Part shown: positions 1 through 64,000 of the stretch, piece by piece
How positions within the stretch are numbered: position 1 is the first letter of the stretch
Layout: each line of letters begins with the position of its first letter
Source of the DNA: Aurantiochytrium sp. KH105
Lineage: Eukaryota; Sar; Bigyra; Thraustochytrida; Thraustochytriidae
DNA: 64,000 nt
Assembly (NCBI GenBank): GCA_003116975.1
Contig: BGKB01000071.1
Coordinates: 247,180 to 311,179, forward strand
Direction of reading: 5' to 3'
Made by a program: the position numbers and the translations under genes
Notes under the pieces: model-generated
What the model was told of the DNA's origin: nothing
What the model saw: only the letters and a program-made list of their open reading frames with translations
Databases searched by the model: none

Positions 1-2609
1 GATGAAGAAGATGACGAAGCGGTTGCGCCTGCGGCACCAGCACTTGATGCAGACGTAGCAGAAGTGGGCGCTTGCTTCGAACTTCCAAACTTTTGCAGGG
101 CTTCTCGAATTTCTGCAATGATTTTGAGCAGCTTCGCGTCTGCGGCGCGGTGCACGTGGGGAGGCGTATACGGCACAAACCCGCTAAAAAGGTCCTCGGG
201 GTCACCATAGAAGCTCGCCTGCATGGTAGCATGCTCATCATTTTCTTCCTTCCCTCCATCGTCGTCGACTTTGTCGTCCCACTTGTCGAGTTCTCCTTCG
301 TCATCAAAGTACTTGTGCGGTTCATAAAAGTCTCCCATCATCGAGGCCCATTTGCTCATCGCATTGCCATAGAAAGTTTTACTGAACGTTTTTGCCTTCG
401 CTTGATAGGTCGCCTCCTGACTCTTTTTTGCACTTCCTGAAGATGTGTGGCTCGGCTTAGAGAGTTGATACCATTGCTCGCACTGATCAGAAATGACCTG
501 CTTCTTTAACGAGAAGTGAATGTCCAGCACGTCGCGAAAAAGGTATGGCGGGTTCTTGATCATATCGAGAATTCCCCAGCGGAGTGTATCGCGCCGGATG
601 GCCTGATTGTAAGCGTCAGAGCACGCCTTGCCCGAAGCCGTGCCCATTGTGCTTTCATAGCCCGGTTCATTAAAGTATGGCTGTTCGACAAAAATGAGCG
701 CTTGGATCGAAATCAGAACCTGCAGAAGCGTGCTTGTTCCCGGCGTCCAACCAGGACCACTCCATGTTCCCAGCAAAGAGAGGCAAACCTTGCCGTTGGC
801 GTAAAGATTCGGATTGAACCGTACCGAGCCTCCGCCCGTCGTCTTGAAGATCGCAAGTGGAGGCTTGTTCGGGTACTCGGATGGAAAGTAAAAGTCGAAC
901 AGAAAGGCACCATTTGCGTAAGGCGTATCTTCAGGGCCCAAAATGAGCACGGAGATGACGTCGACCCGCGTCTCGTCGACACGCGCAAAGATACCACTTC
1001 CCCAGGACATGGGAAGACTCGTGCGAAGCGTTGAGATTTCGCGCGTGATTTTCCGCATGCGTTGTACGCTTGCCGAGCCGTTCGTTTGCCAGCTGAGAGC
1101 TTCGTTAAGGTAGTGGTACCTTACCGTGGGCTTTGGACGCGTTTGCGCAAGGTCCAGGAGGGCCACCGAGCGAAACTGAATGTCGCGGAGCGTGTCAACA
1201 TATATAGCCTTGCGCTGAGCATCATCGAGAGACCCCGCAGCCCCGGTGCGCAAGAGCGAACGGCGCTCGGATTTCTTACGGGGACGCAGCGCCGCCAAAG
1301 TATCGCGGTAGTATCGGTGGGCTTGCAGAGCCTTGGTGATGCGGTCAATGGATTCGTGGAAGTTGGTAAAAAATTGGTAGGACACATCATCTGCCGCTTG
1401 AGAGCCTTGCGTGGCGAGCACGTCACGCAAGGAGTCCGGGCTGAGCTCATCCGATCGAGCGTGCTCAGCCAAAAGCAGCTTGCCTTGAGCATCAAGTTTG
1501 GTCATGTGCGAGAGCGCGGAAGTGACTGGTGAAGTGCTCGAGGGCACTGCGCCAGCAGAAGCATTTCCTGGAGTTCCCTCGTCCAGAATCTCCGTCAGGT
1601 CTTCCTCCGCTCCTTTCGGGGCGACAAGGAGACCTGGTAGACCCGTATGAATAGGCTGCGATCCGAGAAAGTTAGTGATCTTGAGCAAGCTTTGGTAAAG
1701 AGTATGGCGCTCCGCTACATCGATTGTGCTGTCGTTGTTCCATAGCGAGCACAAGATGTCAACGAACGAAAGCTTTCCACTTGCAGGGTACCTTTCAGTC
1801 TTGTCAAGGAGACGCTTCTTCGAGCCACGACCTTTTGACATGGACTCCGCAAAGCGATGGACTTCCTCAAGAGGCATACGCAGCAGTCCAGCGAGTCCAA
1901 GCACCATATGAGACTTGTCTTTGCTGACATCCGCAATGCTTGTCTCGAATGTGGATTGAAATGCGTCAAGGGCTTGACTCAGAGCCTCATCTGCCTTGCG
2001 CTCGCGCTCGACGGCCGCCTTGCGAGCAGATTTCGAACGGGCATCGAGATTCACGCTTCCGCCATAACCAGTGCCAGAGACGAAGCCAGATCTCGGCCTG
2101 AAGCTCGAGGCGCGGGCTTTCTTGCGAGATCGCGAGGAGGACTTTTTACCCTCGCTGTGTTTCACAAACTCTACAACGACCGCAGTGAGGCTGTCAGTCA
2201 AAGCTTTGAGCTTTTGCGCAGCGAGACCCGCTTTGGCTGTGTCCGTGCAATACCGCTCAAATTGCGCGCGATCTAGAACCACAGACAGATGATCTACAGG
2301 CTGCTTTTTTAGCTTCTCGCCCTCCGCAGGGTCCGCGCTTCGTTCGCTCGCGGTGAGGTCGATTGCCGTCTCCTCAGCGGGCGTGGTTCCCTCTACAGCG
2401 GGGGATGCTGCCTCGAGGTCATCATCATCCAGGCACACGAGCGAACCGGTGCTCTGGCGTCGCGATGCGGACTTCGCGTTTCGTCTATCCCTCCTTCTCG
2501 ACGTCTTGGTCATGTTTTTGGTGGTGGTGGTCGTCGTCAAGGTCGCCGGAGTCGTCAAGGTCGCCGTGGTTGTGCTTGTCGCTGCGAAGTCGCCTCGCGA
2601 GCTTGCCAT
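1..2609 (-). CDS. BIRC6/BRUCE-like ubiquitin-conjugating enzyme (E2), C-terminus beyond left edge
   Basis: The reverse-strand frame is open from an ATG at 2607-2609 to base 3, giving 869 residues without a stop, so the 3' end lies outside the window. Residues about 540-700 form a large-type UBC domain: the segment reading LGPEDTPYANGAF, then FNPNLYANGKVCLSLLGTW with the catalytic Cys near residue 609, then LISIQALIFVEQPYFNEPGYE. This matches the C-terminal E2 of BIRC6/BRUCE better than small E2s; the preceding stretch (QF...HYL...LRTSLP) also resembles BIRC6. UBE2O is the nearest alternative. No BIR domain is visible; residues 1-130 are Thr-rich and basic (KTSRRRDRR), possibly nuclear targeting. 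Expected role: E2 or hybrid E2/E3 attaching ubiquitin to substrates. In-frame sequence upstream of 2609 is an Arg-Ser artefact of a GAGAGC repeat after a stop near 2847, so I start at 2609. Confidence 0.85.
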   Translation of the reverse strand, partial: MASSRGDFAATSTTTATLTTPATLTTTTTTKNMTKTSRRRDRRNAKSASRRQSTGSLVCLDDDDLEAASPAVEGTTPAEETAIDLTASERSADPAEGEKLKKQPVDHLSVVLDRAQFERYCTDTAKAGLAAQKLKALTDSLTAVVVEFVKHSEGKKSSSRSRKKARASSFRPRSGFVSGTGYGGSVNLDARSKSARKAAVERERKADEALSQALDAFQSTFETSIADVSKDKSHMVLGLAGLLRMPLEEVHRFAESMSKGRGSKKRLLDKTERYPASGKLSFVDILCSLWNNDSTIDVAERHTLYQSLLKITNFLGSQPIHTGLPGLLVAPKGAEEDLTEILDEGTPGNASAGAVPSSTSPVTSALSHMTKLDAQGKLLLAEHARSDELSPDSLRDVLATQGSQAADDVSYQFFTNFHESIDRITKALQAHRYYRDTLAALRPRKKSERRSLLRTGAAGSLDDAQRKAIYVDTLRDIQFRSVALLDLAQTRPKPTVRYHYLNEALSWQTNGSASVQRMRKITREISTLRTSLPMSWGSGIFARVDETRVDVISVLILGPEDTPYANGAFLFDFYFPSEYPNKPPLAIFKTTGGGSVRFNPNLYANGKVCLSLLGTWSGPGWTPGTSTLLQVLISIQALIFVEQPYFNEPGYESTMGTASGKACSDAYNQAIRRDTLRWGILDMIKNPPYLFRDVLDIHFSLKKQVISDQCEQWYQLSKPSHTSSGSAKKSQEATYQAKAKTFSKTFYGNAMSKWASMMGDFYEPHKYFDDEGELDKWDDKVDDDGGKEENDEHATMQASFYGDPEDLFSGFVPYTPPHVHRAADAKLLKIIAEIREALQKFGSSKQAPTSATSASSAGAAGATASSSSS

Positions 2610-3450
2610 CTCTCGCTGCAACCAACGAACGAAAGGTGACTGCTGCAGAATCGGAGCCGCTCGCAGCCAGTGCCACCCACGCGTGCCGCAGCTTATCCTT
2701 CGTCTGCTGTGAGAGCGAGAGCGGGAGTGAGAGCGCGGTTGAGAGCGAGAGCGAGAGCGTGAGCGTGAACGAGAGCGAGAGCGAAGATGCCCCAAGGATG
2801 CGCGTCTTCCTTCTCGCGCCAGACAAGGCGGTCTTGTCTTCGCGCTCTATGCCCCCGAGCGCTCTTTGGCTGGGCTCTCTCTCGCTCGCGTCCTGGCGCA
2901 CGCGTGCAGACGCCGCACGCGGTGCAGGAGCCTGGATCCCTTTTTACGATTGCTTGTGTCACGGTCGCGCGCGTAGGTCGCTTCCAATAGGCTCAAATGG
3001 ATCAGGAGTATCGTGATACTACTACTCTACTTGACGATCTCAAGGAAAACTCACCGCCAAACACGATGAATTCTTGCGGTGCAAGACGATAAGATCTCAA
3101 CTTGGTTGGAGAAAAATGGCAGAGAGTATGACTCTAAGCAACTCGACGGGACGGTTTTAGTTAGAACCCTGGTGAATGGGAACCGCGGCCGCAAACTTGA
3201 GCGCGACGGTATCTCAGAGCACTTTGTTTCCTCCTCTCAGTCTGGTCTTGAGGGTATTGGAGAAAGAAAAAAAATCTGCAACGAGAGGCGAGACAAGAAA
3301 AAAGAGAGCGCTGTTCATGATCCATAAGTTTATTTTGTTCTTCTGTTGATGGTCGGAGGAGAGGACTTGTAACACACGCACATGCTCACGCGCAAAGAAG
3401 AACAACGCACACACACAGAGTTTATTTTGACTTCATCTTGGGCCTCCTAT
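2610..3450. other. Intergenic region between two reverse-strand genes
   Basis: This gap holds the presumed promoter of the E2 gene on its left and the 3' flank of the 865-aa gene on its right. Its main structure is a GAGAGC-type purine repeat (2711-2785). The short open frames here are low complexity and resemble nothing I recognise. No RNA gene is seen. Confidence 0.6.
2711..2785. repeat. Imperfect (GAGAGC)n purine-rich repeat
   Basis: The + strand reads as repeated gagagc/gagcgt units. It lies about 100 bp upstream of the E2 start. Read in frame on the reverse strand it gives Arg-Ser dipeptides, which can be mistaken for an SR domain. Confidence 0.85.
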
Positions 3451-6048
3451 CTACTTACTCTTGGAGCTGCGCTTAAAGATTGCGGCCTCCTTCATGTCTT
3501 CCTGCAACCTGTCACGGAGTTCCTCGGCATTGAAGGCAAGGTTACGCTTGGCAAGCCTACGATTGTATTGGAGCTCAATCGTATGCAGAAATTCGGTCTT
3601 GAGGTCGTAGTGCAGCGTAATGCGGGGCGCGTAATAGCCCCAGAGCTTGCGGTCTGGCTCAACCCAGGACACGGCGACCATCTCGTTCGCCTCCTGCGTG
3701 ACAATCCGCTCCTCGGTGGTAATGTTAGCGCCTTTTCGTTGCAGATATTTGTTGAAGTTCTGCATGTCGAGCTTGCGATTGACAACCTCGCGCAATGTGA
3801 TAAGTCCCTGCGCATTGTGGGTGACCGTGTTAAAAGCGCGCTTGCAGGCCACCATAAAGCTGGCAAAGAGAACAATGTTGACAATGAACCATAGAAATGG
3901 CGTGTTTTTCATGAGCGGCTCCACAATCGAACGCATCCAGTCTGTGTTGACCACAGACCACTGTCCGGTAAGCCGGTCAAGAGTGTTGAAGGCAAGGGTT
4001 CCCGCAAGCACGAGCTGGACAATTTCGAGCGACTTGCTCGACTTCTCGTTGTGCACTTGCAAGTTGCAGAGCTGCCGCGTGTACTCGCGGGAGCCGTCGT
4101 TGATGTTCATGCTCTTGCGCTCTCGCAAGGTCTCCACCATGTGCGAAAGCAGCTCAAGATGCCGCCGCGTGGCATTGACAGACTTGACCAGATCCGAGGC
4201 CCTGCGGACGAGCTGATCCTTCATGTCCGCAACCTGCAGTCGCTCATAGAGTGAGCGTCCACTTTGCTCCGGAGGCTGCGGAGGAACGACAACCTCCTCA
4301 AGCGATTCTCTGATGAATCCAAGAATCTCCTCGAGCAGGATGACTTGCTCCGTCAACTTTGTGTGCTCCTTGAGACACCATGCATACGCGCGTGGGTCCG
4401 TATCTGCAGTATCGATATGCTGACGGAGCTCCTTCATTTCGTCCAAGAGCATGTAGAGACGGTTGAAAAAGTTCTGCAAAAAGAGGTCTGTGCTTTGGAA
4501 CTGAAGATAGGCGCACAGGAGCGGCTCGTGGTGTCGCGAGTTTGGGCCCGCAACCAAGAGACCGTGCGCACCAAACACGAGTGCGTCATGCTCGCTGATG
4601 TCGTAAGCAGCCCGCGTGTCACCGAGGACCTGTTTCAGCTCGTTCTCGTACTCGCCTTGGTCCATAAACTCTTCTGCTGTGAGATGTGGAGTGATTTCGT
4701 TGGCGACAATTAGGTTCACCTTGTCGCGATACTCGGCAAAGTTGTTGTACACAAGCTGCATGAGCTTGCGCTGGTGTTGGGAGATCACTGAATCGATAAT
4801 CTTGCTGCTGTCCATGTGCACGTCGACAAGGAGTCGCGCAAGATGATCAAGACTAATATTGTCCTTGATCCGATCCATCACGGCCTCCACCTGCATGCCG
4901 TAAAAGAGGGTGCCGTCGCTGTTCACTGAAACACCAAAGGTCTCCACCTGAACTACGCCGTCCTCGTTGGGATAATGAATGTTCGCTTCAAAGTTGACGT
5001 GGTCGGCAAGGGTGTAATCGAGAATGCTGATGCTCGTCAGGCCCGGTGAGAGCTCCAGCTTGGTTCCCGAGGTGTCCGAGTCAACGTTGGCGGTGAAGAA
5101 ACCGCCCTGTACACGCTCCGTGCTTCCAATGTTGTTGTTAAGCTGTACGATATTGTTCGTGCCAAAGGGAATGTACTCGCTCACAATCACGGAAACCGAA
5201 TTCAGCGTGATTACCTCGTCCAGCTCGTCTCGAATGGCGTTGTCGCCTTGCCCACATTCATGCGCTCGGTGGGCATTGCTCAGCGTTGGGCGCCCTCCGT
5301 GTCGCAGGCACTGAGGAATGTATGCGCTGCTCACGTACGAGACGTCCTCAGTGTTCATGACCGTGCTTTTGCGAGTGTACCCAGACGCACTCGAGAGGTA
5401 AAATGCGGCCTCGTCCTCGCGCCAGCTCACCTTGAGCAGCTCGCGGGTTCCTGGTGCAAAGACCATCTCATGCACGGCCTCGCGGTCATGCTTTCCCAAT
5501 TTTTTCAAGATCTCCTCGCCCTTTTCACTCACCTGAAAGCATGTCACTGGTTGGTATTCCTTGCTGCTCAATTTCAAGCCGTTCAACAGCTCCTCCTCGC
5601 GCAAAAAGTCCAGATCTGATTTGCCTTCCTGCGAAACATTAAAGTATGCCCTTCGGAGACCGATCAGCTCGCTCGAAGGCGCGTAGTCATAGTCAAAGAC
5701 CTGCAAGACAATGCCCTCATAAATGAGCACCTGCACCGCTTGCTTGCGAATCCATTCTTCTTTTTCTTCTTCACTGCGCGCAGCGTGCGAGTACAGGCTA
5801 ATCATGTACAGCAATCGGTTCTGCGTTTCTGTGAGTCCAGTGTTGGACGCCGACCCGGCGCTGTCGCTGTCGTCATCATCGTCGTCGCTGTCGATATCTA
5901 GGCCGAGTCCAGCGGCGATGGCATTGCTTCCCGCGCCGGGTCCGTCCGCACCTTCGCCTTCGCCGCCCTTGTTTGCGTCCTCCTCCTCCTCCTCCTCGTC
6001 GCCATCATCGACGACCTCTTCGTCATTGTCGGGGGCGACCTTCTTCAT
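3451..6048 (-). CDS. Conserved-looking protein with two C-terminal hydrophobic segments, function unknown
   Basis: An 865-aa frame starting at an ATG (6046-6048). I do not recognise the family. Residues 1-65 are extremely acidic (runs of Glu and Asp). Residues about 70-560 look globular. A helical, charged region follows, then two hydrophobic stretches near residues 675-697 (EIVQLVLAGTLAFNTL) and 716-736 (PFLWFIVNIVLFASFMVA), and a basic C-terminus ending KRSSKSK. Long helices followed by two close hydrophobic segments recall CorA-like or DUF155-like membrane proteins, but no GMN motif is present, so this is only a shape resemblance. The neighbour at 7464 is divergent; the 1.4-kb gap between them would carry both promoters. 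The regular codon use and length make it a real gene. Confidence 0.8.
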   Translation of the reverse strand: MKKVAPDNDEEVVDDGDEEEEEEDANKGGEGEGADGPGAGSNAIAAGLGLDIDSDDDDDDSDSAGSASNTGLTETQNRLLYMISLYSHAARSEEEKEEWIRKQAVQVLIYEGIVLQVFDYDYAPSSELIGLRRAYFNVSQEGKSDLDFLREEELLNGLKLSSKEYQPVTCFQVSEKGEEILKKLGKHDREAVHEMVFAPGTRELLKVSWREDEAAFYLSSASGYTRKSTVMNTEDVSYVSSAYIPQCLRHGGRPTLSNAHRAHECGQGDNAIRDELDEVITLNSVSVIVSEYIPFGTNNIVQLNNNIGSTERVQGGFFTANVDSDTSGTKLELSPGLTSISILDYTLADHVNFEANIHYPNEDGVVQVETFGVSVNSDGTLFYGMQVEAVMDRIKDNISLDHLARLLVDVHMDSSKIIDSVISQHQRKLMQLVYNNFAEYRDKVNLIVANEITPHLTAEEFMDQGEYENELKQVLGDTRAAYDISEHDALVFGAHGLLVAGPNSRHHEPLLCAYLQFQSTDLFLQNFFNRLYMLLDEMKELRQHIDTADTDPRAYAWCLKEHTKLTEQVILLEEILGFIRESLEEVVVPPQPPEQSGRSLYERLQVADMKDQLVRRASDLVKSVNATRRHLELLSHMVETLRERKSMNINDGSREYTRQLCNLQVHNEKSSKSLEIVQLVLAGTLAFNTLDRLTGQWSVVNTDWMRSIVEPLMKNTPFLWFIVNIVLFASFMVACKRAFNTVTHNAQGLITLREVVNRKLDMQNFNKYLQRKGANITTEERIVTQEANEMVAVSWVEPDRKLWGYYAPRITLHYDLKTEFLHTIELQYNRRLAKRNLAFNAEELRDRLQEDMKEAAIFKRSSKSK

Positions 6049-7463
6049 TGCGTTTAGCTCCGCGCTCGCGTACGCACGCGAGTTAGAACGGGGCTCTGTA
6101 CCGACTCGGCCTCTCTACGTTTCCTCGTCTCCACGACCTCACGCGATCGGGCGCCCGCCTCGGCGGACGGGGTCTCGTCCGTCCGCTGTTTGGTTCTGCC
6201 AGTGAATGCTAAGCGATGGTCTCAACGTTCCCAATCGACTGACCAGCTCGTTCGTTCGCTCGCTCGCTCGGAGTACGTCTTGCTCGATAGTACGAACGCG
6301 CGCAATGACGAAAAGCAAGCGCACGCGACCCGTTCGATGCGCCCGATTCGCTCTCGCGCGCCTGTCTTCTCGTTCTGCGCCAAGTGCACGATGCTCTCAC
6401 GAGCGGAATACGTGCGAGCGCTTTGCTTCGCTTCGCGTTGCTTTCCTTTGCTTTCCTCCCCTTCCCTTTGCTCTGTTTTTTTTGCTTCACTTTGGCAGTG
6501 ACTCCAGTCAGCTGCTTGCTTGACTGCCAGTGGGTCTCGATGTGTCGCGTAGCGGGAGCTGCTTCTTGTCACGAGCTCCGGTGAACGTTATTATACCAGT
6601 GAGCTAAGCTATCGCTCCGCGCCGCAGCCACAAGGCGACCCAACGTTCTCGCTTGCAATCTCCAAAAAGGCTTGCGTGCATATCGCATGAGCGCTTGCTT
6701 GCTATGATCTCCACCACTAGGCCTAGGCTAGCAGCATCTGAGCGCCATCGTCAACATTTATCCATAATGCCAGCGCAGTCCAGTCCCGCGCCGCTGACGT
6801 CCCGTAACGGTAACATCTTCCCTGCTGGGGGTGCCTCTTTCGTATTATTTGGGTAAAATTTCTCCCATGAAATATATGTCGAGGAATAGCTAGGGGGTCG
6901 CCCTGGGCTGCGCAACCCTTTCTCAGTTGCGAGACGTTGGGCTCGAGGCCATCGGAGCACAAGTCAACCTTGGAGGACGGGCACATCCAGCTCACGCTCA
7001 GTTGATGCCAAGGCCGTGGCTCTGAGAAGGAGGCCTACTGCTGGCTGCTGCGAAAGGAGAGAAGATCAGCTCCAGGCGAGAGAGAGCCCGGTACCCCCAT
7101 CGCAGTCGGCAGAGAGGGAGGGCTGCGAGCCGCCCAGCCAGCAGGCGCAACAGAAGTTGGTCTCCGGTGTCCCGGCCCAGCAAAACCAACTTGAAGACGG
7201 GTGACGCGGACCTGCGTCGCCCTGGCAGGGCTGCGCAATCTCCTCAATCTCCTCGCCTGGCGGCAGGCGCCCAGACCAGACAGGATCGAGCAAACGAAGC
7301 TGAGTGCCGCGAAACAATCTGAGGCAAGAAGACGGTTGCTTGGGCGGGCGTCCGGTTGGGCGGCCGGGCGTGAGAACCCACGCTTAGGTGCTTCACCGCC
7401 CGCCACCTTGCAGATCAGAAAGCAAAGTAGCGGAGCAGGGACCGAGACGCGGCTTGAAATACG
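6049..7463. other. Divergent intergenic region with probable promoters of both flanking genes
   Basis: About 1.4 kb separates the reverse 865-aa gene from the forward giant gene. It contains a perfect ggcctagg palindrome at 6720-6727 and a hairpin (ggagct/agctcc) around 6550-6580. An in-frame TGA at 7455-7457 supports the giant gene's start at 7464. Short open frames here overlap on several frames and look like chance. Confidence 0.6.
6720..6727. promoter_or_regulatory. Palindrome ggcctagg (possible regulatory site)
   Basis: Perfect 8-bp palindrome in the divergent region before the giant gene; one of four identical intergenic copies. Function is unknown. Confidence 0.25.
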
Positions 7464-10400
7464 ATGCAGGGGCTTACGCGGCGCGTGTCCGCGAGCGTGT
7501 ACAAAGTCGCACCGGGCCGTATCGTGAGATCTGCTCCAGCGCCACAACGCCATGTTCCCAACGATGAAGAAGTCGAAGAATACTTGGAAAATATGCGACA
7601 TATCCCGCCCGAAAAGACCGGTGGGAAAACAGCAGAAGCAAGAGTCCGCAGACTCTCCAAAGAGCAGCAAAGCTTTCGCTCAAGACTCTTAGAGACCTCG
7701 ACACCGCTCACCATCGCGCGAGAACACATTCTCAAACGCTGGACACATGCCTACCTGGTCTTGAAGCTAGCGCTTACCGCGCTTCTTGCGATTCTGCTCA
7801 TCACCTTTGGCTTCTTGGGGGCCAAAGCCGCAGAAGAAAACGAAGTGGACCAGTTTGCATTCAAAATTATGACCACCTTTGGCTTTCTTATTCTTTTCTC
7901 TTCCCTATTGGGTATCTATGGCGCGGGTCGCGTCAAGCGCGATCTACTCAAAGACGATGACGGCATGGGAACTCCCGGTCAGCAAATGCTCGAGATATTC
8001 TTTCATGTCAGCTTTGCCTTCAATGTCATGGCACTACCAATCGCAATGGCGATCCTCACGGATCGAGACGCATTTCTCAATGATGGCGCCTTTGGCGACA
8101 TGGAACGCTATGCCACGGCAGGGGCCAGCATTATTCTGATAGTCTCCATCATCATGATGTTAGCGATGCGACGTACCATCCAGATTGTCACCATGTACGA
8201 AATGGCGCATAGCTTTTTGGAATCATTTTCCACGCTCCTCGTGGGCGTCGGCGTGATCGGTCTTCTCGTGGCATTCTCCCTTCTTGAGTTTGGCCAAGGG
8301 CTCGAAGATGATTCTGTGAATGCAAGCATCATGACCGTTCTCTATGTTTTCATATCCCTGTGCGCCATGCTGATTGTGCTGAGCGTTCTCGGGTACGGGG
8401 CTGCGCTCATTGAGCACATTGGAATGCTCAAGCTTCACCTTGCGTCTATGGCAGTACTCTCGGTATGTATCTTTGCTGTCATTATTGCTTTTGCAAGTAC
8501 TGACGTTGAGAACATCATCCTCTCCAATTGCCGAAGTATATTACAAATTATGGCGGAGGAATGGTGGCAGAGCGTTGTGGCCTGCGAAAAGTACGGTGGT
8601 TCTGCGATGGGCGCGAAGATCGAAATCTATGACGCCGACACGGGATCCTACTCGTACGTGTCGAGTGGCGTCGGCACGTCAGCTCAGTGTCCACTTCTTA
8701 ATCAAACAGCCTTTGCATGGGAATACTATGTGGCGGCGAACGCTTCTTCGACAGTCTTTGAGGGGTGTCTTAATGAGGCCTGTTGCCAGGTCCTCGCCAA
8801 TCACCTATTGCAGCACATCACAATGATCGTTTACGGGTCGATCGCTCTCTTTCTTTGCTGCATGATCGCTGTTCGCGCCGACTGGTGGCTCATAAAAAAT
8901 ACACCGCCGCAACGAGCCACAGTGAAGCTCATATCGCGCCGGCAGGCGCGCATGCTACTTGGACTCATCGCCGTTATTATAGTCGCTTTCATTGTCACCT
9001 TTGCCGTATTTTTTAACGATACGACGACACGCATCGATCCGCAAGCCATCGCCGATCAGCTTGCACTTCAGGCGTTTAACAGCTCCGATTCCAGCACAGT
9101 CGTGGGTGAAGAGATTCATCTATGTACCAATGGAATCATGGATGGCAATGAGACGGGAATTGACTGCGGGGGCAGCGTCGCTGTCGGCGGTTGCCAGGCG
9201 CGCTGCGCCGTTGGTCGAGGATGCACTTCAGATTCAGACTGCATCTCCGGCAAGTGTAATTCTACCTCGCTGGTGTGCAGACGCGAGACGGCTTGGGAAC
9301 AATGTAACAATGGAGTTCGCGATGGCGCCGAAACGGGCGTCGATTGCGGTGGTGGCACCTGCAGGTCCTTGCTTTTGAAAATGATCGACGCTGGCGAAAT
9401 TGACGAAGCCGACGAGGAGGCTGACGTCAACTTTCTGTGCTCTCTTCGTGAGGCCTGTAGCGTCGACAGCGATTGTGCTTCCAAATACTGCGACGCTGGG
9501 AAATGTGCGAGCTGCCAGGACAATCGGAAAAACACGGACGAGGGCGACGTCGACTGTGGTTCACCTCGATGTATTGAATATTACGAAACGTATCCGGAAG
9601 CTTCGCCCGATATGTTTGTTGCAAATGGGACTTCACCTGCAGCCGACGAGGACGGTCTCTGCCTGGATGGGCGTACCTGCACCTCTCCCTCGCAATGCTC
9701 GAGTGGTGTTTGCAATGAAGAGTACGGAATTTGCGTATCATGCTCGAATGGGATTCAAGATGGTGACGAAACCGGTATCGACTGCGGTGGCAAGGTGTGT
9801 CAAAGGCGCTGTGCGATTGGGGAAGGTTGTCGTCAGCAGTACGATTGCCGTACGCAGCGGTGCACCTCGAATTGCTCAGCGGGTGTTTGTGGAGATGGCG
9901 TCTGCGAAAGTCTTTTTTCCGAGAGTGATCTTTTAAATGCGGACCTTCCCGATCTTGCGTCGTACACAGCGATTAGCATTGACTGCACAGACGGCGAGCG
10001 TTCCTCTCATGAGACCGACATTGACTGTGGAGGTACTTTGTGTCCGAGTATTGGACTCACGTGTGAAGATGGGCAGTCTTGCACCAGCCATGGCGACTGC
10101 AGCTCTGCTCTGTGCTACGGCGGGGAATGCGTGTCTTGCGAGAACGGCATTCAGGATGGCCAAGAGACTGACATTGACTGCGGTGGAGCCGTTTGCTCCA
10201 AGCGCTGTGCGCGAGACAAGAGTTGCGTCGAAGATAACGATTGCCGCGAAGGTTACTTTTGCTGGACAAACGAGACGTACCAGTACACATTGGAGATGCT
10301 GGCTGAGCAGAATCTTACCGACCTTCTGGACGATCTCGAGCTCCCTGAAGATGTGAACACGTGTCAGCGCGTGTCTAATCTGACTTCCGAGGCGCAAGAA

Positions 10401-13400
10401 AGTGCGGCGCTGTCAGATGGTCTCACTCTCGACGACTGCTTTGTTCCAGCTTATGAAGATTCTGGTCCTGAGCAAGCTGCAGCACAGGGCAATGAGTCTA
10501 ATGTTGACGAAGACATTTCAGATGAGGAGAGCCAGACGGCCGAAGACAGTGAAGCTTCTGCACGAAGGCGGCTCTCGCGTCGCAATCGTCACTCACGACG
10601 GCTAACCTGGGGCCACCAAAGCAGTTCGGGCACGTATCTTTACTCGTTTTGGCCGTATTTTTGTAAAGTGGTTTCGTCGTACACAACGGAGGATGATATT
10701 CGATTTGAAGTCGAGAAGCTCAACGATGCCTCGGTTGAGGTCGTCGCCGATAACGAGATCGTCGTGACACGCAGCTATGGATCTGGAACTCCCGATATAC
10801 AGATCTATCCTTCGTCGTGCAGTGTCAGTCTCGCGGATGGCGTGACAATCACGCGGACTGACTCGGTGAGCTGGCTGTGCAAGTGGCTCGACTTGCCAAG
10901 CATCCGATTCGTATCACTGGATATATCTTCGACGACGACTCTCCAAGGCTCGGTTGTCGACGTCAACGGAAACCCTATTGAAAACGCCTACGTTCGCTTC
11001 TGGTCTTCACGGAAGGGGTCATGCACCGACAGCGATGCGCGTCCACAATCATGTGATGACACTGCTTGCAATGTCTTTGACAGCGTGTACTCTTCTTGTT
11101 CAAAGGATAATGCTGACTGCTGCACGTGGACGGAGGATGAAGACCTTCTCGTGACGTCTTGCACTGATGGCGACGCGTCCACCACACCACTTGTGGACAG
11201 TACGTCGGATGATGGTTCGTTTTACGTGAGCATTCCGACGCTTGACGCGTCAAGCGAAGCGGGCGGCAAATTTAGACTCACGTACACGGTGACGCACGAC
11301 GAGTACATGCCGAGTCAGGGTAACCTTGTGATCGCAAACCTTGGCGATTCGGTATCGCTATCCAACATTCAGCTGACGGCCCGTCCTCTCACAGCGTGCT
11401 CATGCGCCTCTTTCGAAGGGAGCGCCTCGAATAGTGAGACCAAGCTTTGCAAGAACCCCGTCACGGCTGCTTGCGCGCTCCCCGGAAACGATAACTCGTG
11501 CGCATCCTATACGGATCGGGAGGCGTGCGACAACACGATCACCGCGGCACCAACTTCTGCGCCCACCGCCAAACCGACTGCGCTTTCGTTGGCAAAAGGT
11601 AATATCGTGGAATCGTCACTTATCACGGGAAGCAACTATATTGTGGAGTTTACGATCCAGCTCCACGCAGTGCACTCCGACTGGAGAAACGTGCTTTTTC
11701 GAGGAAACTCTTGGAACGAGCGTTCTCCTGCTATATGGATCTATCCCGACACCCCTCGGCTGCACATTCGCTTTTCTACATCTTACGACTTTAACGAGGG
11801 CTGCGACCCCGCGAACCTTCTCACTTACGACCAAGAATACCTGGTGCGAATCGAGGTATACCTCAATACTGTCGAAGTATACATTGACAACGTCCTGAGC
11901 TGCAGCGCCGCACTTTGGGGTACACTGGCCAACACGGACGTGCCGCTGCCACTATACGTATCAAGTCCTGATTATGAAGCGGCCTCGTGCACGGTAGGAA
12001 ATCTTTCCTTTTCCGAAATCACAGATCGCCCTGTTCCATCTCCAACACCAGAGATCCCTCGATTAACACCGGGCACAATCGTGGACACCCTATCGCTGAC
12101 CCGCAATTGGCAGTTTGACATGCGTATTACAGTGTATGACACGACGTCTTCGTGGGCTAATGTGCTGCACTTTGGCAATGACAAGTGGAGCGAGCGTATC
12201 TGGATTCTTTGGCTTGTTCCGGGAACTACGCGGCTCAGTGTCAAGGTCAACACGATCACCAGCCCGGATTCAGGGTGCGAAAGTCCGCAGGCCTTGACGA
12301 TTGGACAGACTTACGATGTTCATGTCGAGGTATTTGAGACCCGTTTAGAGCTGCACATTGACGGCACGCTCTCATGCTACAGAGAGCTTTTGGATGCGAA
12401 TCACGCGAGCACTGGCGAAAATCTTTACGTAAGTGGTCCGTGGTACACCGGCGCTCCCGTGGAGGTGGAAGATTTGACGTGGTCGGACATTACAGACCGC
12501 CCTACTCCGCCTCCAACCACTATCCCGCAGCTTACGCAAGGCGATTGGTCTCAGATGGTGGCTCTCGAAGCCAACTGGTTCCTCGAGTTTAAGGTCACTC
12601 TCTTTGCAAAGACTTCGGACTGGTCCAGCGTCCTGCACCTGGGTGATGAGAATTACAATCGCGGCCCTGGCATCTGGTTCTATCCAGGTTCCTCGCGTCT
12701 CCATGTTCGAACGAGTCTCGTTGATTCGCGTAATGCAGGCTGCGATCCTGGGGAACACCTCGAGCTTGGCCGGGAGTATCACGTTCGCTTGGAATTTCTT
12801 GGCTACACGCTGTCTGTGTATTACGATGAAACGGCAGTTTGCACGCAGACATTTTTGTCCCCATTCCACGTTCGCGGTGCGCAGCGCCTATACATTTCAG
12901 ATCCATGGTATACACCAGCCAAGGCAACTGTCACGGACGTGGCCTTCGGCGCACTTGCAAACGAGGCCACTCCAGCACCAACTGTAGCGCTCTTGCCCTC
13001 GGGGAACAAGCTTTTCGACGTTACACTTTCTACAAGCTGGCAGCTCAACTTCGACCTTGTTGTGCATCAGAAACGCACTGTGATTGCCGAGTTGATCCAC
13101 GTAGGAAACAATGCGCAAGAGCGTGGGCCAGTCGTTGGACTCATGCCTTATTCTTCCGCGCTACAAATTCGCGTTTCAACTACCGAGTTCTGGAATGATG
13201 GCTGCAACACGAAGCGTGAGCTCGAACTAGGACGCGCGTACGCGGTGCAGGTCCAACTTTACGCGCAAGAGTTCTTTGTCAAGGTGGACGGGGTCACGCT
13301 TTGTCGCGTCTCACTCTCTGCGCCCATGATCGATTTCGGAAGTTTGCCAGTTTGGAGTGCCTCCTCCTGGGCCACCCCGGCATATGCGCAAGTGTCCAAC

Positions 13401-16400
13401 GTAAACTTTCAGGATACGCCCTGCGATGTTTGCGACGAGGCTACGATTCGCGTGCGATGCGACAATTACTTTCGTTTCCGTCAATACGAAATGGTGGACG
13501 GAGATTATGCGCTCGTGACGACGGAGCACGCGTCAGGCGTGTACGATTTCCAAGACTGGAGGCAGACCTGGACGCGGACTGTTTCTGTCACCCCCGACAC
13601 GAGGTTTGAGTTTGAATGCTATGACGTGGGTGTTGTGGGAGGCTTTGCTGCAACTGTCGAGACCTGCGGAGAGACTTTTCCCACAGATGAAAATGTGATC
13701 TATTCTTCGGGCAATCGACCCTTTGAGTTCTTTGTCAATCCGGACAAGACGGATGCGTCCGACACGAGTCTCGTGTATATTGCCATAGGTCAGGGCAGGT
13801 GGGGATCTACGACTTATGGGACTGCTCCGCTGGTTGATAGCAGCGTCATGTGGGTTTGGAACCAGGAGATTTGGAACACAATGACCTTTGGCTTCAATAT
13901 GGGTTGCCAATTACCTCTCACGCTAGCTCCTACGCTCGCGCCCACGGACCCAACCGCGGAGCCAACGCAAAGCCCAACACTTCAGCCTTCGACATCTCCA
14001 ACTACAAATCCGACACAATCGCCAACGCGAATGCCGACGCTGACGCCGACGCTTGCGCCGACGGATGCACCGACAACGTCGCCGACACCAGCGCCCACAT
14101 CAGCGCCCACACGTTCCCCAACGAATGCGCCGACATACGCGCCATCGGACGCGCCGACTGCTTCACCCACGCAGAGTCCTACACCGCCGACACGAGCGCC
14201 CACAGATTCGCCTTCCGCATTCCCTACACGCGCTCCTACGCCTCCGACTTCGGCGCCCACCCTGGCCCCAACGAAGAGTCCCACAGACGCACCCACAGAC
14301 GCTCCTACTGATGCACCGACGGATGCTCCAACAGACGCGCCTACTGATGCACCGACGGATGCTCCAACCGATGCGCCCACGAACGCGCCTACTGACGCGC
14401 CGACCAGAGCACCCACGAATGCGCCCACAGACGCGCCCACGGATGCGCCCACGGATGCGCCAACCTCGTTCCCGACAGACGCGCCGACCGCATTTCCAAC
14501 AGACGCACCGACTAATGCGCCCACCGATGCGCCTACGGATGCGCCCACCGATGCGCCAACCGGATTTCCTACAGACTCCCCCACGGACGCTCCCACGGAT
14601 GCGCCAACGAAGTCGCCAACGTTGGCCCCAACGCCCCCAACCATGGCACCGACGCTATCGCCTTCATTAAGTCCAACGATGGCACCCACGCCGCCGACCA
14701 TGGCGCCCACAGACGCGCCAACAAGATCTCCCACGGACGTGCCTACTGCGAGACCTACATCGTCCCCCACAGAAATCCCAACATTGTCACCAACGCTGGC
14801 GCCGACGGAGAGACCTACCGCGGCTCCTACGTTGGCACCAACAGCATTTCCTACGCCTGCATGCGGAGGAACGAACCCGCGGCTCTACGTTGTGGCGCAC
14901 TTTAACGACGGTGCGGACTCCCGTGGTTATGTACAAAGCTCGTCTGGCGTCGAAGTTGTTCCCTCTCTGCACGCGAATGCAAGCGCTGGGACCGTGTACA
15001 TGGACTTGCCCAGTGCGGGCTCTGGGAACGACTACAGCGAGTACGTTCTTGCACTTGACGCGATGGAAGTTTTGAGTGTCGGACGTTATGATCAATTTCT
15101 TCTGAAAATGTCGACAACGTGCAAGGAAGAGGAAGATGCAGCGCTTTGCGCATCGCAAACCGCCGCACACGTGCAGATATACCTGCACGACTCCACGCAC
15201 GGTCGCTTCGAGCTTTTCAAAGGCGCAGTTGGCGCCTCGGACGAAGTTGCCGTCCAACTTGGCGACATAAATCCTGTTCTCGTCGCCAATGTTGATCAGG
15301 TTGTCATCCGCACGAATCATACAGTGGGAACCACGACACATGTGATTTTGGATCAAATCAGTCTGTGGGGCTGCACGACGCAGAAACCGACTCTCCAGCC
15401 TACCTTGGCGCCAACTTTTGCCCCTGTGGACTGGACGATCGAACCGTTCACAGAGATCGTCGTCAATATCGTTTCAATTGATTGGATCACCAAATTGATT
15501 GAGGTGATCGAAGGAAAAGTCCAAGAGGCTTCTGAGACGGCCACCGGGTGGACCGACTTTGCGTTTGTAAATCAGTTCACGGCAGAATGGACAGAAACCT
15601 TTGATCTCGAGGTCGACTCCATTGGTGATTGCGTTTACGACCAGGAGGTTATGGAGAGCACGCTGGCACGAGCCCGATGCGGATCGCTCGTTTCTTCGTC
15701 AAACTCCTCGTGCGAAGCTACTCTTAGTGTGGATGGCGACGTCATCTCCGTTCGCATTGACTTGTACATTGGTTCCGTTCGCGATGCACACCTGCTTGAT
15801 CGTCGGCAAACAGCGCCAACATACGATACTGCAACGAGTACCTTCCTCACTACGCTGCAGACTTCGGTGGAAGGCTGCTGGGCTGCGTACGCCTCAATCG
15901 AAGGCCCAGATGACCTCGAGGTGACCGGAACACTCGTTTTCGAGGTTAGTGTTCAAGATCACGTCAACACTGGTGACGAGTCTACGAGCGCACAAAATGT
16001 CGGCAAGGAGCTTGAAGACGCACTTGGCGGAGATGCGCTTGAAAACGACCAAGAGCTCATGAAAGATCTTCCCAATGCCGTTAACATTACCGTCGAACGC
16101 TGTCCTGCCAGTCGTTTGTGTTCGGGCAACGGCGTCTGCTGCGACGCGGCGTCGCAATACACGATTGACTGCTCCGAGGAGGAGTTTGGCAAGTGCATCT
16201 GTAATGATCCATGGACTGGGTTTGACTGCTCCATCTACGATCCGGAGCTGACGCCCACGGTGGCGCCTACGGACGCCAAATGCATTCCTCGCGAGTCTTT
16301 TGGGGGCGAGGGGGCTTCTGCTGCAATGCTCGCATTGTGTGCCGCCGAGGGTGCGTGCCAGTCGAACCCTCTCATGTGCGAATACTGGAAGAGTATCGAC

Positions 16401-19400
16401 TACGCCTCGGCGGGCATCACGGCTTGCGAGGATGGCTCGTGGTTTGAGGTTTTCCACCAATTCGACTGTCGTGTGACTTTCAATCTTGGTCGCACCATTA
16501 TTAACTCCTTGTTCGATCTTCGCAAAATGTGGCGCTACGACATCGGTGCCGAAACGTACCTGTATTACAAGTACACGAGCGCATCGCTGCCGGAAAATTA
16601 TAGCGCTTATGACATGATGTTGAATGAGTGGTCAAGCATGGACGGCAAGCACCTGATCAACGCGAACTTTAGTCTCTTCGCTAGCGAGGTTGATGCGGTG
16701 AATGGAACAAATGCGTGGCAGTGGAGCAACTATGACGATGCAGTTGGATTCCCACGGGATGCAAGACCCATTGCGCTGCAGAGCAACTTTGACAGCACGA
16801 ACCAGACATGGTCCGCGTACGTGACAAGTTTCTACTATAAATGGGCCAAGGCACACTGCACCGTTTCGCAGCACAAGACTCCTGTCAAGGAGTTTTCCTT
16901 TTCACTTTGCATTCCTGAGAGCGAATCTGCCCTTGCGAGCGCGGTCTCGTCGACTTCGAGCGCAGAGACGTCGAGCGAGTCCGTGACAACTTATACGGTT
17001 TCCGGAACGATTCGAGACATTCAGACGGGCGGTGGCGCCGAGGCGCGCGTTCGACTGTACCGGGGTCGTGTTGCGGCCTGGGAAGGTGTGACGCCTCTTG
17101 AAAATGTGGCAGCAACATTTTTGACAACCTCAGTGGCGGCCGACGTTGGGAGCGATGGGCTTGCGGGATTCACCTCGTGCCTTTCGGCCATGGAAAATGA
17201 CACTGCAACAGCTTCTGACTCGACAGAGGACAGCGTCTACATACAAAGCAGTACCTTTCAGTTCGATGCACTGGCTGCAGGCACCTACACTGTGGTGATT
17301 TCATATGAAAGCGGACTCGTGGGCAGCACTGTTTTGGGGGCCGGCGCCTTTACCTCGCGTGTTGACACGTTTGAGGTTGTCGATGCTGACGTATCGCTTA
17401 CCTTTGACATTGCGCGTAGCCTTCCTTCGAATGCCATTCTCGTGGTCTTCGAGAGCAAGATGTTGGGACTTGATGCCGTCGTGGAGTTCTCCGCTGCGGC
17501 AAGCACGATCGAGGAAGATTCTGAAGTCACAACCTGTGTCGTGAGTGCTAAGTTGCTGGCAGATGGCGCGTGCAGCTGTGGCAGCGCCCACTTGGTGCGT
17601 GCCGACTCTGTTTTGCAAGACAATGGCAAAGCAACTACCGTCATTTACTTTTCCGAGCTGTATCAGACACAGTACAAGCTGTATCTCTCACGAACGGACC
17701 CGGTGGGGACTAGTGCGTACAAGAAGCACCGTGATGACGGACGCTGTGGTCCAACCTATCCTCTGTCCAGCGGCGAAGCGGCACGCTGTCCGCCGGTAGC
17801 GGTGACATGGGGAGATGGTATCAAGGCCCTTCGCCCATGCTGTCATATTCTGAGCGGACAGTGCGGCAGCGGGGACACTTTTTGCGGGACGCGGTGGTCG
17901 ATCGACTATCGCATGTTTCTCGACGACGCCTGGATGACTCAGTATCGCGACGATCTGCTTTGCAACCGTCCAGAACAGCTCTACTCTTCAGACGGCGCAG
18001 ACGACATTTTAGCAAAGTGCCCCGAGGACGCCCCTTGCTGCAGTCCTCAAGGCAAGTGCGGTTCGCTCTCGTATCACTGCGACTCTGCACGGTCAATTGA
18101 TTACCGTGAGTTTTACGAGGAAGCCCTCGCGGCCAATGAAACGTCGCAAGATGCTGTCGAGGAGTCCGAGACGGTAATTTCCGTGTACAGTGCGAGTGGA
18201 CTCGCAGAATCGTACACACTCCCAGACCCACTCGTCCAGCTCAACTACTTTGACGGTCACGAGTATACCGCGGCAGAGGCGACGGCTTCTTCGACGTACA
18301 TGCGAGCCTTTTGCATTGATGCCACGGCGACCTCACCGCAACTCTACGAGTATCCAGCGCCTCGTTACTTTGAGTTCAAGGGCCAAATGCTCGGCATGTC
18401 TTCAAGCTGTCCAGCTGAGTCGGACTGCAACTTTGCACGAGTCACGGGTATGCAAGCAGCGTTTGAACGAGAAGATGGTACATACGTTCCAGCGTTGAGC
18501 GGGATTTATCTTCGGAGGTACGAGGAGCAAGGCGGCTTTAAAGCGTACGTGGGCGCGTATGTGGATTATGATGTGACCTGTCGTGCTGCCGTCACGGACC
18601 CTTCAGATGGCGTTTCACGATGGTACATTTCTGTGTCGCCGGAGGACTGGGACCCAGCGTCTTGCATTGAGCTTTGTGAAGAAGATGATGACTGTCAAGT
18701 CGTGGCGACACGACAGTGGATCGACAGTACCACTCAAGAGTACAAGTACCGATGCTCTTTTCACAAGAACATTCACCTGTGCAATGGGTTGTACACTGTT
18801 AGCACGGCTTCGTCATCATCCACGTACATGGTTTATCGTCGCCGATCTTCGCTTGCTGCCTCTGGGGTCTGGTACTCACAGCTATCAAGCATGTTTAATG
18901 ATGCGGACGACCAGGTTCATCTCTATCGGGACGAGACGAGCAACACATGGTACATGGACAATGACCTTGTACCAGGAAATGGCCACTTTGCGCTCGCAGT
19001 ATCGAGCGAGGATAGTGAAATCCCGCCATCATCTCCTTGGCGTTATGTGACCTCGTTTGCAGAGAAATCGACGAGTGCGCACACAGGATCTGTCTCAGTG
19101 CTTGCATTCGAGGAGGATTGCCTCGTGGGTGGTAACTTTCCCACGCTGAACAGCACAGCCGAGAATGCCGGGTGCGAATGTTCGAGCGCATCATCGTCAT
19201 ATAACTGCTACGGCTTTACGTGCAGTACGATGCGTCTCCGTATTGAGGGCACAGACATTTGCCTCGAGGGTGACGCCAGCTTGAGCGCCTTGATGAGCAA
19301 CAAGTGTGAGTTGGGCGAGATTGGCCAGGCATTCCTATTTGACACTGCGTCTCAGCAGCTCGAGGTGCGCGCCACGAACGCAACGGATGGGACTACAGTG

Positions 19401-19661
19401 CACTACGTTGTTTCAGAAGGCTTTGCTTTGACCAAGGTAATAAGCTCTAGCGTGGAGGTTGAGGACGCTCTTTCGTTCGACCTGACGGAGGAGGGATACA
19501 TTTGTCTTGCTCAGGGTACGCGCGAGTATTCGTCGTATGTGGAAGCGGAAGAAGACCAAGAGGACCAGTCCTGCATTTTCCTTGCTTCTGCGCCAGGAGA
19601 TCTCCCTCTTTTGGTGGACTACAGCCGCCGTTCCGAGTGGTCAGTTTTTGTCGTTGTATAA
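7464..19661 (+). CDS. Giant multipass surface protein with mosaic Cys-rich, lectin-like and Pro-Thr-rich ectodomain
   Basis: 4,065 residues in one uninterrupted frame. The start is the first ATG after an in-frame TGA. Nine hydrophobic segments are visible near residues 97-119, 133-153, 177-198, 217-235, 256-276, 288-311, 322-345, 451-471 and 497-517. The Cys-bearing loop 346-450, including an EACC motif, lies between segments 7 and 8 as in tetraspanins. With a cytosolic N-terminus, nine spans place the remaining ~3,550 residues outside the cell. The ectodomain has six DGxETxxDCGG-type Cys repeats (about 550-910), a CNA-B-like stretch (about 1150), four ~156-aa concanavalin-like repeats (about 1378-1985), a Pro-Thr stalk (about 2150-2466), an EGF-like module (2880-2922), hevein-like Cys modules (about 2943-2982, 3440-3485, 3518-3550), a PAN-like stretch (3706-3786) and a possible beta-trefoil near the end. 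A role in adhesion, cell covering or carbohydrate binding is inference. Confidence 0.85.
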   Translation: MQGLTRRVSASVYKVAPGRIVRSAPAPQRHVPNDEEVEEYLENMRHIPPEKTGGKTAEARVRRLSKEQQSFRSRLLETSTPLTIAREHILKRWTHAYLVLKLALTALLAILLITFGFLGAKAAEENEVDQFAFKIMTTFGFLILFSSLLGIYGAGRVKRDLLKDDDGMGTPGQQMLEIFFHVSFAFNVMALPIAMAILTDRDAFLNDGAFGDMERYATAGASIILIVSIIMMLAMRRTIQIVTMYEMAHSFLESFSTLLVGVGVIGLLVAFSLLEFGQGLEDDSVNASIMTVLYVFISLCAMLIVLSVLGYGAALIEHIGMLKLHLASMAVLSVCIFAVIIAFASTDVENIILSNCRSILQIMAEEWWQSVVACEKYGGSAMGAKIEIYDADTGSYSYVSSGVGTSAQCPLLNQTAFAWEYYVAANASSTVFEGCLNEACCQVLANHLLQHITMIVYGSIALFLCCMIAVRADWWLIKNTPPQRATVKLISRRQARMLLGLIAVIIVAFIVTFAVFFNDTTTRIDPQAIADQLALQAFNSSDSSTVVGEEIHLCTNGIMDGNETGIDCGGSVAVGGCQARCAVGRGCTSDSDCISGKCNSTSLVCRRETAWEQCNNGVRDGAETGVDCGGGTCRSLLLKMIDAGEIDEADEEADVNFLCSLREACSVDSDCASKYCDAGKCASCQDNRKNTDEGDVDCGSPRCIEYYETYPEASPDMFVANGTSPAADEDGLCLDGRTCTSPSQCSSGVCNEEYGICVSCSNGIQDGDETGIDCGGKVCQRRCAIGEGCRQQYDCRTQRCTSNCSAGVCGDGVCESLFSESDLLNADLPDLASYTAISIDCTDGERSSHETDIDCGGTLCPSIGLTCEDGQSCTSHGDCSSALCYGGECVSCENGIQDGQETDIDCGGAVCSKRCARDKSCVEDNDCREGYFCWTNETYQYTLEMLAEQNLTDLLDDLELPEDVNTCQRVSNLTSEAQESAALSDGLTLDDCFVPAYEDSGPEQAAAQGNESNVDEDISDEESQTAEDSEASARRRLSRRNRHSRRLTWGHQSSSGTYLYSFWPYFCKVVSSYTTEDDIRFEVEKLNDASVEVVADNEIVVTRSYGSGTPDIQIYPSSCSVSLADGVTITRTDSVSWLCKWLDLPSIRFVSLDISSTTTLQGSVVDVNGNPIENAYVRFWSSRKGSCTDSDARPQSCDDTACNVFDSVYSSCSKDNADCCTWTEDEDLLVTSCTDGDASTTPLVDSTSDDGSFYVSIPTLDASSEAGGKFRLTYTVTHDEYMPSQGNLVIANLGDSVSLSNIQLTARPLTACSCASFEGSASNSETKLCKNPVTAACALPGNDNSCASYTDREACDNTITAAPTSAPTAKPTALSLAKGNIVESSLITGSNYIVEFTIQLHAVHSDWRNVLFRGNSWNERSPAIWIYPDTPRLHIRFSTSYDFNEGCDPANLLTYDQEYLVRIEVYLNTVEVYIDNVLSCSAALWGTLANTDVPLPLYVSSPDYEAASCTVGNLSFSEITDRPVPSPTPEIPRLTPGTIVDTLSLTRNWQFDMRITVYDTTSSWANVLHFGNDKWSERIWILWLVPGTTRLSVKVNTITSPDSGCESPQALTIGQTYDVHVEVFETRLELHIDGTLSCYRELLDANHASTGENLYVSGPWYTGAPVEVEDLTWSDITDRPTPPPTTIPQLTQGDWSQMVALEANWFLEFKVTLFAKTSDWSSVLHLGDENYNRGPGIWFYPGSSRLHVRTSLVDSRNAGCDPGEHLELGREYHVRLEFLGYTLSVYYDETAVCTQTFLSPFHVRGAQRLYISDPWYTPAKATVTDVAFGALANEATPAPTVALLPSGNKLFDVTLSTSWQLNFDLVVHQKRTVIAELIHVGNNAQERGPVVGLMPYSSALQIRVSTTEFWNDGCNTKRELELGRAYAVQVQLYAQEFFVKVDGVTLCRVSLSAPMIDFGSLPVWSASSWATPAYAQVSNVNFQDTPCDVCDEATIRVRCDNYFRFRQYEMVDGDYALVTTEHASGVYDFQDWRQTWTRTVSVTPDTRFEFECYDVGVVGGFAATVETCGETFPTDENVIYSSGNRPFEFFVNPDKTDASDTSLVYIAIGQGRWGSTTYGTAPLVDSSVMWVWNQEIWNTMTFGFNMGCQLPLTLAPTLAPTDPTAEPTQSPTLQPSTSPTTNPTQSPTRMPTLTPTLAPTDAPTTSPTPAPTSAPTRSPTNAPTYAPSDAPTASPTQSPTPPTRAPTDSPSAFPTRAPTPPTSAPTLAPTKSPTDAPTDAPTDAPTDAPTDAPTDAPTDAPTDAPTNAPTDAPTRAPTNAPTDAPTDAPTDAPTSFPTDAPTAFPTDAPTNAPTDAPTDAPTDAPTGFPTDSPTDAPTDAPTKSPTLAPTPPTMAPTLSPSLSPTMAPTPPTMAPTDAPTRSPTDVPTARPTSSPTEIPTLSPTLAPTERPTAAPTLAPTAFPTPACGGTNPRLYVVAHFNDGADSRGYVQSSSGVEVVPSLHANASAGTVYMDLPSAGSGNDYSEYVLALDAMEVLSVGRYDQFLLKMSTTCKEEEDAALCASQTAAHVQIYLHDSTHGRFELFKGAVGASDEVAVQLGDINPVLVANVDQVVIRTNHTVGTTTHVILDQISLWGCTTQKPTLQPTLAPTFAPVDWTIEPFTEIVVNIVSIDWITKLIEVIEGKVQEASETATGWTDFAFVNQFTAEWTETFDLEVDSIGDCVYDQEVMESTLARARCGSLVSSSNSSCEATLSVDGDVISVRIDLYIGSVRDAHLLDRRQTAPTYDTATSTFLTTLQTSVEGCWAAYASIEGPDDLEVTGTLVFEVSVQDHVNTGDESTSAQNVGKELEDALGGDALENDQELMKDLPNAVNITVERCPASRLCSGNGVCCDAASQYTIDCSEEEFGKCICNDPWTGFDCSIYDPELTPTVAPTDAKCIPRESFGGEGASAAMLALCAAEGACQSNPLMCEYWKSIDYASAGITACEDGSWFEVFHQFDCRVTFNLGRTIINSLFDLRKMWRYDIGAETYLYYKYTSASLPENYSAYDMMLNEWSSMDGKHLINANFSLFASEVDAVNGTNAWQWSNYDDAVGFPRDARPIALQSNFDSTNQTWSAYVTSFYYKWAKAHCTVSQHKTPVKEFSFSLCIPESESALASAVSSTSSAETSSESVTTYTVSGTIRDIQTGGGAEARVRLYRGRVAAWEGVTPLENVAATFLTTSVAADVGSDGLAGFTSCLSAMENDTATASDSTEDSVYIQSSTFQFDALAAGTYTVVISYESGLVGSTVLGAGAFTSRVDTFEVVDADVSLTFDIARSLPSNAILVVFESKMLGLDAVVEFSAAASTIEEDSEVTTCVVSAKLLADGACSCGSAHLVRADSVLQDNGKATTVIYFSELYQTQYKLYLSRTDPVGTSAYKKHRDDGRCGPTYPLSSGEAARCPPVAVTWGDGIKALRPCCHILSGQCGSGDTFCGTRWSIDYRMFLDDAWMTQYRDDLLCNRPEQLYSSDGADDILAKCPEDAPCCSPQGKCGSLSYHCDSARSIDYREFYEEALAANETSQDAVEESETVISVYSASGLAESYTLPDPLVQLNYFDGHEYTAAEATASSTYMRAFCIDATATSPQLYEYPAPRYFEFKGQMLGMSSSCPAESDCNFARVTGMQAAFEREDGTYVPALSGIYLRRYEEQGGFKAYVGAYVDYDVTCRAAVTDPSDGVSRWYISVSPEDWDPASCIELCEEDDDCQVVATRQWIDSTTQEYKYRCSFHKNIHLCNGLYTVSTASSSSTYMVYRRRSSLAASGVWYSQLSSMFNDADDQVHLYRDETSNTWYMDNDLVPGNGHFALAVSSEDSEIPPSSPWRYVTSFAEKSTSAHTGSVSVLAFEEDCLVGGNFPTLNSTAENAGCECSSASSSYNCYGFTCSTMRLRIEGTDICLEGDASLSALMSNKCELGEIGQAFLFDTASQQLEVRATNATDGTTVHYVVSEGFALTKVISSSVEVEDALSFDLTEEGYICLAQGTREYSSYVEAEEDQEDQSCIFLASAPGDLPLLVDYSRRSEWSVFVVV
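9123..10200 (+). repeat. Six DGxETGIDCGG-type cysteine-rich repeats (coding)
   Basis: Within the giant protein, units of the form C-x-NG-x-x-DG-x-ET-x-x-DCGG begin near residues 553, 612, 683, 759, 840 and 891. Units 3 and 5 are degenerate (QDNRKNTDEGDVDCGS; TDGERSSHETDIDCGG). Additional Cys between units suggest disulphide-stabilised modules. I have seen this motif in large secreted proteins of marine microbes and algae; its function is unknown to me. Confidence 0.85.
11598..13420 (+). repeat. Four tandem ~156-aa concanavalin/LamG-like modules (coding)
   Basis: Copies start near residues 1378, 1536, 1692 and 1846. Each shows the pattern: aromatic strand (NWQF or similar), W-x-x-V/L-L-H-x-G-N/D, a W-x-x-P strand, R-L-x-V/I-R, G-C, a Y-x-V/H-V strand, and a terminal LYVS-x-P-W-Y. 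The beta-rich layout and spacing suggest jelly-roll folds that bind glycans, which is inference. The third and fourth copies have diverged most. Confidence 0.75.
13913..14862 (+). repeat. Pro-Thr-rich stalk built from APTDAPT units (coding)
   Basis: Residues about 2150-2466 are almost entirely xPT(D/N/S/x)xPT units, with near-identical 12-bp DNA repeats between about 14280 and 14560. The sequence would be extended and probably heavily O-glycosylated, a typical spacer between domains of a surface protein. The repeat makes copy number in the assembly uncertain. Confidence 0.9.
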
Positions 19662-19974
19662 AAAGTGAAATGGGTTTTTGAAGATCACATTGCAATCTCC
19701 ACCTTCTCTCTTTAACTCTTATTCTTTCTCTTTCTCTCTCTCTCGCGCGCGCGTGTGCGCGCGTATCGCCCGGAACGAATATGGCACCTCCACATTTGCT
19801 CCCGCTCACGGGTCGTAGACCTACGATCTGGTCGTTTCTTTCAAATATCATTCATAGCAAGCGACTCCCATAATTTTTGAAGAAAAAAACAGGAAAAAAC
19901 AACAGAAGCAAAAATTCTGTGTCCGTGACAGCATGAGATGGTTGTTGTAATTGTTGATAGAGTTGTGTGAAATG
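19662..19974. other. Short convergent 3' intergenic region
   Basis: The giant gene and GSK-3 converge here. It contains a CT-rich tract followed by alternating CG/TG near 19700-19765. No gene is seen. Confidence 0.6.
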
Positions 19975-21144
19975 TTATCGCGAAGCATCATCTTGCTCCG
20001 AAGAGGCTGCGGCTGCCAATGAGGCAGATGCAAGGCCGCCAGAATTCGAAGCGGCAGGGATCGAGAAATCGATCGCCTCGCAGGCCGCAATCTGTGCATG
20101 CTCATCCGGCGTGAGCTCCAGCAATGCCAAAGGCAGAGGCTCGCCGCCCGGGAGCCGCGTGTCGGGGTCCTTGATCTCGTCAAAGAAGGGGTGCGCCAGG
20201 GCCTGAATTGGAAGTATCCGGTTGTTGGGCTTGTAGGCGAGCATTCTCGATACAAGATCGATGCCTTCTGGTGGCGTCGACGAGCGGAAAATCTTGTTCC
20301 ATGGATGCGCCTGGATTTGTGGGAACTTGAATTCGGTGTAGTATCGATTCATCGCCTCGATCTCATCGCGAGAAGGCGTTCCGAGAACCTTGATAATCTC
20401 TACGAGCTGGTCGACGCCGCTACCGCCAGGAAAGAGGGGCTGGCCGAGCATGAGCTCGCCAAAAACACATCCAAGCGACCATATATCGATGGCAGTCGTG
20501 TATTCTGTAGATCCGAAGATTAGTTCGGGCGCGCGATAGAAGCGCGAGCAAATATATGACACATTGGGCTCACCTTGGACGAGCATCTTTGCACTTCCAA
20601 AGTCGCAAAGCTTGAGCGCATGAGTGGCCGGATCCAACAAGAGGTTCTGCGGCTTAATGTCGCGGTGACAGATCCCGAGGCTGTGGATGTATCCGAGCGC
20701 CCTGCAGAGTTGGTAGACGTAGAGCTTGACAAAGAGCGCGGGCACGATCTCCTTGGCCTTTTGGTATCTGCGAATGATTCGGTACACCGTTTCTGGGACA
20801 TACTCCAGCACAAGATTCAGGTAAAGCTCGTCGGCCGTGTCACCATTGCTGTAAAAACAGTGCTTGAGCTGTACGATGTTCGGATGGTCGAGCTGTCGCA
20901 TCACCTGAAGCTCGCGGTTCTTAAATCGTTTGTCTTGAAGAACCTTTTTAATGGCCACGACCTCTCCGGTTTGCGCGACGACGGCGCGAAAGACCACGCC
21001 GAAGGAACCGTTGCCAATCACCTTTTCCGCACTGTAGCTGATGGTTTGTGGCTGGTCTCCCACGCCGCCGCCCTTGCCTTCGTCGACATGCTGGTTCATG
21101 TTCGCTTCGCCCCCGGCGTTATCACCGTGCATTCCAGACGACAT
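19975..21144 (-). CDS. Glycogen synthase kinase 3 (GSK-3/Shaggy) family protein kinase
   Basis: 389 residues from the ATG at 21142-21144; the open frame extends further upstream only from a GTG, with low-complexity sequence. All kinase landmarks are present: glycine loop GNGSFGVVF (about residue 40), VAIKKVLQD with the ATP-binding Lys, [10 protein letters not shown] (about 157), DFGSAK, and the GSK-3 signature [16 protein letters not shown] with the activating Tyr (about 195). The C-terminal [13 protein letters not shown] also fits. The length matches the family. GSK-3 phosphorylates primed Ser/Thr sites and acts in development, metabolism and stress signalling. The first ~30 residues are a Gly/His-rich tail without similarity. 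The 3' end converges on the giant gene. Confidence 0.96.
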
Positions 21145-23823
21145 GGTTGAGACCGCGAGGGACTCGGGCCTCTTTTTTCCAGGGTGCGTGCGAGCGCAGT
21201 GCGTCGGGAGGAGCTTCCTCCACGCGCGCGGCTCCCGCTCAAGCGAGTCGCGAGCCTCCTCCTCAACTTCTACTTCTACTTCTTCCTCGGCGGCGGCGGC
21301 AGTCTCCTCCTCCTCGCCGAGGCGCGCGTCGCGGCGCAGCTTTCCTTCTTCTTTACCCGCGACCGCCTCGGGGCGCGAAACGAAACGAAATGAAACGAAG
21401 GGACGAGACGAGACGAGACGAGACGAGCTGGACACGGGGTCTCGGCGCGCGCGACGGCGTCGGCCGCGACGGAGTCGACGTGCACGCGGTCGGTCGGTCG
21501 GTCGGTCGGTCAGTCGGTCGCTCGCGCGCTAGAAACGGGCGAGCGGCTCACCACGCAGGCTCGCCGGCTCGGCTCGCTGGCTCGCCGGCTCGGCTCGCTG
21601 GCTCGGCGCGTGTCCGCTGGCCGTCTCCGCTCGGGCGCGGGGTGCGCGATGTGCGCGAGCTGCACAAGCCTTGCGAGCGACGATGGCTTCGAGCGAAGGC
21701 TGCACCTCGCCTCCTTGCCTTTCTGCCTGCCTGCCTAGCGGGTCTGCTGGTGCTGCGGCGTGCGCGATGCGCAGGGCGGGGTCCGCGCCGGGCGCTGTCC
21801 AGCGGGGCGGTGCTGGCGGCGGCGAGGCGGCGCCGCGTGGACTCGGGGCCTGCCCGCGCGAGAGAGAGGTCGGCGCACCGAAAGAAAGATGGATGGAGAT
21901 GGATGGATGGATGGATGGACCCTCGCCAGGCAATTTCAATTCGGCCTTCCTTGCGCACTCGTTCCTTCTCCACCGCGCCCCTGAGGGACGAGCGGAGGCA
22001 GCAGCGGCGGCGGCGGCACCGGCAGCAGCAGCAGCTGCGGCGGCGGCGGCGGCGGCGACGGCGACGGCGCGGAGAGGACGGGCCTGGAGGCGAGAAGGAA
22101 AGGCGATTTGAACGAACGAATGAACGAACAGCCGATCGATCGAACGAGCCTCTGCGAAGAGAAGGGGCAGGAGGCCTCGCGCCGTGCGGCTGCGGTGGCT
22201 CTCGCCCTGCTAGCGGTTTCGCCGACACTGGTGTCTGGCTTCTAGTTTGGGTCAGTCGAGCAGTACACAGCTCCAACTTAAATCCACTGTCATTTAACGT
22301 GCTCGCTGCGGGAACTAGCACTGGAGAACAATAGTTGCAGCATGTACACTGGACATGGCCGTTGAGGGGAGCAGGTGGGAAATTTTAGGAGATGTGGGAG
22401 ACGACATTGCCAAATAATGCCTCTACAATTGTCAGATGTTTCCCACAGTGACTATTTAGGTCGGCAAATATGTTGATATTTGTTTAGTGATGACCGACTC
22501 GGAAAAATACAGTCGAGGATTGCGAGTTTGTACGATGAGACAGTGTGCTCATGAAGCGCACACGCGAAGCTTGGACGAGTTCCAGCTCGAACGAATTCCA
22601 AGCCGTATGCGAGCAAGACGATCGAGGGGGGGGGCGGGGGGGGGAAGGCAAGGAGGAGAACGACGAGCTCGGCTGAGCTTTTCAAAGATCATCGTGCCAG
22701 AGCGAGAGGAATGCATACATGCATTGAACTGAAAAGGCAGTCAATGTTCTGTGAAAATTACGGTTTCGAAGACTCACGGTCCAGTGCTTAGTTGGCCTAG
22801 ATCACAGCCCAGAGCCTAGGAAACGCGAGGCCAGCCACAGTGATAAGCTTCCACTGTGTACGTTTCGCCTGAGGAGAATGGTGAATGAGAAGCCTGCACT
22901 CCGACACGCACACAAATACACGAAAAAAAAACAAAACTGGACGGGACGTATTCATAGCTCTATATTTCTTGGTGATTTCTCATGGAAACCATGCAGGACT
23001 GTAAACAAATTGATCCAGAGGTCGGTCATGGCGAATGCGGGAGAAGATTCCTCGAGGCTGGGCAGCTGGCTGCCTTTCTGTCTTGATGTCAGCTATTCCT
23101 TGTATTCTTCTCTCCTTCCCCTGGTTTCTGACATTGATCAGACGGGAGAATTCTCGAACAACAGCGATACACGCACACACCGCTCACAAGCACACGCCGA
23201 CATGTACATCAAGCTCCTCCTCTTCTCTCTGGTGTCAGCAATTGATCCAAGGTGCCAAATACGCCTCGTCGGTTTGACGATATCGCCAAAAGCGCAACGA
23301 GTCCGCAGCACGTTGCCGCGATCTTAAAAATACACCGACCTTCTACATCATCGTTCGTCTCAAAAGCTCTGCTGCTTGTTGGATGCCCCAGGGCCCGCAT
23401 CCAAGGGCCTTCCCAGTCCACCAAGTTGCCTCGCGCCTGTCACCCTCCGCGAGATGCTCGAAATAACCGTCGATAAATCGACAGTAGCCGTAATCGCGGA
23501 CTAACCCGCAATAGAGCGATGAGCTGGCCACGTTGCCAAACCGCAAAGTATCATCATCATCGCCATCTCGAGCTCGCAGCGCGCGCGCGACGCAGATCTC
23601 CTTCGGCGAGGACGTGCGGCGCCGGTCGGGGAGACAGGCTCAGGCGCGCAGGCGAGGCCCAGCGACGGCGTGGGCGCCGGAGCAGGCGGGGCGGGCGTCT
23701 CCAGCGAGGAGGCAGATCGAGCGGTCTGGCCTGGAGCCGGCGACGCGTACGAGAGGACTAGACGTTTGCTAGGCGTTTCGTTCTGGTTTTGCCTTTCGTG
23801 GGTCAGGCAGGTCGACGAAGAAG
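21145..23823. other. Divergent 2.7-kb intergenic region, GC-rich and repeat-rich
   Basis: It separates GSK-3 (reverse) from COPI zeta (forward), so it holds both promoters. The GSK-3-proximal half is very GC-rich: CGGT repeats near 21490, a ~21-bp GGCTCGCCGGCTCG-type tandem near 21558-21608, ATGG repeats near 21897-21920, and GCG/GCA triplets near 22000-22070. The distal half is AT-richer. A 149-codon frame at 22878-23327 begins with ATG but shows no recognisable motif; I do not call it a gene. Confidence 0.6.
22626..22644 (+). other. G9-C-G9 run, potential G-quadruplex
   Basis: Two nine-base guanine runs separated by one cytosine lie in the gap upstream of COPI zeta. Such runs can fold into a G-quadruplex and are also prone to sequencing error. 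Confidence 0.6.
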
Positions 23824-24357
23824 ATGGCAACGCCCAGCGTCAAGGGCGTGGTGATCCTGGACAGCGCGGACGGATCGCGCATGCACGCGAAGTACTTTGC
23901 GAAGTCGCTGCGGGACCAAAAGGCGCAGCTCGAGTTCGAGCGAAGCCTGTTCCAGAAAACACGCGGCCAGAATGCAAGGTCAGAGGCCGAGATCGTGATG
24001 CTCGACAACACTGTCGTTGTTTACCGCGCCGGCATCGACGTTATTTTCTACGTGTGCGGAGAACCGGACGAGAACGAGCTCATTCTCACCACTATTCTCG
24101 ATGCCATGTACGAGGCCCTTAGTGGGATCTTGCGCAGCCACCTCGAAAAGCGCACCTTGCTCGACAATCTCGACCTCGTACTTCTCACGGTCGATGAGCT
24201 TGTCGACGGTGGTCTCATCCTCGAAACGGACCCAGTCGCCATTGCCAACCGCGTGCTCATGAAGGGAGCCACCGGCGAGACCCCCATGAACGAGCTCACG
24301 ATTTCTCAGGCGCTGCAGAGCGCAAGGGACCAGCTTGCCAAGTCATTCCGGAACTAA
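23824..24357 (+). CDS. Coatomer (COPI) subunit zeta
   Basis: 177 residues, the same length as animal COPZ. The N-terminus reads KGVVILDSADGSRMHAKYF and is followed by a longin-like core. FYVCGEPDENELILTTILD and LLTVDELVDGGLILETDP are typical of the zeta/sigma small-adaptin family. Zeta pairs with gamma-COP in the F-subcomplex of coatomer, which coats Golgi-to-ER and intra-Golgi vesicles. The frame starts at the first ATG and ends in NLL-free, soluble sequence without targeting signals, as expected. It stands alone between a large divergent gap and a convergent gene; nothing unusual is seen. Confidence 0.95.
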   Translation: MATPSVKGVVILDSADGSRMHAKYFAKSLRDQKAQLEFERSLFQKTRGQNARSEAEIVMLDNTVVVYRAGIDVIFYVCGEPDENELILTTILDAMYEALSGILRSHLEKRTLLDNLDLVLLTVDELVDGGLILETDPVAIANRVLMKGATGETPMNELTISQALQSARDQLAKSFRN

Positions 24358-24759
24358 ATACAAACTTCGATCCTGCAAACCTAGACTATCGGGTACGTGG
24401 ATGGATGGGTGACTAGAAGGAAGCCTGTGCTGCGTTTTTGGTGCTGCGGCGCGATGGCTATCATGTGCCGCAGCCCTTTTAAAGCCACGTATTTTCTTCG
24501 CACTGCGGCCTTTTCATGCCGCGCGGCCTCCGCGCACGCAGACTGCACCGCTGTCACTTATGATACACAATGAAAAACTGATCGCTTACACGCGCGGCCT
24601 GCAGCGTGCGGCCTTCCAATGCAACTTCGTTCTTGTTGGTTGTTCTATTTGCTTTACAGTCAGTGTTCAGGTAGGGTAGACCAGGTGCTTGAGCTCAAGC
24701 TTTGAATTGAGCCCGCTTCTTCTCACTTTTACATACAGTCCATCTTATTCGTTTTTTTG
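24358..24759. other. Convergent 3' intergenic region
   Basis: COPI zeta and the coiled-coil gene end toward each other here. The sequence is AT-richer than the genes and contains no recognisable RNA gene or ORF. Confidence 0.6.
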
Positions 24760-27450
24760 TTAGTGGGCAGTGGAAGACGTCTCGCTGTCAACAAGTGTCA
24801 TTTGTCCAAAGCTACCGCTCTGGAGAAGAAGCATGGCTACGTCATCCACGCATATCATCAATTCAGCTTCGCCTTCCATTTTGCAAGCAAATTCTTCGAG
24901 TTCGCTTTCCATCAATCTCCATGCTTCCTCCTGCTCTTTCTTGCTGCTCATGCGAAGACCAACGGAGTTCTCTTTTCGTATTTCATTATCGTCATCAACA
25001 TCATCGTCGTCGACGTTATCGGGAACCACATCTAGGTTTTCCTCCGTCACCGCGTCGTCATGATGTGAAAAGCTACCAGGCGTCTGAGGTTTTTCATGCC
25101 CGCGCGAGAGGTTTTTCTCATTCACGGATGATAGGAAACAGCGTTTCGCAGTGCCTCGAACAAGCTCCAAGTCGGTCCAGAGTGCCCCAGCGTCTGCGTC
25201 TTGCAGTAATCTTGGCTGTAGAGCAGCTAGAAAGTCGTAAAAGCGGCAGACTAGATCGCTCGGGGCGTCACAGAGCTTGCGAAAGACTTCGATACCCGCG
25301 CGAGTGGTCTTCCAGCGAATCAAAGAAAGGTGAAAATTAGCCAGGGCGCAGTCCGCAAGATCAATGTTCCCATATTCCTCATGGAAAACATCCGCCACCC
25401 TCATCGCAAAGGGATCTTTCCCGAAATAGGCCCGTCGCCGTCGATCAAGCACCCAAAAGTGGACTCGAGTGATTGCCTCAAATACATTTCGTAATGACCA
25501 AGTGATGCGACCACCGCCTCTCGCAAACACGGAATCGTCAGCAGGAGATCGGAAGCTTGCCAGAACAGGTGCGGAAATGTCAAAGCGCGAAAGTGGTGCT
25601 GCATTTGAACGCAGTGCCGCTCGTTTGGCTTGATCCGGTTGTTGAGACGCCTTGTCTTTTCCATTCTTTGAAACTTGTGCTTTCTTTTTCGTTGGCGAGG
25701 CGCGTGCTTTCTTGGGCGAAGAAGATCCTTTCCCCTGTGGTTTCTTCTTCGTTCGTCGCTTGTCAAGTTGCGATGCTTCATTTTCGCTCGTCTCCCAGCT
25801 CGCCAAATGTAGCATGTTCTCATGTTTAAAGTGTTGACGTTTCTGCGTGTACGATCGCTCGAAACGCAGAGTCAGGCTCTCAACTTCTTCACACAGTGCT
25901 TTGAGCACGTCCAGATCCTTGACTTTGATAAGTTGTTTCCTTCGTCGTACTTCTCGTTCTTTTTCACGTGCCTCTTGCGCCCTTTCAACTTCACGCTCCA
26001 CGTCCTCAATCTCCTTGTTCATCGCCGCGAGTTCTTCCTCAATGGCTTCCTCCTCGGCGAGTTCCACGGCTTCTCCTAGCGAGTCACTCGAAGATGACGA
26101 GCACGTGGTTTCCGAGCATCGTGACAGCGATCGCGAGACGGTGAGGGCGTCGTCCTCCTCTCTCTGGGAGGACAACGACTGCTTGCAACCGTGAGAAGCT
26201 TTTGCGTTCGTCAAAAGACCTTTTCCCAGCATTTCAGATATGTAAAGCGTAGACTCTTTGTTGTCATCGCCCAGACCGTCAGCACCGCTTTCGTCACCAT
26301 TCCCTGCTTCACTGCCTTCCTCATGCTCGTCTACCTTTTGCAATTGAGCTTTTACATCCGACTCTCGATGATCTTCGGGCTTTTCCTGCGAACCATCTGA
26401 CGCTGTCTCAGACGCCGCTGCTGGAGGCACATCTGGCTCAACGCGAGCCTGTTCGAATTCGAGTTCTTGCTTTGCGAGTGTGACCAAGTGCTCAAAGTCC
26501 TGTTCCATCGTGAAGAGTAAACGCTCTTGCTCAACCAGTGCCGACAACGTTTCTTCTTTTCCAGCGAGCCTGCGTTGAAGCTCGTTTCGCTGACGATTGA
26601 GCACATCGATTTCCTGCGTTGCGTGAGCCAAGAGCTGCCGATTCGAGTCATATCGGTTGGTGAGTCGCTTTATCTCCTTGACGAGTTGCGCATTCTCCGC
26701 GTCTGGAGCCATGTCTTGCTTGCACCTTGAAAGCACTGCCATAAGAACCTCGAGATGCATTTTCCACACATGAAGCAAGGCGGAGGCGAGAAGAGGTCTC
26801 GAGGCTGAAAGCCGCTCCGCGACCCGCTCAAATGTCTGTGAGTAAATGGGAATCACTTCGACGACACCCTGAAGGCTTTGCGAGCACTTTTTCACGCGTG
26901 TCCAGTCAAATCCAGTTCTTTCGTGCACGTTACGGATATCTGATACTGCCACCTCGAGGTCGTGATGGGCGCCGCTGCGCAACTTGCGGTCGATGAGTCG
27001 ACGGGATCGCACGTTCGGACTGCTGCGACCATTTGTACACGATTCAAGCCTGGGGTTTGGCGCCACAGGGACATCCTTTTCGATAGAGGCAGCAACATCA
27101 CAAGGTTTGCTTGAGTCATGCTTTGCATCTGCGCGAGTTTCTGGTTTCGTAGAAGCGCCATTTGTTTCAGAACCCGGCATCGGCAGGAGCGCCATCTTCT
27201 CTGCATACTCTCCAGAAGAAAGGAAACTTTCATATTGATCACGTATACCCTGTAGCAGGGGAGCGCATACATGAAGTTCGCGAGTGAGTAGCTCCAAGAT
27301 CTCGTCTGCTTCCAGGTCTTGAAGAAGTGCCTTATCGAAGCGAAAGAACACGTCTTCTTTGGCCTTCCCCGTTGTCTCAGCAGCATTTGGCTCGGGGTAG
27401 TCTGTGCCAGGTGCCAAAAAGGCGTTGAGCTTGTGTAGAGCGTCCTCCAT
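24760..27450 (-). CDS. Coiled-coil protein of unknown function
   Basis: 896 residues from the ATG at 27448-27450 (MEDALHKLNAFL); the frame continues 11 codons upstream only to a GTG. I do not recognise the family. A helical N-terminal part (1-100) precedes a low-complexity region. Heptad-like coiled coil is visible near residues 230-320 and again near 480-560, where a Glu/Arg-rich helix (EEEAIEEELAAMNKEIED) occurs. A basic Lys/Ser stretch (about 590-630) follows, then a more globular segment with GGGRITWSLRNVFEAITRV (about 665). The C-terminus has an Asp-rich patch. The size and layout suggest a scaffold or cytoskeletal protein, but this is guesswork. The upstream neighbour at 27855 is on the same strand, 404 bp away. 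Confidence 0.75.
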   Translation of the reverse strand: MEDALHKLNAFLAPGTDYPEPNAAETTGKAKEDVFFRFDKALLQDLEADEILELLTRELHVCAPLLQGIRDQYESFLSSGEYAEKMALLPMPGSETNGASTKPETRADAKHDSSKPCDVAASIEKDVPVAPNPRLESCTNGRSSPNVRSRRLIDRKLRSGAHHDLEVAVSDIRNVHERTGFDWTRVKKCSQSLQGVVEVIPIYSQTFERVAERLSASRPLLASALLHVWKMHLEVLMAVLSRCKQDMAPDAENAQLVKEIKRLTNRYDSNRQLLAHATQEIDVLNRQRNELQRRLAGKEETLSALVEQERLLFTMEQDFEHLVTLAKQELEFEQARVEPDVPPAAASETASDGSQEKPEDHRESDVKAQLQKVDEHEEGSEAGNGDESGADGLGDDNKESTLYISEMLGKGLLTNAKASHGCKQSLSSQREEDDALTVSRSLSRCSETTCSSSSSDSLGEAVELAEEEAIEEELAAMNKEIEDVEREVERAQEAREKEREVRRRKQLIKVKDLDVLKALCEEVESLTLRFERSYTQKRQHFKHENMLHLASWETSENEASQLDKRRTKKKPQGKGSSSPKKARASPTKKKAQVSKNGKDKASQQPDQAKRAALRSNAAPLSRFDISAPVLASFRSPADDSVFARGGGRITWSLRNVFEAITRVHFWVLDRRRRAYFGKDPFAMRVADVFHEEYGNIDLADCALANFHLSLIRWKTTRAGIEVFRKLCDAPSDLVCRFYDFLAALQPRLLQDADAGALWTDLELVRGTAKRCFLSSVNEKNLSRGHEKPQTPGSFSHHDDAVTEENLDVVPDNVDDDDVDDDNEIRKENSVGLRMSSKKEQEEAWRLMESELEEFACKMEGEAELMICVDDVAMLLLQSGSFGQMTLVDSETSSTAH

Positions 27451-27854
27451 GGTGTCTCTCTCTCTTGCCCTGACGCTGGGCACAGCGGAGCTCTCTCCGT
27501 TCGTCAGTTTCGTGATGACACGAGGACTTTACCTTTCAGGTATGCAAGCCCCCGCACAATCATATGATTTGCGTTTTCTGCTTTCTCAGAGCACGCACGT
27601 TGTGAGCAGCCGCAGTGCCACTGGCACTGTGCCAGAGGCAGCGCCACGCAGTCCGTAACGGGTATCCTAGTCTTAACATGACCTACCTTGACTACCGTAT
27701 TGCAGAACGAAAGGGAACGAGCGTCAGAGAAAGTGGGAGGGAAGAAAAGAAGGAAAGAAAGCAAGAAAGGAATGACGGGAGTCGATTCAGAAACAAAGTT
27801 CGTCGCGAAAGACATCAACCGGGAGACAGGAAATAGAGTTCATGAATTATAGAC
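27451..27854. other. Intergenic region, presumed promoter of the coiled-coil gene
   Basis: This 404-bp gap lies between two reverse-strand genes. A GA-rich stretch occurs near 27730-27780. No gene is seen. Confidence 0.55.
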
Positions 27855-30800
27855 TTAGAAATGGCCGGGCGGATCAGGATCGAGGATTGCATCATCGCCT
27901 TCATCCATGATGCCAGGCTTTGGCGAACGGGAAGCGCGCAGTAAACGTCTAGCGTTGTGTATGATTCGCTGCAGCGGGTTTTGCCGAAAGAACTCCTCTT
28001 CTTCTTCCTTGGCCTCAGCGGCTCGGATGGCCGCGACAAACTCCGCAAGCTCGAAGCGACGATCTTCTGCAATTTTGCGTGCCTGAAAACCGCGGAAGAC
28101 ACGCTGCAGGGCGATTGCGGCAGCCTCGCGCAAATTTTCCAGCGCAATGATCTGAAGACGGCGAGCTGCCCAGGCAACCGCCGCGCGACGACCCAAATGA
28201 CCTCGCGCGACACTCTGAATCTTGATGGCTGCAGTGGCCTCGCGCCTCGCCTGCTGAGCGCGTTTCTGAAGCTTTGCCCTCTCGTCCTCGAGTCGCTTTT
28301 CGACGCGTGCATGCCGCACTTTCTCGCCTGCCGACGCCTTTTCCATGGCGAAATCCATTGCGCGTTTCCGTCCTGCCACGTGCGCCGCGGTCGATTGCAT
28401 CCGCTGGCGTTCCGCTGCAATAGCTGCAGCATCCATGCCAATTGAATTCGCTCCTCGCCGTCGGTGGTGGCTGCCTGGTCCGTGACGTCCGTCAAATCGC
28501 GACTTGCGCAAAAGTGTCATGGCACGAAAGTACATTAGCGTCATGGTGAAGATGCCAAAGCGAAGCACATTCTCCGTCTCGTCGAGCTGGTGCTTTACGT
28601 CTGCCTTCATATCCACCGCCTTCTGACGGCGCTCTCTGCGCGCGACGCTGCGAGAGATGCTCGCCCATTTTTCTGCAGGGGGCTCTCGGGTACTTCCTGC
28701 ATTGTCTTCGTTGTCATGATCGCCCGTGGCAGGCTTGAACACTTCCGAGTCACGCTCCCCAAAAATCCAACCCTCTAACATAAAGTCGAGCACGCCGTCG
28801 ATGAGTTCCTCCACAACTTCGCCGCCCAAAAGACGCCCGCGCTCATTTTCAAGTGCCAAGACGACATTTTGAGTCCATTGAACTTGCTTGTAGCCGTGGA
28901 GGGCCTTGGTTTCCACAAAGGCGCTCTTCGATGCGCACGCCATGTGCAGTTCCTCGTCGACAATCTGAAGCCTGATTTTCCTCTCGAGGGAGATAAGCTC
29001 CGCGTCAAGCTCGCGAAGGAGGTCTTTGCGCATCATGCGTGAATTGCCTCCTTGTTTCACGCTGCGCGCCACAGTGCTCTCTACGAACTTCACGTTGACG
29101 TCAATTCTGCGGACGGCCTCGAGCTCCTTGCGCAGCTCCATTTTCCGCTCTTCGGTCTTCACAAGATCGACGGGCGGCTCGTATGAGCACGGGCTTGTGT
29201 TGCATGCTTGGCAAAATGCGCGCTCGGCAGCCGCCTTGGCCTTGGCCGCGTTAATTCGCGCGGCAGTGCTGTCAGGATCACCGTCGTCATCGCTCGCGTT
29301 ACCATCATCTTTTGATTGGCGTTTCCGCGCCTTCGCATTGCCAATTTCATTGTCACCATCGTCGCCCTCGTCATTTTCGTCCCCATCGTCCTCCTCTTCC
29401 TCCTCGTCCTCCTCGTCGGAAGAACTCATCAGCTCAGCTAGGTCATCTTCCTTTGTCGCCTGGGCTAAAATTAAAGAGTCTCGTTCCTTTCGTCGAAGTT
29501 CCTTCAAGATGAAGGTTTCCTGCTCCTTCACCTGCAGCAAAAGCAGACGATCAAGCTCTCGATTGAGCTCTTTTCGCAGAATCCGGATGGGGAAACGCTG
29601 CTCGGAACTGTGAAGGACAGAGGAGTCCATAAAGGCGTCCTTGCTCTCATTGGCGCGCTCAAGCTCTACGAGAACCAAGCGACAGCGACGATCAACGTCG
29701 GTGACCACTTCGGCAGCTTTGACATCAAATGTCAGCTTTTCGTGCCGAAGCATACGCGGTTCGCGGAGCATGGGTTCTACCAGACACCCCCGCTCAAGAG
29801 GGTGTGCGCGTTCTCGCAGCAGATGGTGCATGATGATGGCCTTGGGGCCTTGCAAAGTCTCCGTTTCCGTAAACATGAGAGCAAGAAGGTCTTCTCGGTT
29901 GCAGGTACCCTCGGGAGCTTGCAAACTTGGATCCGGGTCCCCCGCGCGAATTGCGCTCTCCGGGTGCAGTATCAAGTACGCGTCCGACCAGCATGCGTCC
30001 GCGTTGCTCTGCTCACTGAGAATGTTTTCAATGGCCGTCTGAGCATTCTGACGATCGCGCTCCGCCGCTGCAGAAAGTTTGGCCGTTCGCGAAGCCACGC
30101 CCAATGCGATTTCCTCCTCGGTGACCATGCCCATGCGTTTGAGAGCTGCAAGGCGGCTCGTTTTGGTAGCCTTTTCTTCGCGCAACTCCCGCTTGGCGTT
30201 GGCCATATCCGCTGTGCCCCGGCGGCAGTCGTGATGTTCGGTTCGACGTGAGGCTGCGAGGCGAACCCATTTGTCAAACTCCCGTTCGAGCTTGGATAGA
30301 TTTTTTGCGGTGCATTTCTTCAAAGTTTCCTCATCGATCTCAAAGTCTTCTTCATCTTGACCCTTCTCAGGTGTGAAGCCTGGCCCAAGTTCCTCGCGTT
30401 CACGACGCTTCAGCAGGACTCTGGCAATCATAGCCATTTCATTCTCCAATGATTCGCAGCGTGCCTCTGCGTCCTTTACAATACCTGCCACAAGGCTAAG
30501 CTTACGTTCCGACAAGTACAAGCTCACGGTTAGATGCTCCGTGGCCTCATCGATCTCAATGAGCCGATCGTGTAGTGCGAGTGCTTCTGAACGCGCGTCA
30601 AATTCCACGCTCTTGATGGACTTGCACGTTTCTGCAAGGACAGTGATGGAGTATTGCGTTAGGGATGCGGCGCCAACGACGACCTGGTATCTGCCGTGCT
30701 GGAGAGGAATGCCGTCTTCCTCTGGGTCATGAATAAGCGTGAAGCGACCCATGGCGTCGCTTGAGCTGAGACTCACCTCGTGCGACTGAGAGCACACGCC

Positions 30801-33800
30801 GATGGGAATGGTCTCATTGAGGTAGAGCGCCGCGGAAAGCCTGCCATTTGCGTACCCGCGCTCGTCAAAGCCACCCTTGTACACGATGTGCACTACAAGC
30901 TGAATAACGACGAGGTCGTGAGGCATGAAGAAAGAATGCACGCGACCTTGTCGAAAATTTAGAACCTGCTCATCAACATGATAGAGCCGCGTCCACGAGT
31001 CGCGAAGCAGAACTGCCGTCTTATCGTCGTCAGCCTCGAGACGATCTTCCTCTTGCAGGGTAAGCCGATAGTGTTCTGCGGAGTTGAAGACACGGTACTG
31101 CTTTTCGCCTTTGCGCCGTAGTCTCGCGTTGACACGATCGAGCCGCAGGAGCTCGTCTGGGTCATTGCCAAAGGAAAAACGCTGAATCAGCTGATAAGCC
31201 CGCATCTGGGCAACACTTCGTATGAACGGTAGGGCGAGATTTAGTTCTTCGGGAAGCTCGTAAAGGACGTCGACGATCTCATCCGTGAGCTCCGTTGGCC
31301 TGTAGTGCCGATAGTTGTGGACGTCTTCCTCCACATAGAGCTCGGAGTAGCGGTTAATGCACATATCAAGCGCGATCCATTCACGCTCATCTTGTGTCCT
31401 CGCCATTGGTGGTTTCCTCCGTACCTCACTGGCTAGATCTGCGTGAAACGTCTGTCTCGTGAAACCTGCTTTCTTGCCTGCACCACCGTTCCTGTCACCA
31501 CCTGCGGATTTGCCCTTCGAAGAGCTAAAGACGAGATCATCTTGGTACTCATCGTCTCCATTCAGAGCCCCACTCTGAAGTTTCTCCTTATTTGCCTCTT
31601 CCTCTTGCTGTTGCTGATAGTCTGCTTGCGCCTTTCGTTTGATTTCCCCCGAACGAAAGAGTACGAGAGCGCCACTTATAAATTTGCGCTGCGCCACGAC
31701 ATTGGCACGATCTCGCTGCAATTGGGCGAGTCGACTGTCAACCCGGGTGATGCTTTCTTCCTGGGAAGTCACCTCCTCAGCCATGTACTCGATACGCTCC
31801 GCAATCGTCAGGCGCTCACTCGTCAAGTAGTTGATCAGTTCCGAGGTCCGAATACGTTGCATAACACCCGCCTGCCAAATGGAGCTGTCACAGTACTTGG
31901 TGTCAATGTGTCGGCAGCGCTCGAGCTCATCTTCAATATCCTGCAAACGCGCTTGAGCAATCTCATGGAGGCCTGTGATACTATGGTGTTGACGCACAGC
32001 CTCTTTGCGCCGAACACGCAACGATGCGTTTTCCTCGTCGAGCTCTTGTAGTAAACCTGTGAGGCGAGCGACCATATCGTCCATCTCATTTGCGCGCCGC
32101 TGCAGAATGATAGCGTCCGTCTGAATTCTGCTGTTCACCTTGCTAATATCGCTTTGCATGTCTTTCAGCTTGACGTTGATGGCGTGAACCAGCGAGACGG
32201 TCTCATCTCGACTCTTGACCACATCCCCGAGCTCTGCGCTGGCCTGCTCAGCTTTACGCATGCGCTGTCGACTCGCTTTGCCTCTTGCACCCACGTGAGC
32301 AGTGGCGCGCAAAAGAATAATGGCACGCTCGAGCTCGGCAACGCGTTTGGCGCTTGTATCACGCTGTGCTTGGGTGTCCTTGATCTTTGCGAGAAGTGCC
32401 TGTGAATGTTCAATGTCAAGAGCCTGTCGTTGCGCGATTCGGATGAAGTCTAGGCGAATCTTGGATGCTCCGGATACTGAGCTGCCAAGAACAGCTGTCG
32501 TTTCCATGCCATCCTCTAGCGCGTTGATGGCCGCTTCTGCATCATCGTCGAGAAGGACCTGCCGTGTAAGGTATCGTTTCGTTTTATCGCGCTCGAGCTT
32601 CCTCTTCACTTGGTCTTCCTCGCGCGCCTTATCCGTGTCGCGAGCTTTTTGCAGCTCTTCAAGCCTCTCCTTTACCAAAGCTTGTTGCTTGATCCATCTC
32701 TGCTCTTCACGCCAGGTGCGTCGGAGGTCTTTCGAGAAGCTGTCAGCGTCCATCATCATAGATCGTTCTTCAGCCTCAGTTGGGCGATTTTTCCAAAAAA
32801 GCTCCATGCGGAGTCGCTTGGCCTCCTTTTGACGCAAAGCTTCGCGCTCTGCCCTCTCCCGCTCAATGGTGTCTCGAGATCGAGATCGAGCACGAGCTTT
32901 GCCGCGCCGTTGCGCACCGGCCTGGGTGCTTAAGTCCTCTTCATCCTCGTCTTCATTATCATCAGACTCCGAACTCGAGTCCGTATTGGACTTGTTGTGA
33001 TGGCGGCCTTTTCGTCTGCGCTGTGAGCGATGACGGCGACTGTGGGTACGATCAAGCTCGGCGAGACCGTCGGCGTCATCCTCCTGGGGAGATCCTTCAA
33101 TGACCTGGCTTGGTGTTGTCACTGCTTCCTCTGAATCTTCCGTTGGAGCTTCTGGGCCAGCAGGTGATGCAATTTCCTGCTCTTGCTTTTCGGCAATCAG
33201 CTGGATGTCATTAATGTTGCGAAGTATACCATAAATTTGGTCAAAGAGATTGCTCATAAAATCTTGGCGGGACGACCAAACATTGTGTCCGGCTATAAGC
33301 CACATGACATGGTTTTGTACTTGGTCCTGGTGCCGAATGCAATCACGTAGCGAGCTGGAAACTGTACGCGGCGCACCACGCGTGTTCAGAATGGTCTCAA
33401 CGTGCATTGGTAGCACGAGTCTACTTTCTGTAGACTGAACAAGGACCATGGGCACGCGAAGAAGATGAAGAGCACTTCGAAGGTCTAGAAATTCCGTTCG
33501 GAGACTTGCGAGAATCCGCGACGCCTCGGGATGAACCTCTTCTGCAAGCGATGATCGAGAGGCTCGTAGCAAGGTCCTGTCAACGTGAGCAAACCCGTTC
33601 ACGCTGACAACAGCCTGCAAATTGGTACATTTTCGGTACGCGGCCATGTGCATGGCAACATTCGCTCCAACGCCAACGCCAGCGAGCACCCATGGCCGTT
33701 TTCGTCCTTTGCCTACACCAAGGTGATCCATGAGTCGATGCAGCCAGTTGGACAGAAGGACATTGCTCGGAGGTATGGCTGCTGGCCGAGTGTCCTTGAA

Positions 33801-34826
33801 GAGGCTCACGAGGATAACGCGAAGCCCTTTTTGCGCGGTAGTCCGCGCAAAGTCCCGCAATTCTGGAAATGGTTCCAGACAGTCTTCGACGAGGACGATG
33901 TCGACAAGATCTCGCACTGTGGATGAATAGACTTGAGCGTAGTCCTCAAAACTGAGATCAAGGCCGCCAGAGGAGTTCGCGTCAGCTTCTGCTTTGGAAT
34001 TTCCGGCAGCAGAAGCCCCATTCGCATCTTCGACGCGACCATTGCTCTTGGGAGTATGCGCGATTACATTTCGTATACACTTTGCAAAGGTAACGTGCTC
34101 CGCAAAGCAAAAGGTCGGCAAGCGCAGACACGTGGGTTCGCGTTGCTTTGAGCGGGGTCCTCTTCTCTTTTTGGTGGGACTTGAAGGGGAAGACGAAGGA
34201 AAACCCGCTTTCGTTCGCGCAGCATGGTCGTCTTCCTGATACAGCGCAAATCGGGCGGTCAGGCCCTTGATTGTGTGCTGCGGAGACCACGTGTTGAGGA
34301 AGTTTGTCAAGCGGTCGAGAACCTGTACCAGGTCAGGATCACTGCAAAGCGAGAACATCGGGTAGTCGAGGGGGACCAGGTGCTTGGTTGGCGGCGTGTA
34401 CCCTTGCACGCAGACGATTTGTCTTTGCCACTCGAGACTGCTGAAAACCTCAAAGAGTCGAGTCACGGATAGCTCCTCGCATTCACCCGACGTATACCAA
34501 ATGAGGCATTGATTGTACGTAGTGCTCATTTTCAGGACAACGTCGAGAAGAACCCTGGGGTCGTCCATGGCTAGTAGTTCAAATGTTGCATCTCCAGAGG
34601 CCGCATCGGCGCGCATCAATTTTCGTGGGGCGCCAGACTCATAAAGCAAGGTATCAGGAATTGCGCAAGGAAAGTGTTCCTTGCCATCGTCGCCCTCGCT
34701 GCTGCCGCCGCTATCGGCACCACGGGCCCTTTGCGCTTTCATAGTCCTGCACCATTTATCGCCTGCTGTCCAAAGCGCTCGAAGCACCCATAGGCTTGCT
34801 TCATTGTCTTCGAGGGCGTTGTCCAT
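27855..34826 (-). CDS. 2,323-aa IQ-motif coiled-coil protein with alpha/beta-hydrolase-like N-terminal region
   Basis: One uninterrupted frame from the ATG at 34824-34826. Residues about 300-560 resemble an alpha/beta-hydrolase: VLAGVGVGANVAMHMAA sits where a nucleophile elbow GxSxG would be, but the Ser position is Gly (about residue 385), and a later MWLIAGHNVWS could be the His region. Long coiled coils follow (about 640-1130). A globular block contains EREWIALDMCINRYSELYVE and a beta-rich stretch ending GRYQVVVGAASL (about 1140-1440), then more coiled coil, an acidic run (about 1790-1820), and two IQ motifs near 2200 (IKIQSVARGHLGRR) and 2242 (IALQRVFRGFQARK). The IQ motifs imply calmodulin binding. 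I do not recognise the whole architecture; a cytoskeletal or flagellar scaffold is a guess. It diverges from the PP2C/cNMP gene. Confidence 0.8.
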   Translation of the reverse strand: MDNALEDNEASLWVLRALWTAGDKWCRTMKAQRARGADSGGSSEGDDGKEHFPCAIPDTLLYESGAPRKLMRADAASGDATFELLAMDDPRVLLDVVLKMSTTYNQCLIWYTSGECEELSVTRLFEVFSSLEWQRQIVCVQGYTPPTKHLVPLDYPMFSLCSDPDLVQVLDRLTNFLNTWSPQHTIKGLTARFALYQEDDHAARTKAGFPSSSPSSPTKKRRGPRSKQREPTCLRLPTFCFAEHVTFAKCIRNVIAHTPKSNGRVEDANGASAAGNSKAEADANSSGGLDLSFEDYAQVYSSTVRDLVDIVLVEDCLEPFPELRDFARTTAQKGLRVILVSLFKDTRPAAIPPSNVLLSNWLHRLMDHLGVGKGRKRPWVLAGVGVGANVAMHMAAYRKCTNLQAVVSVNGFAHVDRTLLRASRSSLAEEVHPEASRILASLRTEFLDLRSALHLLRVPMVLVQSTESRLVLPMHVETILNTRGAPRTVSSSLRDCIRHQDQVQNHVMWLIAGHNVWSSRQDFMSNLFDQIYGILRNINDIQLIAEKQEQEIASPAGPEAPTEDSEEAVTTPSQVIEGSPQEDDADGLAELDRTHSRRHRSQRRRKGRHHNKSNTDSSSESDDNEDEDEEDLSTQAGAQRRGKARARSRSRDTIERERAEREALRQKEAKRLRMELFWKNRPTEAEERSMMMDADSFSKDLRRTWREEQRWIKQQALVKERLEELQKARDTDKAREEDQVKRKLERDKTKRYLTRQVLLDDDAEAAINALEDGMETTAVLGSSVSGASKIRLDFIRIAQRQALDIEHSQALLAKIKDTQAQRDTSAKRVAELERAIILLRATAHVGARGKASRQRMRKAEQASAELGDVVKSRDETVSLVHAINVKLKDMQSDISKVNSRIQTDAIILQRRANEMDDMVARLTGLLQELDEENASLRVRRKEAVRQHHSITGLHEIAQARLQDIEDELERCRHIDTKYCDSSIWQAGVMQRIRTSELINYLTSERLTIAERIEYMAEEVTSQEESITRVDSRLAQLQRDRANVVAQRKFISGALVLFRSGEIKRKAQADYQQQQEEEANKEKLQSGALNGDDEYQDDLVFSSSKGKSAGGDRNGGAGKKAGFTRQTFHADLASEVRRKPPMARTQDEREWIALDMCINRYSELYVEEDVHNYRHYRPTELTDEIVDVLYELPEELNLALPFIRSVAQMRAYQLIQRFSFGNDPDELLRLDRVNARLRRKGEKQYRVFNSAEHYRLTLQEEDRLEADDDKTAVLLRDSWTRLYHVDEQVLNFRQGRVHSFFMPHDLVVIQLVVHIVYKGGFDERGYANGRLSAALYLNETIPIGVCSQSHEVSLSSSDAMGRFTLIHDPEEDGIPLQHGRYQVVVGAASLTQYSITVLAETCKSIKSVEFDARSEALALHDRLIEIDEATEHLTVSLYLSERKLSLVAGIVKDAEARCESLENEMAMIARVLLKRREREELGPGFTPEKGQDEEDFEIDEETLKKCTAKNLSKLEREFDKWVRLAASRRTEHHDCRRGTADMANAKRELREEKATKTSRLAALKRMGMVTEEEIALGVASRTAKLSAAAERDRQNAQTAIENILSEQSNADACWSDAYLILHPESAIRAGDPDPSLQAPEGTCNREDLLALMFTETETLQGPKAIIMHHLLRERAHPLERGCLVEPMLREPRMLRHEKLTFDVKAAEVVTDVDRRCRLVLVELERANESKDAFMDSSVLHSSEQRFPIRILRKELNRELDRLLLLQVKEQETFILKELRRKERDSLILAQATKEDDLAELMSSSDEEDEEEEEDDGDENDEGDDGDNEIGNAKARKRQSKDDGNASDDDGDPDSTAARINAAKAKAAAERAFCQACNTSPCSYEPPVDLVKTEERKMELRKELEAVRRIDVNVKFVESTVARSVKQGGNSRMMRKDLLRELDAELISLERKIRLQIVDEELHMACASKSAFVETKALHGYKQVQWTQNVVLALENERGRLLGGEVVEELIDGVLDFMLEGWIFGERDSEVFKPATGDHDNEDNAGSTREPPAEKWASISRSVARRERRQKAVDMKADVKHQLDETENVLRFGIFTMTLMYFRAMTLLRKSRFDGRHGPGSHHRRRGANSIGMDAAAIAAERQRMQSTAAHVAGRKRAMDFAMEKASAGEKVRHARVEKRLEDERAKLQKRAQQARREATAAIKIQSVARGHLGRRAAVAWAARRLQIIALENLREAAAIALQRVFRGFQARKIAEDRRFELAEFVAAIRAAEAKEEEEEFFRQNPLQRIIHNARRLLRASRSPKPGIMDEGDDAILDPDPPGHF

Positions 34827-36008
34827 GCTTGGTCTTTGGTCTCAACGCTTCGGCATTCGAGGTTTGCTGCCTTTTTTATCTCCTCACGGGCCAAGACCGC
34901 ACCTGCGACCAGGGCCGCGGGCACGACCGCACGCTGCGAGCTCCAGTGGTCTCTGAGCTATGCAGTTTTCCCTTGGGACTGGGACGCTCTCCATCGTCCC
35001 AGCAACTTGAACATTCATGTCGGCGTGGCAACTAGGCCTTGCGGAGAAACGGTCTAACAGACCTTTGTTTCGGGCCTAAGTCAAGACGCACTCGCGCGCG
35101 AGAAAACCAAAAGGTGTGTTTCCCTAACTCCCCCACAGTGGACCTTTTGCCTCATGTCAACGACTCTCCTCGTACGGCGCGTCTTGGCGCGAGAAGGATG
35201 CACACGCACGGCCCTGGCAAAGAAACACGGAGGCTCGAATCTGGCCGGGAGATGGAAGCGCCAAGAATGCCTTGCGCGAGTGCGTGGTGGTATAGTATAG
35301 TAAAAGGCGAAGGTGGGTGGGGTCAGCAAGTCGCAGGTTGCCGAATTCAATAAAGTCGTTTCTGTCGATTCATCTTGACTGGGGCCATGAAACAAAATGA
35401 GAAAAGTCTCGACAAAGGGAGCAAAAGGAGGAAGAAAGGAAGAAGGGAGGGAGGGAAGCTTGAAAGTGGATCGACGCGGAGGATGGCAGCTTGAGATTGG
35501 TAGTGTAATGTTACCTTTTACCACCTTTTTCCATAGATAGAGAGGCTGAGAGGAGAACAGCCATCGACCATTAAACTGCGGCGCGGACCCACGGGAAGAA
35601 CATAGCCTGCGCCACTTGGCGCGGCCGAATGGACTTTTTGTCAGAGAAGCTAGCCGCTCAAGCTATCACCTTCTTCTGCCCAGCCCCCCCCCCCCAGGGT
35701 GCACATCATCACCACGAAGCTAAAGTCGAGACAGCGCGGCTCGTATTGCCGCAGACCAGGGTCATTGCGCATCTCACGCTCGCGCGCGGCGTAGCGCGCG
35801 TGGGTGCGTGAGGGAGCGAGGGAGCGAGGGAGCGAGCAGAGAGGCTCGCTTTGAGCATCGACGCATACGTGTAAAGGTGTCCGAGAGATCGCGTGCGAAA
35901 TTCGCGCGCGAGGCAGATCTCGCGAGATAGATTTCCGAGGCACCCTGGAGTGCAAAAACTTGTTGCACCAGCAAGCTTCACAAGAGCGCGCTCTCGCCTC
36001 ACGAAACG
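34827..36008. other. Divergent intergenic region (IQ giant / PP2C-cNMP gene)
   Basis: About 1.2 kb holding promoters of both genes. It contains a TATA-like tatagtatag near 35291, an aataaa at 35349-35354 of unclear use, a C12 run near 35684-35695 and GAGGGAGC repeats near 35811-35840. The short frames have no recognisable similarity. Confidence 0.55.
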
Positions 36009-39000
36009 ATGGGGTGCAGCGCGTCAGTGCAGGTGCCTGACGGCCCAACATCGCTTTCGAAAGGCGGATCTCCGCTGACCTCCAAACAAGCCATGGCGCA
36101 GATTCGTAAGATCGGTAAAACTGCGCCGCGAAAGAAGCTCGAAGAGGCTGGTACGTACGAGATCAAGGTTGACGGGAAACTCGTGCCTTTGCCCTTTGCA
36201 TACGTGTCCCAGACAGGTTACTACCCCGATGAGCTCGACAAAGCGAACCAGGATTCTCTTGTGACGCGAGAGGATATCGGCGGGAGGAACAAGGAGCTCG
36301 CCTATTTTGGTGTCTTTGATGGCCACGGGAAAGCAGGAGACCTGTGCTCCAATTATGTACGAGCCGAGCTCTGGGAGAATCTCGAAAATGAGCCTGCTTT
36401 TGCCGAGGGCGACCTTTTCAAAGCCCTGGTGGATGCGCATGTTCGTACCAACGAGGAAATGCATGAGCAAGAATCAATGCAGGCCTTTTCGGATATGATG
36501 AGCGGGACAACTGCGATTTCCGCACTCTTTGAGGGCGACCGCGTGTTCATCGCAAATGTGGGAGATTCGCGCGCGATTGCCATTGTTGAGCATGATGATA
36601 AGCTGGTGTCCGTTCCATTGTCAATTGACCAGACGCCCTTTCGCAAGGATGAGCGCGAACGCGTCAAGCAGCAGGGTGCTCGTGTACTGACCATGGCGCA
36701 GATTGAAGGCTTTCAAGATCCAGACGAGGACGAATATGGCGATGAAGACGACAATGACGGCGATCCACCGCGGCTGTGGGTTCAGCAAGGCAATTACCCT
36801 GGCACGGCCTTTACGCGGTCTCTGGGTGACCGTGTGGCCGAAACAATTGGAGTTCACGCAGTTCCGGAGGTTCTTGAGCGACAGCTTACAACCTCGGATC
36901 AGTACATTCTGCTCGCTTCGGATGGTGTGTTTGAGTTCATTACTTCGCAAAGCGTTGTGGACATCTTTAGTCGTTTCGAGCACGATCTGCTCAACGCCGC
37001 ACGCGCGATTGTTGCCGAAGCCTACCGCCAATGGTTGCAGTTTGAGACACGTACAGATGACATCACCTGCATTATTATTGATGTGCGCAGACTGGGCCAG
37101 AACCAGGTCAAGCTGCAGGAGCTGCTCAAGCGCAAAGGAAGCTACGGTGTCGAATTTCTCGCACAAGAGATCAGATCGCAGCAAGTTCAGCATTCACCGG
37201 ACCAGGCGCCCGCACCAGAAGCCGAGAGCGTGGGCGCGGACCCCAGCGAGGCACATTTCGACCCCGCGAAGCTTGTTCATCTCGCGTCCTTTCGTTTGGA
37301 TCGGGCACGGTCTTCCCTCCACGTGGCCAGCAGTACCGGGGAGGCCACGCCTGCGACGAAGAGCGACAAGAAGGATGCCATGCAAGAGCGAGGGCCCGAG
37401 GCGTTCATGTCGATGGAGTTGCGGCCCGTCCGGCGAAAGGTGGCCAACAACGTTGGTGTCGTGCACTTTGACCCGGCAGAGCTTGAGGGGTACGAGCTCC
37501 CCGTGCACGACAAGACTGAGGGCGAACTCGAGGAACTCGAGGAAGCCTTACGCTCGAACTACATGTTTGCGCATCTGAGTGAGGCCCAGCGGCGTCGGGC
37601 AGCGAGCGCGATGCAAAAGGTCGAGGTGAGCACCGATGATGTGATCATCAAGCAATTTGACAAGGGTGACCAGTTCTACGTAGCAACGAGCGGGCGATAT
37701 GCAGTTGAAGTGGCGGTGAACAAGATGATGGAAGATTGTGCAGGCAAGATGATTCCCATTGAGGGCGAGTTTGAGGCGCCTCGCGAGATTATGGAGTACA
37801 ATTGCGAGGGTGGATTCGCTCAGAGCTTTGGTGAGCTGGCGCTCATGTACAATAAGCCTCGTGCGGCAACGATCACGGCACGGAGCGACGGTACATTGTG
37901 GGCATTGGAGCGCAAGGCCTTTCACTCTGTGCTCATGCGCGACTCGGCTCATCGCTTGGTCAAGGTGTTACGCAAGGTCCAGGCCTTTAAATCGCTCACG
38001 TACAATGAAGTTGCGCGTCTTGTGGACCTTCTCACAGAGTTGCGCTTCAAGAAGGGCGAGTACATTGTGAAGCAGGGTGATTTGGGCGACTCCTTTTACG
38101 TCATCAAGCAAGGTCGCGCCAAGGTCACGATAGACTCGGGAGACGGAGAGGAGAAGGAAGTAATGCGGCTCTCCGAGTACGAGTACTTTGGCGAACGTGC
38201 ACTTTTGAACAAGGCTCCTCGTGCTGCAAATGTTGTTGCCACGGAGGATGTGGTTTGTCTGATGATCCGCAAGGAGCTCTTTGACGAAGTGCTGGGTCGC
38301 CTTCAGAACGTTCTGGCCAATGATGCGCGAGAGCGTGAGGCCGCTGCCGAGCAATATCACAATGTGAGCTCCCTCCAGGACCTCAAGGTCTTTCCCGGAA
38401 GCTTCCCCATCCACGAAGGTACCGTCTTTCGCGCGGCTGTTCGAGTAACCGTTGGCGAGGATACGAGCAGGGTAAAGTTTGTCTCACTTCGACGCATCCT
38501 ACAGCCCACGGGCGAGGAAGCTGGCGATATGCCTGCGCTCATCGCGAACGAGCTGGATATTCTCGGCAAGGTGGCCAAACCAACCTTACTGGCTCGTTTC
38601 GACAACCCGGACAAGCACGACATCACCTACCAAGTGTTTCAGCAAGAGTTTGTTTCGGACCTTGCAGCGCTCGTGTCAACGCGGCCCCTGGATTCGGCAT
38701 CTCAGATGCTCAAATTTGCGGTACGAAGCATTGGCGCTGGTCTTGTGCAGCTGCAGCAGCACCGGGGTATTCTCAGCCGAGGCATTTCGCCTGAAGGAAT
38801 TCTACTCGACATCAACGGACAGCTCTGCATTGCGGACTTTCGCTATGCCAAGGTGACTGCGGGCTCGCGCACGTTTACGGCATGCGGAGTTCCGGAATAC
38901 ATGGCTCCCGAAGTCATTTTGGGAACTGGCCATGGCTTTGCTGCAGACTGGTGGTCCCTGGGCATCCTCATAATTGAGGCCTGCACTGGGAAGAGTCCCT

Positions 39001-39332
39001 TTGCGGATATGCGTGAGCCAGATATGTACGCTTCCATCACATCGCAAACGTTCATTCAAGACTTTCTCGCGACGAAGCTGGGCGACGTGCACGGTCCCTG
39101 CAGCAAGCTCATTCGAGGTCTCCTGTCGTTCAATGCTGACTCGCGCTCGCTCTTTGTCCATGAGGACGAGATGGACAATGTGCCCTTCCTTGCTCGCATC
39201 AAGCTGCGCGACTCGCCTCTTTCGCAGGCCGCGAAGGAGATCGCTTCTAATCTCATGAGGGCCGAGGCCAACAGCAGCGGCAGTTCCTTGCTTGTGTCGC
39301 CCATCCACAACAGCGCTGAGGGGCGCTTTTAG
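36009..39332 (+). CDS. PP2C phosphatase - two cyclic-nucleotide-binding domains - kinase-like fusion protein
   Basis: 1,107 residues starting MGCSAS, a plausible N-myristoylation/palmitoylation site. Residues about 65-385 are a PP2C phosphatase with intact DGHG (about 103), GDSRA and SLGD motifs and an acidic metal site DGVFEF. Two cNMP domains follow (about 517-640 and 655-777), with FGELALMYNKPRAATI and FGERALLNKAPRAANV, i.e. full phosphate-binding cassettes. Residues about 800-1064 are AGC/PKG-kinase-like (CGVPEYMAPEVILG, ADWWSLGILI). The catalytic loop is SRGISPEGILLD (Gly about 925 where HRD has Asp), DFG is DFR (943-945), and the VAIK Lys position appears to be Arg (about 828). Land plants have the same domain order (Arabidopsis At2g20050 type). 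Expected role: cGMP/cAMP-responsive membrane-linked phosphatase, with the kinase domain possibly inactive. Confidence 0.93.
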   Translation: MGCSASVQVPDGPTSLSKGGSPLTSKQAMAQIRKIGKTAPRKKLEEAGTYEIKVDGKLVPLPFAYVSQTGYYPDELDKANQDSLVTREDIGGRNKELAYFGVFDGHGKAGDLCSNYVRAELWENLENEPAFAEGDLFKALVDAHVRTNEEMHEQESMQAFSDMMSGTTAISALFEGDRVFIANVGDSRAIAIVEHDDKLVSVPLSIDQTPFRKDERERVKQQGARVLTMAQIEGFQDPDEDEYGDEDDNDGDPPRLWVQQGNYPGTAFTRSLGDRVAETIGVHAVPEVLERQLTTSDQYILLASDGVFEFITSQSVVDIFSRFEHDLLNAARAIVAEAYRQWLQFETRTDDITCIIIDVRRLGQNQVKLQELLKRKGSYGVEFLAQEIRSQQVQHSPDQAPAPEAESVGADPSEAHFDPAKLVHLASFRLDRARSSLHVASSTGEATPATKSDKKDAMQERGPEAFMSMELRPVRRKVANNVGVVHFDPAELEGYELPVHDKTEGELEELEEALRSNYMFAHLSEAQRRRAASAMQKVEVSTDDVIIKQFDKGDQFYVATSGRYAVEVAVNKMMEDCAGKMIPIEGEFEAPREIMEYNCEGGFAQSFGELALMYNKPRAATITARSDGTLWALERKAFHSVLMRDSAHRLVKVLRKVQAFKSLTYNEVARLVDLLTELRFKKGEYIVKQGDLGDSFYVIKQGRAKVTIDSGDGEEKEVMRLSEYEYFGERALLNKAPRAANVVATEDVVCLMIRKELFDEVLGRLQNVLANDAREREAAAEQYHNVSSLQDLKVFPGSFPIHEGTVFRAAVRVTVGEDTSRVKFVSLRRILQPTGEEAGDMPALIANELDILGKVAKPTLLARFDNPDKHDITYQVFQQEFVSDLAALVSTRPLDSASQMLKFAVRSIGAGLVQLQQHRGILSRGISPEGILLDINGQLCIADFRYAKVTAGSRTFTACGVPEYMAPEVILGTGHGFAADWWSLGILIIEACTGKSPFADMREPDMYASITSQTFIQDFLATKLGDVHGPCSKLIRGLLSFNADSRSLFVHEDEMDNVPFLARIKLRDSPLSQAAKEIASNLMRAEANSSGSSLLVSPIHNSAEGRF

Positions 39333-40463
39333 TCGCAGCCGCGCACGTTTTCGTTTTGCATAGTTCTCCCTTTTTATAAATGAATCTCACCTCCTACAGC
39401 AGGCACCACGATCAAGTGCGGAATGAGGGACGGACACCAACTCCACTCCTCTTCTCTCTCGAGAATCGTTCTCCGCCGTCTCCGCCACGATGTGGGGCCG
39501 TAAGGCGAGCGACACGATCTCAAGAGGAACGGGGACGCCTGCCACACCACTCGCACTCGCAGTCGCAGCGGTCACTGCCGCGCTCACGCTTTCGCTGCAG
39601 CTGCCGCGAGGAGCGCGCAGGCCGGGGGTCGCCGGCGACCTCGTGGCAGCGGCGGCCGGACCGGGCCTGCGTACGCCACCTCGCGGGCGACCCGGGCGCT
39701 TCCGCTGGCTCCGCTTGCCAGCTGCCCTGGCCGCCCTGGCGAGCCCGCCGCGGCAGGCGGCAGCGGCAGCAGCGGCGCTGCCGCGGCGAGCGTTTGCGAG
39801 AGCGGCGTTCGCGCGCGCGATGGCGGGGTCTCGGTCGATCGCGCAGATGTGACGAATGAGTCGACCGAGACGTATCCATCCCATCACCTCACGCGGCGAG
39901 CGGCCCACCGCGCTGTGCCGGGCCGCGGGAGGCGAGAGCGCCGCGGCGCGGAGTCTGCGCCGCGCGCGACTGCGAGCATGGACGACGGGACGCGCATGGG
40001 TGGATGCGGGTCGCTGTCGCTCGCGGAAAGAAGAAGGGCTCCAGGCGACGCGAGGAAAGAATTTCCGGATCGCTCTGGCCATCGCAGCTGCGACCTGCGA
40101 CACCCTGCGAGCTGCGAGCAGTGGGCGAGCGCTGCGGCCGCGCCCCCGCCCTGCGCGCCGCGGACGGGCGGCGGCTGCCTCGGGCGCGGCGCCGAGGAAA
40201 GCTGATTGCGTTGTATGCATGCATGCGTGTTCGGAAGCATGCATGGCGTGCATGTATGTATGTAGTATGTGTGTACGAGCGGCGAGGGAGGCGATAAATT
40301 TTTATTTTTATTTTATTTTATTTTATTTTACGCGGGGGTTTGCAGGCGCAAGTGCAGCCCGCAGGTGCTGCAAGTGCAGAATGCGCGGCATAGCGCTGTT
40401 GCAGGCGGCGGCTGCCAATGGAGAACAGGCGCCTCCCGGATTGCCTGCGTGCCTGGCCACACA

Positions 40464-40516
40464 CAGAAAGAAAGAAAGAAAGAAAGGAAGGAAGGAAGGA
40501 AGGAAGGAAGAAAGGA
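40464..40516 (+). repeat. (GAAA)n/(GGAA)n purine tract
   Basis: A strand-biased run of gaaa units turning into ggaa units. It can form triplex DNA and is translated by chance into Lys/Arg-rich peptides. Confidence 0.85.
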
Positions 40517-40813
40517 GGGAGGAACAAAAACCGGAGGCGCGGCAGTAGCGCAGTTGCGGCGGTGCGTGCAAGTGGGTTATGCGCGCGCGGGAACACGGGT
40601 ATGGCGCGGCGGCAAGGGCTGCATGCGGTGGCAGCGCGCGACCAGTGGCCAGCCGGCGGGATCAGGCGATGACATGTGAATACGAGACTAGCAGGACCAG
40701 GAAAAGAAAAGAAGGGTGGTGGAAGGAGGCAAAGAAAGGGCAGGAAAGGCGTGAAATGCAAGATGCATGAAATGAATGTGAGGGAGGAGCGAATGATCGA
40801 TCGATCCATCGAA

Positions 40814-40922
40814 CGAAGGAAGGAGAAAAGAAAGAAGGAAACAAAGGAGAAAAAGAAAGAAAGAAAGAAAGAAAGAAGGAGAGAAAGAAAGGAGAGAGAA
40901 AGAAAGAAAGAAAGAAAGAAAG
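40814..40922 (+). repeat. Long (GAAA)n purine tract
   Basis: Over 100 bp almost free of pyrimidines on the + strand. It lies 600 bp upstream of the CCCH start and in the same open frame, giving a false Lys/Arg/Glu-rich extension that begins only at a GTG. Confidence 0.85.
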
Positions 40923-41527
40923 CAAATTCAAATCGCAGCGGCGTCTCGCGCGCCCAGCGACCTCGAGCCGGACGCGAGCGCAGGCAGGCAGGCAGGCGGC
41001 GGGCAGGCGGGCAGGCGCGCGCGCGCGCAGGGCACTCCCTCCTCGGCGGGCGGCCCGGGCCGGCGTGGTCTTCCTCCTCTCTTTCTCTCTTTCCTTCCCC
41101 CGCTCGCGGGCGCGTGGCGGCGGCCTGGTCCATTCATTCATTCGTTCGTGCCTGGCGCCCGCGCATCCCCCCCCCCCCGCTACCTCCTCACCCCGCGCGG
41201 CTCGGGGCTGGCCCGCGCGGGCCTCGCCTCGCCTCGCCCCGCCCCGCGAGCGGCGCACGCAGCGCCCGCCAGCCGGCCAGCCGGGCGACGCGGGGCGCGG
41301 GCGCAGCGGCGAGGCGCGGCTGGGCAGCGAGGTCCGAGCGAGCCCGCGTAGGGGTCCCTAGGCGGCGGCTAGGCGCACCGGCCCGCCCTCTTTCTCGTTG
41401 GCCTGCGCGCCTCGCCCTGCTTGGCTCTCTCCGCCTTGCTCGTCGGCCTGTCTCGGACTCCGTGGCGGCCTCGGACGCCGCGGCGGGCGCGGAGGGCGGC
41501 TCGGCGAGGCGCGCGGAGGGCGGCGGC

Positions 41528-42532
41528 ATGGCGAGCTTCGTGCTGGAGCGGCGGCCCGGGATGGAGCAGCGCGCGGCGCTGCGGCGCGGCGATGATGGCG
41601 GCCATGGCGATGATGAGGATGCGGATGGCGCGCGGCCGCGCGGCGAGGCCGGCAGACCGCAGGCGGCGGAGGCGGCGTGCGCGGCGCGGCGGCAGGCGGC
41701 GGCGGCGGAGCCGGCGGCGGAGGCAGAGGCGGCGGCGGCGGCCGGCGCGCCCTCCTCGCCGCGGTCGCTGTCCAGGGCGTCCTCGGCGGCGTCGACGGCG
41801 TCCCCATCGGGCATGATGCACAAAAAGACGCACGCCGGGTCCGCGGACAGCGTGCGCGACGGGGCGGGCACGGGCGCGTCCAGCACGACCAGCAGCACGA
41901 GCGCGTCCTCGATCGAGCCCAACGGGCCCGGCGCCGAGGCCTCGCTCGCGCTCGCCGAGGGCCCCGCGGCCACCTCGCCCGACGGCAGCGCCGTCAACAG
42001 GGGGCCTCGAGGCCTTGGCGGTGCCAGCGTCGGCTCTGCCCCCGGCTCCGGTGGTGGCAACAACGCGGACTCGAGCGTGAATGACGCCGCGCCTGCGAAT
42101 GCGAATGCGGCGAACGGCGGCCCGGCCGTACCGCCCGGCCCTGGCGGCCCCGGCGGCAAGCAGGAACACACCAAGGAAGACCTTTACAAGACGGAGCTCT
42201 GCCGCAAGTGGCAGCAGACGGGCTCGTGCCGCTATGGAGACCGTTGCCAGTTCGCGCATGGGCTTTCGGAGCTTAGAGCACTAGTTCGCCATCCGCTGTA
42301 CAAAACCTCAATGTGCAAAAGCTTCGAGGCCACGGGAGAGTGCCGCTATGGCAACCGCTGTCGCTTCATCCACGATGAGGACGAAGACTATCTGAACAGC
42401 CTGCCACGTGGCGTCGCCACGCTCAACATCACGCCGGCGGATGATCCTTCGTTTCGGCGAATTCCTTCTGCGCCTGCAAACCTCGACACCTACAAGCAGG
42501 GCCAAGCTCCTCTTGCTGCGCACCTTCTTGCC

Positions 42533-42589
<57 letters not shown>

Positions 42590-44328
42590 CAACAGCAGCG
42601 CCAACAAGGCCATGTTTCACGGATTTCCCCCACACCAATGCACCAGCAATCGCACCATTCTGTTTCCCAGCAACAGCAGCAACAGCAGCATTCGCCCACA
42701 CTGCAGCACCCGCAAGGTCATTCTCAGCGGGATTTGCAACACCAGCATCTGCAGCATCACCAACACGCTTCCCAGGCTCATCGCCAGGCCGTCCCTCGCG
42801 TGCAGAGTGCTCGTGTCCCTCTTCACCAGCATCCGTCACTGCTGGCTGAACAGCAACATGCAAACTACCCATACGCAGGTCGCAGCGAGCGCCGCGTCCA
42901 CTACGCCGATGGGCCTCACCCCGGAGCAGGTCACCAGAGCCAAGGCTCCTTGTCTGCAGGTCGCGGCCTTCGATCGAACTTTGAGTCAATGCCCATGGGC
43001 TACGACGGCATTTCCATCGAGGACGTTGCCTCTGGAACTGGACCATATGAGCTCGGCGTCATTGGCGAGGGACTCCCTTCGTCGAGGTCCATGATGAACA
43101 TGAGCATGCGTCACGCCGACTCATCTGCGAATCTTGGCGGAAACAGCGTCGGTCTCGGGCTGCCTTCAGACTTTCACGACTTTCAGCAGTCGATGCAACG
43201 GTCTGCCTCGCACGCGGACCTCGTACGCCAGCAGGTCTCCCAGTACCACAGCAGCAACGCCGAGGACGGCATGGGTAGCCTCTTCGCGTCCGGATTCGCG
43301 CCTCACGATGCGAGCCAGATCCCCGTCGCCGGTTCTGGATCTGGTTCCGGCTCGGGATCTGGCTCGAACTCTGGCTATGGAATGCATCATTCGGGATACC
43401 ATGGTGGGGCAGAGGACAATGGTTCCGGCCCGCCGTCGCCAACCTCACCCCCGCGGGCCCGCGGCACGGGATCGGATGCTGAACTCCGTGCGTCGGCGTC
43501 TGCGGTGGCCCTTTCGACGCTCGAATCACCCGAGTCAAAGCCTCTTTCAATGCATGCAGAGGCTCCTTCGTCTCGCGTCTTGTCCACTGCTGAGCGTATG
43601 AGCGCGCTGCACTTGCCCCCCAACGCCGATGGCTCGGGAGCACACATGGGCTCTGGCATGAGCCGTAGCGCTTCACAGCCTGCTTTCAAGCACATGGCAA
43701 ATGGCTTTACCTCTGGCTATGGCGTGCCCATGCAACCGCGAATGGACTACGCTGCCAGCAATTACTCGCCTCCGTTTGCGCAGCAGCACATTTCCCACCC
43801 GCACCCACGGACGCCGTCGCCAGAAATGTCTTCTGCGTCGCCTACAGGTTTTGTCGATCGGACGCACTCTCCGAACGCTTATGGCCGTGCCCACGCCAGC
43901 GGGTTGGCGATGCATGATGACAGCTATGGTCGAGCTCCGCCCCGTTCTATGTCTATGCAATACCTCGCCTCGCAGCAGCAACCGCAGCATCAGCATCAGC
44001 AACAACAACTTCAGTATCAGGGTGCCATGCACTCTTCTTCGTCTTCTTCTCAGCAAGGATATCAGCACCACAATACGCCCTTGCACTCCAACAATAGCAT
44101 GAGCGCACTTTCGTCTCAGCTTGGTGGCCTTGGGCTCGGATCGCAGGCATCAAATTCTTATTATGGCCGTGCGCAAGAGTCTTCGCACCATCACCATCAA
44201 TCGCAACAACAAGAACAGCAACACCAGGACTTTGATCCTATTCGCAAGGTTGCAAGCTTCAATTCCACCTTTCAGCGCAATCCCTTTTCTGCTTCTGCGC
44301 AGGAACTCCAAATGCACAGCCAGCAATC

Positions 44329-44360
<32 letters not shown>

Positions 44361-44464
44361 GAGTTCAAGCGCCCCGGAGTGACGGCTTTGGCTTCTTTCC
44401 AAGTGTGAATAGTGACATGGATCGTCTCGGCCAAGACTACGGCGATGGCGGTCCTGCCTTTTGA
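41528..44464 (+). CDS. TTP/ZFP36-type tandem CCCH zinc-finger RNA-binding protein with polyglutamine tracts
   Basis: 978 residues from the ATG at 41528 (MASFVLERR); the frame extends upstream only through purine repeats. Two zinc fingers of exact C-x8-C-x5-C-x3-H spacing lie at about residues 220-285: [22 protein letters not shown] and, 18 residues later, [22 protein letters not shown], each preceded by a YKT lead-in. This is the TTP-family arrangement, which binds AU-rich elements in mRNA 3' UTRs and promotes decay. The remainder is low complexity: Ala/Gly-rich N-terminus, glutamine runs at 42533-42598 (22 Gln) and 44330-44359, plus Gly-Ser repeats. Such tails commonly recruit deadenylases or condense. 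A polyadenylation-like aataaa lies at 44678-44683. Confidence 0.92.
42533..42598 (+). repeat. CAG/CAA repeat encoding 22 glutamines
   Basis: In-frame CAG/CAA codons just after the zinc fingers. The CAG core may vary in length between strains. Confidence 0.9.
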
Positions 44465-45108
44465 TTCAGGCATCTGTCTTTCTCGCATAATTTATCAGAT
44501 TCCATATTTTCTTCTATCTACTCTCAATCCCTTGGGGCAATTCCATGAAATCGAACATCATTCTTTCCTGAGTAAAGGATGAATGGGCGGGTCTACGCTC
44601 TAAGCTAATTTGCATTACGATTTTGGCATTGCTATTTTTGTGCAAAAGCAACGAGGATTTCTCCTCTGATCTTCTCTAATAAAGTAGGCTTTCCATCTAC
44701 ACGCAATAGGCCCAGTGGTCTTCCAGTCCCTCCTCCTTTTTGAGGCACTATGTAAGCGGATGCCACGCATGGCGGTAGCAAGAGCAACTGGCACTAGCAA
44801 GAAGCTGTCAATCATTTTCGTCATCCTTTTTTGGTTGGAGAGTTCTTCATCCCTGCTCTCTTGATCTTCATGAGGAGCGCATTTAGAAAAAATAAAAAAA
44901 CAAAGATTTCAAAGAGGCAATGCGCGCGTGAGCGGGAAAACGGATCAAGCGGGCTCCGTTTCGCGAGAGTCGCTTGAGGAACGGTTCGCACATCCTCGCG
45001 CACAACACGCAAGTTATTCACATACTCACGCGCACCCGCGCGCTGGCCCGCCCGCACGCGCCGAAGCCGAAGCCGAAGCTGAAGCCGAAGCAAGATTGCG
45101 GCGCCGCG
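44465..45108. other. Intergenic region between CCCH gene and ATG12
   Basis: About 640 bp. An aataaa at 44678-44683 could end the CCCH transcript. The last 180 bp lead into ATG12, with a CCGAAG repeat at 45061-45090. No gene is seen. Confidence 0.55.
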
Positions 45109-45372
45109 ATGGAGGACGGCGCTGTCAAGGTGAACCTGGTGCCGGCGAATGCGCCCGTCTTGCGCGAGCGCGTGCTGACATTCAAGGCGAACGCGCGTGT
45201 CTACGACCTGCATCGCATGCTCCGCGAGCGACTCAAGCTGGAAACCCTTGTGCTCATCGTCGAAACGTGTTTCGCGCCTACTCTGGACCAGGAGCTCGGT
45301 GATCTCGCCAAAAACTTTGGCCGCAACGGGACCCTGCACATTACGTATGGCCCGCAGGCCGTCTTCGGATGA
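45109..45372 (+). CDS. ATG12: Ubiquitin-like autophagy protein ATG12
   Basis: 87 residues from the first ATG; the open frame reaches further upstream only to a TTG. The protein starts with VKVNLVPANAPVL and has the ATG12 core IVETCFAPTLDQELGDL, then FGRNGTLHITYGPQAVFG. The last residue is the Gly needed for conjugation, so no processing is required, as in other ATG12 proteins. ATG12 is activated by ATG7, passed by ATG10, and joined to ATG5; the conjugate with ATG16 promotes ATG8 lipidation on the phagophore. It lacks the long disordered N-terminus of animal ATG12 and is close to plant size. It converges with the Aquarius-like gene. Confidence 0.9.
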   Translation: MEDGAVKVNLVPANAPVLRERVLTFKANARVYDLHRMLRERLKLETLVLIVETCFAPTLDQELGDLAKNFGRNGTLHITYGPQAVFG

Positions 45373-45393
45373 AGAGTCTATAAATGCAAGCCA

Positions 45394-45432
<39 letters not shown>

Positions 45433-45551
45433 AAGTGAAAGAACAAACCCAACAACCCAAGTCGAAACCCAAGAATCAAATCAGCAGAGCAAAGCAACGC
45501 AAAGCAACGGAAAGCAAACAAAAAAGAGGCAGGTTTGAGATGGCCAATCGT
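45373..45551. other. Short convergent intergenic region
   Basis: It contains a (GA)16 run at 45397-45428 and an A-rich stretch, and presumably both 3' ends. Confidence 0.6.
45397..45428 (+). repeat. (GA)n dinucleotide repeat
   Basis: A perfect GA run in the 3' flank of ATG12. Confidence 0.95.
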
Positions 45552-48500
45552 TTATGCCACCTTCGGCTTCGTCGCCGGTGGCGGTGGCGGAGGGAGCAAC
45601 TTGGGTGACGGCATAAAGAGCGAATGCGGCCTATTCCAAAGCATGAGCGCAACGAGCGAGCCAAGATGGCCTAGACCGTCAACGACAAAGTCTTCAGACG
45701 CAGGGACCTTGGCATCCGCAGAATCTTCCACTTTTCCATCCGCAGCAACCATCTTTTGCCGCTTTGCTGCGGGTACAGATGCTTCGTCGAGGTTGGTAAT
45801 GGAATTGGACGGGGCCCTGCCTCTGGGATCTACAGCAGCCCTTTTGAAGAAATTGTCAAATCGCAAACGAAGTTTACCATCCGGCGCAGCGCGGATGAGT
45901 TGTCCAAAGATGAGGTGATTCCTGAAAACCTTGGCATTGCCAACGACGTACAGACCCTTGCGCGCTGCAGAGGCGGCAAAAATGCTGCGGCGTGGGTCGC
46001 CCATGAGATCATCCTGCAGCGTCGAGGTTCGTACGAGCGACATGAGGACAAAGCTCACCGTCTCACCAACGTGCTCCTCGAACGAGAGAATGGCCCGCGG
46101 GAAAGGTAACGGCGGGTTCGTGGCGCGCGCGCGCGAGTGTAGAACATCAATAATAAGCAACTTTTGCGCTTGGTACGGTGTGAGTATGACAATTTCCTTG
46201 GGCGGGTATCCCAGCGCCAGCATGTAGTGAAAGAGAGCGACGACCCACTCGGCCTCTTCGAGGTTTTGTACCTCTCCAGGGTGCGCAGTAACACGTTCCC
46301 GACCCTTGACGTCGATAAATTGCGCGCGAAGAGCAAAGCCTGGGTTTCTCTCCGTTGCTCCCGCGGCGCCGTCGCCATCAAGGAGCTTGTCGAGCGGGAC
46401 GAGTGCCGGCGCAAAGTCGGCGAGACCAAAGCGCTCGTCAAGCGTTGCATTGAGCGTCTTGGGCATCGCGGGACGCTCGTAGCGAACCCCGAGGCGGCAA
46501 AGCTTTTCAAAGAGAGAAGTCGTGGAGGAGCGCGGACGAGGCATCTCGCCCGTCCGGTCGCCGGCGACAATCATGCGTGACAGCCGTTGGCGGTCTAGGC
46601 CTGCAAACATGAGCATCGCATCGCGCTCCAAAAGCCGTCCTGCGTAAAGAAAAATGATACGATCCATTCGAAGGCGCTTGCAGGGACCGTCCGTGTGAAT
46701 GTACTGAAGCATGTCCTCGACAGCGGCAACAACAATTCGAGAATGGTCATGCAGAACGAAGTCCATTCGTTTGTTGAAGTCCCAAATGAGCTCCAGAAGA
46801 CGATACGAGTTCAGTTCTTCAAACATGGCCCGAATCATGTACACTTCCCGCTTGTTGCGATTCTTTCGGTCATCGCGGGTACCAAAATAGAACGCAAAGG
46901 GGAACGGAGGAACCTCCTCGCTTGCCTCGTACGCTTTAAGCTCGGGTTGCACGTAGAGGCGGTAAAAGTGGAGCGCCGTCTCGCAGCTAAAGTGGCTGGC
47001 ACCTGCGACGCCGAGGCCTGTGGCAATCTCCTCAACCTCGGCGAGCAGCTCGAGGCGTCTCTGAAGACAGGCTGCGATACGGCCCGAAATGTCAGGTCGA
47101 CGCAGACGCGTAAAAGGATGCGCAGTCTCCTTGGCAAGGTACTGCACAAGCACGACGGCGTGCACTTCGTCCGGGACAACAATAAGAGTCTTGTCCGGAT
47201 TTGGTCCTACGAGGTCTTCGACAATATCGCCAACAAAGGCATCACCACTGTAGTGCATCAGACGCAAACGGTCATCGGTGGCGCGCTGCAATGCCTTTCC
47301 GTGGCCCAAGAGAAAGTGTGCAAAGGCATCAGGAAGAAGCTTTTGCTCCGATGAGTCCATGAGCTGTTTGATGAGCGCGAGCCCGACGCGCCGCGGCACA
47401 TCGTTGGCCCACTTGCGACGCACTAATACGTATTGCTGCTGCTGAGGAGCGTTCTCATTGTAAATGGGTTGCTTGTCATTACAGATCCAGTGCAGCGACA
47501 CGACGCCGCCGGCAAGGTCGACGCTGCGCACTTGGGCAGGATAAATGGCCGTCACACGGCAGCGATTTTTGGTTTTGGGGTCGAGTTCAACGGCACAAAG
47601 AACTACACTGAGCTGCGACACTGGCAAGCTTGCCCATTCGGCGACAATGGGCCTTGGTGTGTCGACAAAGCTGCACTTGACAGAGGATCGCGTCAGCAAC
47701 GAGCATGGCATGGCCATGCGGGCCCAACCGCCAAAAGAGATTTTGGTCGGGCTGCTTGCGTCTTCGCGGACTGCGAGGAGCTCGAGCGCGCGACGAAGGT
47801 CGTATGCCAGCGCGAAGCGAGCCTCTTCCATCATGTGCACGAGGTTTTCCTCAATCATGGCCTCTTCTGAAATGTGCTGCAGACGACAGGCGAGTGCCTC
47901 ACGCACAAGCGTCGCGCGCGCGCGACCTTCGTTTTCGAGCTTGAGGAGATCGTCCTCGAAGGCGACGTTACTTCCGCCTGGAAGCAAAAACCACGCCTTG
48001 GCGTCACCCTTGTCCTTGGTACATTTGCCAAACGGCTTCACGGGCCGGTGGGCTACCTGGAGCACCTTGGCCAGAAACGCCTTAGATTGCGGCGAGATTA
48101 GTTCTTCTGGCTTGCAGCCATGCAGCGACGGAACACGGCGCGTCGAGAGGCCTAAATAGTCACAGAGCGCCGCGAGCTGGTTCGCATTGAGTGATTTCGC
48201 AAGCGTGCCCTCCTCGTCAATGGCCACTTGAGCCTTTGACACGGGGAGATAGGCAAGGTTTGCGTGGCTTTCGCTAAAGTGCCGGTCGAGGACGCGCTGG
48301 AGAAGGCGCACGCGGGCGGTGCGAAATCGCCGAACCTCCTCGGAGCGCTTGGTTGCGCACACGAGAGCTTGGTCGAGCTTTTCCAACAAAACGTGAGTGC
48401 TGTGATCATCCGCGCTTACCTGCAGCTCGAGTCGCGCCACGAGACTCGCGTCTTCTACCAGAAGCGCGAGAAATCTACGGAGCATGGGAGACATGAGGCA

Positions 48501-49304
48501 GTTGGTGATGAACTTGAGGGCCTCCTTTCGAGCGCGCAGGGACACGCCAATGAGCGCGTGAGCAAAGACGGAACGCCAAAACCCGTGGATGTACTCCTTT
48601 TCGGAGTCATCGATGGACTTGGAGTTGAGCGTCTTCCATTGTTGGCGAAGGGCGGAACCTTGCTCGGAAAGGTGACGCGCGAGGCGCTCTGCGTCCACGA
48701 GGTTCCAGAGTTCGTGCGACGAGAGACGCAGCAGGGAGCTGCGAACAGATTGCAAGTCCATGCGCCCAAAGAATAGAGAAAACATGCCGAGGTAGGAGGT
48801 CGACACATTTCGCGTTTCGCTCGCGCGGGGATCGAGTTGCGTGAACTGCCGGACGACCCGCTGCACGTAATCGGGGAAGACGGCGTGTTGGCTCATGCCT
48901 TGCACGAGAAGGGCCCTTTTACCCGAGGTAGCGTACCAAAGCAAGGCTACGCTAACATGGATAATGTCAGCGTGGCATCCGTCAACATCTTTAGAAATGA
49001 TGGGCCACAACTGCATCAAAAGAGCCTCCTCGCGGTCCAGCTTGGCGAGCACCTTGCAGTTCTTGGCGTTACCCAGATCGATTCGCAACCACATGTCGGC
49101 AATGGGGACGTCCTCCTCCTCCTCCTCCTTCGCCTCCATGGTCTTTCCATTCTTCTCTGAGGCCTCCTCGGCGCTGGCCTGCGTCTTGTGGCCGGGCTCG
49201 GCGGCGTCGTGGTCAGTCTCCATTGCCGCTCTCGCGGCGGCCGTGGCTGAACCCGCAGACGCGGCGCTCGCGCGGCGACGCTTACGAGCAGGCTCGCCCG
49301 CCAT
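45552..49304 (-). CDS. Aquarius (AQR/IBP160)-like protein with degenerate SF1 helicase domain
   Basis: 1,250 residues from the ATG at 49302-49304. The N-terminus has a basic KRRR nuclear-type signal. Family identity rests on several Aquarius-specific blocks: FGGWARMAMP (about residue 524), PDAFAHFLLGHG, LVGPNPDKTLIVVPDEVHA (about 698), RRLELLAEVEEIATGLGV and CETALHFYRLYVQPE, then EAEWVVALFHYMLALGYP, ILTPYQAQK and FVLMSLVRT. In the canonical protein, VGPPGTGKT is followed by about 20 residues before TLIVTH; here VGPN joins directly to PDKTLIVV, so the Walker A motif is gone. The DEAA-like box, the DRFQGQQ motif (here SFEEHVGET) and SRAR (here SAARKG) are also lost. Canonical Aquarius is a spliceosomal intron-binding helicase. 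This copy probably has a structural role or is a diverged paralogue. Confidence 0.85.
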   Translation of the reverse strand: MAGEPARKRRRASAASAGSATAAARAAMETDHDAAEPGHKTQASAEEASEKNGKTMEAKEEEEEDVPIADMWLRIDLGNAKNCKVLAKLDREEALLMQLWPIISKDVDGCHADIIHVSVALLWYATSGKRALLVQGMSQHAVFPDYVQRVVRQFTQLDPRASETRNVSTSYLGMFSLFFGRMDLQSVRSSLLRLSSHELWNLVDAERLARHLSEQGSALRQQWKTLNSKSIDDSEKEYIHGFWRSVFAHALIGVSLRARKEALKFITNCLMSPMLRRFLALLVEDASLVARLELQVSADDHSTHVLLEKLDQALVCATKRSEEVRRFRTARVRLLQRVLDRHFSESHANLAYLPVSKAQVAIDEEGTLAKSLNANQLAALCDYLGLSTRRVPSLHGCKPEELISPQSKAFLAKVLQVAHRPVKPFGKCTKDKGDAKAWFLLPGGSNVAFEDDLLKLENEGRARATLVREALACRLQHISEEAMIEENLVHMMEEARFALAYDLRRALELLAVREDASSPTKISFGGWARMAMPCSLLTRSSVKCSFVDTPRPIVAEWASLPVSQLSVVLCAVELDPKTKNRCRVTAIYPAQVRSVDLAGGVVSLHWICNDKQPIYNENAPQQQQYVLVRRKWANDVPRRVGLALIKQLMDSSEQKLLPDAFAHFLLGHGKALQRATDDRLRLMHYSGDAFVGDIVEDLVGPNPDKTLIVVPDEVHAVVLVQYLAKETAHPFTRLRRPDISGRIAACLQRRLELLAEVEEIATGLGVAGASHFSCETALHFYRLYVQPELKAYEASEEVPPFPFAFYFGTRDDRKNRNKREVYMIRAMFEELNSYRLLELIWDFNKRMDFVLHDHSRIVVAAVEDMLQYIHTDGPCKRLRMDRIIFLYAGRLLERDAMLMFAGLDRQRLSRMIVAGDRTGEMPRPRSSTTSLFEKLCRLGVRYERPAMPKTLNATLDERFGLADFAPALVPLDKLLDGDGAAGATERNPGFALRAQFIDVKGRERVTAHPGEVQNLEEAEWVVALFHYMLALGYPPKEIVILTPYQAQKLLIIDVLHSRARATNPPLPFPRAILSFEEHVGETVSFVLMSLVRTSTLQDDLMGDPRRSIFAASAARKGLYVVGNAKVFRNHLIFGQLIRAAPDGKLRLRFDNFFKRAAVDPRGRAPSNSITNLDEASVPAAKRQKMVAADGKVEDSADAKVPASEDFVVDGLGHLGSLVALMLWNRPHSLFMPSPKLLPPPPPPATKPKVA

Positions 49305-51074
49305 CCTTCGTCAGCTGCGTTTCTCCGCTGTCCTCCTCAACAAGCACGCGCCGCGCGCGCTGCTCGAGGTCGCCAAGGTCGTCGACGCCGAAGATGATAT
49401 GATGATACGCGTGGAAAAAGACGCGGCGCGCCGCGCGCGGAGGCAAAAGAAACACAGACAGACGCAGGCGCGACGCGATGCGGAGACAGGCGCGGCGCGC
49501 GCGATCGCGCGCGAGAGAGAGCGCGGGCTCGCGCGGGCGGCGCGGGCGGCCCCGGTGGCGCGGGTCTCCCGTAGCGCCGGCCGGCTGGCTGGCTGGCTGG
49601 CGAGGTGCCAGTGGCTGATGCGCTTTTCGATTTGGTTTTGAATTTGAATTCGGTTTTGAACTTGAGCAGAGAGAGCAGAGTTTGAATTTGAAAGCCAAAG
49701 CGCAAAACCACGAACGAGAGGCAGCCGCGCCGCCGCGTCCCGCGGACCGGCGGCCGCAGACGCCGAGCGCGGCGTCGCCCTGGCCGCTGCTCCGCGCGAG
49801 GCAGGGCGCCCACGCGGCCGCGGAGGAGCTGGGCGAAAGAAACGGAGTCAGGGCGCAAGCGCGGCCCAAAGTTGATTTTCGACGGCGGCGACTTCACGGC
49901 CGCGGACCCGACCCACCCATCCACCCTGCGCGCGCGCTTGGACGTCTAGGGCGGCACCGCGCGCGGAGAAGACGGTGGAGGGGGAAGCAGGGAGGGTGCG
50001 CGTGGACGACGGGAAATTGGGGCTGCTCAAAAGAGAATCAGTGCTTGCTTGGTTTGCATGAATTGCTTGAACTGCCCAAGTTTAAAAACGCAGACGTTCA
50101 TGAGAGGATGAATTGATCTCGCTTTGCAAATGGTGAGATCCGAGTTGGACCAGCTGCAGCTTCGGGTCGTAGTTGCAGTTTGCAGTTGACGGCGCTCTTT
50201 TCTACTTTTTTATCTTGAAGACATTCTAGGCCTCCATTTGAAGACTTGCTGGCTGCTGCACTCCCTTTGCATCGCTGCAAGAAAGGTGTTCGTGCTTCTT
50301 TCTCTTTTTTTCATTGTAAATCCACACAGTGGCTTGCTCTCTCTCGGGAATCCGAACTCTCAAGCACTTGCTTCTTGTCGCGATGCGTGTCAGATTTATC
50401 AGAACAATCGTTTGCCGTACTGTGATAGGCCTAGGATTCTTTCCGTCAGATTCAGACTTGTGCTTGTCGCGAAACTTGATTGCAAAATTGCAGTCGACCT
50501 TCTGTTTCTCGCTCAAGATTTGATGTGAAGAAACACTGGTGTTGCCCTCCTTCATACTAGTGTTTCAGAATACTATCTTGCTCGCAGTGCGGCTCCAAAT
50601 TTGCTGTTAATAAGAAGCTCTGGTATACATCCCATGGTTTCAAAATGCGATCTTGCATGCAGTGCAGAACAAGACTCGATGTCATTTAGGAAAGAGTGCA
50701 TAAATGCCGGATCGACCAGTCGTGGATGTATTGGACGAGAGCATGCAAGAAGACTCTTGTGGAGAACCGGTGACAAGGCTAGAGCAAAGCATGATACCTC
50801 GCGATCTTTGCTCTCGTCTTCAAGTCTGGTCTTGTCTCGACTTGCCGAGCCTTACTACTACTACATCATTGGCAATGAACGCTGTTTTGCTCTCTCTACT
50901 TTTTTGCATTCCCCTTTTACAGTATCTTCGCGAGGGCTGGTTGACGACAAGGTGCGGCCCCGAGCGAGGGCGAGACGCACGAGCGCAGAAGCGTCGCGGG
51001 CAAGCCCGTAGTCGTGAAGCTCGGGTCAGCTCGCGCCCTCCGCGAGCGAAAAGACTTTGCTGCGGCAGAGCGAG
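49305..51074. other. Divergent intergenic region (Aquarius-like / PH-kinase)
   Basis: About 1.8 kb. The left half is extremely GC-rich, the right half AT-richer. It has a perfect ggcctagg palindrome at 50428-50435 and a related ctaggcc near 50226. A 144-codon frame at 49682-50116 lacks any recognisable motif, and a 96-codon frame at 50238 begins with TTG; neither is called. Confidence 0.55.
50428..50435. promoter_or_regulatory. Palindrome ggcctagg (possible regulatory site)
   Basis: Perfect copy about 640 bp upstream of the PH-kinase start. Function is unknown. Confidence 0.25.
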
Positions 51075-53243
51075 ATGGACCAGAATGACGAGGCGACCAC
51101 GCCGCGGAGGACAACGACCACGACGAGCACCACGACAGAGACAGCCACGATCGAGGAGGGCTCGCTGTCCGGGATCTGGGGCGCCGTTGAGCTAGGCGAT
51201 GTGCTCTTCGAGGGTAAAGTCTTGAAGCAGAGTGAAATCCTCGGGCGCTGGAACGAGCGCTACGTGCAAATCGTGCGCATCCGGCAGGGTGTCCTCGTGT
51301 GTCTGTACTGGACGAGCGAGGAAGCACGCGAGCAGCATGCGCACGCTCCCCGCGGTCTGCTGGACGCCTCAAAATCAATGGTGAGCACCTCGCCCGAGTC
51401 ACTGACGATTGAGGTGCGTCATTTTAGTGACCTTTTGCGCGAGTCAGACTGCTTTGGGCCTCGGCGCGACATTGTCGCGAATTTGCGCGTTGACTCAACC
51501 GAGGTCCTAGAAAAATTAGCTGGCGCTCTTCAAGGCATCGGCGGACCCTCTGGCGATGGCACCGATGGAGCTGCGGCCCTGCAATTTGGCAACATGGTAA
51601 CGGCGTACTCGCGGGAACGCGCCTTATCAGCTTCGGGAAAAGAAAAGAAGAGCCAGGGTGCCGACAAGAACAAGAACCGACTCGACGCAGACTTTGCTCT
51701 CTTGGGAGAACTTGGTCGTGGCGCGTTTTCAATTGTGTACCGTGCCAAGAGGCGCAAGAGCGCTCCTGCAAAGAATGAGAATGGCCACAAAGAAGACCAT
51801 GACGAGCTGGCCATTAAAGTCGCGCTGCTCACGAAATTGTCCGTCCGGGAGCGTAAGACGCAGCTTCGGTACCTGAACAGCGAGGTCTCCATCATGCGCA
51901 AGGTACGCGAACAGCTGCCAACAAACGAGAATGTGGTTCACCTGCTCGAAAGCTTCGCGGAGCCACGGCCGAGTTATCGCGTCTGCATGGTTCTCGAGCT
52001 GTGCAACGGTGGCGAGCTCTTCGACCGCATCGTGGAACGGCGGTCCTTTTCGGAGCGAGACGCAAAGGATGTCATTCGTAGCCTGGCGCGTGCTTTGAAC
52101 GAGCTGCATGCCATCGGCATCGTGCACCGTGATCTCAAGCCGGAGAATCTGATTTATGCGACTTCGGCTCCCGATTCTGTGCTTAAGATCACTGACTTTG
52201 GCCTCGCGCTGGACATGGAGTACCCCGAGCGCGATGTGTACAAGTCTCATGTTGTAGGAACAAGCGGCTACTTTGCCCCCGAAGTTCTCTCTTTGCGCTA
52301 CAGCCCGGCATGCGACGTGTGGTCGCTTGGTGTGGTGTTATACATTCTGCTTTGTGGATACCCTCCATTTGTGGGGCGGACACGAGTCGAGGTGCAAAAG
52401 GAGATTCGCGAAGGAAGATACGAGTTTCACATGCCGGAATGGAAGAACATTTCTCTCTCGTCGCGTGACCTTATCACGCGCATGCTGCAAGTGAACCCGA
52501 AGCGCAGGATACGCATGGCTCAGGTGCTTGAGCATCCTTGGGCCACAGAACGGTCATCTTCAGATGAGAAGCCCATTCCGCTTGCCAAGCACAAGCAGTT
52601 TAACAACCGTCGCAAGCTCAAGGCTGCTGCGTATGCTGTCATGTGGGGTGCGCGACTGCGCAACAAGCGCAAGGAAACCTTGACGGCTCTTGCTAAGCGT
52701 ATGAAGCCCGACGGTTTTACAGCGCAGGATCTCGAACTCATCCGCTCTACCTTTGACGAACATACCAAGGAGCGCGGGGGTGTTATTGAAGATGCGCCCC
52801 AGCTGGAAAGCATCATGCAAGTCTTGGGTTTTCAGAACGTGCCGGCGGACCGCATTTTCAATTTATTTGATGACAATGGCGATGGTCACGTGGACCAGGC
52901 AGAACTTCTTTCGGGGCTGGCTGCCTTGCAAGGTCCTGGGGAGGATTCGCTCAAGTTTTGCTTTGACGTCTACGACAGGGATGGGTCGGGCGAGATCGAC
53001 AAGGATGAGCTCATGAGCGTGTTATCGATGGCCATTACCAACACCTCAATCGACACGGACAAATTCGTAGGTGACCTTTCCGAGGCCTTTGATCAGGTTG
53101 ACACCGATCGCAACGGGGCTATTTCCTTTGAGGAGTTCAAGTCCGCTTGCCAAGTGAAGCCGTACCTTGTCGAATGTCTCCTCTCGCGCAGGCTTTCTGG
53201 TGCAGTCAAAGTTCCTTCGTCTTCGTCGTTGTCGTTGCCATGA
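51075..53243 (+). CDS. Calcium-dependent protein kinase with N-terminal PH domain (PH-kinase-EF-hand)
   Basis: 722 residues from the ATG at 51075; an open frame six codons longer starts at TTG. Residues about 35-175 look like a PH domain (FEGKVLKQSEILGRWNERYV start). The kinase runs from about 207 (GELGRGAFSIVYRA) through the ATP Lys in LAIKVAL (about 246), HRDLKPENL (about 350), DFGLAL (about 374) and GTSGYFAPE, all intact and CaMK-like. Four EF hands follow: a degenerate one near 560, then DDNGDGHVDQAE (about 598), DRDGSGEIDKDE (about 634) and DTDRNGAISFEE (about 675). Calcium binding should relieve autoinhibition, while the PH domain should recruit the kinase to phosphoinositide membranes. 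Classic plant and apicomplexan CDPKs usually have acylation instead of an N-terminal PH domain. Confidence 0.93.
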   Translation: MDQNDEATTPRRTTTTTSTTTETATIEEGSLSGIWGAVELGDVLFEGKVLKQSEILGRWNERYVQIVRIRQGVLVCLYWTSEEAREQHAHAPRGLLDASKSMVSTSPESLTIEVRHFSDLLRESDCFGPRRDIVANLRVDSTEVLEKLAGALQGIGGPSGDGTDGAAALQFGNMVTAYSRERALSASGKEKKSQGADKNKNRLDADFALLGELGRGAFSIVYRAKRRKSAPAKNENGHKEDHDELAIKVALLTKLSVRERKTQLRYLNSEVSIMRKVREQLPTNENVVHLLESFAEPRPSYRVCMVLELCNGGELFDRIVERRSFSERDAKDVIRSLARALNELHAIGIVHRDLKPENLIYATSAPDSVLKITDFGLALDMEYPERDVYKSHVVGTSGYFAPEVLSLRYSPACDVWSLGVVLYILLCGYPPFVGRTRVEVQKEIREGRYEFHMPEWKNISLSSRDLITRMLQVNPKRRIRMAQVLEHPWATERSSSDEKPIPLAKHKQFNNRRKLKAAAYAVMWGARLRNKRKETLTALAKRMKPDGFTAQDLELIRSTFDEHTKERGGVIEDAPQLESIMQVLGFQNVPADRIFNLFDDNGDGHVDQAELLSGLAALQGPGEDSLKFCFDVYDRDGSGEIDKDELMSVLSMAITNTSIDTDKFVGDLSEAFDQVDTDRNGAISFEEFKSACQVKPYLVECLLSRRLSGAVKVPSSSSLSLP

Positions 53244-53463
53244 GATCAGCAGGGATGAGGTTAGAAGGAGGTGCTTAGGATCAGCGTCTGCAACCCGATC
53301 AATCACTAGCGAGCATGGAAAAGGAACAAAGAAAAGACTGTCTTTTTTCTTGTATTGTTGACCGCTGTTTGTTCGGTTTCCCCTCTTTTCTTCCCGTGCC
53401 GGCCGCCGTTCTTCGCTTCAAGAGGCTCATTTTCTTTAGATAAAATCATTTGCTTTTGTTTTT

Positions 53464-54492
53464 TCATGCACGCGCCTTGATACGCTCAACAATCGCAAGC
53501 GTGCGCTTGGCATTACGGTAGTGAAGGTTCTCAACAAGCTTGCCGTCGACAGTGGCGACCCCTGAGCCGGTGCGAATGGCGTCTTCGTGTGCCGCAATGA
53601 CTCTCTCGGCGTGGTCAATGTCGGCTGCGCTGGGAGAAAAAAATTCGTTGGCTTGGGCCACCGTCTTGGGGTGAATGAGCGTCTTTCCATCAAAGCCGAG
53701 GTCGCGACCCTGGTGACACTCGTCGATGAAGCCCTCTTCGTTTTGGAGATCAACATAAACACCATCCAAGGCACTAATGCCGGCGGTGCGAGCAGCAATG
53801 ACGCAGCGCTGAAGCGCGTATTGCAGGTTGAAGCGTCCCGGGGCCATCGGTTTGCAGCGCAAGTCATTTGCAAGGTCGACAGTTCCCATGAGAAGTGCAG
53901 TAACGCGCGGATGAGCTGCGAGCTCTTCGACATTGCTTACACCGCGCGGTGTCTCTACCATGCACCAAATCTCCATGGAGGGTTTTGCGCCAGCTGCATC
54001 AAGCCTGTCCACGAGGTCGGCCACATCATCGCGGGACTCAGCCTTGGGAAGGAGCACAGCGTCGGCCCCGCTGGTCGCTACGGCTTCGACATCGCTCGCG
54101 TACCAGGGCGTGGTGCGCCCATTGACGCGGATACAGATTTCAGACATGCCATAGGCCTTTGTCTCGACCTGCTCGCGCGCGGCCGCGACGGCCTGCTGGC
54201 GTGCAAGCTCTTTTTGCTCTGGCGACACGGCGTCCTCGAGGTCAAAGATATAGGCGTCGGCCTTGATGGTCTTGGCCTTTTCGAGGGCCCGCTGCCGCGA
54301 GGAGGGCATGTACAGTACGCTGCGGCGCACTGCAGCATCTGCGTCGTCCCCTGCGGCTGGCGTCGGCGCTGTCGAGAGGGCCGCGCAGCGTGGCCATGTC
54401 CGACATTGTCGAGGAGCAAGTTGCGCTCGCTGTCTTGCCTGCACGGAGACGAGGAGCGGCGCGCGAAGCGCCCTGTGTGCGGCAGCTCGCAT
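53464..54492 (-). CDS. Mitochondrial citrate lyase beta-like (CLYBL/CitE-family) protein
   Basis: 342 residues from the ATG at 54490-54492, near human CLYBL length; the frame extends 25 codons upstream only to a TTG. The first ~60 residues (MRAAAHRALRAPLLVSVQAR...) are Arg/Ala-rich with no acidic residue, a typical mitochondrial presequence. The body is an HpcH/HpaI-type TIM barrel: RRSVLYMPSSRQRALEKA, DAYIFDLEDAV with the metal-binding acids, RVNGRTTPWY, VLLPKAES, MVETPRGV and a C-terminal FDGKTLIHPKTV. Such enzymes cleave citramalyl-CoA, malyl-CoA or related esters; the exact substrate cannot be read from sequence. It converges with the PH-kinase and diverges from mtnA across 729 bp. Confidence 0.9.
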   Translation of the reverse strand: MRAAAHRALRAPLLVSVQARQRAQLAPRQCRTWPRCAALSTAPTPAAGDDADAAVRRSVLYMPSSRQRALEKAKTIKADAYIFDLEDAVSPEQKELARQQAVAAAREQVETKAYGMSEICIRVNGRTTPWYASDVEAVATSGADAVLLPKAESRDDVADLVDRLDAAGAKPSMEIWCMVETPRGVSNVEELAAHPRVTALLMGTVDLANDLRCKPMAPGRFNLQYALQRCVIAARTAGISALDGVYVDLQNEEGFIDECHQGRDLGFDGKTLIHPKTVAQANEFFSPSAADIDHAERVIAAHEDAIRTGSGVATVDGKLVENLHYRNAKRTLAIVERIKARA

Positions 54493-54714
54493 GGTGACTG
54501 TAAAAGGATGTGCCGAGCCGTGCCGTGGTCCGATTCGAGCGATGCGATGCGAAGCGGCGCGGTGCAACGCGCTGCGCTTCTACTCTATCTTTTGCTCCGC
54601 GTTTGAGGTCGAAAGACGTCCGACGTCTGCAGAGGGAGGAAGTTGGGTTGCGCAGATCTACAAATTTAGCTACAGCAAGACAAGTGATGCGAAAATGACG
54701 TTTCGTTTGCTGTA

Positions 54715-54722
54715 GGCCTAGG
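54715..54722. promoter_or_regulatory. Palindrome ggcctagg (possible regulatory site)
   Basis: Perfect copy about 220 bp upstream of the CLYBL-like start and 500 bp upstream of mtnA. Function is unknown. Confidence 0.25.
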
Positions 54723-54990
54723 CCCCATGCAGCAACGAGCTTCATGAAGATGACTGGCCGTCCAGACGAAAAGACGCACAGTCAAGATCGACAACGACCA
54801 GGACCGTATGATGGTAGTAAATGGTTGATTGCGAGCAGGCACGTGGAACGAATCCTCGCGAGCAAACAATTCAATTCACAAATGACGACGACGAAGACGA
54901 CGACGACGAAGAAGAAGAAGAGACTTGCAAGAGAATGAACATGTTTCCTCTGCTACTTCGCCACGCTGGAAACCAAGTTTCGTTTTGATA

Positions 54991-55064
54991 GCTGGCTGGC
55001 TGGCTGGCTGGCTTGGATGGCCTGGATGGCCTGGATGGCCTGGATGGCCTGGATGGATGGATGC
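54991..55064 (+). repeat. (CTGG)n followed by (GGCCTGGAT)n tandem repeat
   Basis: About five CTGG units run into about five 9-bp units, ending in ATGG units. It lies 160 bp upstream of the mtnA start and gives a false Trp/Gly-rich extension. Confidence 0.85.
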
Positions 55065-55221
55065 AAGTGGTCACGTCATTATCCAAGTTGGCGTTTTGCA
55101 GCCAGGCGACAAAAGACTGACTGACGAACGAAGGAGCGAACGAGAGCGCGCAGCAGTAGCGCAAGCGCGGCGCGCAGGGCAAGGAGAGAGTGCAAGGAGG
55201 CGAGGAGCAGCGGAAAGAACG

Positions 55222-56343
55222 ATGGACGTCTCGACGCGAGACCGCGCGCTGCGCACGGTGTTCTGGGAGGGCGGAAACGCAAGGTCCGGACACATCAAGC
55301 TCATCGACCAGCCGAAGCTGCCGCTGGCACTGGAGCACGTGACGTGCGAGACGGTGGACGGCGCGTGCGCGTGCATTCGCGACATGGTGATCCGCGGAGC
55401 GCCGGCCATTGGCGCAATGGCAGGTTACGCAATGGTGCTGGCAGCCAGAGACTGCGACGCTTCGGCCTCGGTTGCTACACGCGTGGAAACTCTTCGCGCG
55501 GCCAAAGCCAAGCTCGACGCCTCGCGGCCAACGGCGGTGAACCTGATGTGGGCGACGCGGCGCATGGTGGAGCTGACGGAGGCGACGGACGCGTCAGAAG
55601 ACCTTGCTGAGGTAATTCTCCGCGAGGCCGAAGCCCTTGCGGACGAGGATGTGGCCATCAACATTGCCATGGCCAAACATGGTGCCGAGGTGGTGCAGCA
55701 GGGAGCCAACATTTTGCACATTTGCAATACGGGCTGTCTGGCCACGGTCGACGTCGGCACGGCGCTGGGCGTCATTTACGAGAGCTTCCATCAGGGCAAG
55801 GACATCCATGCCTGGGTTTGCGAGACGCGGCCACGTCTCCAAGGTGCGCGACTTTCGGCGTGGGAGCTCATGCGCGAGAAGGTGCCCATGCATTTGATTG
55901 CTGACAGCGCGGCCGGACTGCTCATGCACCGCGGCAAGGTGGATGTTGTTTTGTATGGAGCTGACCGTATCGCGGCGGACGGCTGGGTCGCCAACAAGAT
56001 TGGTTCGCTGCCAGTGTCGATCGTAGCGCGCGAGCACGGCATCCCCGTTTACGTCGTGGCGCCGACGTCAACGATCGACCTCGAGGTGGCGACAGGCGCC
56101 GACATTCCCATTGAGGAGCGTGGTGCCGAGGAGGTGACCTCGCTCATGGGCGGCAATCGCACGGCGCCCGAGGGTGTTCAAGTGTTCAACCCGGCCTTTG
56201 ACGTGGTGAACCCCAAGTACATTACCGGCATTGTCACGGAGCACGGCATTTGCTACCCTCCTTTTACCAAGAGCTTGCGAGCTGTGAAGGAGACGGCAGA
56301 GAAGGCCATTCGCGCACGCTGGAGCTCTGATGGGGCCAAGTGA
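55222..56343 (+). CDS. mtnA: Methylthioribose-1-phosphate isomerase
   Basis: 373 residues from ATG (MDVSTRDRALRTVFW), the normal size. It has the eIF2B-related fold landmarks: RGAPAIGAMAGY near residue 57, the catalytic Cys172 in NTGCLATVD, and the catalytic Asp248 in GADRIAADG, followed by NKIGS. The protein converts 5-methylthioribose-1-phosphate to methylthioribulose-1-phosphate in the methionine salvage pathway, recycling the methylthio group released during polyamine synthesis. Eukaryotic members are cytosolic. The upstream in-frame extension is low-complexity tandem repeat from a TTG, so I reject it. No other salvage gene is adjacent. Confidence 0.96.
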   Translation: MDVSTRDRALRTVFWEGGNARSGHIKLIDQPKLPLALEHVTCETVDGACACIRDMVIRGAPAIGAMAGYAMVLAARDCDASASVATRVETLRAAKAKLDASRPTAVNLMWATRRMVELTEATDASEDLAEVILREAEALADEDVAINIAMAKHGAEVVQQGANILHICNTGCLATVDVGTALGVIYESFHQGKDIHAWVCETRPRLQGARLSAWELMREKVPMHLIADSAAGLLMHRGKVDVVLYGADRIAADGWVANKIGSLPVSIVAREHGIPVYVVAPTSTIDLEVATGADIPIEERGAEEVTSLMGGNRTAPEGVQVFNPAFDVVNPKYITGIVTEHGICYPPFTKSLRAVKETAEKAIRARWSSDGAK

Positions 56344-57133
56344 TTTTATTCTGACGTGTAGCGGATAAGCTGCTCGATTATCTCTTCTTCTTTCTTGTCC
56401 TTTTCATCATGCATGAGCATTTCTGTGTGTATATGCGCGTGCGTGCGTGCGTGCGTGTGCACAGTGTTCGTTCGAGTGCGTCTTGCGCCTGCGTTGCTTT
56501 AGCGCGTGGACGCCTTTCTTGCCTTTACTCACAGGTCCGTCACCACCGATCTCGACCACCTCTCAAGTCAGGAGTCAAGTCGAGGCAAAAGCCGCGCGAA
56601 TGCGATTGCGCCTTCACTTCTCAAGTCCGTCCGTCGAAACACTAGAGTCGCGACCATTTATCGACATCAATTCGCGACCTTTTCGCCGCAACAGGAGCCG
56701 CAGCCGACAAGCAGCTTCGTTCGTCTTGCAGCCTGAGAAAGACTTTGTCGCCTTCCTTCCTTCCCTTGGGGCCACACTGTGGCACGCACGCACGCACGCA
56801 AGCACGCGCGCTCGCAAGCGTAGCAGCAGCAGGCTCTCTCTGATCTGACCAACCGACAGTGGACCCGGTCCGCCTCACGATAGTCGCAGTCGCATCCTTG
56901 GTGATCCGCGAACGAACGTTTTGCATTCGCAATCGACCGCGGTTTTGCCCCATCTCCTGCTCCTGCTACTACACGTATGCGCTCGGCTGCGGCGCCTGCT
57001 GCAGCTGCCAGAATTGATGTAAAGAAACCTACGAAGAGGGAAGGAGCGAGTCCAGCGCGGAGGAAGAAGATACCAAAAGGTGTCAGATCTCCACGGAATG
57101 ATGACGCCACCGTGTGCACGGCAAGGCAGACCA

Positions 57134-57141
57134 GGCCTAGG
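57134..57141. promoter_or_regulatory. Palindrome ggcctagg (possible regulatory site)
   Basis: Perfect copy in the mtnA/HMG-CoA synthase gap, inside a longer imperfect inverted repeat (agaccaggcctagg / cccggcctgggtct). Function is unknown. Confidence 0.25.
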
Positions 57142-58631
57142 CCCGGCCTGGGTCTGTCTACTCACGAAGGTTGACGTATACGCGTCGCAGGCAGGCGAGG
57201 AGACCTTTGAGAAGCAAGACCTTGGCTGACTGTGAGTGAGTGGGTGAGAGTCAGATGCGCTGAGATGGCTTCGGAGCCCTCGGCTCGGCTGGGCTCGCTC
57301 GGCGAAGAAGCGGCAACTCATCTCGTCTCATCTCGTCTTGTCACCTCGTCTCGTCTCATCTCGTGTCTCAACTCTCCCGTCTGGCGCCTCGGGCAAGTTC
57401 TCGACGGCTGGCTCGCTCGTCAGCCGAGCTCGACGCGACCGAGAGCAGCCTGCCGTGCCAGACACACGACTGCGATGCGAGCTGCGGCTTCTCCACGTTA
57501 GCCGTGTTTTCTACGGGCGGCGACCATCGTCCATCCATCTCCCCATCCACGCTGATGTGCGGCCTCCGTCGGCCACTTCGCGGAGCCTCGACCGGGAGCC
57601 TCGCTGGGCCGAGACCGCCTGCCGCGCGAGGCCGGCCAGCTCAGCTCCACGGTCCCGTGCCTGACTGCGCAAGCGGCTGCGGCTACGGCACGAGCACAGG
57701 CTAGCTCGCTCGCTCGCTCTCGAGTCGGTGTGAGTGACGTGTGCGCGTGTGCGAGCGAGCTCGGCGCGCGCGACGGCGACGCTGCACGCAACTGCGGCCG
57801 GGTAGAAAGGGCACTTTGGCTGGCCGATCGAGGCTGCGTTGTGCTTTCTTTGCTGATTTGTTCAGGCCGGCGCCGACAATGTGCAGAGCGGCCGCGTCAC
57901 TGCTGCCTTGGCGAGCGAGCGAGCGAGCGAGTGGGTGCGTGAGTGTGTGGAGCAGCGGCATCGCATGCATGCATGCATGCATGGGATGACATGCCGGTGG
58001 TGTAAGCACGCGCGGCTCTGGCGGACTAGCTGTAGCTAGCTAGTTGGTTTTGTCCAGTAGTGTAGGCAGCGAGCTAGCAGCGCACGTCGTGATGGTGACG
58101 CCTTCATTTTTATTTTTTTGAAGGGCGTCACTTTGACTTTGTCGATCATTCGTCCATCTACCTCCGAGTCCCTCGCAGGCATGCTTGCTCACTTTATGTG
58201 CATGGATAGGATAATCTGTTCCAATCTAGTCCAATCTACTCCGATCTATACTCCAAGCCAAGCCAAGCCAAGCCAAGGCATTCCGTTCCGACGATGCCTG
58301 CTGCTCTAGACAACGATGGACCCATGCAGACCCTGGCAATGAATGCATGCACAGACAGACCCGACAGGACGCACGAGGCTCGCCGAGGCCCTGCCTCCTC
58401 CTCGCCGATCGACTCGGAACGGTCGATCGAACGAATTGATCGCGCGATACTGCCGCTTCGGCGATGATTGCGCCGACGCGCACGCACGCAAGGCGCCCCA
58501 AGAACCCCCGCTCCTGCGGCCGCCGCGAAAGAAAGAAGCCCGGCCCCGCCTCGCCTCGCCGCGCCCCGCCGCGCCGCGCCGCGCCTCGAGGCGGCGGCGG
58601 CGGCAGGGCTGCGTGCGCGCGGGCGTGCGCG

Positions 58632-58633
58632 NN
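58632..58633. other. Assembly gap (two undetermined bases)
   Basis: The gap is flanked by two near-identical copies of cagggctgcgtgcgcgcg, suggesting the join is artificial or the repeat number is wrong. Confidence 0.9.
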
Positions 58634-59029
58634 CAGGGCTGCGTGCGCGCGTGCGTGCGCGCGAGCGGGCGAGCGAGCGGGCTGCGCGACGGGAGCGGCG
58701 CTCGCTCTCGGGGCGGCGGCGCGGGCGCGGCGTGCCTGGAAGCGCGGCGCTGCCTGTGTTGTGGATGTTAGTTGGCCGTGTCGGCGCCCGCCGCGGCGCA
58801 CTGGTAGCGCGGGGCGTAGGAGGCGACTAGGCGGCGCGGGAGGAGGAGGAGGGCGGGGATGATGGCATCATCATTGACGCCGCGAACCGCGAGACGCGGC
58901 AGAGCTGCGGCAGAGCTCGCCAGCAAGCAGAGGCGAGCAAGCAGACAAGCGGCAGACAAGCCAGCGAGCGGCAGCAAACCCCAAACCGCCAAGCAGCAGC
59001 AGCAGAGGAGCACAGCCAGCGAGCAAGCA

Positions 59030-59033
<4 letters not shown>

Positions 59034-59066
<33 letters not shown>
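59034..59066 (+). repeat. (CAG)11 repeat in HMG-CoA synthase leader
   Basis: A perfect CAG run ends 24 bp before the preferred start. In the synthase frame it would encode alanines (GCA phase). Confidence 0.95.
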
Positions 59067-59067
<1 letters not shown>

Positions 59068-59089
59068 GCACAGCCAGCAAACAAGCAAG

Positions 59090-60547
59090 ATGGCGCGCAA
59101 CGTGGGTATCGTGGCCTCGGACTGCTACTTTCCGTCGACCTACGTCGCACAGGAGGACCTCGAGCAGTACGATGGCATCGCCGCCGGCAAGTACACCAAG
59201 GGCCTCGGCCAGACGAACATGGCCTTCGTCGGCGCCGGTGAGGACATCAACAGCATGTGCATGTCCGCGCTCAGCAACCTCATGGACAAGTACGGCCTGA
59301 ACTACAACGACATCGGACGCCTCGAAGTCGGTACCGAGACCATCATCGACAAGTCCAAGTCCACCAAGACCTCGCTCATGTCCCTCTTCACCGAGTCCGG
59401 CAACAGTGACGTCCTCGGCATCACCAACGTGAACGCCTGCTACGGTGGCACCTCGGCCCTCTTCAACACCATCGACTGGGTCGAGTCCAGCGCCTGGGAT
59501 GGCCGCTATGGTGTCGTTCTCTGCGGTGACATCGCCGTCTACGAGAAGGGCCCCGCCCGCCCCACTGGTGGTGCCGGTGTCGTCGCCCTCCTCGTCGGCC
59601 CCAACGCCCCGCTCACCTTCGAGAACAAGCTCCGCTCGTCGCACTTCGAGGATGCCTATGACTTTTACAAGCCCTTCCTCAGCAGCGAGTACCCCGCCGT
59701 CGACGGTCACCTCTCCAACTCGTGCTACCTTCGCGCTGTCGACCGCTGCTACAACCTGTACACCAAGAAGTTCAAGGAGGCTTACGGTGAGGACTTTGAT
59801 GTCTTCGGCAACAGCCCCGGCAAGGCCCAGCACGCTCTCTTCCACCAGCCGTACACCAAGCTCGTGCAGAAGAGCTACGCCCGCCTCATGTACAACGACG
59901 CCAAGCGCGGCGGCGACATTGTCGGCGACAGCGAGATCCTCAAGGAGATCGCCGCCGAGTTCGGCGAGGTCGATGACGTTGCCTCGTACACGGACCGCGC
60001 TCTTGACAAGAAGTGCGTGACCGCCTCGGCTGATGCCTACAACGAGCGCGTCTTCCCCTACACTATTGCCGGCCGCAACCTCGGCAACTCGTACACCGGC
60101 TCGCTCTACTTTGGCCTCCTCAGCCTGATCGCCCAGTCCGACAAGCTCGCCAAGAAGGACGACCGCGTCCTCATGTTCAGCTACGGCTCCGGTCTCGCGG
60201 CCACCATGTTCTCGGCCAAGATCGAGGGCTCCCTCGAGGAGCAGCGCACCACCTGTAACCTTTTGGCTCGCCTCGACGACCGCGTCAAGGCCACGCCCGA
60301 GCAGTTCACCGAGGCCCTCGAGATGCGCGAGCAGTTCTACACCGCCACTGACTTCGAGTTCCCCTCGGTCAACGACACCAAGCTCGCCCCGCACCCGGGC
60401 TCCTTCAGCCTCGCCGGCGTCGACAGCATGGGCCGCCGCGCCTACACCCGCTCGCAGTCCAGCGTTGCCGAGGCTGCCTCATCGCGTGCCTTCTCCACCA
60501 ACGTGCGTGCCATGCGTCTTGCCCGCCGTGCCCTCCTCCGCCGGTAA
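59090..60547 (+). CDS. Hydroxymethylglutaryl-CoA synthase
   Basis: 485 residues from the ATG at 59090 (MARNVGIVASDCYFPS). It condenses acetyl-CoA with acetoacetyl-CoA to HMG-CoA, the committed entry to the mevalonate route. The catalytic triad is complete: Glu83 in GTETIIDKSK, Cys117 in VNACYGGTSALFN and His252 in ALFHQPYTKLVQ. The spacings (34 and 135) equal those of the human enzyme (95/129/264). C-ending codons dominate more than in neighbours, consistent with high expression. An in-frame ATG at 58859 would add 77 Ala/Arg/Ser-rich residues without acidic residues until the polyAla, a possible presequence; conservation begins at MARNVG, so I prefer 59090. The C-terminal ~40 residues after GRRAYTR are an unusual Arg-rich tail. 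Confidence 0.95.
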   Translation: MARNVGIVASDCYFPSTYVAQEDLEQYDGIAAGKYTKGLGQTNMAFVGAGEDINSMCMSALSNLMDKYGLNYNDIGRLEVGTETIIDKSKSTKTSLMSLFTESGNSDVLGITNVNACYGGTSALFNTIDWVESSAWDGRYGVVLCGDIAVYEKGPARPTGGAGVVALLVGPNAPLTFENKLRSSHFEDAYDFYKPFLSSEYPAVDGHLSNSCYLRAVDRCYNLYTKKFKEAYGEDFDVFGNSPGKAQHALFHQPYTKLVQKSYARLMYNDAKRGGDIVGDSEILKEIAAEFGEVDDVASYTDRALDKKCVTASADAYNERVFPYTIAGRNLGNSYTGSLYFGLLSLIAQSDKLAKKDDRVLMFSYGSGLAATMFSAKIEGSLEEQRTTCNLLARLDDRVKATPEQFTEALEMREQFYTATDFEFPSVNDTKLAPHPGSFSLAGVDSMGRRAYTRSQSSVAEAASSRAFSTNVRAMRLARRALLRR

Positions 60548-61498
60548 AGTATACGTAGTAAGTAATATGTTTGTCCACTGCACTGTTTTCAGCGTCATTT
60601 TGTTTTTGTCTCTTTCGCGGGCGGGTCACTTGCGCATGCGCGCACCTGTACCGCGGAAGTTGTAGTAGAAGCTCCTCGTGCGGACGCGCCAACCTTTTTC
60701 CCTTCCTGTCCCAAAAAGGTGTAAACTCGTCAACGAAATTACATGGGAATCTTTCTTAATGCTTATAAACACATTGCTTGCAGCAATGGAGAGAGGAAGC
60801 ACCTACTTTCACTTGATTGCCTTTGTGATCCACGCGACGTCACATAAAGCATTTATCCTTTTGCGTCTATTCAGAGACTTGTCACGAGAGATATCAGCTA
60901 CGACTCTCTTGTATACCACAGAAAAAGACGGCTTGCTACTTGATAACCCACCATACCAGTAAAGCCAAAAGCATTGTGTTCCTCGAAACATCATGTTCTT
61001 TGCTATGTTAGGATCTCAAGAGCAATGATATACATGTGTGATGGTCAGCTGCAGATGTTGTTGCAAAATACCCACCAAAAGACATTTCTTGGCACTTGAC
61101 AGCTACCCACGAATGAGCACCACTGGACATCACTTCATCCAGCCAGACTAATAGCTAAGCCTACATGACAGCCTTAGTAATCAAAGCAGGAGAAAGCAAC
61201 CAATGGAAAGAGGAAGCAGAAAACAACAACAAAAAACCTTTTGACTTGGGGAAAATTCAACATACTGGGCACCTTGAACGGCGCGAGGGAGGTGAGAGAG
61301 TGAGAAAGGGAACGAGCAATCACGCACACACGCGTTCTTGGGGGGAAAAGTGGCCGACCAATACTCCAGCGAGCTGCCATGGGGGCGGCGTAAAAGGCTG
61401 GCATCCATTAAGTAAAAAAAAGTAAGACGGAAAAGAAATGCCATTATGGTACCTGGATGTGGCCACACTCACTGCAGACAAAGATCGTGCCGCGATGA
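60548..61498. other. Convergent 3' intergenic region
   Basis: HMG-CoA synthase and the RhoGEF gene converge here. The sequence is AT-richer. No RNA gene or convincing ORF is seen; a 94-codon frame at 60678-60962 has no recognisable motif. Confidence 0.55.
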
Positions 61499-63421
61499 CT
61501 ACCTCATCTTGTGATTACGAAAAGATGCCGGCAAATTGGGATCCTCGCCAACGAGCTTCATGACACGCTCATGCTTACGAATGGCCTCGTTAATGGTATC
61601 AGCAACGGCACGCACATTCTCTGCCGACTCTTCAAGCATAATGTGACACGGATCGTCCGCAGCTGTCGCCTTAATGAGCTCCTCGAGCAAGAGCTTGTAG
61701 CGAGGCACACGTTGAATTGGCATGATGAGAATGGACTCCAGCGTCTGACCGCGAAGGGTTTCCGACTGCGAGGAGACCTCCTGCCAAATCTCCAAAAAGT
61801 TCTTGTTGCGGTCTCCGCTCTGCAAGAGACTGCCCATGCGACGCAGAGGCCGCGAGTTGCCCGGCGCGTCCGACACGCTGAGACGCGCTTCGCGCAACAA
61901 ATTCATGGCCGTCGAATGGTTAACGGCGTACGGCGCAAAGACGTCGAGCTGCTGCGCAATCTCCACAAACACGCGGCTCACAAGCTCGATGCGAGAGACT
62001 CCGGTCTTGGGCTGCACGCGGACCAATGTCACAACCTCGAGATCCGAAAGGAGATTGCTCGAAACGTCGGCGACGCGCTCAAGGCGCGCGCCAAAAATGT
62101 GCTCAATGTGATCAGCCGTGAGCCCGAGATTCTTTTGCGCACCGGGATCCTCGGCGATGAGCTTGATGCGGTTCACATACAAGGTCAAAAGGTCATTGAG
62201 CGACTTGTTGAAGGTGACCTCAGTATCTGCAATTTCGTTCACAACGCGATCCACCTTGGTTTGCGGCTGCTCCTCCCCGCCTTCAGGGTTCGAAAGTGTA
62301 ATGTGAACCTCGTGCTCCAAGGGCTCGGGCAGAATGCCTTCTTTAAGACGCGCAAACCATCCTAGCTCCGAGTTCCCTGTGAGAAGCATGTACTCGAGTT
62401 GGTCACTCCACTTGGGCGGCAGCATGAAATACTTGCGTTGAATGGCCAGCGCGATCTCCTCAAACGGGTAATTCTCAAAAAGAAGCTCCACGCGGCTCAC
62501 ACGTCTGGGGTCGCGCCACTGGTAAAAGACGCGCAGCTGCTTCATGCGCTTCTCCAGGAGCGGACTCGGTCTGTTTGACCCACGCCCCTTTCGCGAGGGT
62601 CTCGGCGGCGTTACCGGCATGGTGGCCATTTGCGAGGGGCTCCCCAGACCAGGCGGCGGCGGCGTCGACGGGCTGCCGCGAAGAGACAGGCGGTTCAGAC
62701 CGTTCCGCAAAGACCTGCGCAGACGCTCGCCCTTGCCCTCCTTGGGCCGAAAGCCCAGCGGGTGCTCTGACACAGGGGCGGCGACGCGCCCAAAGATAAT
62801 CTCTGTCTCTTGGATAAGCATATCCATGATGGCTGCCGAGGCCGACGTTTGGCTCGCAATCAATGAGGTGCCATCCGTCGTCGCGAATCGAGCAGGCAGC
62901 AGCAAAAAGGGCCCGACGAGGCAAGCAATGTCTGTGGCGCTGCACGAGGTGTCGCGGACAAAAGCGCAAAATTCGGCGAGAACACGGAAGCGCATCCTCG
63001 GGATGCGATCGAGCATGGGACCCAGAATGTGCGCCACAGCGACGGGCTCGCTTGCCTCGGACACACTCGTCAGTGCGCTCAGCACCTCGCTGGCGACGCG
63101 GTCCGGCACGACCCTCGGCCAGCACTCGGTCAGGATGATGCGGACCATGTTGATCCACGTGCCCGCCGTGTACCCGGCGAAGAATGTCCGCATCTCTCGG
63201 AGCGTCAGGTCCCCGTGCAGGTTTAGGTTATCGAGGACGCTGGACATGAGCGAGTTCACCACGGTGCGGTCCGTCTCATCGCCTTCGAGGATGAGGTCCG
63301 CGGCCTGCGGGTCGAGTTCCCTCAGCAGCGCGAGGATCGTCGGCACCAGCGGCAGCAGTCTCCCCATCTGCGGGCCCGTCAGGTAGTCGCGGGCCTCGAC
63401 CTGGTTGCCTTGGCGGTTCAT
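61499..63421 (-). CDS. RhoGEF (Dbl-homology) protein
   Basis: 640 residues from the ATG at 63419-63421; the frame extends 13 codons only to a TTG. The C-terminal part, about residues 390-620, is a DH domain: VNEIADTEVTFNKSLNDLL (conserved region 1), then IMPIQRVPRYKLLLEELIKAT (conserved region 3), the hallmark helix that contacts Rho GTPases. The protein stops about 45 residues later with no C-terminal PH domain. The N-terminal 230 residues (NSLMSSVLDNL, MRFRVLAEFCAFVRD, IACLVGPFLLLPA) vaguely resemble a RhoGAP fold but without an obvious arginine finger. A middle motif (VELLFENYPFEEIALAIQRKY) is a helical type common in protist signalling proteins. Expected role: nucleotide exchange on a Rho/Rac GTPase controlling actin. 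Confidence 0.88.
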   Translation of the reverse strand: MNRQGNQVEARDYLTGPQMGRLLPLVPTILALLRELDPQAADLILEGDETDRTVVNSLMSSVLDNLNLHGDLTLREMRTFFAGYTAGTWINMVRIILTECWPRVVPDRVASEVLSALTSVSEASEPVAVAHILGPMLDRIPRMRFRVLAEFCAFVRDTSCSATDIACLVGPFLLLPARFATTDGTSLIASQTSASAAIMDMLIQETEIIFGRVAAPVSEHPLGFRPKEGKGERLRRSLRNGLNRLSLRGSPSTPPPPGLGSPSQMATMPVTPPRPSRKGRGSNRPSPLLEKRMKQLRVFYQWRDPRRVSRVELLFENYPFEEIALAIQRKYFMLPPKWSDQLEYMLLTGNSELGWFARLKEGILPEPLEHEVHITLSNPEGGEEQPQTKVDRVVNEIADTEVTFNKSLNDLLTLYVNRIKLIAEDPGAQKNLGLTADHIEHIFGARLERVADVSSNLLSDLEVVTLVRVQPKTGVSRIELVSRVFVEIAQQLDVFAPYAVNHSTAMNLLREARLSVSDAPGNSRPLRRMGSLLQSGDRNKNFLEIWQEVSSQSETLRGQTLESILIMPIQRVPRYKLLLEELIKATAADDPCHIMLEESAENVRAVADTINEAIRKHERVMKLVGEDPNLPASFRNHKMR

Positions 63422-64000
63422 GGTGCTCGCTCGCTCGCTCGCTTGCTTAATCAATATCAATCAATCGATGCCACAGACCGAGCGGGGTCTGTCTCGCCGC
63501 GTCGAGGGCGGGCGGGCCGACGGGCGGAGCGCAGGGCCTGCGGGCTCGAAGGCGTCGCAGCGCGTCTGCTGCAAGGGCTCGCCCGCGTCGCCGGCCTGGT
63601 CGCGTCGCGTCGCGTCAATGTCTGCGGCGGCACGTGCTTGCTTCTTTGCACGCTCGCTCGCTCTCCCTCGCTCGCTCGCGCGCCGCGCAGGTGCGCGCGC
63701 GGCGCGGGCGCGCGGCAGCGCGGCGGAACGGCGGGCGGCGCGGGCGCGGGCGGGCGCGAGGCTGCGCGGCGCGGCGCGGCGCGTGGCGGCGCGGGTCGGA
63801 GGACGAGGGATGAGGAGGAGGCGAAACGGGACTGCGAGCGCGCACACGCCGCCGCACGTGCCTGCGAATAGTCGACTTGGCGGCGGCGCCTGCAAGTGGA
63901 TCAAAGTCGCGTATCCCACTTTTTGTGGTTTGTATAACCCACTTGCCCGGACGCGCCGGGTCCGGGAGCGCATCGAACATTATTTTTTTACATTTTTTGG
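63422..64000. other. GC-rich region upstream of the RhoGEF gene, to right edge
   Basis: The presumed RhoGEF promoter, with CTCG/GCGC repeats near 63645-63790. Several overlapping reverse frames are Arg/Ala-rich and unconvincing. The last 100 bp are AT-richer. No partial gene is recognised. Confidence 0.5.

Follow-up and report, generated by a model that had tools for sequence, protein, structure and literature searches.

The Aquarius (AQR) homologue described here, from Aurantiochytrium sp. KH105, is probably the organism's own Aquarius after loss of the ATPase/helicase centre, kept as a scaffold-only subunit of the spliceosome. The window analysed is a stretch of 64,000 nt of assembly GCA_003116975.1 (contig BGKB01000071.1, 247,180..311,179, forward strand), and the gene occupies 45552..49304 on its (-) strand. 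The frame and coordinates of the original prediction hold, as this stretch reads as a single uninterrupted ORF of 1250 aa in one exon. The four sequence blocks that had been assigned to the Aquarius family are also present: FGGWARMAMP (aa 524-533; 47706..47735 (-)), which corresponds to FSGWARMAL in the C. elegans chain, CETALHFY (aa 774-781), LALGYP (aa 1029-1034) and ILTPYQAQ (aa 1040-1047). The last two belong to the best preserved RecA2 block, PGEVQNLEEAEW...LALGYP...ILTPYQAQ (aa 1009-1047; 46164..46280 (-)), and aa 740-807, from SGRIAACLQRR to FPFAFYF (46884..47087 (-)), are kept and common to AQR chains.

A phmmer search of the PDB with the window protein returns 15 hits, the best six of which (E 3.7e-32 to 4.9e-21) are AQR from three species (human twice, 4pj3/5mqf), 9l5r chain Y and Cwf11 of S. 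pombe, while UPF1 and others rank below them. We take 8ro0 to be the C. elegans and 8xi2 the Chlamydomonas AQR chain; 9l5r chain Y is named in the PDB as 'Pre-mRNA-splicing factor' only. The same six chains are found as best matches with the core region alone. The RecA2-type Pfam domain AAA_12 is matched with 50.9 bits (cut-off 27). Aquarius_N_1st (PF16399) aligns to aa 80-413 (48066..49067 (-)) with 24.8 bits, and with 25.9 bits in a second gene copy, both slightly below the cut-off of 26.6. A genome-wide search with this N-terminal model returned nothing and missed the present gene too, so that its silence is uninformative. Searched alone, residues 60-560 find nothing in the PDB at E up to 10, and an 81-aa core fragment matches one unrelated chain (E 0.5). 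In a ten-row tree with four further SF1 helicases of this organism, the window protein groups with the AQR rows with a support of 100/100, a grouping also recovered when Cwf11 is omitted, although its row is flagged as a very long branch and its highest identity in the alignment is 31%. Taken together, these comparisons identify the gene as the organism's Aquarius homologue by descent. An AlphaFold model of aa 630-1140, built without relatives, has a mean pLDDT of 34, which is too low for any fold reading.

Alignment to AQR chains including the human one, a check that had been proposed with the original prediction, shows the extent of the loss of catalytic motifs: the P-loop and motifs Ia, II, IV and V are absent, and motifs III and VI are damaged. 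The loss of Walker A is borne out, as GTGKT occurs nowhere else in the frame. The sole GK[ST] in the ORF is a GKT at aa 53, which adjoins an acidic low-complexity stretch and was rejected as a P-loop, and neither G-x4-GK[ST] nor GxGK[ST] is found in any of the six frames of 44500-50300. Lysine K829 of human AQR has no counterpart. In the phmmer and ten-row alignments, FLYAGR (46635..46652 (-)) occupies the motif II column, in the six-row alignment LERDAM; either way, the column lacks the acidic pair. The predicted loss of a DEAA box is correct in so far as the motif II box is absent, but the canonical AQR sequence is EEAA in 4/4 aligned chains. Motif III (GDRTGEMP, 46539..46562 (-)) retains GD and the final P; the motif IV-like position (46449..46463 (-)) reads PKTLN where canonical chains have QGRAR. 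As predicted, the DRFQGQQ box is lost, with SFEEHVGETVS in place of TVDRFQGQQND at motif V (46053..46085 (-)). Motif VI (45954..45977 (-)) reads AASAARKG instead of AMSRARLG, so that the column shows SAAR and the arginine motif SRAR/TRA[RK] is not preserved; the string SRAR, which had been reported lost, is missing from this column but does occur at aa 1057.

As a measure of the decay, retention was counted at those alignment columns that do not vary among 8ro0, human, 8xi2 and 9l5r, the four canonical AQR chains used. In the ten-row alignment, the window protein retains 11/44 motif invariants and 68/168 other invariants, whereas the four SF1 controls from this organism, all with intact P-loops, retain 26-30 of the 44 motif columns and 46-50 of the 168 others. 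Fisher's test on the window protein gives p 0.079, by itself not significant, while the four controls deviate in the opposite direction with p values of 1.4e-4 to 1e-6. It is thus the contrast with the SF1 controls, and not the window figure alone, that argues for motif-specific decay. In the six-row alignment, the window protein retains 12/44 motif columns and Cwf11 14/44; outside the motifs, conservation is about the same in the two proteins (74/168 each; 68 versus 74 in the ten-row alignment).

The start of RecA1 is collapsed (F690 to G741; 47082..47237 (-)). Between the conserved F and the G of the GR anchor the window protein has 51 residues, compared with 94 in human AQR (F802-G896), and the shortfall is therefore 43 residues rather than the 20 or so first estimated. 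When the junction is scored against four canonical P-loop regions, the best register places GPNPDKTLIVVP on GMQPGLTMVVGP, the strand preceding the P-loop in these regions (26.5), ahead of KTLIV on RTLIV (18.5) and LVGP on VVGP (18.2); 13/300 shuffles also reach 26.5, which makes this a preference and not a proof. The better-scoring register hints that the P-loop might have decayed in place (VPDEVHAV), with a deletion after it. A direct junction of VGPN to PDKTLIVV, as originally described, is one of the two registers but not the better-scoring one. The P-loop is missing under either of them.

A diverged second copy of the gene (1254 aa from the ATG) is found on another contig and carries the same lesion. 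The copies differ by 65 synonymous and 19 nonsynonymous changes and four indel codons (dS 0.076, dN 0.0067, dN/dS 0.089), and in the surroundings of the core (aa 598-1128, 531 codons) 28 synonymous codon differences contrast with 2 nonsynonymous ones. These values indicate that the gene is constrained by strong purifying selection and is no relic. Most of the genes examined occur as a pair, each copy on a contig of its own, which is the pattern of a phased diploid or hybrid.

The original prediction had considered that the gene might be a paralogue beside an intact AQR, but a search of the whole 76-Mb assembly revealed no intact AQR among 18 AAA_12, 26 AAA_11 and 30 canonical-query matches. 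The canonical query, two joined pieces of the C. elegans AQR core, was searched exon by exon (E up to 10) and the best candidates scored, in an assembly that is possibly incomplete. The top two of its 30 matches are the present gene pair (118 bits); a UPF1-like pair (85 and 84 bits) and weaker SF1 helicases come next. Because canonical cores share 56-61% identity with the first row across the query region, an intact AQR should score well over 118 bits. The AAA_12 matches form 9 gene pairs, for which the ORFs of one copy (seven pairs) or both copies (two pairs) were read, and from these readings helicase labels such as UPF1, senataxin-like and IGHMBP2 were assigned. The P-loop domain AAA_11 matches 8/9 pairs, the present pair being the exception. 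That the sole AQR found, as a copy pair, is motor-less and yet under selection suggests that a structural role without the motor is possible.

The genome also encodes partners of the Aquarius complex. SYF1 (859 aa) is well conserved, with 667 bits to human SYF1 compared with 101 bits for the Aquarius core to human AQR, and ISY1 (185 bits), SKIP (200 bits) and U2 snRNA (100 and 98 bits) are present. A cyclophilin-RRM protein was read as PPIL4-like, and further cyclophilins as PPIL1, PPIL3, CWC27, PPWD1, PPIL2 and PPIH. When the distances between 39 cyclophilin matches and at least 146 RRM matches were compared, no PPIE-type pair emerged: only the PPIL4-like pair has an RRM less than 7 kb from the cyclophilin, and within 12 kb there is one further pair, 7.4-7.6 kb apart. 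PPIE may therefore be absent from the genome, and the complex may be reduced in this organism. Detection of RRMs next to cyclophilins by an RNP1 letter pattern was dropped, as it missed the known PPIL4-like RRM, and a genome search for CCDC16 (PF23406) found nothing but was uninformative, its controls likewise finding nothing. Many of the genes examined consist of one open frame each. Some cyclophilin matches, in contrast, fall into pieces or contain stops, which probably reflects introns there. A separate observation concerns a PfaA-type synthase frame (930 bits, model positions 6-1035, under the model cut-off of 1010) and, about 5 kb away on the opposite strand, a 2081-aa frame matching model positions 189-467. 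This model also matches 11/14 prokaryote controls below its cut-off, so that weight is given only to the high score and to the arrangement of the frames; this arrangement is that of thraustochytrid PUFA synthase genes, which points to a labyrinthulomycete.

The original reading of a non-catalytic, intron-binding scaffold can thus be refined. Its non-catalytic part is well supported by sequence, because the motifs are gone in both copies, and the scaffold function would follow from the selection on the gene and the presence of SYF1 and ISY1. Motifs Ia, IV and V usually contact RNA in such helicases. As these motifs are lost too, intron binding is doubtful. The protein could be docked in the spliceosome, beside SYF1/ISY1, via its N-terminal repeats and those AQR surfaces that are kept. 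It would then act as an adaptor linking the SYF1/ISY1 complex to the U2 region and would exert no ATP-driven pull on the intron. In human extracts, the step from B-AQR to B* depends on the AQR ATPase. In Aurantiochytrium, this step could fall to PRP2 by itself, as it does in budding yeast, or be replaced by spontaneous release.

Several other explanations have to be weighed against a retained scaffold. A sequencing error or pseudogene was ruled out by the second contig and the dN/dS of 0.089; with nothing in favour of a pseudogene or assembly artefact besides the absent motifs, and with a 3.75-kb open frame carrying the same lesion on two contigs that have diverged by 7.6% at synonymous sites, such an origin is hardly credible. 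Nearly as improbable is a slow but real ATPase that still binds ATP via an unrecognised replacement loop: motif III still has its GD, and there are glutamates close to motifs II and V, but the Walker lysine and the acidic pair of motif II are missing, motif VI is reduced to SAAR, and RecA1 is shortened.

An unlikely, though more serious, alternative is that the protein has left the spliceosome for a new role, e.g., in RNA or DNA metabolism, and that the lineage splices without Aquarius, like budding yeast. A changed role is possible, given that the protein has diverged strongly (31% best identity) while SYF1 is well conserved, and the loss of the RNA-contact motifs and the failure to see a PPIE-type gene among the 39 cyclophilin and at least 146 RRM matches point the same way. 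Against it, columns outside the motifs are retained about as in the spliceosomal Cwf11, and SYF1, ISY1, SKIP and a PPIL4-like protein are all encoded in the genome. It is also rather improbable that the window protein and Cwf11 derive from one ancient inactive AQR paralogue. The two join in the ten-row tree (89/90), but this join is flagged as long branches meeting, and if one of them is left out, the position of the other among the AQR rows is unremarkable. Furthermore, the core of the window protein reaches 99-115 bits with the other AQR chains but 79 bits with Cwf11, and the lesions differ, Cwf11 having GPTRCGKH at the P-loop and nearly full length where the window protein is 43 residues short. 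Because lesions and lineages differ, two separate losses are favoured, and the motor would have been lost in at least two lineages.

If the scaffold-only reading is true, this gene represents a natural experiment in which the scaffold role of Aquarius is uncoupled from its motor role, and roles beyond ATP hydrolysis become testable by comparison. Motor loss in at least two lineages runs counter to the suggestion of a universal AQR ATPase step. PPIL4 and SKIP are parts of a 'brake' said to co-evolve with Aquarius, and the presence of PPIL4-like and SKIP genes alongside a motor-less but selected Aquarius does not fit this simple picture, and neither does Cwf11 judged from its PDB chain letters. 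A wider and more tentative proposal, which may or may not hold, is that the AQR motor is expendable and the body is not, the ATP-driven second activation step having been dropped in at least two lineages while PPIL4 and SKIP were kept.

Among known systems, canonical AQR chains resemble the window protein in the kept blocks GR..., L..R..LL, FPF..YF, QNL.EAE...LGYP and GLY, but they all carry GPPGTGKT, EEAA, QGRAR, a motif V of the FQG/YQG type and SRAR, none of which is intact in the window protein. The consequence of disabling this motor is illustrated by human AQR K829A, with which, according to PMC10208982, the spliceosome stalls between PRP2 action and branching. The spliceosomes of S. cerevisiae and trypanosomes function without the AQR ATPase, as described in PMC10208982 and PMC8682746; in these organisms the AQR protein is absent altogether, whereas here a motor-less AQR is retained alongside a PPIL4-like protein and SKIP. 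A spliceosomal helicase part that persists without activity, as proposed for the window protein, is known from BRR2, the C-terminal cassette of which is described in PMC8894380 as catalytically inactive but retained. This cassette is Ski2-like and attached to an active one, and the window protein belongs to a different family. No description of a motor-less Aquarius was found in the portions of open-licence literature covered. A similar case is S. pombe Cwf11, a component of solved spliceosomes (PDB 3jb9), which at 1284 aa is similar in length and likewise has degenerate helicase motifs: in chain X, the P-loop reads GPTRCGKH, motif II VMNSQN, motif III GNQYLTS, motif IV QYNVR, motif V TVEKLPSDKRVN and motif VI AFSACSYG. 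Cwf11 retains a G....GK remnant and a nearly full RecA1, unlike the shortened window protein. In PMC4210515, cells deleted for cwf11 were cultured as an established splicing mutant, which indicates that cwf11 is not essential in S. pombe. With its helicase motifs degenerate too, Cwf11 is a partial precedent for a motor-less Aquarius.

The loss of motor motifs in Aquarius can be set beside its S. pombe counterpart, Cwf11, whose helicase motifs read as degenerate in the sequence of PDB 3jb9 chain X. This degeneracy is at odds with the wording 'Aquarius(Cwf11) ATPase', which appears in PMC4830896. PPIL4 is part of the 'brake' said to co-evolve with Aquarius; a gene for a PPIL4-like cyclophilin-RRM protein was found on contigs C73 and C18 (loci L043 and L044) and has thus been kept despite the loss of the Aquarius motor.

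The Aquarius gene is adjoined by a gene for an ATG12-like ubiquitin-fold autophagy protein (44974-45372, + strand; Pfam PF04110, 46 bits). Three further frames on the + strand carry recognisable domains. Domain matches place a PP2C phosphatase, two stretches of cyclic-nucleotide-binding domain and a protein kinase in a single 1107-aa frame (36009-39332), a probable fusion of the phosphatase-PKG type. The kinase and EF-hands matched within one frame at 51057-53243 correspond to the make-up of calcium-dependent protein kinases. A CCCH zinc-finger protein (40676-44464) contains two fingers and long glutamine runs. In the 4065-aa open frame at 7464-19661 (+ strand), Pfam recognised nothing beyond PT disordered repeats.

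Elsewhere in the assembly, PfaA-type PUFA synthase is encoded at L051 and L052 (contigs C72 and C155), with a divergent frame of 2081 or 2152 aa about 5 kb away. It is from this arrangement that the genome is taken to be that of a thraustochytrid. The majority of genes encountered in the whole 76-Mb assembly occur as pairs, with the members on separate contigs. The two copies of the Aquarius gene, compared with each other, differ at 7.6% of synonymous sites. Such a pattern would fit a heterozygous diploid assembled in phased form, or else a hybrid.
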